Below are positions 1 through 64,000 of a DNA stretch of 64,000 bases, in pieces. Each line of letters opens with the position of its first letter. The stretch's first letter is position 1. The notes under the pieces were generated by a model. The model had not been told where the DNA came from. It worked only from the letters and a program-made list of their open reading frames with translations, and did not search any database. The stretch spans positions 62,001-126,000 of the forward strand of contig NC_089460.1 of NCBI RefSeq assembly GCF_026210795.1, read 5' to 3'. A program made the position numbers and the translations under genes. This DNA is from Rhizophagus irregularis. Lineage: Eukaryota; Glomeromycota; Glomeromycetes; Glomerales; Glomeraceae.

Positions 1-400
1 TACTTTTTCTTAGATTTTTTATATCCACATACGTGGACCCAAATCCACGCTGTCCTTCTCCACATACATCGATTTGATTCCACGTAGGTACAAAAAATTT
101 GCCGACGGGCTTTAATTTATTGGTTTTTATATATTATGTTTATTTTACTGAAAATTTTTGGATACTTTTTAAATATATCGTATTTTTCTCGTTTCGATCT
201 TTGTTCCACGTACCATTTTAGACCCTGATCGATATTTGTTCCACGTACTATTTTAGACCCTGATTCACATACATTGATATTGGTTCCACGTAGGCACATT
301 TAATAACTTCTGGGTATGATTTATACTTCTTCTTAGATTTTTTTATATCCACATATATATTTAATAATTCGTAACCATTAGTATTGATTGAGCTCAGGGG
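1..400. repeat. Diverged repeats around CCACATACATCGAT / TTCCACGTAGG motifs
   Basis: The phrases TCCACATACATCGAT, GGTTCCACGTAGG and TTAGATTTTTTTATATCC recur several times here. They recur again on the far side of the hAT element, at about 1735-1905, in the same order. The element at 401-1622 therefore landed inside a pre-existing repeat tract. No coding potential is visible; the short open frames are interrupted and low in complexity. Confidence 0.5.
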
Positions 401-1622
401 TAGTGTTTCGATCCGGGCAGAAACCGTCATCCGGATAAATTAAAAAAAATATCCGGTTTCTATCCGGATTATCCGACTCGGATAAAAATCCGGATATATC
501 CGGGTAGAAACCGAAATCCGGATAAAATTATTTAAATTTTTTTTACTGTAGATCATTTTTAATAAATAAAATTCGTGGCATTCATTTAATTTAATGTGGC
601 ATTTAATTAATTAAATATATGGCATTTAATTAACTACTAAATTCGTGGCATTTATTAAATTTATGACAATTAAATTTCGTGGGATTGATATAAAAATTTA
701 TTTATAGCATTTATTTTTTTATTTATAAATTTAAGTACAGTTAGTTAATGTAGTCCTAAGCCCTAACCAAAATAAATAAATACTGTAATCATTTTCTTGG
801 ATTTTTTTGTAATTTCACTTGAAACATATTTTTGAATAGTGGAAAATAATACATAAAATTATGGAAAACAGTAACGTTCAAGATTATATTACTCTAAGTG
901 AAAATGAAGAGTCCAGTGATGAAGTTACAGAAATTACTCTAATACTAAAAAGAGGATGACCTAAAAAATTATCTAGGACACTTGGAAAATAAAGGATGAT
1001 AAGTGCTAGTAAAATAAGTTAACTATACTTGAATTAACAAGTCAAATATCAAATAATCCAAATCCCTTTAAACTAACTACTACAATGACTAAACCACAAA
1101 CAAAAGTGAGTTGGGTATGGGAATATTTTGTTAGAAAACAAAGTGAAAATGGAGAAATACGTGCATATTGTCAGTTTATATCAGATAATGGAGAAAATGT
1201 ACAAAAAGTTATAAATATGATGGATCTGTTGTTAAGCATGGAATAACACCACCCACAGAACACATTATATCTGAAAACAAATCAATAATAAATGCCGCGA
1301 ATTTAATATATTAAATTCAAATTATGTGACAAATCTTGTGACATAACTTAAAATTTTTCCTTGTGGTTAACGAATAATTAAAACAATAAAAAAAAATATT
1401 TAAAGTAATCATATATAATATTTTAACTCATCTGAAAATATATGAAATGTTATGATTTAAATTTTTTTAAAATTTTTTTTTATTTTTTATCCGGATTCCG
1501 GGTCAATCCGACCATTTTTTATCCGGATATTTATCCGGGTAAAAACCGTAATTATCCGGATACCTAAAAAAAAAAATTATCCGGGTTTATCCGGTTGAAC
1601 CCGGCAACGGATCGAAACACTA
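401..1622. mobile_element. Non-autonomous / decayed hAT element with 8-bp target duplication
   Basis: The first 15 bases TAGTGTTTCGATCCG are repeated inverted at the right end (CGGATCGAAACACTA, ending at 1622). The flanks are identical 8-mers CTCAGGGG at 393-400 and 1623-1630. An 8-bp target duplication is the hallmark of hAT transposons. Both subterminal regions are full of ATCCGGAT-type motifs, as expected for transposase binding. Inside, at roughly 1085-1245, a frame reading WVWEYFVRKQ followed by a Cys-containing stretch resembles the start of a BED zinc finger. It breaks up at once, so no transposase is encoded. At 1,222 bp this is an internal-deletion derivative that depends on an enzyme encoded elsewhere. 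Confidence 0.85.
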
Positions 1623-1630
1623 CTCAGGGG

Positions 1631-2113
1631 ATTGTTTTTATTTTTTATATTGGCATTAACAGGTCGCAGGAAAAATGAAAATTTTCGTATATTTTCAAAA
1701 TTTATCGTTTTTTCCGACTTTTACAGTACTATTTTAGTCCCTGATCCACGTATGTACATTCATAATAATTCATAACCATTAAATATTATTAAGCTTTTCC
1801 ACATACATCGATATTGGTTCCACGTGGATACATTTATAGCAACTTCTAAGTTTTTCCTAATTTAGATTTTTTTATATCCACATATGTACATTTAATATTC
1901 ATAAATACCGTAAAATAAAGACTTGCTCAATATTTTTTTTCGTGAGGATTCTTACCTTATCATAAATTTTATAATTCTCTATTATCATCAACATTACAAA
2001 CATGTCCGAGATAGATCAGAATTTCGAAATAAAATTCAAAAACTTCTATCGGCGGGTGAAGAAACATCAAACAAACGCCGAGGTATTGAAAGTAGTATGA
2101 GTAGCACAGTAGC
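1631..2113. other. Intergenic: flanking repeat tract and leader of the next gene
   Basis: This continues the CCACATACATCGAT repeat tract interrupted by the hAT element (to about 1905). An AT-rich leader follows. A short frame from 1923 contains several out-of-frame ATGs and does not splice cleanly into the downstream exons. I see no gene here. Confidence 0.4.
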
Positions 2114-2932
2114 ATGAGCGAAAATAGCTATGAAGTTTTTAATGGTATGCAAATATTTGAATATTATCGTTTTTTAAAATTATGATAATTTATATTTTAT
2201 AACAAAAATTTATTTTATTAGAACAACTCATAAAACTCAACAAAAAGGTTGATAATATGATAGAACAAAATAAACAGTTCAACACTAAATTAATCGAGGA
2301 GAACGTAAAAACCAATAAACATTTGGAATTTTTATGCAATAGAATGAAGCATATTGAGGAGATGGTCGAATCTGATAATTCCGGTGATAATAACTTCATA
2401 AAGGTTAGTCTAGCTTTTTTAAATTTTAAAGTCATATACATATTATAACTCAAATTATATTTCTTTAGACCATAATAAAAGATGTTGCTAAAGCAACATT
2501 TAATATAAGTATATACCCTACCAAAGAAGAATTACGAGAAGCAACTGAGGAATTTCTCAAAATTCGACATCAAGACTTTTACAACAAATTCACTACTAAA
2601 ACGCAGTGGATTTCATATTTTAACAACAAAATTTGTCCAGAAGTAAATTTTTTATATTTAATATTTACGTTTTAGAAAACTAATAAATAATAATAATCTT
2701 TTTTTTTTAATAAAAGCTTCTATCAAAACAAAGATCCCTACGAAGTTGCTTGACAACTAAAGCTAGAGATGCTTTATTCAGCTATTTTGGAGAAGTAATT
2801 TTGCCACCCATCAATACTAACACTTCATCAGCAGGGATAATTGAATGGAAAAATCATCCTGCAGTGGCTGAATGTTACAATAAACTTTTTAATCAAAATG
2901 GAAGTTTGGGCGTGCTTTACGCGAATACTTGA
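2114..2932 (+). CDS. Hypothetical coiled-coil protein, four exons, 3' end probably frameshifted
   Basis: I do not recognise this family. Four exons join in frame with GT-AG introns: 2114-2144, 2222-2403, 2469-2642 and 2717-2932, giving about 200 aa. The start at 2114 (MSENSYEVFN) was chosen because its split codon joins exactly to exon 2. Residues 11-70 form a coiled coil (QLIKLNKKVDNM, IEQNKQFN). Later exons are basic and aromatic (TTKTQWISYFNNKICPE). The frame closes at 2932. An adjacent frame (positions 2940-3075) continues with a protein-like sequence (AFVTATFAVLLDPKSK), so a frameshift near 2920 or a missed intron probably truncates the protein. It is most likely a lineage-specific AMF gene; the role is unknown. 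Confidence 0.5.
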
Positions 2933-3199
2933 AAGAGTATTCGCTGGAGAATATCCATCTTCTTTGCATCTCGCCTTCGTAACAGCCACGTTCGCAGTAT
3001 TATTGGACCCAAAGTCTAAAACAATACAAACAAATGAAAATACAATGAAAAATAAAATAGAATATTATATGGTAAATTTCATAATTTTGAACTTAAATTG
3101 TAATAATGGTATCTATTTATTAACTAATTTATTTAAATTATTAACGGTCAGAAATTATTAGATGATGATAGAACAGACGGCAAAAACTAAAAAATATAT

Positions 3200-3864
3200 T
3201 GATTCCGTAAGTAAAAAAATTCTTCTTTTTCGATAATATTATATCCTTTTTCCTTTAAAGGTTCTGACTAATTAATATAATTCTTTTCTATATTACTAAA
3301 TTTAACAAGTGTATGTTTTTCAATTTTGAATGGGGGAGGTGCTGATGGAAATATGTTTTTTTTAAAGTAAAGGGCTTAGCAAGAATTTTATATATAAAAA
3401 TTTGCAAATTTTTTGTAACAAACCAAATAAAATTTTCAATTCAATAATAAATTTAAGGCAAATTTGACTTTTTACTTCATGTCCGATCTCTGGAAATAAT
3501 CGAAATATGATCGGCTTTTATCGGCCGATCATTTATCCAATTCTAGTAAAATTTTATTCAATTCGGCTGATCCGGGACCAAAGATTTTTAAAGAAAACTT
3601 CAATAAAATAAAAACAATAAAATAAAAACGTATTTTGTGGTGAAAAAACATATTTTTTATTAATTACGTGCAAAAAAAAGATCAAAGTAACAAATTTTTG
3701 TGGATCGGCTGATCTTAATGAGATTCACGGCCGTATGATAAATAATTTTATATGTAAATATGGCCATTTTTACTGAAGGAAATAAAAATTTGCGTATAAA
3801 TACGGTCATTTTTACCAAAGGCAATAGCAAGTAAATAATTCAAATCCTATACAAATACCTTAAA
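3200..3864. other. AT-rich intergenic stretch, no gene seen
   Basis: There are only short frames. The phrase GATCGGC and its complement occur several times (about 3505-3560 and 3700-3735), possibly the worn ends of an inverted-repeat element. No pair is good enough to define boundaries. Confidence 0.4.
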
Positions 3865-4008
3865 ATGATACCCCAGGAATGCCCATATTGCTCAAGAACA
3901 TTTTCCTCCAAATCTGGATATACTCAACATGTTAAACATTGTGTTCCTCCTGTAATTGTTAGTGATAGTGAATCGGATCTCGTAACTGATATTAATATGT
4001 TTATTTAA
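3865..4008 (+). pseudogene. C2H2 zinc-finger ORF (47 aa), truncated by a hairpin array
   Basis: ATG at 3865 opens MIPQECPYCSRTFSSKSGY and continues to TQHVKHC. This is a single finger of pattern C-x2-C-x12-H-x3-H, followed by an acidic Ser/Asp tail. The frame reaches its stop (4006-4008) within the first bases of the hairpin array, whose opening TTTATTTAAAGC supplies the terminal codons. Short N-terminal C2H2 fingers of this kind start several fungal transposase families (for example Plavaka/CACTA-like); that origin is inferred. The rest of the presumed gene is absent downstream. It could instead be a genuine micropeptide, but the stop supplied by the repeat argues for truncation. Confidence 0.45.
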
Positions 4009-4866
4009 AGCAATTGATTAAACAATGGTAAGAAAATTTCGAGCGAATTTTTCTTGCCATTGTTCAAAGTATACAATTGTTTATTTTTAAAGCAATTGAT
4101 TAAACAATGGCAAGAAAAGTTCGCTCGAAATTTTCTTGCCATTGTTCAAAGTATACAATTGTTTTTTTTTCAAAGTAATTGATTAAACAATGGCAAGAAA
4201 AATTCGCTCGAACATTTCTTGCCATTGTTTAACTCAAGTCTATTGTTTTTTTTTAAAGCAATTGATTAAACAATGGCAAGAAAATTTCGCTCTAACTTTT
4301 CTTGCCATTGTTCAAAGTATACCATTGTTTTTTTTTTCAAAGTAATTGATTAAACAATGGCAAGAAAAATTCGCTCGAACATTTCTTGCCATTGTTTAAC
4401 TCAAGTCTATTATTGTTTTTTTTTAAAGCAATTGATTAAACAATGGCAAGAAAAATTCGCGCGAACTTTTCTTGCTATTGTTCGAAGCATACCATTGTTT
4501 TTTTTTAAAGCAATCGATTAAACAATGACAAGAAAAATTCGCGCGAACTTTTCTTGCTATTGTTCAAAGTATACCATTGTTTTTTTTAAAGCAATTGATT
4601 AAACAATGGTAAGAAAAATTCGCTTGAACTTTTCTTCTTGCTATTGTTCAAAGTATATCATTGTTTTTTTTTAAAGCAATTGATTAAACAATGGCAAGAA
4701 AAGTTCGCGCGAACTTTTCTTCTTGCTATTGTTCAAAGTATATCATTGTTTTTTTTTAAAGCAATTGATTAAACAATGGCAAGAAAAGTTCGCGCGAACT
4801 TTTCTTGCCATTGTTCAAAGTATACCATTGTTTATTTTTAAAGCAATTGATTAAACAATGACAAAG
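4001..4866. repeat. Hairpin array 1: about 10.5 tandem copies of an ~82-bp palindromic unit
   Basis: Each unit has an AT-rich linker (AAAGCAATTGATTAAA), a left arm (ACAATGGCAAGAAAA), a core (TTCGCGCGAA or TTCGCTCGAA), a right arm (TTTTCTTGCCATTGT), then a spacer (TCAAAGTATACCATTG) and an oligo-T run. Left and right arms are near-perfect reverse complements, so each copy can form a stem of about 20 bp. Units start near 4011, 4095, 4179, 4260, 4346, 4430, 4512, 4593, 4678, 4763 and 4846; the last copy keeps only its left arm. Copies 3 and 5 are a variant in which the spacer reads AACTCAAGTCTATT. Compensating arm changes (GCCATTG versus GCTATTG) are mostly on one side only. Confidence 0.9.
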
Positions 4867-5345
4867 AAATATTTATTGAATAAATAAAACATAAATTTGT
4901 TAACAAGATATCCATTATCTCAATTAATTTAACGAAATTTGGCCAAAAACCAAAATTTTTACCATTATCAGACACGCAAATTTAATGATTACATATTTAT
5001 ATCTGTGTACCCGCCGTAACGTATACCTATATGTATAAAATCGATAACATTTAACCGTAGTACCGATCACGTGTATGTTTATCGCAACTGGTTCAATTAC
5101 GTCAAAAAAATTATTATTTTACGACAAAAAAAAATTTGAAATTCTCGTTTATTTATTATGAAACCAATATAAAGATTTATTGAACTCGAAAATATTAGCG
5201 ATTGAAACTTAATTTTCCTTAAATTTAGGCCTTTATAAAGTTAAAAGTAAATTGACATTCCCGATCATCAAAATAAATAAAAATTTACGAAAACTTTATT
5301 CTTATAAAGATGAAAAAATGTTATTTTATTATCAGCTTGCAGTTA
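4867..5345. other. Intergenic, downstream of the Tnp2-like gene
   Basis: AT-rich sequence between array 1 and the stop codon of the minus-strand transposase gene. No open frame of substance. If the transposon is complete its 3' terminus should lie here, but I could not pair a CACTA-type terminal repeat with one upstream of 8659. Confidence 0.35.
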
Positions 5346-8300
5346 TTACCAGTTTGCATATTTGTCTATTATATAATAATTTTTTTTATCATACACTTCA
5401 AAAAATCCAACAGTTCTATCAATACCAATTACTTCCACATATTGTAGAGGACCGAAGCAATCAAAAAATTTTAAATTTCCAATATTTTTCTCCAATTTTT
5501 TGATTTTTCGAATATATGCAAACATTCGTTCTTGATTTTGCATATTATGGAGCATGAAATATTCAACTTGTCCAAAAGTCTCCTCTTCTTGTTCATCAAT
5601 AGTTAAGTTAATCTATAATAAAATTTTCTGTTTAATATTTGAATGATATTTATAATAATTATAAAATCTAATTATCAATTTCTTACAGCGACACAATAAT
5701 CATTTCGACTACTATCATTTTCTTTTTTCCACCATTTAGAAGATACAATATTGCCATCTTTTGTACGAAGTTTCCCATACTTCATATAACTTTCTTCAAT
5801 GTCCTAAATAATAAATAATGATATTACATCTGTAAAAGTATTCAAAAATAAATAAATATACAATGCAAAGTAGTTATAATTAAAAATTACTCTAATATCC
5901 CTGGCGTTTTTTTGGAATATAGCTGCATAGCATTGCTTTAATTTTATAGCCTCATTTTTTGTTAGTTTACAATTAACACACGGAGAATAAAATTCATACT
6001 GATTATCATATACAATACTAGACTTTACCCTATGCGATGGCCATGCTTTTTCCTTTTCTTTGAAATTGGAAAAAACTTTTTCATCATACGTTGGTAAAAA
6101 TTGTAGATACTTAAACCTTTCTTGCAGCAACACATTATTAATTAAATTCACATATGGAAGTTTTCGAGAGCTAATAAGTGGAATTAACATTCCACAATAC
6201 CTTTCCATCGGAAATTGCCAAAATCCACGACAAGGACCAAGATCTTCAATACAATCTCCTATATGCAGAGAGTAATGAAAAGAAATTAAATACACCGGCA
6301 ATCTTTCTCCTTCTAACCCGTATGAACTATTATTATAAAAAGACATGTTAATTAATGTATAAAATATTATTATATAATTCCATAAAGATGATACCTTGCA
6401 TAATGATTATAAAATTGTATCAATAAATTTCGGATTTTATCTAGATCTTCAAAATCTATTCGAGGTTGAATACATAACTGAACAGCTTCAACAAAATTTG
6501 ACCATCCTAAGAAGTAACTATTATTTTAAATTATTTAAATAAGCTTTCCTATATTATCAATTTTTTAACAATTAACTCTTTTTATTTATTATTACCTTTG
6601 TGGCAGCCTTCCTTTTAATAATGGTAAAGAAAATAAAATAATCCAATTTGCCCATTCCACAGCTTTAAACCCAGCCGAATGTTTAATGATATTGCGTGGA
6701 GGACGTCCAATATCAGATGGCATATTAGATCTATTTTTTTCCATGATTTCACCAATTTCAATCCATGTTTTAGAACTTATTGTATAATTATTTGAATTCC
6801 GTTCATCATTTTTTGGATAGAATTTTCCTATCCAATGTCGAAACATGTGAGGTGCAATGTTTTCGAAAAAAAGGTGCATTATATCCACTGGAAATGAACG
6901 CGGAAATTTTATAGAAGATAACTCAAATAATATACTCTTTCCTTTAATTCCTAATTTTTTTTTATTAAACAAGAATTTTAAAAATTCAGAAAATATATTA
7001 ATCAATTTTACTATGAGTTTATTTAAAATATTGAACTAACCGCAGTTACGTATATAAGTTTCTCTACGATCTCCTTTCAGATGTTCTATTTGATTTATGC
7101 TAGTCAGCATCTCATCATGTGTTCGAATTGGTAATCGTATAGGATCAATATTTTGTTGTAATGGATAATATACATGTCTATTCATTTCATTTAAAGTTCC
7201 TCGAAGATTACAGAATCTGCAACCTGAATATGAATTATGTCCCGTTAAATATAAAATTTTTGAAAGAGCGGGAAGATCTCCAGTCCAAGCTAATATGTGA
7301 GCACGTAAAGTAAAATATTCTTTTTTGTTTCCATCATAGCATAATATTCCATCTGTAAATACAAAAATATGATTAATAAATATTATATTAATTATTATTT
7401 TTCATATTTTTTAATATACCTTGTAACAATTTCATCTCTTGAATTAATGGATAGAGAAATGAATTAAAATCTTGAGGTTGTTTTGGCCCTGGGATTATTA
7501 ATGTTACCATTAAATTTTCTTTTTTTACCCTTAATTCTTGAGGCAAATTATTATTTATAAAAAGAAATACCCAACAGTCATCAGTTTTTTGTCGAAATAT
7601 TTGATAACCGTCACAAGATGCAGTAAATGCAACATCTCTAGGATCGGGAAAATATGCATCATTTAATAACTCTTTATAAATCAGCCCATCAAAAATATCA
7701 CCTATGTCCCTATGAACAAGATCTCCTATATTATTAGTATAGTTATGCCTATATAATAATTCTTTGGATCTTTTAGAGTTTTTAAATTGAAGCTTTAAAC
7801 GCTCAATTATAGAGACAAAAGGTAAATTTTTTCTTGATTTACCATTACTATAATATCGGTCCTCTTTACAAAATTTACACTTTCTTTCATTTTCTAAAAC
7901 TCCTACGAACGCACAACATGAATTGACACACATATCGTATATTTTTGGTTCAATTCCTACTATCGAACCAAGTATTTTTTTTATTTTATTTAAGCTCATT
8001 TTATTTCTATTGAAAGCTTTATATATATTATTAAATGCAGCTTCAGAAAAATTAAAATTTGATTTCACATATAAAAGCCTTAATCCTTCAAGCAATTCAT
8101 CAGAAATAATTGTATTATCTAAAAAATTTATCATTATTGTTAATAAATAGTTAATGTATTTAAATACTATTAATAATTTATTTTGGAATTCACCTTCTTC
8201 ATTATCAGCATTAGAATTTATGTTATCAGATTCTGATTCATTTTGAGAATCAGAAATTGAATCATCATTTTCATAATAATAATAATGATCATTTTCATAA

Positions 8301-8659
8301 TTATTAGTTTTCTCATTTTCTTCATTTTGGAAACTAAAATCATCATTAGTTTCTTCTGGAATTTCTTCATTATCACACATTTCCATATATGATCGTTCAT
8401 TTTCTTCTTCATTATCACTTGTCACCATAAATGATCGTTCATTTTCTTCATACAAGTCTTCTTCACGTAAGTTTTCTTCGTATAAATTTTCCTCTTCAGA
8501 ATGATAAAAATTTTCTTCAGGATGAAGTCTTTGGTATTCATCTTCTAGAGCTTGTGCCTCTTTTTCTTCTAATAAATGTCGAGCTACTGTTGTCCTATGA
8601 AGTACTCTTCCCCTACCATTTGATAAATTTAAACAATGTTTACATTCACACTTAGGCAT
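5346..8659 (-). CDS. Tnp2-type (CACTA/EnSpm) transposase, multi-exon
   Basis: The protein starts MPKCECKHCLNLSNGRGR, a Cys-rich N-terminus typical of fungal Tnp2-like transposases. A long Glu/Asn/Ser-rich region follows (8130-8540). Next comes the conserved core: a Cys cluster (YDMCVNSCCAF, CKFCKEDRY), the RDIGDIFDG and FTASCDGYQIF stretches, then LRAHILAWTGDLPA, GHNSYSGCRFC and FPRSFPVDIMHLFFENI. Exons 8659-7420, 7352-7041 and 6950-6596 join cleanly by GT-AG introns of 67 and 90 bp. Further exons at about 6513-6401, 6316-5890, 5800-5685 and 5615-5346 carry ERLPVYLISFHYSLHIGD and an EVIGIDRTVGFFEV C-terminus. The junction near 6596/6513 does not keep frame in my reading, so it may hold a frameshift. 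The enzyme would cut and paste its own element in the nucleus. Terminal repeats were not identified. Confidence 0.75.
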
Positions 8660-9379
8660 AATTTCAATTAGGAAAAAAATATATTTATTTAATGGTTTTT
8701 TAATTTAATAAAGTTTATTATATGTATTTGGAGAGTTTTATCACATATAATTTGTTAGTACTTTCTTTGAATTCGCTTTCTTTATATATATATTCGAGAG
8801 TTTGGTATATTATCCCGACACTCTAAATCCTGACATTTCATAAGCCCGACACTTAATAAGCTCGAAATACAAATATCGAAATGAAAAATCTTGAAATTTA
8901 TTATAACTGATTTCATAATGTACGGGACTTAGCAAATTTTAAAGAACTCGAAAATATTCGGTAATATTCGGTAAAGCTCAAAATAAACTCTAAAATTAAC
9001 GTATAACATAATTACATTATATAGTATATACAATTATACTTTATACTACGCCATCATATATATGTGTATATATGTCCTGTGTTATATATCTTTTCTACAA
9101 TAACCCGACTAGCCGAGTAACCCGAGTACCCGACAATCCCGACAATAAATGATGGGCTGAGATCCGTCCTTTTAAAGTGTTTGTGCCCCTATGATCGCTA
9201 CATATAGGCAGGTCATGTTTCACATTGTTTCACGTATCTGTTTACACGGGGGACGTACGTGATTTTAATTTATCACCTGATGTTAATAAACCCTAGTCAT
9301 CATAAAAATCCACGTATTTTTCCTACTTTTTTCTCTTTAACATTTATACGTTTACGATACGTTCGATACTTTTACGTGA
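8660..9379. other. Intergenic, rich in CCCGACA motifs
   Basis: The phrases TCCCGACA, GCCCGACA and AACCCGA recur at 8810-8860 and 9100-9150 on an otherwise AT-rich background. They could be subterminal repeats of the Tnp2 element, but I did not find a matching inverted terminal pair. No gene is seen. Confidence 0.35.
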
Positions 9380-11095
9380 CTATGAGCAATAATAATGATC
9401 TCCAAGAACAATTGGACCTTATCAAGAAACAAAATGAAGCTTTATTGGAAAAAAATAAAGTATGTGTATGAAAAATAAGGATTTTTATGCAACTCTTCAT
9501 AAATTTTATTAAAAAAAAATTTATTTTCAGTTCTCTGGATAGTACTTTTTCGTTTCCCACAACAATAACAAGTTATAATAGACCTTCTACAGCGTTAAGT
9601 TTCCAAAGGCCTTCCTCCACAGCGAGTACGCGAAGACCCTCCACGTCATTCACAGCGAGTACGCGAAGACCCTCCACGTCGTCATCCATAACTTCTGTTG
9701 CTGTAAGCCCTTCCACATCATTCACAGCGAGTACGCGAAGACCCTCCCCGTCGTCGTCCATAACTTCTGTTGTTGTAAGCCCTTATTATTATTACTGTAT
9801 TTAATTATTTAAGTTATTTATTTATTTTTTAAATATATCATTAAAAGACACATAGTTTTATACAAAGGCCAAAAAAGAAGTATATTTCAAAAGCTGATAT
9901 GTTAAACGCGTTAAATATTTCGAATGAAGTGTATACGACATGTGTGGTGCGTATATACATAAATAATTTGGTTATACAAAACAAGACTTTAATAATCAAT
10001 AAAACTAGGCTGCAATGCGCATATGCGCTGATTATCAGCTTGAATACAATTACGCCTATAAAGACATTCCTAAGAACATTTTATTCAAAATAATCGAAAA
10101 GGTAATTTTTATTTGTTTTATAGATTTTTTTTTATAAATATAATGAAATAATAACCTTTTCTTAGTTTAAATTAAGAACGAAAGACTTACATATACCGTT
10201 CGGCTTTAATGATTGGTTTGCGTATGAATTGTTAAAAAAACACGTCCAACATGTCCGTGAGTATATTTGTTTTTTCTTTTTTTTTAAAAAAAAAAGAAAA
10301 GATCAAAAATCTAATTTATATTTAATTTATATTAATGAAAGGCGATCATAAAGCCAAGAATAGAAACGGATATTTTAAGAAAAGGAATCAAGACGAGGAA
10401 GAAGAAGAAGTTAGAAATGAGGAACAAGAAGAAGAGGAAGAAGTTAGAAATGAGGAACAAGAAGTAGAGGAAGAGGAAGAAGTTAGAAATGAGGAACAAG
10501 AAGAAGAGGAAGAGGAAGAAGTTAGAAATGAGGAACAAGAAGAAGAGGAAGAGGAAGAAGTTAGAAATGAGGAACAAGAAGAAGAGGAAGAGGAAGTTAG
10601 GAATGAGGAACAAGAAGAGGAGATTAGAACTGTAATAATCAGAATTGAAGGAAACGAAGAAATCCGAAATAGAAATGAAGAAAATGATGTTGAAGACGAA
10701 GATCAAGGTATAATTATATTGTAACAAATCAACCATAGGAAATGACTTAATTTAATGTTTGTGATTAATGTTTGTGATTTTTATTATTTAGCAAAAAAAC
10801 GAACCGGAGAACCTATGAAAAGTAAAATTTTTTTTTATAAAATGATTATATTTTAATTTAAATAAAAATAATTAAATGTATTTTTTTTTTCTATTAATAG
10901 AGGATTCAAACAACAAACGATTGAAAGTTACAAGTAAAATTACAAGTAAAAAAATTTTTTATAATTAATTAATTTAAATAAAATAACTTTTAATATTTTT
11001 TCTTATTTATTACATTAGACGGACGAAGCCTGCGTAGAAGACCTATGGCCGTTAATAAAGAAGAGGTCAATCGTATAAGCCAGTGGGGTTGTTAG
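9380..11095 (+). CDS. Orphan multi-exon gene with Ser/Thr/Pro-Arg repeats and a Glu-rich repeat region
   Basis: I do not recognise the family. Exons at 9848-9946, 10009-10101, 10166-10256, 10342-10707, 10792-10821, 10901-10933 and 11019-11095 join by GT-AG introns and sum to exactly 263 codons in one frame, which makes the model strong. In order they encode a basic helical segment (RPKKKYISKADMLNALNIS), ADYQLEYNYAYKDIP, FKLRTKDLHIPFGFNDWF, then a Glu-rich tandem repeat (EEVRNEEQEEEE), then a basic tail ending RISQWGC. Upstream, 9380-9457 encodes a coiled-coil start (MSNNNDLQEQLDLIKKQ). The stretch at about 9531-9774 encodes Ser/Thr-rich repeats (ASTRRPSTS). That first junction does not preserve frame, so the 5' end is uncertain or frameshifted. 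The conserved middle may be a DNA- or protein-binding domain; that is a guess. Confidence 0.6.
9613..9776. repeat. In-frame minisatellite, GCGAGTACGCGAAGACCC core
   Basis: Three copies of ACAGCGAGTACGCGAAGACC (from about 9619, 9652 and 9725) are interspersed with two copies of CCATAACTTCTGTTG. All spacings are multiples of three, so the repeat encodes a low-complexity Ser/Thr/Arg/Pro segment. It stands out by its higher GC content. Confidence 0.7.
10384..10625. repeat. Glu-codon repeat GAAGAAGTTAGAAATGAG
   Basis: Six to seven copies of a unit of about 36-45 bp encode EEVRNEEQ plus a variable run of Glu. Length changes are whole codons, so the frame stays open. The opposite strand is consequently an open Phe/Leu-rich frame, which is a shadow. 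Confidence 0.8.
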
Positions 11096-11186
11096 TACCA
11101 GTAATAAGAACAATAAAAAGAAAACCAAGAAAAAATAATCATTTACTTTTTTTTATAAACTAAAATAAAAAATGTTTTAAATTTGT

Positions 11187-11240
11187 AATGTTCGCAAATA
11201 ATCACCAGCCTCTATAAAAAATTTCATACGTTATAGCGTA
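11187..11240. repeat. Single orphan copy of the 54-bp minisatellite unit
   Basis: TGTTCGCAAATAATCACCAG followed by CATACGTTATA has the same words in the same order as the array at 22.5-23.3 kb. It sits alone about 11 kb away, so the unit is dispersed and amplified at only one of the two places. Confidence 0.55.
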
Positions 11241-11533
11241 TTTTCTATAGATACGGTATTTTTTTATATTATTTTTATTATAAATTTTACAACTTTATGA
11301 ACTTTATATTAAATACTACATTTTAAACCCATATGTTTATAATGTATACTTCGACACTAAGTATGCACTACCCAAAAATTTACTGATGTAAAGAAAAATT
11401 CACAAGAATTTTCATTAATACTGTTTAATTTTTAAGTTCAAAGTCCGATTGATAATACTGTTATACTGTTTAATTTTTAAAGCTCAATTATAAATCAAAT
11501 TTAATAAATTAGTATTAAGATTTTAATTTAAAG

Positions 11534-11584
11534 ATTAAGCAGTATCAAGGAATATTCTCCGAATTTTTCTTGATACTGCTTAAT
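11534..11584. repeat. Family-B hairpin (stem ATTAAGCAGTATCAAG)
   Basis: ATTAAGCAGTATCAAG (11534-11549) is followed 19 bases later by its exact reverse complement CTTGATACTGCTTAAT (11569-11584). The core (GAATATTCTCCGAATTTTT) resembles the core of the family-A arrays, but the outer stem is unrelated. It lies just upstream of array 2. Confidence 0.8.
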
Positions 11585-11623
11585 TCTAATTAGCTAATTT
11601 AGTACTAATGTTTTAATTTAAAA

Positions 11624-12590
11624 ATTAAGCAGTATCAAGAAAAATTCGCTCGAACTTTTCTTGCCATTGTTCGAAGTATACCATTGTTTTTTTTTAAAGC
11701 AATTGATTAAACAATGGCAAGAAAAATTCGCTCGAACTTTCTTGCTATTGTTCAAAGTATATCATTGTTTTTTTTTAAAAGCAATTGATTAAATAATGGC
11801 AAGAAAAATTCGCGCGAACTTTTCTTGCTATTGTTCAAAGTATATCATTGTTTATTTAAAGCAATTGATTAAACAATGGTAAGAAAAATTCGTCGAACTT
11901 TTCTTGCTATTGTTCAAAGTATACCATTGTTTTTTTTCAAAGTAATTGATTAAACAATGGCAAGAAAAATTAGTTCGAATATTTCTTGCCATTGTTTAAC
12001 TCAAGTCTATTATTGTTTTTTTTAAAGCAATTAATTAAACAATGGAAAGAAAAATTCGCTCGAACTTTTCTTGCTATTGTTCAAAGTATATCATTGTTTT
12101 TTTTTAAAAGCAATTGATTAAATAATGGCAAGAAAAATTTGCGCGAACTTTTCTTGCTATTGTTCAAAGTATATCATTGTTTATTTAAAGCAATTGATTA
12201 AACAATGGTAAGAAAAATTCGCTCGAACTTTTCTTGCTATTGTTCAAAGTATACCATTGTTTTTTTTCAAAGTAATTGATTAAACAATGGCAAGAAAAAT
12301 TCGCTCGAACATTTCTTGCCATTGTTTAACTCAAGTCTATTATTGTTTTTTTTAAAGCAATTGATTAAACAATGGCAAGAAAAATTCGCTCGAACTTTTC
12401 TTGCCATTTTTCAAAGTAGCATTTTTTTTTTAAAGCAATTGATTAAACAATGGCAAGAAAAGTTCGCGGCTCGAACTTTTCTTGCTATTGTTCGAAGTAT
12501 AGCATTGTTTTTTTTAAAGCAATTGATTAAACAATGGCAAGAAAAATTCGCTCGAATTTTTCTTGCCATTGTTCAAAGTATATTTTTTGC
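11624..12590. repeat. Hairpin array 2: about 12 copies of the ~82-bp unit, with a 329-bp higher-order repeat
   Basis: This is the same unit as array 1. The first hairpin (11624-11671) is chimeric: its left arm is family B (ATTAAGCAGTATCAAG) and its right arm is family A (CTTGCCATTGTT). A block of four units is duplicated with a period of about 329 bp: the diagnostic AAATAATGGC variant occurs at 11791 and again at 12120, and the GTTTAACTCAAGTC variant follows in both. The last copy ends near 12588 as a complete A/A hairpin. Confidence 0.9.
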
Positions 12591-13189
12591 AAAAACCGAA
12601 GCCCTTTAAAACGAAATATAGCCAAAGCGCAATTAATCCGCAGTACTGTGATACCACAATTAATTGCATTATTGCGGAATTGCGAATATCTGATATATGA
12701 ACTTTAAACTCCGTAATATCTGCAATCAATACCCGAACAAATGTTATGCCAATTACTGTAAGCCAAAGATACCGCGGTTCTATATGATCACGTGAAATTT
12801 ATTTTTGAAATTTATTTATACATACAGTTTACAGTAGGATCGGGGAATTAGAAACCGTGCCCAGAAAACGGGGCTGCTTAAAAACCGCGCCCAGAAAACG
12901 GGGCCGGCTTCTTTGCGCCATTAATTTAGGGGCTGCTTAAAAACCGCGCCCAGAAAACGGGGCGCTTCTTTTGTGCCATTAATTTGGGGCTGCTTAAAAA
13001 CCGCCCCAGAAACGGAGCTGCTTAAAAGGAAACCTATTACATCATGATTTAAACAAATTATGTATATATATATTCTTTGTGCCATTAAAAATTAATAACA
13101 ACTTTCGAACAATACATACGCTCAATACAATACATTCTTTTGCTATTTAAACTGTCTTCCTGGAAATAATTAAATAATTTTCTTTTTTC
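12591..13189. repeat. GC-richer tandem repeat, GGGGCTGCTTAAAAACCG unit, in an otherwise gene-free stretch
   Basis: Between about 12838 and 13022 the words GGGCTGCTTAAAAACCGC, CCAGAAAACGGGG and CTTCTTTGCGCCATTAAT recur three times with a period near 65 bp. The repeats shorten progressively. Nothing codes here; the remainder of the stretch is AT-rich. Confidence 0.65.
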
Positions 13190-13535
13190 ATAATTTTTCA
13201 TAAATTTTCCTCTATCATAAAATTTTCCTCCATCATAATCATAAATTTTCCTCTATCATAATCATAAATTTTCCTCTATCATAATCATAAATTTTCCTCT
13301 ATCATAATCATAAATTTCCCTCGTTCATAAATTTTCCTCCATCATAATCATAAATTTTCCTCTATCATAATCATAAATTTTCCTCTATCATAAATATAAA
13401 TTTTCCTCTATCATAAATTTTCCCCTTTCATAAATTTTCCCCTTCATAAATTTTCCTCTTTCATAAATAAATTTTCCTTTTTCATAAATTTTTCTCTTTC
13501 ATAAATAAATTTTCCTCTTTCATAAATTTTCTTCC
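13190..13535. repeat. Pyrimidine-rich short tandem repeat, CATAAATTTTCCTCTAT
   Basis: About 15 copies of an irregular 15-23 bp unit (CATAAATTTTCCTCTATCAT) directly precede the ATG at 13554. One strand is nearly purine-free over 300 bp. It may serve as a pyrimidine-tract promoter or leader of the next gene; that is inference from position only. Confidence 0.75.
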
Positions 13536-13553
13536 GAACATTCTTACTTACAA

Positions 13554-14898
13554 ATGATGAATGTTAATCAAGAAGTCGATCAAGAAGTAGCAACAAGTCA
13601 ACATCAAGAGGTGAATGTTCAAGAAGTAACATCAAGCCAAAATAGTATGTAGAATCATATATATAATTTTTATAATTATTAAATAAAATTTTTATTAAGA
13701 ATAAACGTTTATTTCTGTTTCAATTCTAGAATCGAACATTGTAAAATTTGTTGTAGATATAAATAAAAATATGGAAAGCCTTGGTATAAATTCTCTTAAT
13801 ATATCATCAAACCAAGAAGCAATTTTAGATAGTAAAGAATTCGGAATTTTTAAAATACTTTTCAATAAAGAAGAAAATACAATTTTACAAGCAGCAAATG
13901 TAGCCCCGGGATCTAGTTCAGTAAGTTCATCAACAGCAAGAACCACTGATTTAAGATCATTCTTAACCGCGCTGGCAATCGAAATGGCAAAAAATCTACA
14001 CAAACTCCTATTATATTTTGATAATCTACCAACTATTCCTCCTACAATGAATCCAAACAATATTGACGTTAAATTGTATATTAAAAAGTTGTTAGAAAAG
14101 TTAAGTACTTTAACAAAGGAGGAGTTTGAAGCTGAAATTGAGAATCAAAATAACAAGGATTTTTTAAAAGTTTATTATTCAGAGGAGGAAGAAGAGAAAG
14201 TAGTAATTGATTTTCAGAATGAACTAAATTTTCCTGAAATCATTTCAGAAACAAACCTCTTAAAGCTTGATTCAGATTTTGATATTATAAAAGAAAATAC
14301 TATAAAAACGTTAGTTAATCATTTAATAAAAGTTTATGACAAGATTCTTGAAGAGCATATCGAAACGGAAATAAGAAGAAGAAGAAAGTTTAGGGGATAT
14401 GTAAATTTTCTTATGATATATCAAAAAATAGAGGTTTATTGTAATTTATATAAGACTAGAGCTAGGGGAGAGACGATTAAAAATCAAACGAATAAAAAAA
14501 TAATTGAATATAGCAGTTCTAGCAAATTTAAAACTCAAGATATATCAATTTTTATAAAAACAGGAAAGAGAATTGAAAAGTTAATTAGTCTTTCAAATCG
14601 TGAATGGGGAATTATTGACGCTTTTCCAAATTTAGACATAAATTTTTTCAAATCTACAACAAGTAATGCCGCGTATGAAGTTTGGCTCAAACTCATTGAG
14701 ACTGGACTCATTATGACCAAAGAAGAGGGACAAACAATTTATAATTATAAAAAAATTGAAGAGAATTATTTAAGGGAATATAAGCTTCAGAGAATATATA
14801 AATCGATTCAAGCGAGCGATCATGATGATACTGGTTCTCCGAGATACTACTTCAACGAAGATGACGACGGTGATAATGATGAAATGATGATTGACTAG
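13554..14898 (+). CDS. Orphan protein, about 419 aa, two exons
   Basis: Exon 1 (13554-13644) encodes a Gln/Glu/Val-rich start (MMNVNQEVDQEVATSQ). Exon 2 (13730-14898) joins it in frame through an 85-bp GT-AG intron. The body is helical, acidic and lysine-rich. Notable segments are KNLHKLLLYFDNLP, a basic patch EIRRRRKFRGYVNF, TGKRIEKLISLSNREWGI and an Asp/Glu tail (DDDGDNDEMMID). No signal peptide, membrane segment or known motif is visible. The intact 390-codon second exon in such AT-rich sequence argues for a real gene. I do not recognise the family; a lineage-specific AMF protein or a transposon-associated accessory protein are both possible. Confidence 0.65.
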
Positions 14899-15691
14899 TG
14901 ATTTCATTTTTTTTCTTCTATTTTCGTTTTTTTTTGGTTTTTTGAATATCTCTATCTATTAGAGATCCTTTTTTTTTTATAATTCTAATAATTTCAACTG
15001 GGTTTTGTCGGGCGATTTTTTTTTTGGAAAAATCTATTGTGTTATAGTTAAGGTCAGTGTGCGTTGGCATTATAATTGCGTTTAGGGACAGTACGTTGAA
15101 TTATAATTACGTTAGGATTAGGGTCAAGATGTTTGGTTTATGGGATTATGTAATAAAATCATTGTATTTTAACAGTTAGATAATTTCTTTATTAATATAT
15201 AATAAAATACATTGCTATAGTTGAAATTTTATAGTGACAAATAGTTATTCATCACCATCTGATTATGGTGATAAATGGTAATTTATATAAATGACGTGAT
15301 ATAGAATTTGTTTATTTTATTTTATTTTATTTTAAGGATTTTAAGGTAAGCCAGGAGAATACATTGATAATTTTAAGCTAATAAATTATAAAAACACACA
15401 ATGTAGAATCGTCGCCCAATAAATCGAGCCCTGACTAGAACTATATAAAAACTATTCTAAAACCCAACTGAAGTAGAATAGGTAATAAAAGTAATAAAAC
15501 GCACAAATAAACAATCGAACAACAAGTGCAGACCCGTATTTTCCTTTCAACCCATAAGATAAGGTTGCCACCTGTGAATACTGTAAAAGGTGGAGTGGTT
15601 AACGCTATTTTAAGTTGTTAAATTTGTAAAAACAAAAAGAGAACAAATCACATAATAGTGAAAAAAAAGAAAAACCTAAGTTATTATATAA
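14899..15691. other. Intergenic, no gene seen
   Basis: AT-rich, with homopolymer T runs just after the stop of the upstream gene and a (TTTTA)n tract near 15315. TCGGGCGAT at about 15009 and ATCGTCGCCC at about 15408 form a weak inverted pair about 400 bp apart. This could be the edge of a degraded element, but I could not define one. Confidence 0.35.
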
Positions 15692-17194
15692 CTATAATAC
15701 TATATATATAAAAATACGAAAAATTTCAATACTATAAAGTGGTGAAAAAAGAGGACCAATATATCTATAAATATAAAAAAGAGGGAGAGCATCTAATAAA
15801 ATGAAATTATTAGTTCGAACAAAAATTAGTAACCAGGCTGAATCTTCAGTAAAATGATGAAACCTTTTCCTCATATGGAGATTGTAATGCAAGTCCGAAT
15901 TAAAATTCCTAGTGGCTGACCGTTTAAGTTGACGAGGCGCCTGATGAGTAACATATTCCGGTTCATATAGTTTATTATGCCGTACTGTGAGAGCAAGATG
16001 GAGACCGCTTTCGTCCATTGTTTCTTCTAAAATTTGTAACTGTTTGATATTGAAATCAGGGTCGGTAGCGCGACCTTTTTGTTTCTTTTTTCCTTTTGTC
16101 GGAGGTAAGGAAGATGATGCAATAGGAGAATGTTGTCGTCTCAAGTATGTGTGATAATCATAACAAACGTTTTGATAATGAGTAAGAGCGATAGTCAAAT
16201 TATCGCGATAGAGAGCGATTTCAGTAGTAGTCTTCCCATTGAACTTTCAAATCATCGATGCGTGTCGCAAGTTGAGTTTCGCGATCTCGTGTAGCTTTAT
16301 AGCTCTTATTGCAGCAATCCACTGTTTACTACCCACTGTTTACTACCCACTTGTCTTGTAAGGGTCGAAGGGTTTTCTTTTCATTATGAGATAACGAAGA
16401 ATGTAGCTTGCCATCCTTATACATGGGCTCTTTCGGGAACAAACGGATAGGAACGGGATTAGAAACCGTATTAGCTTTATCCGATTTTTTTTAGATTTCT
16501 TGGTCGTGGTGGCTTTAATGGCCTCAATTTCAATAATCTACTGTTTGCTACCAACTTTCAACGGTTGAAGATTTTTCTTATCTTTCTTAGATAATTTAGA
16601 ATATGTAAGACCACCCTTGTAGATAGGTTCATCAGGGATAAATGGGATAAGATGGAGGGGAAATTGACCATCTTTCGAAGTAGTATTAGATGAAGAAGAA
16701 CCAGAGGGATCAGCAAAAGCAACTGAAGTATTGACGACAGGTGTTGAATTATTGTCGTCCGTTGGAGATTTAATAATGTTGTCCTCGATCGATGATGATG
16801 CCATTTTGTTATCTCATAAGACGGATCAAATATAGATCCATGGACATTTGAATCGAAGTATTTAGCAATATAGTAGTACTTCTCGTTGCACTTCGGGTAG
16901 TGTTGAGGATTCAAGGAACGGTAGCTGAAAAGTATAGTAACGCTGTAGTGGAACCTGAAATTTCTTCTTATATTTCAAATGCATAATCGGCTTTCTGAAA
17001 TTTTGTGATTGTTGAAATAGGAAACCTTTTCTTTTTGACGCTAAAAGTTTATCTTCAAGTGAGGCGTCAGCTGTAAGATCAGACTTATGAAAAACTTGCC
17101 TACATTTGCGTTCAAATCGTGCTTGTTGTCTTTTCCGGACATTTGGATTGTCGCTGTTTTGAAGATTAAAGTTGAAAAAACGACCTTTTTTCAT
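15692..17194 (-). pseudogene. Decayed minus-strand gene with an internal duplicated segment
   Basis: Reading from 17194 downwards, an Arg/Lys/Phe-rich start (MKKGRFFNFNLQNS, RKRQQARFERKCRQVF) ends after 110 codons. A second start at 16804 opens a Ser/Thr-rich stretch leading to DEPIYKGGLTYSKLSKKDKK and PLKVGSKQ, then TAG. About 150 bp on, a paralogous block reads PKEPMYKDGKLHSSLSHNEK and TLRPLQ, so this module was duplicated and has diverged. The second copy has TGG where the first has the TAG, suggesting a Trp-to-stop change. A final frame (16198-15692) encodes HYQNVCYDYHTYLRRQ and a basic linker. At least three frame breaks separate the pieces. The function is unknown; it may be a retroelement gag-like or lineage-specific gene. 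Confidence 0.45.
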
Positions 17195-17921
17195 GATATT
17201 GTCGATACTGTTAGCGCAATATTGCGATTGAAAAGAAATAAAATCCTTTTAACTCCATAATGTCCGTATTCGTTTCATTTTCCACATCTGCTATTTCTTC
17301 TCTAGTTTCTCCGATTGATTGTACCCTTATTTCACTTTATTTTATATTGAATACCTTCGAGTAATTTTTGAATTTATGAATTGTACAATCGTACAATCGT
17401 TATTTTCGTTCGTTTCTCTCTTTTCTATCTTCTCTTTTGCATAATGCAAGGTCGCCTCGTCCTTGAAACATAAAAACATTCTATCTATTGTAATGATTTA
17501 ATAAAACTATATATTTTTGTGAAAATTTTACTATTACGTTTTGAATCAGCTCTAACGTTCTTTATACTCGGCATTTTTGATCACATGTTTTATTGTTGGT
17601 GTAACCCGATCAGCAAATCAATCAATCAATTCACTCCACTCCGCCACAATGCATATAGGCGCTGTGAAACAAAAATAGCCATTTGCTTACATGCATCACC
17701 CCCAACTTCTGGCGTTGCTATGCTCCAACATATCATTTAAAAGAGCAGTAAAAGGCATATTCTTATGCATATTCTTATGCTTCGACCCAACATATCATTA
17801 TGCTCGACCCAACATATCATTTAAAAGAGCAGTAAAAGGAGCTTCGGTGACTTTTAATTGTTTACTGTATTCATATTGTATATCTTATATATCAATACGT
17901 TTTTCTCTAATAGTTTTTATA
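17195..17921. other. Intergenic with a 30-bp direct repeat
   Basis: ACATATCATTTAAAAGAGCA followed by GTAAAAGG occurs at about 17728 and again at about 17812, an exact direct duplication 84 bp apart. The rest is AT-rich. No gene is seen before the ATG at 17922. Confidence 0.4.
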
Positions 17922-19997
17922 ATGTCATGTTTAGTAACAGCTAAGGTTGAAAAACTTTTACTAGAAGGACCTCTTGATGCTATATGTTCTGCTACCGTTA
18001 TATACCAGACAATGAACAGAAATGACTTACTTCCATATGAAGAAGTTATAAAAATAGTAGAAAGTGCGGTTAAATCATCGTTAAAAAGAATAAGAGATTT
18101 CCAACGAAAAGAAAGTGTGATGGAGGTTTTAACGGAGGTTAGTAATAATAGGCGCATTAATATTCGTTATTGTGCAAACTGATGAATTTACGGCAGTGTA
18201 ATGTGTTATAGTAGTTTTGGTTGTCGCTGCTGAAGGTTGGGGGATGCCGGCCCAGGGAAGAGCGATGTTGTTAGGAACAAATCCTTTAGATGTCGAGGGT
18301 TTCTGCTCTCCTCTAGCTGTGCGTGACTATCTTAGCTATTACATGATTGTGCACGTGCAGCAAAATTTAATATTCATAAAATTAATGTGGTCACTAACTT
18401 ATATTATATCGATATTTCGCTAATTAACTCGTCGTAATTTAAAAGAAAAGTCGATATAAAAGCATAATTATGGATTAAATAACAAGATCGAGCGCTAATG
18501 GGATACGGTACAGTATTTCTTAATATATATATATATATGGATTGGAAAATCTTATCACGATCTAATCAATCATAATTTCAGAATAAGGAATCAACGCCAG
18601 ATACTACGGAGGAAGAAATAAAGAAAAATATTGAGATGTTAAATGAAAAGCTTAAAGTATGTGTTTTTCTATTTTTTATAATCATACGTACCAATACTTA
18701 TAAAGGTATTCTCTATATAGCATCCTTTGGGTGATGATGATGGGCCTCTCTATAGCGCCCTTAAGAAAACAGTTGAGAATATCGTTCTTTCAGATCTTAC
18801 GTGGCGAGATCCTGTAGCAAACATGGTTCTAAGCGATAACTCGTATATAGTAACAGGATTACATCGCAAATTAAAACCAATCTTTATGGTGAGAAGCAAT
18901 TTAGTGTTATTGGATGAATTGCATTCATACTCATTCTTTTTCATTATAACAACAGGAACCATGCAATAAAATGAAATGTACTCACCCCCCAAATTAGTTG
19001 TAAAAAAATGTGAGGATTTCTTAGAAAATTTTGAAGTATTGTCTACTCATAAAATCGTGGAAAATGCCAAACACGATAATAAATGGAAAGAAGATGATTC
19101 TGATCTATTAAAAATAACAGGTCGAATTTTAGATGTACTGTAAGTTTTTCAATAATAACTTCATTATATAAATAGTAATTGTATGATAACATTTTCCGAT
19201 ATTTATTTTACCTAGTGGCGAAATATGGAGTAGTCCAATTTATGCGACAAGTACTTCCCGTAATAAACAGAGCGAAGGAACTTATATTACCGATGTTATA
19301 GTCCCTTTACTTCGTGCAAGCCTGGCGAACCTACCAAATGGTTATATCTGTACAAGCATGTAAGTAGTCACGTGATTACTATTTTAACCATGGCTCAGAT
19401 ACTTAGTGTGTATTTTTATCAAATTTCAGTGCAGAACGTCAGAGTATTGCAAGCAAGATTCGAAAAAATAAAGGGATCGATGGAGAACGAATCGGTAAAA
19501 AACCCGATATTATGGGAATAATGAAGCAAGACACAAATGATATCGAGTTGATTTATGTTGAAAGCTCTCGCATTACATGTAGCGAAAAAAAAAAAGATGA
19601 TTATGATGTAAAATTGTGGAGAGAAATGATAGACGGGACAAGTGCTATAAACGCATTATGTAGACCGGCCGGTCATGAATTTGGAGTTGTTGGTATTCAA
19701 ATTGCTGGTTTAGATATGCGATTAAATGTTTTGGTAAAGGATCTAGGTGGTATACCGCGATATTTCCATCTTGATCATGCTGAAATCCCAATATCGCCAC
19801 ATTTAACAAACACTAAATCCCTTATACGTGTTTTATTGAACCTAAGGAACGTTATGATTGTAAATAAAAGTTTAATAACGCAGGCGTTATTAGAAAACCC
19901 ACCTCGTAATACTAGTCAAAGTACTACTGTCAGTACACCAGATAATTCCATGTATTATAATAGTAATTCCGTGTATTATAATAGTAATAATAACTAG
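17922..19997 (+). pseudogene. Six-exon orphan gene with a PD-(D/E)XK-like core, one frameshift in a C run
   Basis: Exons 17922-18137, 18582-18656, 18721-18888, 18956-19139, 19216-19359 and 19430-19997 have GT-AG introns. They sum to 1,355 nt, one base short of a whole number of codons. The missing base maps to a run of six C at 18985-18990: the frame entering exon 4 stops at once, while the +1 frame (KLVVKKCEDFLENFEVL) continues cleanly to the end. Exon 6 carries KKPDIMGIM followed 11 residues later by ELIYVESSR. That spacing (P-D, then E-x-S) resembles the core of PD-(D/E)XK nuclease-fold domains found in Crinkler-like and other expanded fungal families, but Ser replaces the usual Lys. Then come FGVVGIQIAGLDMRLNV and IPRYFHLDHAEIP. 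It is either a recent pseudogene or a sequencing error in a homopolymer. The assignment to a fold is inference. Confidence 0.5.
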
Positions 19998-20099
19998 TAT
20001 TAAACCTTAATTAATAAATGAAAATCACATTACATACAATGCTGGTATATATGAAATGAGTAAAAAAGTCTCAATAAACTTCCTTTTAGGTTTTTTTTT

Positions 20100-20535
20100 C
20101 GTTTTATTTCTTTTAGAATAAAATACACTAAGCCATCGTGTCCTGATGTCGAATGTTTGATTGACGTCGAATCAACGCTCGTCCGATGTCATCTCGATTC
20201 GCATAATGTTTGTGTGACGTCAAATAGACACCTGTTCGATGTCATTTCGATGTTTACTTAATGTACACAAGGCGGGAAAAATAAACATTTTTCGACATTA
20301 ACTTAATATTGAAACAATGTAAGTGCGATGTTATTATTCGATGTCTATTCGTTTACTAATCGTAGTTATTCGATGTCGAATCGATATCACTACGATTAGT
20401 AAACGAATAGACATCGAATCAACGTATTTAAGTTCAACTTAAAGATGTCGAATCGATTTTCATCACGACATCATGGTGACGTCTGATCAATATAGAATCG
20501 ACATTGATTTTATATCGACCGTAACTCTAACTGAA
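20100..20535. repeat. GACATCGA/TCGATGTC-rich tract with a 30-bp perfect inverted repeat
   Basis: The octamer TCGATGTC or its complement recurs many times. TTCGATGTCTATTCGTTTAC and ten further bases (20337-20366) are perfectly inverted at 20389-20418 around a 22-base loop. The loop contains a smaller palindrome around TCGATGTCGAATCGAT. No coding potential. Confidence 0.7.
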
Positions 20536-20573
20536 ATTTCTGTAAAGTAATTTACTAAGGTTTTAATTTAAAG

Positions 20574-21414
20574 ATTAAGCGGTATCAAGAAAAATTCGCG
20601 CGAACTTTTCTTGCCATTGTTCAAAGTATATCATTGTTTTTTTTAAAGCAATTGATTAAACAATGGCAAGAAAAGTTCGCACGAACTTTTCTTGCCATTG
20701 TTCAAAGTAGCATTTTTTTTTTTAAAGCAATTGATTAAACAATGGCAAGAAAAATTCGCGCGAACTTTTCTTGCTATTGTTCGAAGCATACCATTGTTTT
20801 TTTTTAAAGCAATTGATTAAACAATGGCAAGAAAAATTCGCTCGAACTTTTCTTGCTATTGTTCGAAGCATACCATTGTTTTTTTTTAAAGCAATCGATT
20901 AAACAATAACAAGAAAAATTCGCGCGAACTTTTCTTGCTATTGTTCAAAGTATATCATTGTTTTTTTAAAGCAATTGATTAAACAATGGCAAGAAAAATT
21001 CGCTCGAACTTTTCTTGCTATTGTTCGAAGCATACCATTGTTTTTTTTAAAGCAATTGATTAAACAATAGCAAGTAAAATTCGCGCGAACTTTTCTTGCT
21101 ATTATTCGAAGTATATCATTGTTTATTTAAAGCAATCGATTAAACAATGGCAAGAAAAATTCGCTCGAACTTTTCTTCTTGCTATTATTCAAAGTATACC
21201 ATTGTTTTTTTTTTTAAAGCAATTGATTAAACAATGGCAAGAAAAATTCGCGCGAACTTTTCTTGGATTGTTCAAAGTATACCATTGTTTTTTTCAAAGC
21301 AATCGATTAAACAATGACGATAAGAAAAGTTCGCGAATTTTCTTGATACTGCTTAAAAATTAAAAAAATTAAGCAGTACCAAGGAAAATTCGCGAACTTT
21401 TCTTGTCATTGTTT
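20574..21414. repeat. Hairpin array 3: about 10 copies, flanked on both sides by A/B chimeric hairpins
   Basis: This is the same ~82-bp unit as arrays 1 and 2. The first hairpin (20574-20621) has a B-type left arm (ATTAAGCGGTATCAAG) and an A-type right arm. Near the end, 21309-21355 has an A-type left arm and a B-type right arm (CTTGATACTGCTTA). The last hairpin (21368-21414) is again B-left/A-right. Leaders before arrays 2 and 3 share the phrase TTTTAATTTAAA followed by (A/G)ATTAAGC. Confidence 0.9.
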
Positions 21415-22483
21415 AATTTATCGATCATGCTTTCAACTATACAGTTAAAAAGTTAAACTGTTAAAGTTGAGCGGTATCTTAACAATCGTAATTATCGGAC
21501 TTAGAACTTTTTAATCATATTTCTGATCAAATTATGCACATTTGTGGTTATTGTATAGATTATTGTATAGGACTATAGGCTATTTACCGTCTTTTTCCGG
21601 GTTAATTAAATCTATAATGTAAGAACAAAATTATTGGCTGATCAGTGTTGATTACCACGTGAAAATTAGCCAATAGATGATTGCAGATCATTTGTTTTTG
21701 TAACGTGAATAATATAAGTTTGAAAAATACAAACTCTTTCTTTTATTTTGTTTTTACTTTTTTACTCAAATTATTATTATCTCAGATATTACATTTATTT
21801 GTTTCTTTTTATCATTGCTTTTTTACTCAAGTTATTATTATTTCAGATATTACATTTATTTGTTTTATTTTTATTATTTAAGAAGAATTGTGAAGTTATA
21901 ATAGTTTTTTATATTGGTTAACTTTCAGTTATTACTAATTATTTATTTTGACTTCTTGAACTTTTCTAATATAGACATGTTTATATACTTAATAAAGTAG
22001 GTACAGTCATTTATTTTCTTTTCTTTTTTTTGTCTTTATTTATCCTTTTCTTTTATTACTACTAGTTTTGTCTTCTTTTAATCATTACTAATTTTATTTT
22101 ACTAATTTTATCTTTTTATTACTACTAATTGTATCTCCTTTTTATTGCTACTAATTTTATCGCTACTAATCTAATCTTTAATAATTTCATTCTTTTGTTA
22201 CTACTAATTCATCTTTAATTACTACTAACTACATCTTTTTATTACTACTAATTTCATCTTTTATTAATTTTTTATTACTACTAATTTTATTTTTTTATCT
22301 TTTTTATCACTATTAAAATTGTACCTTCTAACTTTTCTATATCTGATTATAGTATTTTTAATTTAATAATAAAATTTAATAATTATAAGGACAAATTTTC
22401 ATGTTAAATATATAAATATTATATATAAAAATACCGTAGTAATAATACTTGCAAATATGATAAAATATGCGTATATTATGCTG
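21415..22483. other. AT-rich intergenic stretch with TTATTACTACTAATTT repeats
   Basis: From about 22050 to 22310 the phrase TTATTACTACTAATTT recurs about ten times with variable gaps (an imperfect short tandem repeat). Two copies of TCAGATATTACATTTATTTG lie at about 21782 and 21843. No gene is visible. Confidence 0.55.
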
Positions 22484-23290
22484 TTAGCAAATAACCACCA
22501 GTATAAAACATACGTTGTACACCGAGACATAATACTGTTCGCAAATAACCACCAGTGTAAAACATACGTTATTCGCAAATAACAACAAGTATAAAACATA
22601 CGTTATAAACTGAGGCATCATGCTGTTCGCAAATAACCACCAGTATGAAACATACGTTATAAGCTGAGGTATAATACTGTTCGCAAATAATAACAAGTAT
22701 AAAACATACGCTATAAACTGAGGCATCATGCTGTTCGCAAATAACCACCAGTGTAAAACATACGTTATTCGCAAATAACAACAAGTATAAAACATACGTT
22801 ATAAACTGAGCATCATGCTGTTCGCAAATAATAACAAGTATAAAACATACGCTATAAACTGAGGCATCATGCTGTTCGTAAATAACCACCAGTATAAAAC
22901 ATACGTTATAAGCTGAGGTATAATACTGTTCGCAAATAATAACAAGTATAAAACATACGCTATAAACTGAGGCATCATGCTGTTCGCAAATAACAACAAG
23001 TATAAAACGTACGTTATAAACTGAGGCATCATGCTGTTCGCAAATAACAACAAGTATAAAACGTACGTTATAAACTGAGGCATAATACTGTTCGCAAATA
23101 ACCACCAGTGTAAAACATACGCTATAAACTGAGGCATCATGCTGTTCGCAAATAACCACCAGTATAAAACATACGTTATAAGCTGAGGTATAATACTGTT
23201 CGCAAATAACAACAAGTATAAAACGTACGTTATAAACTGGAATACCATGCTGTTCGCAAATAATCACATACGTTATAAACCGAGATATAA
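22484..23290. repeat. 54-bp minisatellite, about 15 copies
   Basis: The unit contains CTGTTCGCAAATAACCACCA, GTATAAAACATACGTTATAA and a variable linker (ACTGAGGCATCATG or GCTGAGGTATAATA). Some copies lack the linker. Because 54 is divisible by three, long open frames run through it on the minus strand in two registers; I regard these as by-products. Related words (TACTGTTCGCAAAATACGG) trail off to about 23460. Confidence 0.85.
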
Positions 23291-23486
23291 TACTGTATAT
23301 AAGTATAAAGTATACAAATCTTCACTATTTAAAAATACCGTGTATATAATACGGTGTGCAAAATACCGAATGTATATCGTATGTGAAAATACTGTTAAAA
23401 TACTTTAATGATACTGTAATGATACTGTTCGCAAAATACGGTAATACCGTATGTTAACAGTATCCATATTTTTTATAGGGTAGAAA

Positions 23487-24523
23487 TACAACAGACTGAC
23501 TTTGATGACGATGAAGTTATAAGTAATATTACAAAAAAAAGATTTCAATTAAAAATCCGTTAAATACAGTAGGTATTTTGGAAAAAATAAAACAAAATAT
23601 TTATAATGCATTGATATATTACTGGGATATTCCAAATGATCTTGGCTTAATGGCAGCTTTATTAGATCCTCGTTACAAAAACTTAGATTTTCTAGATGAT
23701 AATGAGAAACAACGAATTGTCCAAAAACTCTGCAGTGAATTGGGTGGAGTAGAAACATCAACATCTGAACCATTAAACAATCCATCAACTCCACTTAATG
23801 CAGAATCTTCTATGCGTTTACATAAAGAGTATCGTCAACGGCGGCAAATGAAAAATAAAAGAGGGGATAAATCATATTCAAATACACCAATTATTGATGA
23901 AATTACAAATTATTTGTCATTACCATTAGCATTGGAAACTGAAAATCCTTTAGATTAGTGGAAATTACGATTACAAATGTTTCCAAAACTTGCCAGAATT
24001 GCCTGAAAGTATCTTGCAGTACCAGCAACGTCGGTGTCTAGTGAACGGTTATTTTCAGATGCCGAAAATCTTATTAATACTAAAAGGACAAGTTTAGATA
24101 CAAATTTGGCAGCTAAAATGCTTTTTTTAAAAAGAAATCTTAATACAATGCACGTTTTTGCATCAGAATGGGATGATGAAACGAGTCATATTGAGATAGA
24201 TTAAAGGTTTCAGTTTCTTAAATAAAGTTTTTTCAGTAAAGTTTTTTCAATAAAGTTGCTTCAATAAAGTTTTAAAAAGTATAATTATTAAAATTATTAA
24301 ATGAAAATTAATTATAATATTTAAAATAATTTATTTTTGCGAAAAATAAATTAATAAAAATAATAAATTTTGATTTTTTTAAATTTGATGGTCAGGTTGA
24401 TCCGGAATTTACAGATTATCCGTAAAATTTTCAAATCCGGATTATTATCCGGATTTGGCAAATACATTAAAGGGAATCCGAATTTGATCCGGATTGTCTC
24501 TAAAAAATCAGATCGAACCCCTA
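23487..24523 (+). pseudogene. hAT transposase relic (C-terminal dimerisation region) with right terminus
   Basis: The frame 23578-24204 encodes the catalytic-end signature of hAT transposases: LGLMAALLDPRYKNLDFL, then ENPLD, the FP-x-LA stretch and a VPATSVSSERLFSDAENL motif ending in LFLKRNL. It is broken by TAG at 23956-23958 (after ENPLD) and TGA at 24004-24006. The N-terminal half and the left terminus are missing; the 54-bp minisatellite occupies that side. ATCCGGAT-type subterminal repeats follow (24390-24500). The right end reads GATCGAACCCCTA (to 24523), which resembles the terminus of the hAT element at 401-1622. Not functional. Confidence 0.8.
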
Positions 24524-25263
24524 TCTTTTAGGCCAAGTACTTTTTTCGCTAGGTAAAGAGAATCTGGAAAAGTTCTAAAATTTTCACCACCGATTTCGTT
24601 TAGAACTATTTTCATGAACTTTATTAAAGATTCGGTTGCCGTTTCTGGAATATTGTATGTTATACGGTAGTTCATTATCCACAATAAATTCCATGAAAAA
24701 TTATCGTCGATCGGATTTTCTTTGGCATCCATGTTGGCTTAATACGGAGGAGGTAAATAATCTTCAAAAATTTCGTTGTAAGATTCATTATTTGATTCAC
24801 TACCCAAAGACATTTCAGTGTTTTGTTCGCTAGTATTATATACGTCCGATTCGATATTCAAACTTGTTGATTGAGGCATAAGATGGCTTGTATATCTTAC
24901 GTGCCTCTGAGGTAAAAAAGAACAATTAACATCTATGTCCCCAGGTATTTGTAACCTTTGACTTTTGGTGTATCCCCCGAAATCCGACCCTGATGTCGAA
25001 GTCTGATGAATGTCAACATTTACTTGAGGTAATTCAATATTTTCGGTAATGTCTTGTTCACTAGTTTCTTGAATTATCGAAAGAGCTTCGTTCTCACTTG
25101 ATTCGTCTTCATTTGAATTATTCGTTTCGCCTCCTGTCTCGTGTAGAAGCTTTGTTTGTTCCAATACCAATTTTCCATTACAATTATTGCAATAACAAGG
25201 AACTTTCTTCCTTTTGCGAGGTTTTTGGAATGAACGTCTACGTTCATTTTTTTTGATTGCCAA
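24524..25263 (-). pseudogene. N-terminal part of a second Tnp2-like transposase, interrupted by the hAT insertion
   Basis: From 25263 down the frame encodes MAIKKNERRRSFQKPRKRKK, a Cys pair (CYCNNCNGK), a long Ser/Glu-rich linker and a tail ending DYLPPPY. After one in-frame TAA (24739-24741) it continues in the same frame with DDNFSWNLLWIMNYRITYN, FRTFPDSLYLAKKVLGL and then runs straight into the end of the hAT element. Tnp2-like proteins share this Cys-rich start and FP-x-S-x-Y-x-A-K motif (compare the gene at 5346-8659). The remainder of the gene is not found beyond the hAT relic on the left, so it was deleted or displaced. Disabled twice. Confidence 0.65.
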
Positions 25264-25921
25264 GAATGCTTGAAACCGATCTCCTTCTTGTTATTTTCAA
25301 TTGACGAGTTTTGAAGTTAATCGCTTCAATAAATCAAATAATCGTTTAAAACTTTACTACAATTTGTAAAAATTCAACGTCAATTTGATTAATTAATTAA
25401 TTTAACTGCGGTCGTACTAAATCGAATATTTTGATATCAATTCGATAAATTAAATCGGTTAAAATTTGCAAAAGTATATTGTACTCGATAAATCATTTTT
25501 AATTAATTAATTAATTTAACTGCGGTCGTACTAAATCGAATATTTTGATATCAATTCGATAAATTAAATCGGCTAAAATTTGCAAAAGTATATTGTACTT
25601 GATAAATCATTTTTGTTGAAAAATTAAAATCGATGATCATTTCAGTTCAGAAGACACGATAAATAAACTTTTATTTATCAAATCAGCTTGTGAAAGTTTG
25701 TCAAAAGCTTAATAATAAACTTATAAATTCTATAAAAACTCGTCTGATCATTAACTCGTACGTTCTCTTTCTCTTTTCTTCTCATCTCATTGAAATTTAA
25801 GATAATTTTATTTCATTTTCATAATAACTGGTAATTTGTAACTTTTGACCATATGATATATAATTACTTTTGATTTGCAATTTCCTATTTTAACCGTAAG
25901 AAAATTTATTGATATATAGAA
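25264..25921. repeat. Intergenic with a two-copy ~114-bp tandem duplication
   Basis: AATTAATTAATTTAACTGCG through to GATAAATCATTTTT occurs at about 25391-25500 and again at about 25505-25614, with only two or three differences. No coding potential was seen. The rest is AT-rich upstream sequence of the next gene. Confidence 0.75.
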
Positions 25922-28558
25922 ATGAGCCGAAACAAGAAAAAATTGTCAAATAAAAGAAAACTTCACAAAGCATCTAAGAAAGTGAACTGGGACCGAACTT
26001 CAACTACTCCTAATACCAGACAAACTTCAACTACTCCTAGTACCAGACAAACTTCAACTACTCCTAATACCGGACAAACTTCAACTACTCCTAATACTGG
26101 ACAAACTTCTACCCCCAAAAAAGTCGATATATTGATTGTTTTGCGTTATTCCGTTCCGTTATTCAAAGGTGTATCGTTTATACTTACTATACCAAAAAAA
26201 TTAATTAATACAGAAACGCATCAATACAAAAAATCCGCAGCAAAAAATAAAACACCTGATGAAGAAATCGTCGAAGTGGATCGTGGACAAGCTTCAACTA
26301 CTCCTAATACCGGACAAACTTCTACCCCCAAAAAAGTTGATATATTGATTGTTTTGCATTATTCTGTTCTGTTATTCAAAGGTGTATCATTTATACTTAC
26401 TATATCAAAAAAAATTTATTAATACAGAAACGAATCAATACGAAAAATCCGCAGCAAAAAATAAACCATCTGATAAAGAAATCGTTGAAGTGAATCATGG
26501 ATAAACTTCAACTACTCCTAATACCGGACAAACTTCTACCCCCAAAAAAAGTCAATATATTGATTGTTTTGCATTATTCCGTTCCGTTATTCAAAGGTGT
26601 ACTTACTATATCAAAAAAATTTATTAATACAGAAACAAATCAATATGAAAAATCCGCAGCGAATAGAGACGAACTGTCTGATAAAGTAGAAATCGTCGAA
26701 GTAGCTCGTGAACAAATGTCAACTACTCCTGCTACCAGCCAAGTTTACCAAAAAAATTATCGAGATCCATTTGTCCTTGATATAAGTCAAGTTCTAATGG
26801 AATCTCGTCAAAAGTCAAAAACAAGTCGAGATCTGGAAGAATCCCATACCGATAAAGAAATGGCCAGTGCGCATTTTCCGAAAAGTTCTTTTGAACATAC
26901 TAGAACTATTAAACCACGAGAATTGTCTTTATCTTGAATGTTGCACAGGGATTCCTTATTACAAGAGTTTTTACCATATGATTTTTCTTCGAGTTCTGTT
27001 GAATTATTGGCGTATAGATACAATAATAGTGATTATGAAAAGTTGAAGAGAGGTAAGGGCAGTGACATTTATTACGTAATATTTTAGGGGGTGGAAGGAT
27101 ATTTAAAGGTCATATAACATATAAGTGTAACGTAAGATTTTTCATATTACATGGGGATGGGAGAGTATGGGCTTATAGTAAATGGATATTACGTAATAAA
27201 TGTGACTGCCCTAATGAACTGTGACACATTTTAATGTACTTAACGAATTTTTATCAAATATTTTACGTTATTTAGAACATAGTCGGCTCCGTGACGAGCA
27301 TGCTTATTTACAAGGCAGAATGTGCGAGGTCTATAGAAAGTTAAAAAAATTAAAGGCGAATTAAATGAACTTCGGCAAGATTATATCAAATTACATTCCC
27401 ATAATAAGTATATCAATCACGAAAATGAAGTTCTTCGAGCTGAGATTAATAATCTCAAATCACAAATATCAAGCCAAGATGATGCCGATGTCGAATCGTC
27501 AGAAAGTGAAAGTAATGACAACGATAATAGACCTGGCAAAAAAAGAAAAGTCGCGAGACGTCAAATTGATCAATCAGACGACGATTCTGAAACTGACGAA
27601 GAAAATGCTAGAGTTCGTTAAAGATCGACAGATTTTGCATTTTACACGATTTGAATATCCTTCTTGCGAATCTTTTATAAATTATTATAGACTGAAATGA
27701 AGGTAATATTAAAAATGATGCCTCCCGAATTAACGTTAAGATACGATGAAAAATTTACAAACGAGACGAATGCGGACATTTTACGACAATTAATACCACA
27801 ATTGATTGCTTCCATGAAGCCTCGATTTAGTCCTTCGTATAAGCAGATAAATGATTGGTTAGCTGCCTTACACAAGCATCGTAGAGTACGACTTTTATAT
27901 GTTGAGCGAGATGTAATTGATAAAGATAACAGAAGACTGCATAAAAATAACAGATTGAGCGAGGTAGAATCTGTCTTTTTACTGTCATTTCGAAATTGAT
28001 ACTAAACATTCGTTATATTTCAGAAAAAATCGCGTAGAGTCAAGGGTGCTATTTCCCTTTTTAAACGTAATGACGATTGAGTAAAGGATTATGATAAGAC
28101 AGAGGTCCTAAACATTCTGAAAGATACTCGCTACCATTCACCTGAAGACTCAGAAACGGATAAAGAACAACCGGATGGTAAAAGAAAAATTATCATTTAT
28201 AACCTTAGTTGGCATTCCGATGAGGTATAATAATCTTTTTTTATCGTATTTTATTAAAAACATCAACTAATTTTATTTGTTTTAATGACTTTATGACTTT
28301 ACAGCTTATCAATTTTCTCCAAAACGTCTTGGATACTTACGTATTTTCTCTACAGACGGTGCAATTAACGAGGGGAGAAACTATGATGACGAAAGCTATT
28401 GTATCACCTCACGACACCCTAAAAATGCTCCAGAATAGGCATACAAAACTCAAAATATGCCCGTCGATACAGATTTTTCTGGTCCTGATACTCCAGCTGA
28501 AAATCGTGAATCGCAGTTACAAACTGATGATAATACTCAAACCGAACATAATGATTGA
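25922..28558 (+). pseudogene. Decayed multi-exon orphan gene with intragenic repeats and a coiled coil
   Basis: It begins MSRNKKKLSNKRKLHKASKK, then TST(T)PNT(G/R)Q repeats. Three copies of a ~215-bp module follow (from about 26110, 26320 and 26530): PKKVDILIVL, YSVPLFK, an apparent intron (GTGTATC to AATACAG), and ETHQYKKSAAKN with EIVEV. Copy 3 has a CAA-to-TAA change (TAA at 26502-26504) and an extra A. Further on are an in-frame TGA (26935-26937), MLHRDSLLQEFLPYDF, a MITE-bearing intron (27053-27275), a leucine-rich coiled coil (KGELNELRQDYIKLHS, ENEVLRAEINNLKSQ) disrupted by a one-base shift in an A7 run, and a basic acidic-patch linker (GKKRKVARRQ). A GTTCGT-to-TAG intron leads to MPPELTLRYDEKF and KQINDWLAALHKHRR. 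Final exons (28021-28227, 28302-28558) carry RKIIIYNLSWHSDE and YQFSPKRLGYLRIFSTDG. At least four lesions make it a probable pseudogene. The family is unknown to me. Confidence 0.5.
27057..27211. mobile_element. Tourist-like MITE (155 bp) inside an intron, TAA target duplication
   Basis: The left end GGGCAGTGACATTTATTACG (27057 on) is inverted at the right end (CGTAATAAATGTGACTGCCC, to 27211), with one mismatch in the first 26 bases. TAA flanks both sides (27054-27056 and 27212-27214). A 3-bp TWA duplication is the PIF/Harbinger signature. Removing the element and one TAA turns the 223-bp intron into 65 bp. Confidence 0.85.
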
Positions 28559-30000
28559 TTCATTTTATCATTTTATGATAGATTTATTGTGAAATATTAA
28601 TTTCTTATTATTGACTGCTTTTTGGTAATAAATTTAATAAATTTTATTAAAATAAATATATAATTAATTGTTTTGATTTATTATTGAATAAAATCGGTTA
28701 TTATTATTATGAATAAACTAAATCCGGCATTTCAAAAGAAATAAATTGGTAATCTTTTGTAAATGTGTTTCGAAATCGATTTGTGTACATTTTATAACTA
28801 AAAGTTTGACGAATAGTTTTGTTTCCAAATTTTGCTGATAATAACGAATTTTTGCCAATAATAACGAATTTTTGCCGATTTGTGATTGCCAAGTGGCAGG
28901 CGAACTGTGCAAATCGTCCATAATAATTTTAACGATTTTTTTGGCAACGATCAGCCAAAGTTAGATCAACTTTCGTCCAATATTCGTCAATTTGAAATTT
29001 GGACGAAATGGACTATTCTGACCAGTGTACACCGCTTCTGCTTTCTCATGCCGCTTCCACAACTCAGCTTTACAACAGTTATATCAGAGTCTGTTTATCT
29101 TAAGGTGCTTTCCGAATTCTTTGAGTGGAAGGTTTCTGATTATCTCTACTACTATGTCAGGGTCATTGAGGAGTGATGCTTGCATTTGGATCCATTTACG
29201 GATTCTATAGATGTCTACAAGATCAAGACCAAGGTCTTCGGCAAGATAAGTGGCTGCATACAAGTTCATTATATATTTCGTGTTGTTTATCCTTATAGAT
29301 TACTTATCACCTACCCATTGTTTAATTACTATTTTTTTGACGGGAAAGGACGGGATTAGTCTTACTGGTTCTACAGACTAGTGTTCTGCATAAATCAATT
29401 TATAACACGATGTAACACTGATCACTCCCAAATAATAAAAACGTATTTTGCGAATAACTTTTGATCTAGCAGTCCGATTTTGATGATCTTTTTTTTATTT
29501 TGATCAGGGCAACAAGACCTATCAATTAAAAAATGATCATTGAAATTGGATCACTAGATCTTGAGATAATAATCTTTGGAGGTCAAATCAAGTCTAAATC
29601 GAATCTAAATCGAATCGAATTTCAGAGAAGAAATTTGATTCGTGCAGAACATTACTACAGACCTTCTAGGGGCTACCTGCTAACCTACTTGTTAATGTAC
29701 CTGGTTTGCTATCTCACTGCTTTTAATAGGAAAACGAATGGAATCCTGAAAGTGTTTCAGATTGTTTTAAAGTTTCAGATCTGGGAGGTAAAAATAAAAA
29801 TATTTTCTGGAGGAGTATGTCCTGCCTGCTTTTACCAAAATTGCCAAAACATCTAAAACATTAAAACACCCCTCTGATTCTCTCTTATTTTCCTCTCTTT
29901 TCCTTTATTTTAGTATATTATTATGTTTCAGATCTAGTTTTAGATTGGTTTAGATATATAGGGAAGTTATATCCCCTAAGGGGGGATGTAGGTACTACGA
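28559..30000. other. Intergenic with degraded elements
   Basis: No confident gene. A minus frame at 29269-29084 (NLYAATYLAEDLGLDLVDIY) looks protein-like but is short and isolated. An imperfect inverted repeat lies at about 29455-29575 (CTAGCAGTCCGATTTTGATG against its complement near 29535); it belongs to the dispersed family also seen at 44.83 and 45.87 kb. The motif AGGTACTACGAAGCCATGAG near 29990 has the look of an element end. Confidence 0.35.
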
Positions 30001-32419
30001 AGCCATGAGGCCAAGGTGGGTGGAATCTACGATACACACTACCAGTCCGACGACTAAGTTGTATAAAAATCACACAAAAATTGAACATTTTATATAACCT
30101 AAATTTAAGTTGTACAAAAATTGCATACTTTTAATATGCTATGAAAAACTTTATAGCTATTTTTATCCAAAAATCTGCAATAATTGTACAATTTCCACAC
30201 AGACTTAAACAAATATTGTACAAAAATTGGATAATTTTTTTTCATAGGGAGTAAATTTAATTGTCAATTTATCAAAATTAACAAATTAAACTGTCAATTT
30301 TTATAATTTATAATTAAAAATATGTAGATTAAAATATAAATAATTATTAAAAAAATAAAATGTTGCAAAACTAATTAGATAGGTTTTTGGCTTGTATTAT
30401 GCTTAATTTTGGCCAAAATATAACTGGACCTTAAAACTAATATTTTTAAAAATATTATTTATAAAAGTTAAAAAAAAAGAATAAGTTAAATTTAAAAAAA
30501 AAGTACTAATTTGCTCAAATAGAAAATATGACTTAACACAATTTGCTAAAACTCATAATTATGGCTATTAATTAATTTTTAATCAATTTGCTTTATCTAA
30601 AATTATGAGTTTAATCTAATTTTGATTGAATTTGCTAAAACTCAAATATGAGTTATATATGTGATGTTTAGAAGTTTTAAGTAAGATTGCAGCGATTTGT
30701 TTCTTGGCAGTTTTAGATTAACTCTTATTTGTAAAATTTGTATATTGTATATCAAATTTTTAAAATGAATAATAAATTATTTGCATTTTATTGTTAAAAA
30801 TAACATCTATTTTATTGAAGTTAGAGATATAAAAATTCTGCAATTAGATGCATTTTAATAATATAAATTCATTGAATTATAAATAATTAAATTCTAATCA
30901 CTGATTATTGAAATAATTGTAATTTAACTTTATAAAGTAATTCATAATTTATTTTTAAAAATTTAGCATATACAAATTTTATAACTTTTTTTTCTATTAA
31001 ACTTAGAAAAATAAAATATAATTCATTAGATTTGTCTTATCAAGATACATTGTATCTATTATTTTTATATTTGTAGAATTGATAAATTAAAAATTATTTG
31101 CATTTTACTGTTTTTAGACATTGAATTTACAGATTTGAAAAATACTGTGATTAGATATATTTTAATTAGATAAATTTAATGAATCATAAAATATTAAATT
31201 CTAATCACTAAATGTTGAAATAATGTAATCTTATGATTATTTTTTAGAAGTGTCTGAATACTTTTAGTAGTTAGATGTATATTTATTGAATAAAATCCAA
31301 TATTAATTATAAAAGAATTTAAAAATATTCAATTTATAAGTAATTTTTATTATTAAATAGAAATAAAGTATATTAAAATTTTTATTTATTGAAGTAAATA
31401 AACTTGAAAACATTATTAAAGTTAAACTGTATTAATCAATATAAATAATATTAAAAATCATTATTTACAATTTTTAGAATTAAAATCTGCTATAATAAAT
31501 TACCAACATGTATGAATTTAAAAAATGAAAACCAGAAATTTGAAAATGCAATTTTTGTAAAATTAAAGAAGAATATATAATTATTTATAGCACTATTTTA
31601 GAATAACAGATATTATTTAGATATAATAAAATTTAAAGAATTTCTGAAAAAAATGGTAGTTGAATTTTCAAGATAAGAGTTATTTTAAAAAACAAATCAA
31701 AAACCTAAATATGTGAAATTTAAAAGATAGTTATAATTTTATATTTATATTGAAAGATCAAATTAGTTTTAAAATAGTTGAACTATTTAAATTTTATAAA
31801 ATAGTTAATATAGATACAATAGAGGATTTATTAAAGAATTAATTAGATGTTAAAGTCTAGGAATGAATTACAAATAAGAAGAGAAAAAAAGTACAATATC
31901 ACTAGCAAAAATAAAAAAAAAAGTCAAGTGAAATTACACATGATATAGAAAACTAACTCTAAAAAACAAATATTATATCTTATAGCTTAGTTTTAGATCT
32001 TATATACTGTATGTTTATTTTCTTATTATATATAAGTGAATATATATAAGTTAGCAATATTATAATAAGACGAAACTGCATCTATAAAAACTAAAAAAAA
32101 AAAATATTTTTTATATTTATTTTACCAGTAAAATATAATAAATATTTACAAGAATATTTTAATATAAAGAATTAGTAAAGGTATATTTAAATTAACTATT
32201 GAACTGATTATCATTTTGATACAGGAGTTTAAACTTTATGAACTTCTCAAGCAGTTCTTAAAACAAATCAAAAAATCAGCAAATTATAAGCCAGGATTGT
32301 AATATTTAAATGCAATTTTTATTAAATAATAGAAAAAAATTACAAACATTACACTTGAATTCTTAAGAATTAAGAATTTCGCAAATAAATATGCGATATT
32401 GTAAGAAATATAAATACTT
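30001..32419. other. AT-rich desert
   Basis: About 2.4 kb of very AT-rich sequence without open frames of note. Imperfect repeats recur, for example ATTAAATTCTAATCACT at about 30887 and 31195. TAAAACTCATAATTATG-like words recur between 30550 and 30650. The last ~100 bases should include the 3' UTR of the minus-strand gene that ends at 32420. Confidence 0.5.
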
Positions 32420-35400
32420 TCAACGCTGAGTGCTATATTGTTTAAATTGAGTCATTAAATCTGTTACATTAGATGGAGCGGAAATTGGAGTTGAGAATTG
32501 AGACACATTTGGGTTGATATGTGGAGCCTGATGCTGTGATAAAGGTATTCCACTGGATGATATTGTATTTTGTGAAAGGATATTGGGAGGTTGATTCATC
32601 ATAGCTGTAGGACTAAAGTGAGATTGTGGTGATGCAAGATTTGGCGATGCAAGATTTGGTGCTAGTTGCTGTGGCATTGACATAAACGGATTTTGATTCT
32701 GAAGTCCAGAATTTTGAGGAGCAAGTTGGCGAAGTAATTGTTGTACATCTATATTTGGTGGCTGCTGTTGAGATAACAAATTGGGTTGTTGAGAAGGTTG
32801 GATACCTCCTACTTGTGGAATCATAGGAATTGGTTGTATTCCTTGAGCGGGAGCGGAAGCAGGTGCAGATTGTTGCTGTTGTTGAAGAGATCCGAGTAAA
32901 TTCGCGAGTGCAGCAAAATTAACATTATTTAAAGAAATTGGATTAATATTAGTTGTAACTGGTTGTCCTGTGATTGACGGCAATTGTGGTACTTGTTGCA
33001 TATTTTGTTGCCCAAACAAATTATTATCTGTTCTAATTTCTATTGGACGTTGAGAAACTCTAGCGCGCAATAAAAAACCAACTGCTTCTTCAACTTTAAT
33101 ATTGTTATATTCTATAGAAATTTGAAATAAATAAATATTTTAAGGATACATATATTGCACATCATTAATGAAATACTGACCATCATATTTGACATTGTCC
33201 CTAGATCGTGTTTGATCAAATATTTGCATATTCACTCTTCCATTTAATGCAAGATGTTTCTCAATAAAAACAACAGCATGAACTCCTTCTATAACCATCT
33301 GACGAATAACAGATTGAGGATGTAATTTCCGAGACAAATGAAGAATATGGACAGTACTTGATGCTTCACGAAAAGCTTTTTCGACTTGCCATAAAAAGTT
33401 ACTATGTAAAAAAAAACTCGTTTTTATTAAATAAAATTATGAAATAATCATAAAAACGAATGAAAATAAATACCGCTCTACTTCTTCAAGGACAATAATT
33501 TGGCATTCTGGTACATCACTTCCTTGACGTCGAGGCAAAGGAAATTCTTCATTAGGTTCATCATGTGATTGGGAACGATATGGATATTCACGACTTTGAC
33601 GTCGTTCATTATTAAAGTCACGAGAGGGAATTTTATAAGGTTTAGAACGATGTTTAAAACGTTCCTCGCGATGTTGTTCGCGATATGAACCACGTCTGAA
33701 TCCTCTTTCTTCACGTGGGCGGTAATCATGTTCTTCCTTAAAATCTTCACGAAATTCTTGTGATCGAAATTCTTTATGATCAGGGTAATCATACCCACTT
33801 CTCGAATCATATGATGTACGACGACCGAACTTAGGATCATTTGGTCGACGCTCGTATTCATTATGTCTGCGATTAGGAAATGATTGTCCATGATGTCCTC
33901 TACTGGTTGAAGAAGAAAATTCGCGCTCACTTTGGTGCCATGCGTTTTTATGACCTCCTCTTTGATTCCAATGTTTTTTGTGTCTGTGAATAACCCCAGA
34001 TTTAAATCCTCCTTCTTCTTGAGCAGGTGAATGATTCCACGGTTTACTGTAGGATATTTCCAATCCTATACCAAAATATAAAAATGAGTATAAAGGTTCA
34101 ATTATGTTTATGTTATTTTTAATTTTCCTAAATACTTGCCCAATTTTAATCCATGTAAAATCCTTCCATTTTCTTTCTCTATCGCTTTTTTTACACTTTC
34201 AACATTATCATATTGAACAAATCCAAAACTATTTTTAATAGATATTTGCAAAATTTCTCCGTACGGAGAAAAAATATCAAAAAGTTCTTTTCTTGAAGTT
34301 GAATGGGTTGATAAATTTCCTAAAAATAAACGTGATCCAGAAGGCAAAGCTTGAAACTCTGCATCTGATATTTTTCTTAAATTTAATGAACCTTTATGAT
34401 CAGATTTCTCATTATCAAATTGTGAAGAATTAGGAGAACGATGATTTCTCCATCTTCTTGGTTCTCTATTAGTTTGGTTATTATTAAGCTGTGCACTTTG
34501 TTCAATTTCACTCTGATAAATATTTCCTTCAATAGCAGGAGATTGTACATTAGACAATTGAGGAATTTGCCCAAACTCACTCAACGAATTACCTTCATTT
34601 TTGGATTGATTATTATTCTCATCTTGATAACTGATTTCTGACGATAGATGAGCATTTGGTACATTAAAGAGGTCAGCAGCTTTTGCGCGCAAAGGTTTTA
34701 CATTAATATCGTTGTTTTCTTTGGAATTGAAATTATCATCTGTTTCCATATTATTATTTTCCATTTTTATATAAGGTAATGAATTAATAACATTATTTTG
34801 ATAATTTACTCCAATATTGGGTGAAGTTTTATCATTAGAGTATTGCGATTCTGTAGATGTTTGCTGCTCAATGGATAATTCTTGTTTTAAAGACGGTTCT
34901 TTTTTCACAGATGGTTCAGGTGATTGCTCAATAGAAGCTTGGGCCAATGAATTGTTATCAATATCAATATTAGAGTTGGGCAAAGGCATTTCTGTCTGAT
35001 TTTGCATAAAAAGGTCTGGATTAAACAATTTCAGAGGAGTTTCAACTACTCCTTCGAAGTTAGAAACATTTTGAATAGTATCAGAATTTATTTCGTTCTT
35101 CGATGTTGGTTGGATGCTACTGGTAATATCTATTTCCTGCTGTTCGTCTACACTATTTTCTTTTTGTTGTACCCTAGAGGAAAAGTTTGCAATATATGTT
35201 ATTTGTTCACTTTGAGGAATTTTTGTCATCATATGAGGGTTATTTTCAGTAAAAGGAAGTTGTTCTGGAATAATAGAGTGGTGCTCTTTACTAGATTGGT
35301 TAATTGAAGTAGCATTTTCCAACGAAAAACTTGTAAAAGGATTTAACGCAGAAATGTTATCCTTTTCATGAACAATTCCTTTTGGAGTGTTATTATTAAT

Positions 35401-35454
35401 CTCTATTGAACCTTTGTACAAATCTGACATACTTTGTCCCTCTATTTCTGACAT
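32420..35454 (-). CDS. nab3: Nab3-like RRM RNA-binding protein
   Basis: Exon 1 (35454-34140) encodes a long Ser/Asn/Gln-rich acidic region, then one RRM at about residues 370-440. RNP2 is RLFLGNL and RNP1 is NSFGFVQYD, with the FSPYGEILQISIKN turn characteristic of Nab3. It continues in exon 2 (34065-33474) as LEISYSKPW followed by an Arg/His/Ser/Tyr-rich region and CQIIVLEEVER. Exon 3 (about 33402-33150) carries a conserved domain (SRKLHPQSVIRQMVIEGVHA, VVFIEKHLALNGRVNMQIF). The last exon is a Gln/Pro-rich prion-like tail. In yeast, Nab3 acts with Nrd1 and Sen1 in termination of non-coding nuclear RNAs. The exon 3-4 junction near 33140/33110 does not keep frame in my reading. The exon 1-2 intron appears to use a GC donor. 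It is divergent from the Zap1-like gene. Family assignment is by recognition. Confidence 0.7.
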
Positions 35455-35907
35455 TTCTACTTGCTTTCGTTATTCAAGCCTGTTTTTCTAATTTAGAAGC
35501 TTTAACTGAATAAATTGTACACTTGGAAAAAAAATAAAAATAAAAAACACTTTTCTTAAAAGAAATTTTTTTTTTAGAATGTATTATTGTGGAAAACTAC
35601 AGAACGGTATCGATCTGGTTAAAAGATTTGGGAATACTGTGTAATGTGTAAATGTGATGTTTTATCATCATGTGACGATTGTGACATGTGAATACTATAG
35701 TTGACCTATGAGGTCAGTCGGGATTTATTGTTTTTTTTTGATTTAAAAGAGTGTTTTGTATGTCGAAATAAGTTCATTTACAATCAATTCTTCAAAAAAA
35801 TTTTTTCTATTGTATGGTTAGTTCAAAAACTTTTCACTTCGAAAAACTTAAATTTCAAAATAATCCGTATAATATTTATTAGCTTGACGGTATATTCATA
35901 AACGTTT
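35455..35907. promoter_or_regulatory. Divergent promoter region, Nab3-like / Zap1-like
   Basis: 453 bases separate the two divergent start codons. The stretch is AT-rich with homopolymer A/T runs near 35525-35575 and no long open frame. Inference from arrangement only; no factor site is identified. Confidence 0.45.
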
Positions 35908-38254
35908 ATGGAGGTACTTTTAATATTTTGAAAGATTGTCTCATTTTATGTTTGAATCCGCGTATTGATATTATAATACACTTCAACCGTTTTCAGCAGA
36001 GATTTAGCATACAATTTCTTGCAGGTGGAAATAAATTATTGCAACAGGAAACCGTTTCAAATAGTGTAATTTCGAAACAAAGGAAAAGTTCATCCCAATT
36101 TAAAAGTGATTTATTAGGAGTTTATAATTCAATGTTTAGACCGCCACCACAAAATGATTTTGCTCGAGATGTTGGAGATTTCTCTAATGGCTTTACGAAC
36201 TCATACTTGGATTTTACCTCTGTTTCACATTCAACACCACCATCTTTTAACCAGTTTACTCGCTCTCAAGATTTATTGTTGTCAAACCAGATTCCAAGTC
36301 ATTCTTCGGTCGCAGCAACAGCTTTACAAGTCACACAGACTCCCGCTATAGCAGGTGAATGCTGCACGGAATGTTGTCCCGTTGCTGCGGCACAAGCCGC
36401 AACAACAAATCGAGAATTGGAACCAAACAACATTGTTGACGAAGCTGATTTACAAAAATTTTCATCTTTTAGTTTTTCCGATCCTTCTGTGAATTATAGA
36501 TCTAGTATTAGTTCAAATCTTATGGACTATGGAAATTTTTCACATATTCTTGGACAGAATTCAACATTTAGGATGCCGTTTTTTAGACATACTCAAGAGA
36601 CGAGAACCCTTACATCACCACAATTTCATAAAATGATGCAAGATCATATAAGTGCAGCGTTTTTATCTGCTGAACATCAAAATACAGATTCTAGTGTTCC
36701 GACAACTTCAATTCAAACAATTTCAATCCCAATTGGTGAAAATGTTCAGATGATGAATTCAAATATTGAGGTATGTTATTTTGATAAATTGGCGAAGAGT
36801 TATATACTATTTTTTATGTAAAATTCTTAACAATATTCTAATATTAAGTAAATCGCTTTTCAGACTTCTTCCGAATCAAATTGTGCTACTTCATCAATGA
36901 TTAGCCACAGTTCTTCTCAAGATGAAACATCTGCTCATAAAATGACTATAGTTTTGGAGGGAAATACGGAAAACTCATTTCAATCTGGATCAATTTCAGA
37001 TATTGAAGATATTGCAACGACTTCTACATCAGAGTCAACACCAACTAATATAGCAGGTACCAAACGAAAAGAAGACGATGCTATAGATGAGACGCGCTGT
37101 CTTTGGTCTACTTGCGCTGCAGTTTTTAGATCTATCGATGAGCTTATACCACATCTTTCAAAATTACATGTAGCTGGTCGTAGTAAAGGCAACTTTTGTC
37201 GGTGGGCATCATGTTCGATGGAAAAGGAAGGAAGTGATGAATTGATCAAACATTTATGTTTAGATCATTTAGAAACGCGAGAGTTTAGGCATGGATGCAA
37301 GTGGCAAGACTGTCATTTACGATTCGAAACTTTTGAAGAGTTGACAGGTCATGTTAGTGACCTTCATATTGGGTCTGGAAGAAGTCAATATATTTGCTAT
37401 TGGGAAAAATGTGATCGAAATGGACGTCCATTTACACAACGTCAAAAAGTTATGAGACATATTCAGACACATACTGGTAAACAATTTTCAATAATTTTCT
37501 CCTTAGGCCGCTCCAATAAATAGTTTCGATTAACATCAATCCCCCCATTTTTGCCAAAAAAATTTGATTTAAACAAACACTTTGTATTAAATATTATTGG
37601 TCAATTAGCTTTATTAGTCACATGATTGTTTAAATTTTATTCCCCCAATTTTCTTGTGCATGTGATGTTAAACGAAGCTATTTGTTGGAGCGGCCTTATA
37701 ATACTATTTATACATATCAATTATGATAATTCTTCAATTTAATTTTAGGTGATAAACCATATCAATGTACTATCTGTAAAAAACGCTTTTCTGAGGCCAA
37801 TATTATGACTCAGCATATGAGAACCCATACAGGAGAACGACCCTTCAAATGCACACAGCCTGACTGTGGCCGAGAATTTTCTATTTCTGGAGCATTGACA
37901 ATACATCTGCGAGTTCACACAGGTATTTGTAAGATTAGACATATATTGTTTTTTTAAAGAAATTTCTTAATTTTTTATTAATTGTATAGGCGAAAAACCT
38001 TTCAAATGCAAGTTTGATGGATGTGTCAAAAGATTTGCAGAATCTTCTAATCTTACTAAACATGTATATAAGTGTTTACGTTCTACATATTTAAGTTGTT
38101 TGCAAATATTCTTGATTACTAATTTCAACTTATATATAAATAGATGAGAGTACATACGGGCGAACGGCCCTTCAAATGCCCAATAACAACATGCAATAAA
38201 AAATTTTCGCGGCCTGATCAAGTGACGCGGCATCAGAAAACACACAAACAATAG
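35908..38254 (+). CDS. Zap1-like zinc-finger transcription factor, eight C2H2 fingers
   Basis: Exons 35908-35913, 35997-36770, 36864-37476, 37749-37922, 37990-38063 and 38144-38254 sum to 584 codons in one frame. A tiny first exon (ATG GAG) gives the start; the alternative is an in-frame ATG at 35928. A Ser/Asn/Phe-rich N-terminal half contains a Cys cluster (ECCTECCP, about residues 122-129). From about residue 338 come eight fingers. The first four have irregular C-x4-C or longer spacing ([36 protein letters not shown]). The last four are classical, with TGEKPFKC-type linkers. The order and the wording of fingers 3-7 match the DNA-binding block of the fungal zinc-responsive activator Zap1/ZafA. 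It would act in the nucleus on zinc-uptake genes. Other GLI/ZIC-type factors cannot be excluded. Intron 3 holds a MITE. Confidence 0.65.
37506..37695. mobile_element. Tourist-like MITE (190 bp) inside intron 3 of the Zap1-like gene, TTA target duplication
   Basis: GGCCGCTCCAATAAATAG at the left is inverted as CTATTTGTTGGAGCGGCC at the right. The complementarity extends over about 33 bases with three or four mismatches. TTA flanks both sides (37503-37505, 37696-37698), the TWA duplication of PIF/Harbinger elements. The host intron is 272 bp; without the insertion it would be 79 bp. Confidence 0.85.
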
Positions 38255-38564
38255 TTATGAGGTTGTATAAAAGTAGATATGTGACATCCTTTTGCAGTAC
38301 TGGTGTAGCCCATCTTATCCGTTTGAAATGGCAGCTTTTCTGGAAAAAAAGCTTACTTAAATACTCGACGACACCCTCAATTGTATATATGTCAATTATT
38401 ATATTTATAGCACGGGACAAGAAAAATTTAAATTAATATGAAAATTAATAATGTATTTTTAATTTCAGTTTTTTATCAGTTGTAGTCACGTGATGTAATT
38501 AGATATAGATTATGATATCCGATTAAAAAAAAAGAAACCTATTTTAAAATTTTATCTCGTCGTT
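38255..38564. other. Intergenic between two plus-strand genes
   Basis: 310 bases hold the 3' UTR of the Zap1-like gene and the promoter of the next gene. A tract TTAAAAAAAAAGAAACC lies about 40 bases before the ATG at 38565. Nothing else is recognisable. Confidence 0.4.
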
Positions 38565-40222
38565 ATGTCAGTTACGGTCCCGGATTTTATTGACGCTTTT
38601 GATGCACGTTTGTACTTCGTTAGTTCTCTCAAGAAACTTAGCGTGAGTCAACAGACAATTCTTAAGTGCAGAAGTTTTGCACTGCGATACACAGATTGGT
38701 ACGAAGACCTGTATCGCTGTATAATCGATGTTATGGAAAGCAGTAATGTTTGGTCGCGAATGTACCTTCTCTACTTCTTAGATGGTCTTGTAGAAAGGTC
38801 TGAGTTTTTAAATTTTAAAGGATATACTGAGTTTATTCTTGAGGATCTCGAGAAAATCGTTAGCTTAGTCTGTGAAAAGCCTGAAGGGTCTGTTAATTTA
38901 GTAAATACGTTAAAAACACTTGAAAGATGGCAGTCCAAAAACTTTTTCGATTATGATGTTCTCGAAAAGGTCAAAGCTTCATTATTAGCATGGAAATCAG
39001 AACCTGAATACCCGCCAGAGCTAAATCTTACAGCAGCCGAGATAAAACAAAGAATGGAAGACGATAGAGAGAGGGCTAAGCTTCTTCGAGAAGATAGTTG
39101 GTGGGTTGATAAAAGCGTAGAAGATGGGGAGGCTCTTGCTTTATGGGAAGAGACGTCGGATCTTGATGAAGGCGATTACATTGACATTATAACGGAAAAT
39201 ATAAAACAAGATTCTAGTTATGACTGGAAGAGCTTGTATGAAGAAGTTATAGCCTGGAGTAAAGAACAAGCTAAACTTGAAAAAGAAGACGAAAGAATAG
39301 CGGCGATGAATTGCGATTTTGGTAAGTGAGTTTTTGATAAAGATTTTTATGAACATAAATAAATAATAATTTCTTAAATAATAGAACCTGTTGCACAGAC
39401 CGTCTTGCTTAGTAAAATCCCGAGACCGAATTTTGAAAAGCATAAAGATCAGATTTCTAGAAATTCAGGAGTGCCGAGTAAAATACCAAGACTTAAAAGA
39501 GCACCCTTCAATACACTGATCGAAAAGAATCCTGAAGATGATCCTTTGGTTCTGAAGGGGGGTGGGCTTCATAAAGCCAAAAAGAAATTTTCTGAGTCTG
39601 AGTCTGCGACAGCGTCCGCGTCCGTATCCGCATCCACACCTGTAGCAACTCCCACAGCAAATGTAGCACTCATAGCCAGAAATCGACTTAAGGTCAACAA
39701 GACTGTCCCGGCCATTGTTATTTCCCCTCCTAATCAAACGGAAATTATGCCTGTCTCGCCTTATCCGGAAAAATCGGGAACCAAAAGGAGGCAAGGTTCC
39801 GATGATACCTTCCGAGACGTATTTGATGAACAATCCAAACTAAAGCGAGCCCGTAAAAGAATGTCTACTCACGAAGATCCTTCAATCACCACCGGAACCA
39901 AAGGATTCGATTTCCAAGAGGTAAAGTCATAAGAGAGTATATATATATATAAGAAAGTAATATAAAAATAACATATTTTTCTCTTTATTTTATTAAGTTG
40001 TCGGACCAAAATTCTTCGTATGTGAGCGAGGAAGAGAATACCCGAGATTCGGGAGAGGTTGAAGAAGAAAATTTTAATAATGTTATTGATCATTGTCCTG
40101 AATCAAATCTTGAGTTTCTTTTACAAGCAGTCGAATTGGTATCGCCAATGACTGAGGTTTCTCTTTCTAAAGAAGATTCCCCACCTCATGATGATTTTAA
40201 TTTGACTGAATCATGGTTATAA
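38565..40222 (+). CDS. ctk3: CTD kinase I gamma subunit (Ctk3)
   Basis: Three exons (38565-39321, 39385-39920, 39998-40222) give 505 aa. Residues 10-145 form the CID-like domain of Ctk3: FDARLYFVSSLKKLSVSQQT, FALRYTDWYEDLYRCI, RMYLLYFLDGLVERSEFL, and then NTLKTLERWQSKNFFDYDVL. A conserved helical segment follows (AAEIKQRMEDDRERAKLLRE, SWWVDKS). The C-terminal half is low-complexity and basic/Ser-rich (ESATASASVSAS, KRARKRMS) and ends acidic. In yeasts, Ctk3 with the cyclin Ctk2 activates the kinase Ctk1, which phosphorylates Ser2 of the RNA polymerase II CTD during elongation. The tail is longer than in the yeast proteins I know. It is convergent with the Whi2-like gene, 630 bp away. Confidence 0.75.
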
Positions 40223-40852
40223 AAATATTCTTGATAAATTAACTAGCCTGCAGTGATGATCACCATCATGACGAATAACAGGTGACAAATGGAGGGATAT
40301 GGACGTTACAGGGTGTGGTGACAATTTATCATACTGTTGATGAACACGTTGATTGAAGTAAATTAAATAATCTAATTTTAATTATTTTTAATTTTAAACA
40401 GAACAGTAAAAAATTTCTCCTAAAATTTAGATGTAAATAACAATTATAGAATCGTTAAATAAAAAAAATTATATTGTAATTTATAATATTAATTTCAGAA
40501 AAATTAAAATAATAAGACAAAATTAAGAATAAAATAATAATTTATTTTATAAATCTTAAATAATTTACAAGATAAAAGATAACAGAACAAAAAATTAAAA
40601 GTGTCAATGATAAACAAAGAAAATAAATATGTCGTTATATTAAAGTTCATTATATTTAAAGGGATAAGAACGATAAAATATATAGAACATGAATTATTTC
40701 GGTTTTCTGACTTTGAGATAAAAAAAAATCTAAGTATTATAATAAAAAAAAAGAAAAGAAGAACAAAATTGAGTCAAAATATTACGTATAAATCGTTAAT
40801 GTGGACAAAATATTTGAAACTTAAAGGCATTGAAAGACACTATCCATATTAT
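40223..40852. other. Convergent intergenic region
   Basis: AT-rich 3' UTR territory of two convergent genes. A plus frame at 40601-40930 overlaps the last exon of the minus-strand gene and is a shadow. TGATGATCACCATCATGACG near 40253 is a short palindrome that could fold at the transcript end. Confidence 0.4.
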
Positions 40853-41872
40853 TTATACCAAAGCCAATTCCAAAGTCCATGTGCGCCTGCACCACAGTCG
40901 GACTGGTATAACTTTATCACCACCAACTGAAACTTCTAAGCCATCCCACCAACACTTTCTCTGTATTAAAGATGAGTCAGTATATGAGTAAAAAAAATTT
41001 TAATAAATGAGAATAAAAATATTTACCGCCGGCTTTCTCCAAAATAGTAATAATTTCTGTGCTGTCGCCATTTGATTACTTTGTCCAGTCGTTTTTAGCA
41101 TTACGAGTGCGATACTAACAATACTAGTCTTGTGAGGCTCGATATTACGATATCCCCATTCATCGTCTCTTGAAAAACCCGATACACACAACATGTCTAT
41201 CAAATGTTGTTCCGCTACGTTGTTTTCTTTATTAACATTACGTTGTAATGCAGTAAATATCTTCTTTTGATCAAGAAGGATTGTACCACATTCCGTCTTC
41301 AGCTCATGAATATTAATTGCGGATTCAACTTCGGTCATTTCAAGGGCCTCACTGGTATTTCCAACAGGTGATGATGATGTATTTGCTAAAATATCCTTTT
41401 TATTTTGTTTTGGAGGTATAGTAAAATAGTCCAATTCTTCTCTCAAAACAATGATTGCTTGCTTGCTTAAGAGAGGATTTTGTGTAGGACTTTGCGGAAA
41501 ATTTGTACTTCCTTGGTTAGAATAAAAAGTGTCCTGTGCAGTTTTATAAAAGTTCATGATAAATTCTAAACATAGAGGATCGAAATCTACATAAATAACT
41601 TGATCTTCAAGTTCCATAGAATCTGTTGAAGCATGGTCATCTTGTTCCTCTTCTTCTTCATAATCAAGTGTACCACTTCTGCCCAATATTAAACCGTTAG
41701 GAAACATAACAATAAGAATGCTCTCAGGCAAACTCATCAACATCTCGCGATCGATTTCAAATCGAGTTCCTCGAAGTTCGAGTATAAGTTTTGATGGAAA
41801 AGTTGGTTCCGGTGGCTGAAGCGGTGGTAAAGGAACCGCGCTATGCACTGGATTAGAAGCAATTTGAGACAT
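40853..41872 (-). CDS. Whi2-like BTB/POZ-fold protein
   Basis: Two exons (41872-41027 and 40960-40853) encode 317 aa. The BTB-like fold starts at LILELRGTRFEIDREMLMSL followed by ESILIVMFPNGL; an acidic insert (EEEEEQDD) and the FDPLCLEFIMNFYKTAQDTF half follow. A second conserved block reads LKTECGTILLDQKKIFTALQ, ERHL-like helices and FSRDDEWGYRNIEPHKTSIV. The short last exon supplies the conserved C-terminus KCWWDGLEV, then VRLWCRRTWTLELALV. Without that exon the protein would end in random residues, so the splice is well supported. In yeast, Whi2 partners the phosphatases Psr1/Psr2 in the general stress response and restrains TORC1 under amino-acid limitation. Membership of this family is by recognition of the paired motifs. 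Confidence 0.65.
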
Positions 41873-43180
41873 TTTTTTTTAACAAATAACTAGTAATCTG
41901 TCCAAATTCGCATTAAATTAAAGAATATATTATCATGTGCGTAGTACAATCAATTTATTAATGGAATTTGCAAATCCTGACCTCAATTTTATTTATAAAT
42001 AAATGTACAAAAAAATGATTAATTTCCAATATGACAAATAATAAATATAGTTATTTTTTGAATAAACTTACATAAATTTATATTATAAATTTATCCCTGA
42101 ATAATACTATAAACTTTATAATAAATTCTGGTTTCAAATGTTTTAAATGTTTTCAAATGTATAAGTTATATTAACTTTTTGACTTCTAATTTTGCTATCT
42201 TGAAAACTAGTAATTGGATTTTAATAATCTTAAGCTTGTTAGATTTATTTTATTAAAATAAAACATTTTGATATTTACTTTATCTCTATATCTCTGTAGA
42301 TATAATATTATATTTTATATAAAATTTTATTTTTTAATAAAACTTAATCAAATAATATTAAGTAATCTGATTAAATTGGTATCAAATTATTAAATTCTTA
42401 TTAACTTAAAAATACAAAATACCAAATGATTAAATTTATAAAAAAAAAATATCAAAATAGTATTTTAATTTATAAAAAAAATGGATATTTTAATAAAAAA
42501 TATAAAAAAAAACTCTTCTCTATAAATCTCTAATCCAGAATTTTTTTAAAAAAACTATAGTAAAAAAAGTTAACACAAAATATACAAAATAAAAAACTTT
42601 AACAAAACAGATGAGTTTCTTTATAGCATAAACAAAAAGCAGTTTGAAATACCTTTAAAATCTTTTTTATACCAAACCTATTATAAGTATACTATATATT
42701 ACATAAGGTAAACATCATTAATACTGACCTTTTAAAACTTAATAGAAAAACAAACTTGGACATTTATCAGAACTAAAACTTTAAATGATTTGGATAAGTT
42801 AGGGGCATGCCAGAAATCATGTGATTATCATGTTCAATTAGAAATCTGACCTCCCACCCACCATGTGATTGAATTCTGATTGACTAAAAAAAATATATAA
42901 TATATAGTATATTATACTATTAATATATATATATATTATAATTAGATGGTAAAGTCCTAGCACTGATCAAAGCATCTGACCTTGTGACATTTCAGATGTA
43001 GGCAAATTTTGACTGCTTTATGACCAATCCCTAAAAAGTCCTAGCCAATAAGGTTATAAGAGATCTATATGTTTAAATTATATATGTATAATTTGCTGTA
43101 AATTTGATTTTAAGTAATTATAAATTATAAAAAAGTGCATTGCAATATTGCAATACAATTTTTATATGGATAAATCTAAT
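41873..43180. other. AT-rich intergenic stretch upstream of the Whi2-like gene
   Basis: About 1.3 kb of AT-rich sequence with no frame of note. (AT)n tracts lie near 42880-42945. The first few hundred bases must include the promoter of the minus-strand gene. No mobile-element ends are seen until 43181. Confidence 0.45.
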
Positions 43181-43491
43181 TGTAACAGCCTGTTACGCAT
43201 CTTATTTGTAACAACCCCCAATTTTATCCAATTAAAATTTAGATCAGGCGTAATGTAAACAAAAACAAAAGATCAGTCGTGTAACTAAGACAAAAGAATT
43301 TTTTAAAAAATTTCAAGAAACTGCTTATAACTTAAAATTTTGTCTATAAAACTGTCTTAAGTACATTAAGTAAAAGTTTTCCAAATTAAATTTTGCATAT
43401 AAAAATTTTATTTGTGAAACACATATTAAATTTATTATTAAAAAAAAATAAAAAAGGATGTTACAAATAAGATATGTAACAGGCTATTACA
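43181..43491. mobile_element. MITE with 34-bp inverted repeats (311 bp)
   Basis: TGTAACAGCCTGTTACGCAT plus CTTATTTGTAACAA at 43181-43214 is inverted at 43458-43491 with about four mismatches. AAT precedes the left end and follows the right end, a possible 3-bp target duplication. Each arm itself contains the internal palindrome GTAACAG-CCTGTTAC. No coding content. Confidence 0.75.
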
Positions 43492-43521
43492 AATACATTT
43501 TTTCTTTTTATATTATTAAAA

Positions 43522-43736
43522 TAGGACCCCGAAATATATATGTAGAGGTCAGGTCCAGAAGTGGTCCAAAATACGCATTCTTTCAGGGCCGGAATTACGA
43601 TAATTTCAGCCATTATCTAAATTAGGAAATATTATTTTGGCTGGGATTATCCATAAAAGGAATGATCTACATGATTTTTTTGACTCATTATACGCAAACT
43701 CTGACCTGACCCTTTTATGTATATTTCGGGGTCCTA
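43522..43736. mobile_element. MITE with GGACCCCGAAATATA terminal repeats (~215 bp)
   Basis: TAGGACCCCGAAATATATATG at the left is matched inverted by TATTTCGGGGTCCTA at the right, followed inward by GGTCAGGTC on both sides. The duplication can be read as TA (Tc1/mariner style) or as TTAAAA if the element begins TAGGACC; both fit the flanks exactly. No coding content. Confidence 0.75.
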
Positions 43737-43747
43737 TTAAAATCATA

Positions 43748-43945
43748 TAAAAAAATGAGTTGCGATATTGCGATTCACATTTTTATACTAAAATTATATA
43801 AAAAGGTGAATCGCGATACCGCAACTCACTTTTTTTATATAAAATCAATATAAAAAAGTGAATCGCGATACCGCAGCTCACTTTTTTTTATATAAAATCA
43901 ATATAAAAAAGTGAATCCCAATATCGCAACTCACTTTTTTTATAT
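43748..43945. repeat. Tandem near-palindromes, ~54-bp unit with GTGAATCGCGATACCGC
   Basis: Four copies of AAAAAGTGAATCGCGATACC, GCAACTCACTTTTTT and an AT linker occur; the first copy is in the opposite orientation. Each is nearly its own reverse complement. A related palindrome (TGCATTGCAATATTGCAA) lies at about 43137. Confidence 0.75.
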
Positions 43946-44211
43946 TTAGTTATTACTAAATTCATAAAATCTATAAATAACTTAGTCAGGACCAGGTCCG
44001 CAGGTCTGTTCAATAGGACTTATAGGTCCCAGAACCAGGACTGGACCAGGACCGACCTAACCATCCCTAATTATAATACAATTAGTTTGCTAAGTAAAAT
44101 TTTCGTAATGATGCTTTATGAATTTTTCTTTGATTTTTTATGTATCTTATTTGTTTATTTTATTATCTAATAATCCAATTTGCATAAACTTTTTTTTTTT
44201 GTAACCCCATT
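43946..44211. other. Short intergenic spacer
   Basis: It contains a GC-richer stretch AGGACCAGGTCCGCAGG with several GGACC/GGTCC words (43985-44070), possibly the end of another decayed element. No gene. Confidence 0.35.
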
Positions 44212-44213
44212 TA

Positions 44214-45838
44214 CAGTTTACGACATAAATATTCGGAATTTTTATTTTTATGCATAAAGGAGTGCTGTCGACAGCAAATCTGTGCTAACCAAAATAATAA
44301 TTAAAATAGAAGTTAATCAGCCCTTTTTAAACATAAATATAGCGTGAAAAATTCTCACCTGATTGTTTATCAGCAGCAAAATAAAATCATGGCACTCACT
44401 TTGGTATTTGAAATGCAAAGGTTGACTGTTAAGAAGCTATGGGATAATAATAATATACGAAAACCCTCTGAAATAATTAAAATGACTGGTTTTTCAAAGT
44501 CTACAGTATATGACATTATCAATCGTCTAAAAAAACAGGAAGTGTTGAACATTTACCCATTCCTGGTCATCCTCTTGTTCTGACACCAAAAAAACGTCGA
44601 TATCTTGGCCATTTTCTTAAAAATGATAATGCAACAACTTCAACTTTAATGACAACAAAGCTGAATAATTTGTATTCAGATCTTAATGTATCAACTCAAA
44701 CTGTATAACGTATTCTTAAAAATAAACTTAATTATATTATTTGTAGACCATGGTCTGTTAGGACTCCGGACATCACATATACAACTCAGTGGCAACTTTT
44801 TCGCAGATTAACCTAAATTTCACAAAAAAAAAATCAGTTTTTTGTGATTATCTCGGCATCCAGTGGTCCAATTTGTACAAACTTTTTTTTGTTTTGTAAT
44901 ACTCATCGAGCTCTACAAAATAAAAAAATCCACATGAATCGGATCACTGAATACCAAGATAATCGCAAAAAATGGAAAATAAAAAAAGAGTAAATTGGGT
45001 TTTTTTTTGGCAAAAAGTCAGTTGTGAGTTCTATAAGAGATGTCCAGGGTCCTGGTCTGTCCCTCTTCTTAAAGAAAGTCATGTTGAAGCTCGTCTTCAA
45101 TGGACCTTAAATTACATCCAAGATGACTGGACTCACACAATTTTTTCGGATGAAAGTACATTTCAGACGTTTCATAATACTCAAATTGTATGTTACAAGG
45201 CTAGAAACCCACATCCAGTACATTCTATGGTAAAATATCCATATAAGGTTCATGTTTGGGATGCATTTTGCCACCAAGGGCCAATTGGAGTTGCATTATT
45301 TACAGAAAACATGAATTCTGCTAAATACCGTAAAATCCTTCAATCTCAACTACTTCCTAATGCTTATCATGCTGGTTATGGATGGAATTTTCAGCAGAAC
45401 AATGTGCCAATGCATACCATGAAGCTTACTTATCAATTTTTTGTAATTAATGATATTCCGATTATTGATTAGCCTGCAAACTCACCTGACTTAAACCCCA
45501 TCAAAAATTTATGGGCAATTCTTAAAGGAAATGTAGAAAGAAGGGTTAATAATTGGGTTATGAAAAAAAAATCACTTGGTGCTAATGATTTTCAAGGCAT
45601 AATTCAGCAAGAATAGGATAATATTGATAAAAATCTCTTCTTTAGTTTAGCAGATAGCATGTCAGATCAGATTAACATGGTCATAGAAAATAATAGTTAT
45701 ACGATAAATTACTAACTTTTAAAGTATGTTTATTTGCACATTTTAAGCTATTAATGGTATAAATTTGAAATAAAAAAAATAAAATTTATTATGTTTTTAC
45801 ATATTGTGATAAAATTTTGAATATTTATGTCGTGAACT
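44214..45838 (+). mobile_element. Tc1/mariner element, 1.6 kb, with a dead transposase
   Basis: The ends CAGTTTACGACATAAATATT and (inverted) AGTTCACGACATAAATATT are flanked by TA on each side (44212-44213, 45839-45840), the Tc1/mariner target site. The transposase starts near 44344 with a helix-turn-helix (KPSEIIKMTGFSKSTVYDII). An A-run indel near 44530 shifts the frame, and TAA at about 44706 and further stops follow. The catalytic half (44972-45720) keeps the first Asp (IFSDESTF). It has Asn in the second metal-binding position (QQNNVPMHT) and Lys in the third (SPDLNPIKNLW), where the family has Asp and Glu. A ~145-bp inverted-repeat insertion splits the frame at 44829-44973. The enzyme cannot be active. 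Confidence 0.85.
44829..44973. mobile_element. Small inverted-repeat insertion nested in the Tc1 element
   Basis: TTTTTTGTGATTATCTCGGC followed by ATCCAGTGGTCCAATTTG is inverted (with mismatches) as CGGATCACTGAATACCAAGA and TAATCGCAAAAAA. It separates the N-terminal and catalytic parts of the transposase. A half-copy of the same motif lies just outside the Tc1 element at about 45863-45899, and another pair at 29455-29575. Confidence 0.6.
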
Positions 45839-46079
45839 TATAAAATAAAAAAAAATTTATTGAAATTGGACTGCTAGATGGTGACATAATTGCAAAAAAG
45901 CTTATTAATAAATAAATTACTATATTATATATATATTATAATACAATTATTTCATTATCCATTAAGTAATAATTACACTAATTGCAATGATTTTATTTTT
46001 TATATTATAAATGATAAATTTATTGTTATTTTAGATTTTAATAATAAATCTATATCCAAAAGATAACAGTATTATTGTA

Positions 46080-46154
46080 CACAGGTCGAAAAGTGAAAAA
46101 TCAGACACCAATTGGTGACTGATTGATGCCTGATTTTTCACTTTTCGACCTGTG
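46080..46154. repeat. 75-bp foldback with 25-bp perfect arms
   Basis: CACAGGTCGAAAAGTGAAAA plus ATCAG (46080-46104) is perfectly inverted at 46130-46154, around a loop that includes the palindrome CACCAATTGGTG. GTA lies directly on both sides, a possible 3-bp target duplication. It may be the minimal form of a foldback or MITE family. Confidence 0.8.
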
Positions 46155-48263
46155 GTAATAAATAATACAAAAATCTATTATAATAGTAATGACTTAGTAG
46201 TTTTATTGAAGGAATTAGAATATTATATTAATTTTCTTTTACCTTATTCTTTTGACTTTAATTCCATTAAAATTAAAACTCTAAATGGATCAGTTTAGTC
46301 CAGATTATAGACAATTTAGATTAGAATTGAAATCTATAAGAACTGAACTGAAAAGCTAGCAGTTCAGTTTAGTTTGATATGATTTTTATAAAAATCAAGT
46401 TATATATTATTGGATTCTTTTTAATAAAATGTGTTGAATTGTAGTAAAATTACATCTTTAATATTAATAAATCACAAGTTAATTCACATTAAATAATTTA
46501 TAAAAAATTACTATTAGCAAGTTATTTATTGATACTAGAAATATGATCTTACTACCATTTGATTTGTTTTATTGAGACAAATTCAATAAATCCTAATTTA
46601 TCTTTATATAACTATTAAATGATAAGTAAATGTATATATTAGCATTGTAATTTTTAATGCTTAAAAATTTTAAAAAAATGTGAAACTTAATATTATTTAC
46701 TATCTAGTGATTATACACAAACAAATTAAGATTTATTGGATTTATTTCACTAAGATATATCAAATAATCATGTTCCTGGCATCAATAGATTACAAGTTAA
46801 TTAATACTAAATAATATTAAAAAATTAGCATTAGAAAGCTATCTATTAATATTAAAAATATGTTTTATTACTATTCAACTCACCTCAATAAGATAAATCA
46901 AATAAATCCTAATCCATATTTGTATAACTATTAGATGATGAGTAAATATATGTATTAGTATTTTAATTTTTATTGCTTAAAAATTTTTAAAAAATGCAAA
47001 ATTTGCATTATTTATCATCTAATGATTGTATACAGACAAATTAAGATTCATTGGATTTGTCTTGCTAAGATGTATTGAATAGTGGTAAGATCATATCTCT
47101 AGTTTTTAAAAATATTACAATAGATTTATACTAAAAATATAAAAAAATCAAAAAAATAGAGAATTAGGAAATTTGATAAATTATTATATTAAAAGGAAAA
47201 AGCAATATATCACATATATGAAAAAATATTAATTCTTATATTTATTATATATTTTAACATCTAAAATTCAATTCTGTAATAAAATATACAATTTTAATAG
47301 AGAAAATTTAGGAAATTTGAATTCTATAATAATAATAGGAAAAGAAATATTAGTACATATTTCTATTAAGTTTTAAAGTTAAATTTTAAAACTTACCATT
47401 CATATACCATCATTACTGCAATCTATAAACAAAATTGTATAGAACTTCTTTAGGTTACTTTTTGTTAATTGTAATTTTTTGTCTAGGTTTTTGATTTTGT
47501 AACTTAAACTATGGGTTTGTAATTTTATTTTTGTTTGTTCTCATTTTGTTTTGGTTTGATTCTTTTTACTGATCATTATCCTTAACCTGAGTAAAAGATT
47601 GATATTATAGTTATTTATTTCCCTCAGTTTTAATAATATTTATAGTGTCTTCATATATAGATTCTATGGTATATATGGTATAACTGGAGAACTTTAAATA
47701 TCTTCAAGTTGACTTTACAAATTTTTTTAAATTATAAATAGATAAATAGATCAGCTTTTCGTATTGTGGAAAGCAGTAAATTCTCTCTAAGATGGTTTTA
47801 ATACTTTGGGCCAGATTAACGATCACAAGAGTCGGGTCAACTCGAATTTACATCTATTGTTAGATAATTGATTAATGTCGGCCACCCAAATTATTTTATC
47901 ATTTTACTAATAAAATTTATGTAAAAGCCTTATATCCACAAATTATTTAATGAACGTTTTGATATGCAAAAATATTTACTATACCAATAACATACGCACT
48001 GCCTCTAACTTCAAACTTATTCGTTTAATTTGTTAATTTGTTATTTTGTTCAATTCCATTTCTCTTTCACTTACTACTTTGATAAAAATATTTTATTTGG
48101 GAGTCAGGGGACTCGGGACCTGTCCTGATTCTACCGATCATGTGTGGAATGCTGAATTTTCGCATATAAAAAGAGTGCATGAAAATACTACTCAAATTTT
48201 CATTACTGGTTAAAATTGGATGAATAGCACAAGAATTGCAATATTGTCAGTATGTACAGTTTA
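46155..48263. repeat. AT-rich gap with diverged ~230-300-bp repeats
   Basis: Phrases such as AAATTAAGATTCATTGGATT, AAGATGTATTGAATA and AGCATTGTAATTTTTAATGC recur in the same order around 46520-46650, 46660-46800, 46850-46960 and 47000-47100. This suggests an old tandem or repeatedly inserted sequence. From 47400 to 48263 I see no gene and no clear repeat; the last part is 3' to the minus-strand RdRP. Confidence 0.5.
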
Positions 48264-51200
48264 TTATACTTTCTTGAGTTTCAACCATTTTTCATCTATT
48301 CTCAAAGCTTGCCAAACCTCATCAATAATTGACCTTGGCCCTCCGACAACAAGATGTCGTTCACTCTCTAACATCTGTGATTTGATGTTGCATAATGTAC
48401 GAAATGCTATAACCCAACAAATCTGTTCATCCAGTTTTTCGTTGACAGAAGAGAGGTAAAGAGAAGCAGCTTTCAACTTTAACTCAAACATGGCAAGTGG
48501 ATCTGACTTGCTTTCAAAAACCGTAGATCTTCGATCTTTCAAAAATTTAAATGTTTTACTTCTATATTTTTCAACTGGTGGAGTATTTAAAAAATTCCTC
48601 AAAAATTCATAATCTACGCTTTTACATTCTTCATTCTCCTTAGATGCTGTTGATGAGGATAGTAATTGTTCATCATTTTCACCCTGATCTCCTAATATTT
48701 GAGTATATTTGCTCTTATAATTTTGAACTAACTGTGAGGAATATGTATATATAAGATTTAAGTCATCTAGATATAAAGAGTCTTCCTCCATTTTTTGAGC
48801 ACGAGTCACTTCGTCATTCCAGAAGCTATATATATGTGGATCTGGATCTGCGTTCTTTTCTGCTACCAATAATCCCTTGTTATTTATTATTTCGTTTATC
48901 TCATTTTCAATTTCAATACATAATGAATCCATTATACCTTTAACTCCAAAGTGAACTCCATTTATTTCTTGCTTAGATTTGGATCGAATTTTATAATTAT
49001 CTTCTTTCTCCATCCAATAAGGAACAGGAAGTTTTTTAAATACTTCATTATCGTATTGTTGAACATTTGGTTTTATAGTTAGTCCCCGCTTAGTAGCATC
49101 AATAAGCTGTGCGCTCATTTGAGCAAGATAAATTGATTGTTTGTCAAATATTCCAAATTCGGATGACTGGAGTTTGTGCCAACGATCATATAAACCACGC
49201 GGCGTTTCCATATCTTTAAAGCAAATGTCTAAAATTATCTCCTGTATCTTGGATTCAATTTGACTGGATTTTACAGAGGATAATAAATCGTCAATAGTTT
49301 GATTATTTACATCAAAAGAACTTTTGATTCTCGGATCAAGTGCCAAAAGTGGAGAATTTTTGTAGTTTTTGACGATTCGTGGATCCCAGCAACAAAAAAT
49401 CTGTAAATGAAATACGTTAAAAGGGAAAAAATTTTCTCAGATATTATAAAAAATATGTATACCTTGTCACCATCATAATCTCCTCCACTTAAATAAGTTG
49501 CTAATGATATGTCATCCTCCTTAGCAGCATTTACAGGAAATATGACTACATTATAATAAATGCTTAAATCCATATTTCTGACTGCTTTAACCTTGACAAT
49601 ATCAGAAGGTAAACCACACGGATTCCTAGCTAAAATTACATCATCTTCAATAATTCCAAAAGGTAATCCAGTGCGTTCATCGCGTCCTGCTTCCCTATCC
49701 AATTGAATAAAGACTTCTCCCGGTTTCAAAGTATTTGTCGGGTCAGCAATACATGTTAAAACGCGGGATAAAGAGATATTTACTCTAAATTTAGTAAAAA
49801 GCGACTTTAATGTTGATGAAAGTACGCTTTTTAAATTTCTTGCTAAATAGGGACATGTCGAAGGCGTAAATCCTGCTTGTAGCATCTGTATACATTGTTC
49901 AGATGGATTATCAGGAAATCCTGACATAGTATAGCTTTCGGATTCTGAATCTACATATAAATCACAATCATCATCCGAAGATTCATTTTCAAAATAATGA
50001 TTATAAAATATCTCTAACCTATTTCTCATGATATTGGAGTTATTAGTTACCCATGCTATTAAAGATTGTGGATTGTCACATCCAATCACCTCGGATTTGA
50101 TTTTTTCGGCATATTCATTCATCATCTCGGTGAAAATCTTAAGAGGGACACCGCCATTATACAAAACTCGAATTAGTTGGCTATTTAAAGCACCAGGTTT
50201 TGTTGGTGGAACAACAACATGCAAAACCTCTAAAGTTCGTAAATGAACATCATCTTCATTTAAATAATGTTTGTATTTTATTTGAGATTTGCGTAATTCA
50301 ATCCACTTATTTTCACACAAATCTCTTTGTGGGTCAATATACCAAACACCTTTTGCTCCTCCAATCCTACCTTGAATCGCAGGAGGAGTTTCTTTACATC
50401 CCAAAATTTCGGCTACTTCTTTCATAGCTGCCAGAGATATTGCAGCACATCCATCAGTGAAACAATGTTCATTAATTGTAACATCGTCGATATGTTTAAT
50501 TTCATTTGGTTTGAAGATAATTGTAGGTGTGGTATTGGAAAAACCTAAAGATATGCGAGAGTAAAACTTCGCAGTTGTCATGCTCTTATTAAGCTCCATT
50601 GGTAAATTATAGTTAATTACTTGCCAAATTGACATATCATCGGGGATATCTGATCCACTTGTCGCAAAATAATATAATATGTTTGATTTAGCATATAAAA
50701 ATTTATACGTCCTACCAGCTAATGGTAAAGGAAATAACAGCAGGCTTTTCAGCCTCGATTTTTGATTATCATCCAAACTATCAGAATTCTTAATTTTCAG
50801 GTGTAGAAATCTTTCAGATGACAATAACCTATAATATCTTCTGGAGTGACCTATCCTTGGAGGATTGAGTGTTAATATTAATTGATTTTCTTTAAATAGC
50901 ACATCTCCTGAAAATAGAACATGAACTCTAGATCCAGTTTTGGGAAATTTCTTTAAACTCAAAGGCCATATATTAACGAGATTTCGATTTATTATCTTTT
51001 TTATTTCGATAAAAATGTTTACATTCGGAAGTCTTGAATAATAATCTTCACAAGCTTCATATAAAATCTCATGAATATCAACGCCAAATTTAATTTTTAT
51101 CTGATCCCAGAGACTTCTTGTTGGCTCAATTGGACCGAAGGGTTTTAAAATTCGGACAATTTCATATCTATCCAAAAATGCTATTCCTTCGACATACTGT

Positions 51201-51655
51201 TCAAATTCTTCCGGCATTTTTGTTGTTGAATAATCCTGTGTGATCCAAGGATTTCCAATTATTGATGACGCTAAAGAGGAGGATTCGCCGTTCTGGCTAA
51301 ACGAATATTCCCATTCCTCATCTTCATTGTTATCTTCTGGCAAATGGGCAAAAACTTTGGTTAAATCTTCCGAAAAAATATCACGTAATTTTGAAATATT
51401 TTTAAAAGTTCCGTGTTCATTAAGTTTATTTTTAATAATAAATTGACGAACTGTCTTATCAAGTAAGTTCTTGTCGGCCTTTGCGATTTCGTTCATACAA
51501 AATCTTTGTTCACTTGTAACAAACAATTCGTTACAGCCTGGAATGTTATTCATGGTGAACTTTTGTAAGCGTCGTATGTACGGTAACACTATTTTATGAG
51601 TGTCGCCACTTTCGTTCATAGAAAATAGGGAAGAATTGACATTCATATTTACCAA
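48264..51655 (-). CDS. Cellular RNA-dependent RNA polymerase (QDE-1/Rdp1 type)
   Basis: Two exons (51655-49463, 49400-48264) separated by a 62-bp GT-AG intron give 1,109 aa. The catalytic loop is DYDGD at residues 726-730, preceded by YLSGG; this is the metal-binding signature of eukaryotic RdRPs (DbDGD). Upstream conserved blocks are FTDGCAAISLAAMKEVAEIL, AIQGRIGGAKGVWYIDP, DPTNTLKPGEVFIQ and ILARNPCGLPSDIVKVKAV. The intron falls directly after the catalytic loop, and the second exon continues with FCCWDPRIVKNY. Such enzymes make double-stranded RNA from aberrant transcripts and feed Dicer in RNA silencing. Glomeromycotina are known for several RdRP paralogues. The second Met at residue 4 is an alternative start. 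It is divergent from the formin gene, 1.2 kb away. Confidence 0.9.
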
Positions 51656-52852
51656 AAAAAAGCAAAAAAAAAATAATTGTAAGGAATAGGATTATCAGTA
51701 AAACAGTACGTATTATATAATTTTGATAAAAAGGAAACAAAACAATGTTATTTGAATGTATCATGCCGATCATATAAGTATTTATAGTAAGATAGCATAT
51801 ATTGATCGACAAAATTTACTAATTCATCGGATATAATGAACGAACCAAATGGCTGTATCCGAACTTACTAACGGTAATTTGAATTAATCACGTGACTTAT
51901 ATTTGGATAATCTTTTTTTTTTTCATCATTTCTTGTACCACTCCACCCCATTTGATTTATTAGCGTAGTCCTACTTTATCAAATAGTACAGATCGAAGAG
52001 TGAGGTCCCGTAGGGGATGAAGAACGAAGTTCTATACACATATATTAGGTTTAAGTATTTTTCTAAATTCTTTTCTCTCTTATTTGTAATAGTCTGGGTT
52101 CTACCACTCTTTCAGTAATAAAATAAAAAAAGTACCACTCCACCACCTAATGACAGGTGGGCTGAAAGAAAAATAAAATACGGATCACATAATTTTTTTT
52201 TATCTGATTGTCTTCTCCCCTATTTTTACTTTAGTTTCTAATCCCTTTGTTCGTTCACTGCTATGGTGACTATGTTTCCATTAGTCAGTTCGTTCTAACG
52301 AAGGGTGGGTAAAAATAAAAATAAAAATAAAATAAAATAAATAAATAGATTTCAGGTTTATGGCGCAGCAGTTTCAAAATTTTATTTTTTGGTCTGCCTG
52401 ACATACATTTCAGATATTTTCAAAAAAAAAAAAAAATTACTTTATCCCTAATCATTATGTATAAATTACTAAAAATTTTCGAAAAATTAGCCAATCAATT
52501 TGGGAGAAATACTGATCAATTATTTTTAAATTTCATGTTTACTATTAGAATAAACATAAACATAATGAATCTATGTAAAATATATATTCTCTTGACACTT
52601 CTTTACCTTCATACCTTTCAGCAAAAAAAAATAAACTATTATCTAACAAAAAAGAAATAACGTATTGACAAATTTTATATACTGTATAAAATCTTATCGT
52701 ATGGAGCCATGGAGGGCCAGATGTTCTATGAATGTGGGAGTTACGATCGTCATTATAAATAAAAATAAAAAAAGCAGGAGTTACGTCAGGTGCATACTAA
52801 TTTCATATGCAGAATAAGAGAATTTTACTTTATAAAATTATGTAAATATAAA
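51656..52852. promoter_or_regulatory. Divergent intergenic region, RdRP / formin
   Basis: 1.2 kb between divergent genes. It contains pyrimidine-rich and A-rich homopolymers (52420-52440), an (AATAA)-type tract at 52310-52345 and a GC-richer stretch GGTCCCGTAGGGGATGAAG near 52003. No open frame is convincing. Promoters of both genes must lie here. Confidence 0.4.
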
Positions 52853-55800
52853 ATGGAAAATTTTGAAAATGATTTGGTCAATCAGTCTTACAATAAAGAG
52901 GGAAAAGTAGTCAAGCAGATTTTCACGACGGAATCCGATTCAGCAGAGCCTTCTTCACCTGTTCCAGAACGGGTTGAAAGTACTGCCAATAATAATGACA
53001 TTCCAAATCGACGTGCTTCTATCGCGGTATCAAATTTTAGTAATATGATAGACCCTAACATCCCTAATACGATAAGCTCGTGGATAACTCAGGCGACAAA
53101 AGCTAAGAGACGCGCTACTATGATAGATCATAGTAGTGTAGAAAGTGGTTTTATATCATTACGTTCCCCTAATGGTGTAGATCTTACAAAGTATAGTGAA
53201 ATTAGCGATCAAGATTTACCTCAAGAATTTGAAAATTTTTTAGTGCGTATACATCCTCACTACGAAATAATTTAGAAAAATTTTAATAGTTTTTATATAT
53301 TTTATCTTTTAGGATGAAATGAACATACAGGGTTCCGTACGAGAGAACATGATACGGCTTTCTATCGATCAAAAACGAACGATTATACTTACACACATAC
53401 AGTCTCAAGAATTAGGACAGCGATCTCAGTCACAACCGCTGCAACATTCTTTAAAACATTCTCAACAAAAGAGTTATTTAAATATTGCACAGGATTATGA
53501 TGCAATGTCTGATACGTCAGGAAAGATACAAATACGCGATTCTGATGTAACGTCTGTTACAAGCGCTGCTAGTGATAGCGATAATATAGAACAGAAGTCA
53601 AATAATAGACTTTCTTTGGCCTATTGGTTTTATGGCACAGAACAATCTCGTTCTTCTTCTCCACCATTGACAAATGTGCCCGAACAGACAAAACCGGGAG
53701 TTCAAGCGATATCGCAAAATAATTCAATTGGATTATTTAGTTCGTTGTTAGGTTTATACCCGGCAGCTGGAAATTCGGCAAAGTTAGAAGACACACCTGA
53801 ATTTTATATCGAAAAATTAACACAAAAGTAGGATAAATTTTATATTCTTTTCTTTCTTTTTGGCAGAAAATATAATTTGTTTAACCTTTGAAAGATTTGA
53901 ATTATTAAAGGAATGCTACTCCCAAGTCTTTGGCAGATACTTTGTTATCCTTACGAATAGCTCTGTCTTCAGCAAAATTATCTTGGTTAAGAGAATTTAT
54001 AGATAATAGAGGATTATTTGTTTTAGAGTCTATTCTTGAGAAGCATACTGTTCGAGATAAGAAAAGGTGGTCAAAACTTAAAAAAAATCATTTAATTTTG
54101 TTACATAATATTTAGTACTCATTTATTAAATTCATATAATTAGCACAAGAAATTCTGATCAAGACGATCGAATACAGTCCCAATGCATTCGATGTTTAAG
54201 AGCTTTAATGAATACTGAGGTAATTTTATGCATAATTTTTGCATTAAGTCTTTCCTTACGATAACTAATATAAACTTATTTAGACCGGTTTTCGACAAGT
54301 TTTGAAATCTTCTTCTCTGGTTGCTAGCATTGTTTTTTGTCTTCACACGATCAATAATAAATTACGTTCTCAAGTTGCCGATGTATTGGCGGCGTTGTGT
54401 GTGCTCTCTTTGGATGGACACAAATTAGTTGTTGGAGCTTTCATTGAATTTCGTATAATTCACGAGGAAAAGTTTCGGTTTCAATATTTGGTCGATAGTT
54501 TGAGGGGAATTGGAGAGGAAGATAGTACTTCTATTGAATATAAAGCTGCCGGGTTAAGTTTGATTAATGCAATTGTGAATTCGCCTGACATTATTGAAGA
54601 ACGTATTCTTTTAAGAGATGAATTTGAAAGGAGAGGAATTGATAATGTGTTTAAGGTAGGTTTTTACTTTATTTATTTTAGGGTATCCTAATAGATTCAA
54701 ATTGGATATAATTATCTGTCATTTATATTTATATTTTTAGGCCATCAAAGCTTCCGATCCCCCGGAATCTGTGTTAAAACAAATTGAGGTCTACCAGGAG
54801 GAACGTCAAGAAGATTTAGATGAACTTTATGAGAAAGCTCATGAAATTGTAAGAGATGCAAAGTATGTAAAGTTATATAAAAAATTCTTAAATTGAAATT
54901 GAAATTGAAATTGAAATAATCTTAACATTGTTACAGTGACCCACTCTCAATAGTTGCTGGACTACTTCAACAAGTAGAAAGTGACAAAGATTTACACCGT
55001 CGTGTTATTGAGACTCTTAAAAATTTGTTAAGAGTTTCATGCAAAAATATCGAAGAGTTTGTATAGATTTCTTATGAGTTTCAATGCGTTTTTAATATAA
55101 ACGAAAATATTAAAATTTTACAAATTCTATAGGAGGTGTCAGAACGAAATATGGACTTTGATCGAACAATTTATAGAGCAAATAATTTCTTTGAATAATT
55201 TAGGGCAGGGTAAGTTAAATTATATTCGAGTTTTTTATCGCCAATTTCAATTTGCATTGAAAAATATAATTAGAGTTATGAATATGAATAATTTTAGAAT
55301 GGCAAAAATTCATGAAAGAATATCACTCTTCCATACAGCATATTGTTGGAAAGTACTCTTTAGTTAGTGGTGATGTGACTGATAATGAAATTGATTATTT
55401 AAGAGCTCGCTTGGAAGAATTAATGAAGGTAAAGAGTATTCACCTTTGCTAAATAATTTTATAAAGTCATTTTATTAATTTAAATAAGATTTTAATCAAG
55501 GTCGAAAAAACAATAACTACCGAAGAAAAAATTACTGTGCCCTTGAATTTTAGAGTACAAATTCCAAACCAGAATTTATCATCAGAAACAACTCCATTAT
55601 TCATATCAGACAAGCAACAATCTACCCAATATGTTCCCCCAGCTTCACCATCATACTTCCCCAAAATTATAAATATGTTTAGGCAGTCATCTGTTCCAAC
55701 TCCAGCATTATATCAACAACAGCCTACATCAAATAATAACATATCTCAGCAACATAAAGTTATCCGTAAACCTCCACTTCCTCCTTCAAAGGCCGCTTCA

Positions 55801-58400
55801 TCACAATCCAATAATGCATCACGCCTTCGACCACCGCCTCCTCCACCACCTATAAAACGAATTTCATTATCAGTTACATCAACTTCACCACCGAAAACTT
55901 CACAATTAATAAAGTCTAAAGTTAAAAAACCTCCACCCCCACCTCCGTCCATAAAAAAAAATGAACGGTCAAATTTTATAACAGAATCTTTGCCTGTACT
56001 ACAGTCTCCACCTAGTAATAATACTAATTTGGTAGGTACTTATCAAATTCAATAATGGTATTCTACAATATCAAATAGTAAATAAAGTCTAATTTAATTA
56101 TAGTCTCCCTTAAATAATGAAATAGAACTTCCGCAACCTCCGTTAAGCTTATCTCCAGCTAAAAATGATGATATAACAACTATTCCTTCGATCTCTAAGC
56201 AACTTCTAATCTCTTCTATAGGAAATTTTGATATACCATCTATACCTTCATCGCCGCCATCACCGTTACAACCACAATCTGGAGAAATAGAAATGGGAGG
56301 TACCACACCTTCCCCGTCTCTCCCTGAGGTTGGAGCTCCTCCACCTCCTCCACCTCCCCCTGAGGTTGGGGCTCCCCCCCCACCTCCTCCACCCCCACCA
56401 CCTCCCCCTCCCCCTGGGGTTGGGGCTCCCCCACCACCTCCTCCACCCCCTCCACCTCCCCCTGGGGTTGGGGCTCCCCCACCACCTCCTCCACCCCCTC
56501 CACCTCCCCCTGGGGTTGGGGCTCCCCCACCACCTCCTCCACCCCCTCCACCTCCCCCTGGGGTTGGGGCTCCCCCACCTTCAAGTTCGGTAAATCATTC
56601 TTCAACTTATGATAATAATATATCTGCTCCAGTTACCTTTACTGTTAATAACCCGAAGGGACCTTTAAAGCAATTATTTTGGAGCAAGATCTCAAAACAT
56701 GAAGCTAATAATACTGTTTGGAAAGATATTCAAGAAGATGATATTCCATTAAATATTTACGAATTAGATGAATTGTTTGGTAAAACGGTGGCAGTTACAT
56801 CCGAAAATGATACAAAAATATCAATCAAATCCACAGTTACAACTTTGATAGATTTTAATCGTGCTAATAACATTGCTATTATGTTGGCTCGAATTAAAAT
56901 GCCATACTCAGAAATTAAAGATTCTATATTAGAATTAAATGATGAAAAACTATCAATAGAGAATCTTAGATCAATTAAACAATATATACCTACTAGTGAA
57001 GAGATTGAATTAGTAAAGGAATATGATGGTGATTTATTAACCTTGGGTAATGCAGAAAATTATTTCAGGGAAATAATGGTTATTCCACGCATGTTAGAAA
57101 GACTGAGTTGTATGATTTTCCGACGAAGATTTGAAGTTGAAGCACAAGAACTGTTACCTGTATGTAATTATAACTAGTAATATTTTATGAAATAATTAAC
57201 AAATTTTATTATTAGGAAATCAATATATTACACAAGGCACATGAAGATCTCAAGAATTCATCGAAATTTAGGCGGTTGTTAAAGGTAAAATCTTTAAATT
57301 TGGACTTGTGTCATACGCAGGAGCTTCTTTTGCTAATTTATTTATTACAATTTTGTCTATAACAGACTGTATTGGCCATTGGTAACTACTTAAATACCAA
57401 TTCATTTAGGGGAAATGCATCTGGTTTTCAATTAGATGCACTACTCAAGGTAAATTTTACATTTTTTGTAATATATTTCTTTTATTGTTTCAATTTACAT
57501 AGGACTTTAAATACTTATTTAGATGAGAGATACAAAGGCTATAGAAAATAATTCAAAGGGAACAGCTACACTTCTGCATTATTTAGCATTTACAATTGAA
57601 ACAAACCAAAAAGAACTTATCACGTTTATGGATGAATTGCCACATTTGGAAGCAGCAGCAAGAGTATCTGTTACGAGTGTAATGTCGTCAGTAACTTCTT
57701 TGGTTACTGGTATCTCACAGATCAAAGAAGAAACGCGTGTTCTTAAACGAGCAAGACCTGCTCAAGAAAACGATAGATTTTTGGAAGTGATGCATGTGGG
57801 TTTCAGGCCAATTACTTCTCTCTTTTTTTTTTTGTTAATTCTAAATTATTATTTATAGGATTTTGTTAAACAAGTGGAACCCACAATTGAAAGTATTCGA
57901 GAAATAGCTAGGAATTTAGATAATGAATTACAACAAATGTTAATATATTATGGAGAAGATCCAAAATCGACGAAGCCCGAGGATTTTTTTGGATTAATTG
58001 TCTCATTCTCGTCGTCGTTAATGGTATGTTAATTGTTGATTTTGGGTTTAATTTTTTATAATAACGATGTATTATTGCAAAAATTAGAAAGCACGTAAAG
58101 AAAATGAGGAAATTCGAAAGAAAACTGAGAAAGAAAAGGATAATGCGCTAAAACAAGTCAGTGTGATAATACAATGAATGATTTTTTTATATTATTTATA
58201 TTATATTTGGTTATTTAGTCTTAAGGATATTAAAATTATAGGCAAATAAAAAACCTTCCGATGCAATTAGTATTGCCTCATCAAATGATGCGCAAGGTGA
58301 TTTTGATGATGCAATTCGTGAACTTCGATCAGGTCTTAAACGTAATCGTGGCAGGCCTGTATCAAAAGTATTTTTAGAGATTGCAGAAGATCAAATATGA
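52853..58400 (+). CDS. Diaphanous-type formin (GBD-FH3-FH1-FH2-DAD)
   Basis: Seventeen exons join in frame to about 1,452 aa (52853-53242, 53313-53827, 53911-54066, 54144-54219, 54284-54655, 54741-54862, 54937-55060, 55143-55209, 55298-55428, 55501-56031, 56104-57159, 57216-57284, 57366-57449, 57523-57795, 57859-58023, 58088-58156, 58242-58400). A Ser-rich N-terminus leads to the GTPase-binding/FH3 region (FENFLDEMNIQGSVRENMIR, ALSSAKLSWLREFI, LKSSSLVASIVFCLHTINNK). The poly-proline FH1 spans about residues 905-990. FH2 starts at GPLKQLFWSKI (about 1015) and includes VLAIGNYLNTNSFRGNASGF. A DAD-like motif (DDAIRELRSGLKRNRGRP) lies near the end. The protein should nucleate and elongate actin filaments at polarity sites under Rho-GTPase control. 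The 54066/54144 junction uses a weak GTGGTC donor. It is convergent with uba4, 177 bp apart. Confidence 0.9.
56370..56580. repeat. 48-bp GC-rich tandem repeat encoding the FH1 domain
   Basis: About four copies of GGGGTTGGGGCTCCCCCACC with a CCT/CCA-rich remainder encode GVGAPPPP plus further Pro (16 residues per unit). The last three copies are virtually identical at the nucleotide level, including synonymous sites, which points to recent unit duplication. It is the most GC-rich stretch in the window. Confidence 0.85.
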
Positions 58401-58577
58401 TTAAAATTTACTAAATTCCAAAGAATAATTGATTATATCATCATTTAATACATGTACATTTTTTTAATACTATTTTATTTAGGAGAAAATCTAATTTATT
58501 CTATTATTAATATTGTTGCTAATTCCAGATATATATGTTTTTTATACACTTTGAATTATAGATAATGTTGCCTTGTT

Positions 58578-60662
58578 TTAGTATATAGGAAATTCTTGAT
58601 CAACCTCTAAAGACCATTTATATAATCCTCCAATTATATCTTTAACTTCACCTTTCAAATAATTTTTCAATATATTCACTGCATGTTGTGAGTCATTTCC
58701 TAACCGACAAATCACGTATACTAATTGAATAAAGTATAAAAGTTAAAAAATTTAAGAATTTAGAATAATTAATTTTACCGGGAATAATTAATTTACCTGA
58801 TGTATTTGGCGTTTCTAATAATTTTTTCACATCTTCAATTCTTTTGGGAAGATCTTTCAAAGGAATATCTGTTGTGTATAAAGAGTGATATTAAAGCATG
58901 AAACCAAAAAAAGAAAATGTAATAATTTACTTACTAATTGAACTAGGTAGACTGCAAATTTCATATTGCACGGTTTCTCTCACATCTATTAAAACATGAG
59001 GTGTCTCATTTCGCAAGTTATGATATACCTAACAAAATTAAGACATTTTAGTGCTTTATTATTATTAAAATTTTTGTTATTATTTTCTCCCACCTTAGGT
59101 TCAATCCTATCTTCGCGTCCTAACTCCTTCACTGAAGGCGACTAAATTAACTTAAGTAATAAATAAAAACGTATACTTTTTGAAACGTTTACAAAAGTGT
59201 AAGACAACAAACACCTTATCTAATGCACCACTACCACAAAACTGAACATAATCTTGCAATTTAGTTATAGATGGGTGATCACCACATATAACACAATCCT
59301 TCTTTTTTGATCTCAATTTTATGGACCGAAAAAGTGGATACGATGTAGCAGAAAAAATCAAAAGGTTATTAGGGCTTTCGTCATCTAATTATTCAGGTAA
59401 TTAAATTTCATTAATATTAATATAATATTATTATAAATACATTTGTAAATGATTCCTAACGTTTACTAAAATGATTCACTTTCTGTAGCGATTTTGATTG
59501 CTTGCAATGCTTGCAAACACCCAATAACTCCAGTCACTAAAAAGAAAGAAAGAAAATTAATAAACGTTTTAATGTAAATACATGTATATATATATACGAA
59601 CCGACTCCTAAAATTCCACCATCAGCACAATTTAATACGCTCTCTGGTGGAGGTGGCTTGGGAAATAAACATCGATAACAAGGTCCCCCTTTATAATTGT
59701 ATACAGTCAATTGACCATCCATACGTAAGGCGCTACCAGAGACCAAAGGTTTGCCAGATATCACGCACGCGTCATTAAGAAGATATCGCGTGGCAACATT
59801 ATCAGTCGCGTCCACAACTATATCATATTGTTGAACTATTTCTAATGCACTTAAACTATCCAGGAGTATTTCGTATGCGACGCAGTTACATAAAGAGTTT
59901 AATCCCTCGATAGTCATCTTTGCCGATTGTGCTTTGGAAATACCTTCCCGTGTTTCATTATGAATTATTTGGCGATGTAAGTTGGATTTTTCTACCTTAT
60001 CGTAATCAACTATTCCAAGTTTGCCTGATTATAATATTATAATTTAATAAAGAACTTTTCCTCAATTTAAAAAATTAGAAGTTCTTACCAACTCCAGCAG
60101 CAGCAAGATAAATAGCCGCAGGTGATCCTAAACCTCCAGCACCCACGATCAATATTGAAGTATTTTTGAGTTTCAGTTGACCTAAACCAATTAAAACGCG
60201 TCAAACTTCCTTTCAATAAATAAATAAATAAACAACTAAATAAATAGGAATACCTGACTTGCCAAGATCTGGTAAAATAAGTTGTCGTCCATATAGCATA
60301 TATTCAGCTAAGGTCAGGTCTTTATAAATTGGAGTCTCTGTTAGTAAAGCTTTATCAAAAGTTATAGTTTTTTGCAAGACTGATTCTTTGAGTTTCGAGT
60401 TTGTATTGTTATTTAAGAGCGAATTTTGTTGAATATTAAGTTTTTCTTCTAATTCGTTGACACGTATTATAAGTTGCTCATTCTCCTTTTTAAGTCGTGA
60501 AACTAACTCTATTAATTCTATTAATTCTTGATTTTCACTTTTATCCATTTCGATATTCATTGAACTTGTTGATATAGGCGCTGCGGAGTAATAAATGATT
60601 CTGCAATCACGTGATAAATGACGAATTGATTTTACGCAGAACAAAGAAGTTTGAACGCCCAT
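58578..60662 (-). CDS. uba4: Uba4/MOCS3: E1-like adenylyltransferase and sulfurtransferase
   Basis: Exon 1 (60662-60254) begins with a short extension, a coiled coil ([20 protein letters not shown]) and the conserved [14 protein letters not shown]. Exon 2 (60181-60089) has the nucleotide-binding glycine loop [14 protein letters not shown]. Exon 3 (60024-59602) holds [36 protein letters not shown] and the zinc site CYRC with NCADGG; the second zinc pair CVIC lies near 59300. C-terminal exons form a rhodanese domain ([13 protein letters not shown]) with the active-site loop [10 protein letters not shown]. The stop is TAA at 58578. Uba4 adenylates and thiocarboxylates Urm1, supplying sulfur for wobble-uridine thiolation of tRNAs and protein urmylation in the cytosol. 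All key motifs are present. The exon 4-5 junction (about 59475/59366) is the least certain. An in-frame ATG 34 codons in is an alternative start. Confidence 0.9.
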
Positions 60663-61087
60663 TTTTGCTTATACCCTCCAAGTAAACAACTTTTAGGGCT
60701 ATAATAACATTTTTGGTAAGTTTTAATTTTATTCGTTGATTATTTTTAGGAAATGATCGACAAAATTTCTATGCGCATGACTTGCGCATGTGGATGACTC
60801 ATTTTTTGATGCGCAGATGATACATATAATACTATTACGTCACTATGACTCTCAAATATAAAAATTCTCCGTTTTTTTACTCTGTCGTTAAACTGTAATA
60901 GCAAATCTTGTCTCGATATCAGCCTTTAGTCTTTCTTTTTCTTTATAATAGAAATACAACATATTATTTTTATTTTCATTTTATTTTATTTTATTTTATT
61001 TTATTTTTAATATAATTAATAAACTAGACAAAAATCAAATAAATTATAAAAAACTCGGTTTATATTTTTTTTTTTGGTCATATAATA
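60663..61087. promoter_or_regulatory. Divergent promoter region, uba4 / BCAS3-like
   Basis: 425 bases between divergent ATGs. It includes a pyrimidine-rich segment (60920-60945) and an (ATTTT)n microsatellite at about 60970-61005. TGCGCATGACTTGCGCATG near 60773 is a tandem copy of TGCGCATG, a possible binding site. Assignment as promoter is by position. Confidence 0.45.
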
Positions 61088-64000
61088 ATGTCTTCAGTAA
61101 CTCAGCTAGCTACCATCGGAGTCAAAGCTGACCCAAAGTTTTTAAGGTTTTAAACCACCTTTTGACCGTGTTTTTTCGTTTTTTTTCGAGATGAAGACTT
61201 CTAACTTGTTTCCTTTATTAGAGACCCTTCTGCGCTGGAGTCCATTTCTTCAGCCTTATATGGACTATCTTCATATGTAGCTTATTCTTTACCTACTTCG
61301 ATCTCTTCGTTACGTAAAAGCAGCCCTGCGTCTGACCATAATGCTTATCAACACTCAATAAATCATCATCACGAAATAGATCCGCAAAACCATCCAATGC
61401 CTCCTGATGGGCTGGTTGAAAAAAAAAAGGATGTTATTGTATATGCAGCTTTTGATGAAATTGTATCTGCATCTTCTAACAAACCTAATACATCAATAAG
61501 GTAATGATGGTCAAACTTATTATCGATCTGATTTATATTTAATTTAATTTACTTATTTTAGCTTTTGATTAGCCAATCTGTTCTTATGTTAGGTTATCCA
61601 GATGGATTTCAGATATGGAATGTAACAAGTGTGGACAATATCCATGAACTCGTCTCGATAAGAGACAAAGAAAAACTTGGAGAAGTGGCGTATATAAAGG
61701 TTTGTAGAGTTTAATCGAAAACAACTATGAAGTTCGTCTAATTTCTCTCTTTCATTATAGTCAATACCAAATCCACGTTATACTTCGAAACATGCTCGTG
61801 ATATATTTGCAGATGTTCGACCGCTAGTTGGTTTAATGTAAGTAGGATTAAATTATGATATAAATAGAACTAATTAGTTTATCGATAGTTAAAATTTTAT
61901 TTTTGGTTACAGCTGTATATCGACTCCGGAACGTGAAGATGGTATTCAAGGGCCTCTGTCGAAACCAAAAAGCGTATTAAATTTTTTTTCACTAAAAACA
62001 CATCAAATTGTAAAAACTTTAGACTTTGAGAACGAGGGGAATATCGTTGGTGTAAAATGTAACGAGCGTGCGATTGTTATCAGCTTGAGCAATCCTGCAA
62101 AGTTACATATAATATCACCTTTAACACTAGCTCCCTTGTTTCAATCAATGTTGCAAGATATCGCGCTTCACCCATCTACTAGAGCTCCAATTTTTACATT
62201 GGGTTCCAGATTGTTAGCGTATGCAACAACGAGCCAACCGTCCGAACCTAATGGAAAAAAGGATAGTGATTTGGGCGATAGTGATGAAATAGTTGATGGT
62301 TCTTCTGGCAAATATCAAATAGTTGCAAAAGAAGTTGCAAAAGAAGTAGTAAATGGTGTAAAGTTTCTGGGTAAGAAGCTTTTATTTAATATATTCTTTT
62401 ATTTCAATTAGTTTTTAGCTAAATTTTATTTATTTTATCTTATTTATCTGAAAAGGTGATTATGGGTATCAAACACTTTCAGCTTATTTTGCAAACTCGT
62501 CAAATTCACAAGCTATACCCCAAATAAAACAATCATCATCTATGCCAATTAATATACAAAATCATTCAGGAGGAATGAGTCCTGCTTCGCGTGGTTCTTT
62601 TTCACCTTCACCTAGTCCATCAAATGGACATTATTATAATTCGAGGACTGGAAGTGTTGGCTGTGGTAGCGGTGATAGTGGTAATGGGTTCATGGCCGCG
62701 GCCAACAACGGAATGGAAACTGAAAAAGATAGTGGAGCTATAGGAGCAGTATGTAATTGGTTTTGTCTAAATTAAACATATATAGTTTATTTAATTTTTA
62801 TTTAATGTTCTTCTAGATTATTATTCGCGACCTTGGCGCTCCTTACGGTTCTAATAAAAAAGAACCATCAATTATAGCGCATTTTGCACCACATACACAT
62901 CATGTTGGCCAATTATCATTTAATCCATCTGGTACTCTATTATTTTCAACTTCTGTTCAAGGTCACAAATTTCACGTTTTTGAAATTCTTGGTAAACGTC
63001 GCAGAGGTAGAAGTAATCATAAAGTTAAACATATGTATAAATTAGCACGAGGTTATACTTATGCTAGTGTAAGCGAAAGTGGTGTTGGGTGGAGTAGTGA
63101 TTCTAGATGGTGTGCTGTGGCGAGTGGTAAAGGAACAATCCATTTATTTGCAATAAATCCCTATGGAGGACCGACTCATATACTCTCCCATATATCGGGG
63201 TTGGTTAAAAATATGGATGAACCATATAGTTCGACTACACAATCTCCAGTCGTGCGAATTAAGTCACGAGCACCTTTACCAGCAGATCCTACTGAAGTAG
63301 CTGCTAATGGATTTTCACAAAATAATATTTACCCTATTAATCCTCATGAATATTACTCTTTTCCTCCTCCTGATTCAAATTCTTCTTTCACGACTACAAG
63401 TCCTTCACGTCGTCCTAACCCAATACATTACAATAACACTAATATGTATCCACATCATCTCAATGGACAACTACATCCATTTTCCTATAATATTCCTCCA
63501 AACTCTTTTCATCTTACAAGGAAACCTCCAGGAATATGCATTAAATTTCTTCCTTCATTATCCAATAATTCTAAAACTGGTTTAACAGCTGGTAATAATG
63601 GAATTTTATTTGCTGATTTAAATGCAAAAAGACAAACTAAAAGAAGTTCTTCACCATCCATTAATTATGAAGGTAATACATCCGCAAATTCTAGCAATAA
63701 AAATGGGCGAAGAAGAACTCAATCATGGTCTCAAAATTCTTTGTCAAGTGTTAAAAATACTAGCCGTCAGTATCTTGAAGTGGAAGACTTGGATTCCAAA
63801 CAAGAGGATATTGGATACCAGGATATATTAAGTTTTCATCCGACTGGTATTTTGACTTTACATAGAGTATGGATGGAAGGAATTGTGGTTGGGGAACAGG
63901 ATAGCTCTTCTCGTCAAGGGGGTAATCAAGAATTAAATAATCTAATTACAATGGCAGGTACACCATTGGCTGGTAGTGCAGCTGCTGTTGCCAATGTTGG
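61088..64000 (+). CDS. BCAS3-like WD40 protein, partial (runs off the window)
   Basis: Exons 61088-61146, 61222-61500, 61573-61699, about 61761-61838, 61913-62370, 62456-62748 and 62818 to beyond 64000 read in one frame. Recognisable beta-propeller pieces are VLMLGYPDGFQIWNV, IHELVSIRDKEKLGEVAYIK, AIVISLSNPAKLHII and FTLGSRLLAYATT. Further on come the long conserved block HTHHVGQLSFNPSGTLLFST, GHKFHVFEILGKRRRG, KLARGYTYASVSESGVGWSS and DSRWCAVASGKGTIHLFAIN. A Ser/Asn/Pro-rich insert separates this from ILSFHPTGILTLHRVWMEG. These blocks are typical of BCAS3 and of plant ATG18-like proteins with a BCAS3 domain. Human BCAS3 binds PHAF1 at phagophores; a role in autophagy here is inference. The C-terminus lies outside the window. 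Confidence 0.8.

What the first reader, a model, noticed from the sequence alone, without database searches (positions are those of the whole stretch)
4001..21414. Three dispersed arrays of an ~82-bp perfect-hairpin unit within 17 kb
Seen directly: arrays at 4.0-4.87, 11.62-12.59 and 20.57-21.41 kb together contain over 30 copies of one unit. The unit is built from two ~20-base complementary arms (ACAATGGCAAGAAAA / TTTTCTTGCCATTGT) around a TTCGCGCGAA-type core, with an AT linker and oligo-T. There is no open reading frame, no transposon terminus and no target duplication around any array. Most satellites do not preserve long perfect stems in nearly every copy, so either the palindrome is used (replication, structure, double-stranded RNA) or the arrays spread recently. 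I do not know a named family with this structure.
Basis: partly seen in the sequence, partly recalled or inferred. Interest (0 to 1): 0.8.

Follow-up and report, generated by a model that had tools for sequence, protein, structure and literature searches.

The report
Palindrome arrays inside a fungal transposon
The three hairpin-repeat arrays are real, but they are built-in parts of a roughly 25-kb jumping gene of a root-symbiotic fungus; related jumping genes, among them one without genes, carry arrays of the same 26-base palindrome, which looks more like a docking site for a protein than a free-living satellite DNA.

Summary
The arrays are confirmed at the stated coordinates (32 hairpins in the window copy), but they are not independently dispersed. 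The trio recurs in 8 copies of one DNA transposon (24.4-25.7 kb in five of them) with CCCTATAAAAAATATG termini and 3-bp target duplications; empty sites for the window copy exist. The genome's assembly statistics match Rhizophagus irregularis DAOM197198. The transposon has a Tnp2 (PF02992) transposase gene and a second gene without a Pfam match. A non-coding 5.4-kb relative has two arrays; of 27 related elements picked by their left end, 23 show arrays and 3 more show 1-2 core sites. A sister giant element has five arrays. Stems are rarely perfect (3 of 32). Across three families the inner palindrome AAGAAAAATTC-N4-GAATTTTTCTT agrees at 20-21 of 22 consensus positions; outer arms (10-13 of 22) and linkers (28-30 of 68) drift. 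CpGs concentrate at its centre. Best reading: cis-acting clusters of a palindromic protein-binding site of this Tnp2 clan, reshuffled by unequal exchange and strand switching. The binder and its role are inferred, not shown. Neutral minisatellite drift is the main rival; a hairpin role is not excluded.

The parts
1..23480 (+). CACTA/Plavaka-like (Tnp2) DNA transposon, 25,725 bp in all; its left end lies outside the window (C32:59756)
   Evidence: Alignment with the C21 copy, TIRs, TAG/TAG duplication; empty sites at C32:175629-175737 and C26:1317008-1317116
4000..4873 (+). Hairpin array 1, 10 hairpins, ~82-bp unit
11534..12583 (+). Hairpin array 2: one type-1 hairpin (11534-11586), a chimeric hairpin (11625-11674), then type-2 units; its left flank is homologous to the array of the 5.4-kb element
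20568..21416 (+). Hairpin array 3, type-2 units bounded by chimeric hairpins at both edges (20575-20624; ~21300-21416)
4769..4818 (+). Example unit with a fully paired stem; with its linker (4769-4850) RNA MFE -32.6 kcal/mol, z -8.2
5804..8659 (-). Tnp2-type transposase gene (several exons, splicing not resolved; PF02992 in 7388-8659, E 3.3e-10, and in 7036-7401, E 9.4e-6, the latter below the curated cut-off)
   Evidence: dN 0.074 and dS 0.434 over 244 codons against the sister family
13771..14898 (+). Second element gene, 375 aa, no Pfam match reaching a cut-off; relatives lie near Tnp2 relatives at several places in the genome
   Evidence: dN 0.437 and dS 2.3 against the sister family
22487..23263 (.). 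Right subterminal tandem repeats (~54 bp and related periods)
   Evidence: TACTGTTCGCA 3 times in the left 600 bp, 6 in the right 1200 bp, 0 in the middle 22,591 bp of the C4 copy
23456..23480 (+). Right terminal inverted repeat AACAGTATCCATATTTTTTATAGGG
401..1622 (.). Nested 1.2-kb insertion, absent from the other three copies aligned (C21, C4, C1:1527855), ends TAGTGTTTCGATC / GATCGAAACACTA, 8-bp duplication CTCAGGGG

Best explanation
The arrays are internal, cis-acting parts of a clan of Tnp2 (CACTA/Plavaka-like) DNA transposons of Rhizophagus irregularis. Each unit carries an AT-rich inverted repeat, AAGAAAAATTC-N4-GAATTTTTCTT, mostly with CpG at its centre. I infer that a dimeric element-encoded DNA-binding protein (Tnp2 itself or the second gene product) docks on these clusters. 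Dense docking would either help assemble the ends for transposition or keep the element from being silenced by CG methylation, as TnpA does for En/Spm (recalled) and VANC does for VANDAL elements. Unequal exchange and strand switching at the palindrome multiply units, homogenise them and swap arms, so linkers and outer arms drift while the core is kept. Shown: the arrays belong to the transposon, recur in three families, keep the core and its spacing, and occur in a copy without genes. Inferred: protein binding, which protein, and what the binding does.
For: Element: TIRs plus 3-bp duplications in 16 of 17 copies examined (8 of 9 giant, 7 of 7 small-family-type, and the C7 sister; the giant C10 copy does not match); empty sites at 99% over 109 of 109 bases. 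Array trio in 8 giant copies. Arrays without genes: the 5.4-kb L017 copy has no ORF of 80 aa or more but two arrays. Of 27 related elements listed by left end at 83-84% identity (which scored 40 of 88 candidates), 18 have hits of the 92-bp unit within 12 kb inward (at least two each in the shown list); of the other 9, sampled at 1.1 kb, 5 have 5-6 core sites, 3 have 1-2, 1 has none. Core: consensuses agree at 20-21 of 22 core positions against 10-13 of 22 in outer arms and 28-30 of 68 in linkers; N4 spacing in 283 of 318, 137 of 141 and 33 of 37 sites. At Tnp2's silent divergence (pS 0.33), 21 or more of 22 matches has P about 0.002, 20 or more about 0.01. CpG at the centre: 305 of 1359 dinucleotides against 62 of 8456 elsewhere in the unit (giant), 50 of 684 against 6 of 4256 (small), 34 of 243 against 33 of 1512 (C7). 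R. irregularis TE loci carry mCG and small RNAs (PMC8647823, passages read).
Against: No binding, expression or methylation data. Core sites were chosen with at most 4 mismatches, which favours core conservation, although the TRF consensus units, not so chosen, show the same core. The outer stem, too, is largely paired in two of three families, so a structural role is not excluded. A more distant Tnp2-plus-second-gene locus on C9 has no core site and no such array in 22 kb. The second protein is only about 41% identical between the two giant families while the core hardly changes. In Tnp2, the first 47 residues are 55% identical and residues 48-172 of the first exon did not align to the sister element, so the part of Tnp2 that might bind DNA may not be conserved either. 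The small element keeps other repeats too (a 186-bp tandem), so keeping arrays is not proof of need; of the small-family elements only L017 was scanned for ORFs.
Confidence: 0.5

Rival explanations
1. Neutral or selfish minisatellite inside a transposon: palindromes prone to strand switching and unequal exchange expand and self-correct, and ride along without doing anything for the element.
For: Hairpin number in array 1 of four whole copies is 10, 11, 10, 9. Array edges are chimeric, type-1 left arm with type-2 right arm. Loop inversions occur: TTGC to GCAA in the small family and GCTC to GAGC in the giant family. Between type-1 and type-2 consensus three outer pairs change on both sides, and a fourth does in 37 of 112 distinct units, which template switching can do in one step.
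Against: Core conservation and fixed spacing across families while linkers are at AT-rich background similarity; arrays in 23 and core sites in 26 of 27 related elements; common mismatches in the stems show that self-correction is not efficient.
Confidence: 0.28
2. The arrays work as RNA: transcribed hairpins give double-stranded RNA or small RNAs that regulate the element or trigger host silencing.
For: Type-2 and type-1 units fold strongly as RNA (MFE -32.6, z -8.2; MFE -26.6, z -7.0). Outer stems are largely paired in two of three families. R. irregularis makes small RNAs from TE loci (PMC8647823, passages read).
Against: Core changes that became common are mostly not compensated: A.C at pair 19/30 in 70 of 112 distinct giant units, G.T at pair 16/35 in 28 of 33 distinct small-family units. 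In the C7 sister element the outer stem pairs at a mean of 4.3 of 11 positions; 1 of 27 distinct units has 10 or more.
Confidence: 0.1
3. The palindromes act as DNA secondary structure: cruciforms or a replication origin of an excised element.
For: Loop inversions and breakpoints at the palindrome centre show that strands switch or refold there. Single strands fold well as DNA.
Against: A cruciform needs pairing, not a given sequence, yet the sequence is conserved more than the longer stem. No replication gene was recognised among the frames of the element scanned against Pfam.
Confidence: 0.06
4. Free-standing satellite arrays dispersed on their own.
For: Some arrays lie where only one transposon end was listed (C3, C9, C28).
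Against: The trio recurs inside full-length elements with TIRs and duplications.
Confidence: 0.02

Closest known systems
CACTA/EnSpm and Plavaka DNA transposons (CMCT clade, Tnp2 transposase)
   Same: Tnp2 domain PF02992, 3-bp target duplications, subterminal repeats, a second gene, non-coding relatives; Plavaka and CMC families are reported in R. irregularis (PMC11075540, passages read)
   Different: Termini are CCCTA..TAGGG, not CACTA (recalled), CAC..GTG, TGT..ACA or CATCA..TGATG (PMC12730594, passages read); large internal arrays of a conserved palindrome
VANDAL elements with VANC anti-silencing proteins (Arabidopsis)
   Different: VANDALs are Mutator-like (recalled); the VANC21 motif is a 9-base YAGTATTAY; here no binder is known and the core is conserved between families
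Internal tandem arrays of Tetris/Galileo foldback elements and Helentron satellites
   Same: Transposons carrying satellite-like arrays; Galileo repeats hold extra transposase-binding sites (PMC4079207, passages read; PMC7492417, listing and start of abstract)
   Different: Tetris and Galileo arrays lie in their terminal inverted repeats; here the arrays are internal to a Tnp2 element with short TIRs and each unit holds a palindrome
CACTA element Jozin with captured satellite DNA (Chenopodium)
   Same: Satellite array inside a CACTA element (PMC8978399, passages read)
   Different: That array is described as captured and close to the 3' end; here arrays are shared by several families and by a non-coding member

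Membership tests
CACTA/EnSpm sensu stricto | CACTA (CAC..GTG) termini | tested here: not met
   Termini CCCTATAAAAAATATG..CATATTTTTTATAGGG
CACTA/EnSpm sensu stricto | 3-bp target site duplication | tested here: met
   16 of 17 copies examined; empty sites
Tnp2 (CMCT-clade) DNA transposon | Tnp2 transposase domain | tested here: met
   PF02992 E 3.3e-10, 40 bits, cut-off 28.6; E 9.4e-6 in the next exon, 25.4 bits, below cut-off
Tnp2 (CMCT-clade) DNA transposon | DDE triad with C(2)C and H(3-4)H motifs | not tested
   Splicing of the gene was not resolved
Tnp2 (CMCT-clade) DNA transposon | Subterminal repeats near both ends | tested here: met
   TACTGTTCGCA 3 in left 600 bp, 6 in right 1200 bp, 0 in middle 22,591 bp of the C4 copy
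Plavaka | TGT..ACA or CATCA..TGATG termini | tested here: not met
   Termini differ
Plavaka | Plavaka-lineage transposase in a tree | not tested
   No tree was made
VANC-type anti-silencing system | Element protein binds the array motif and removes methylation | not testable with these tools
   No binding or methylation data
Foldback element | Long TIRs made of tandem repeats | tested here: not met
   The two ends of a giant copy share 16 perfect terminal bases, then differ
Independent satellite DNA | Arrays outside any mobile element | tested here: not met
   All three window arrays lie inside one element

The most novel reading that the evidence does not exclude
A fungal counterpart of the VANC/VANDAL anti-silencing system that arose on its own: Tnp2 giant transposons of an arbuscular mycorrhizal fungus carry dense arrays of a CpG-centred palindrome that an element-encoded protein reads in a methylation-sensitive way, so that the arrays protect these elements and their non-coding relatives from CG methylation.
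Probability: 0.15. Interest if true: 0.75.

Novelty: new variant of a known kind. Interest (0 to 1): 0.47.

Why it matters
R. irregularis has a transposon-rich genome with methylated TE loci, and how its elements stay mobile is open. Here is a young giant transposon family (near-identical Tnp2 and second-gene frames) with a defined, conserved and dense candidate regulatory site that related elements, at least one of them without genes, also carry. If an element protein binds it, this gives a concrete handle on transposon control in a fungus that is hard to transform (recalled), and a case of palindromic minisatellites kept for their sequence more than for a long hairpin. It also warns that such arrays should not be annotated as free satellites or structural RNA on sight.

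Tried and rejected
Independent satellite: rejected, the arrays recur as a trio inside full-length elements.

Hairpin kept for strict pairing: weakened, not excluded. Mismatches are common in the stem and the outer stem is unpaired in most units of the C7 element (4.3 of 11 pairs on average), but it is largely paired in the giant (8.0 of 11) and small (9.2 of 11) families, and the core is fully paired in 18 of 151, 4 of 76 and 16 of 27 distinct units. No formal covariation test was run.

Second protein as the binder that co-evolves with the core: not supported. It is about 41% identical between the two giant families (dS above 2, saturated), while the aligned Tnp2 pieces are 75-87% identical (dS 0.24-0.61), apart from a 47-residue N-terminal piece at 55% and 125 residues that did not align. 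Either it evolved differently or its module was exchanged. On rate Tnp2 fits the core better, but its diverged N-terminus makes this weak.

Every Tnp2-plus-second-gene element has such arrays: not so for the one tested, none in 22 kb at C9; that element's ends were not found, so arrays beyond the stretch are possible.

Structure of the second protein: single-sequence AlphaFold2 gave mean pLDDT 36.7, unusable, no fold search made. Six of the 13 relatives fetched were scanned; no Pfam match reached its cut-off.

Core pattern in viral and prokaryote contig collections: 0 matches. Other fungal genomes are not held here. The RNA fold of L077:4598-4672 starts inside a unit and gave z -0.64; not used.

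Literature: in the listings I saw no paper on this palindrome or these arrays in AMF; this covers only the open-licence library and those terms. Passages were read of PMC12730594, PMC11075540, PMC5735166, PMC10234402, PMC8647823, PMC8978399, PMC4079207.

Mended on the second look: the 26 of 27 count now separates arrays from single sites; mismatches called fixed are now called common; the outer-stem pairing is now measured. For these reasons I lowered the main confidence from 0.55 to 0.5 and the novel case from 0.17 to 0.15, and raised the RNA and DNA-structure rivals slightly.
Full report
What is there. Tandem Repeats Finder places three arrays of an ~82-bp unit (or its multiples) at 4000-4873, 11636-12583 and 20586-21316; sequence reading extends the third to about 21410. 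The window copy has 32 hairpins (10, 12, 10). In a 50-column register, column i pairs with column 49-i. Over 20 stem positions, 3 of 32 window hairpins and 29 of 314 hairpins from 29 arrays are fully Watson-Crick; 233 of 314 have 1-3 irregular positions. Some of the 29 arrays were cut by the fetched stretch. The stems are good but rarely perfect.

They belong to a transposon. The unit has at least 607 matches in the genome, and the trio recurs on C21, C14, C7, C4 and three times on C1; the distances are alike except on C7, where array 3 lies about 31 kb from array 2. Aligning the window region with C21 shows homology from outside the window (C32:59756) to window 23480. The ends read CCCTATAAAAAATATG..CATATTTTTTATAGGG, with TAG/TAG flanks in the window copy and AAA/AAA on C21. 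A search with each end gives nine copies with both ends: five of 24.4-25.7 kb and four of 30.3, 46.7, 48.5 and 71.8 kb. Three-base duplications are seen in 8 of 9 of these (not C10), in 7 of 7 small-family-type elements and in the C7 sister. Joined flanks of the window copy match uninterrupted DNA at C32:175629-175737 and C26:1317008-1317116 at 99%. The assembly matches R. irregularis DAOM197198 by its 32 units and by one contig equal to the published N50 (passages read); the totals differ by about 24.5 kb.

Genes. A Tnp2-type transposase lies between arrays 1 and 2 (PF02992). A 375-aa second gene without a Pfam match reaching its cut-off lies after array 2. Both have relatives across the genome, at several places near each other. 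Their frames are 98.8-100% identical where they align among the four copies compared, so the family spread recently; some other copies have stops or gaps in them. Against a sister giant element on C7, aligned Tnp2 pieces have dN 0.07-0.14 and dS 0.24-0.61, except a 47-codon N-terminal piece (dN 0.32, dS 0.18); residues 48-172 of the first exon did not align. The second gene has dN 0.44 with dS above 2.

Relatives. Elements with ends 83-84% identical to the giant's are often about 5.4 kb long. The C17 copy (L017) has no ORF of 80 aa or more, yet two arrays of a ~92-bp unit with the same hairpin layout and other outer arms. I call these units type 1, the giant's type 2. The left flank of the giant's array 2 is homologous to the array of the small element and still holds one type-1 hairpin. 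Array edges at 11625, 20575 and ~21300-21416 are chimeras of the two types. Of the 27 elements listed by left end at 83-84% (40 of 88 candidates scored), 18 have hits of the 92-bp unit within 12 kb inward in the shown part. I sampled 1.1 kb of each of the other 9: 5 have 5-6 core sites, 3 have 1-2, 1 has none. The sister giant element C7:926895-949325 has five arrays, some inverted, with a third type of outer arm. A distant Tnp2 locus on C9 has none in 22 kb.

What is conserved. Aligned on the centre, the three family consensuses agree at 20, 21 and 21 of 22 core positions, 13, 10 and 13 of 22 outer-arm positions, and 30, 28 and 29 of 68 linker positions. The half-sites stand exactly 4 bases apart in 283 of 318, 137 of 141 and 33 of 37 sites. 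These sites were chosen with at most 4 core mismatches, which favours the core; the TRF consensus units, not so chosen, show the same core. The core is fully paired in 18 of 151, 4 of 76 and 16 of 27 distinct units, and the 11 outer pairs form at means of 8.0, 9.2 and 4.3 (giant, small, C7). Common core changes are mostly not compensated: A.C in 70 of 112 distinct giant hairpins (24 are Watson-Crick at that pair) and G.T in 28 of 33 small ones. So the sequence of the inner palindrome is the best-kept feature; a longer hairpin is kept in two of three families. At the silent divergence of Tnp2 (pS 0.33), 21 or more of 22 matches has P about 0.002, taking positions as independent. CpGs are concentrated at the centre in all three families. 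Exact core sites number 527 and 514 on the two strands, against 0 and 0 for the reversed pattern.

How it changes. Loops appear inverted in place (TTGC/GCAA and GCTC/GAGC), hairpin numbers differ between copies, and arms are swapped at array edges. Three outer pairs differ on both sides between type 1 and type 2, a fourth in 37 of 112 distinct giant hairpins. These are expected of strand switching and unequal exchange at palindromes (general knowledge), which can change both arms at once.

Most likely working. A conserved inverted repeat with fixed spacing, amplified in non-coding parts of an element and present in related elements, at least one without genes, is best read as a docking site for a dimeric element protein. 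TnpA on En/Spm subterminal motifs (recalled) and VANC on VANDAL tandem motifs (PMC5735166, passages read) are working parallels. CpG at the centre and the mCG found on R. irregularis transposons (PMC8647823, passages read) make methylation-sensitive binding a testable idea. Which protein binds is open: most of Tnp2 changes slowly like the core, but its N-terminus does not, and the second protein does not. None of this has been tested by binding. Drift of a palindromic minisatellite remains the main rival.

Class. It is a Tnp2 transposon of the CACTA/Plavaka kind, but the termini differ from CACTA and from the two described Plavaka groups, so I do not file it as either. Internal satellite arrays in transposons are known. 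What I did not see described in the searches made is the palindromic core shared by coding and non-coding families, and its CpG centre.

Noticed in passing
window 401-1622: A 1.2-kb insertion in this transposon copy, absent from the C21, C4 and C1:1527855 copies, with ends TAGTGTTTCGATC / GATCGAAACACTA and an 8-bp duplication CTCAGGGG (hAT-like by duplication length, recalled).
   Followed up: partly
window 43738-43945: Another tandem palindrome: four ~52-bp units, arms like ATAAAAAAGTGA / TCACTTTTTTTAT around a centre with CGCGATACCGCA, outside this transposon.
   Followed up: no
window 23481-24000 and 60 bases before C32:59756: The transposon sits in a repeated sequence with uninterrupted copies elsewhere; a weak hAT RNase-H match (E 0.026, below cut-off) lies just after its right end, so the target may be an older hAT element.
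   Followed up: partly
window 13771-14898 and relatives L079-L091: Second gene family found near Tnp2 genes, no Pfam match; about 41% identity between two giant families whose aligned Tnp2 pieces are mostly 75-87% identical, suggesting module exchange or a much older split.
   Followed up: partly
C7:85617-132310, C1:2062320-2110788, C10:2319585-2391387: Giant copies enlarged to 46.7, 48.5 and 71.8 kb by further DNA; the C10 copy lacks a matching 3-bp duplication.
   Followed up: no
L017 994-1867: The 5.4-kb non-coding element also carries a 186-bp tandem repeat (4.7 copies).
   Followed up: no
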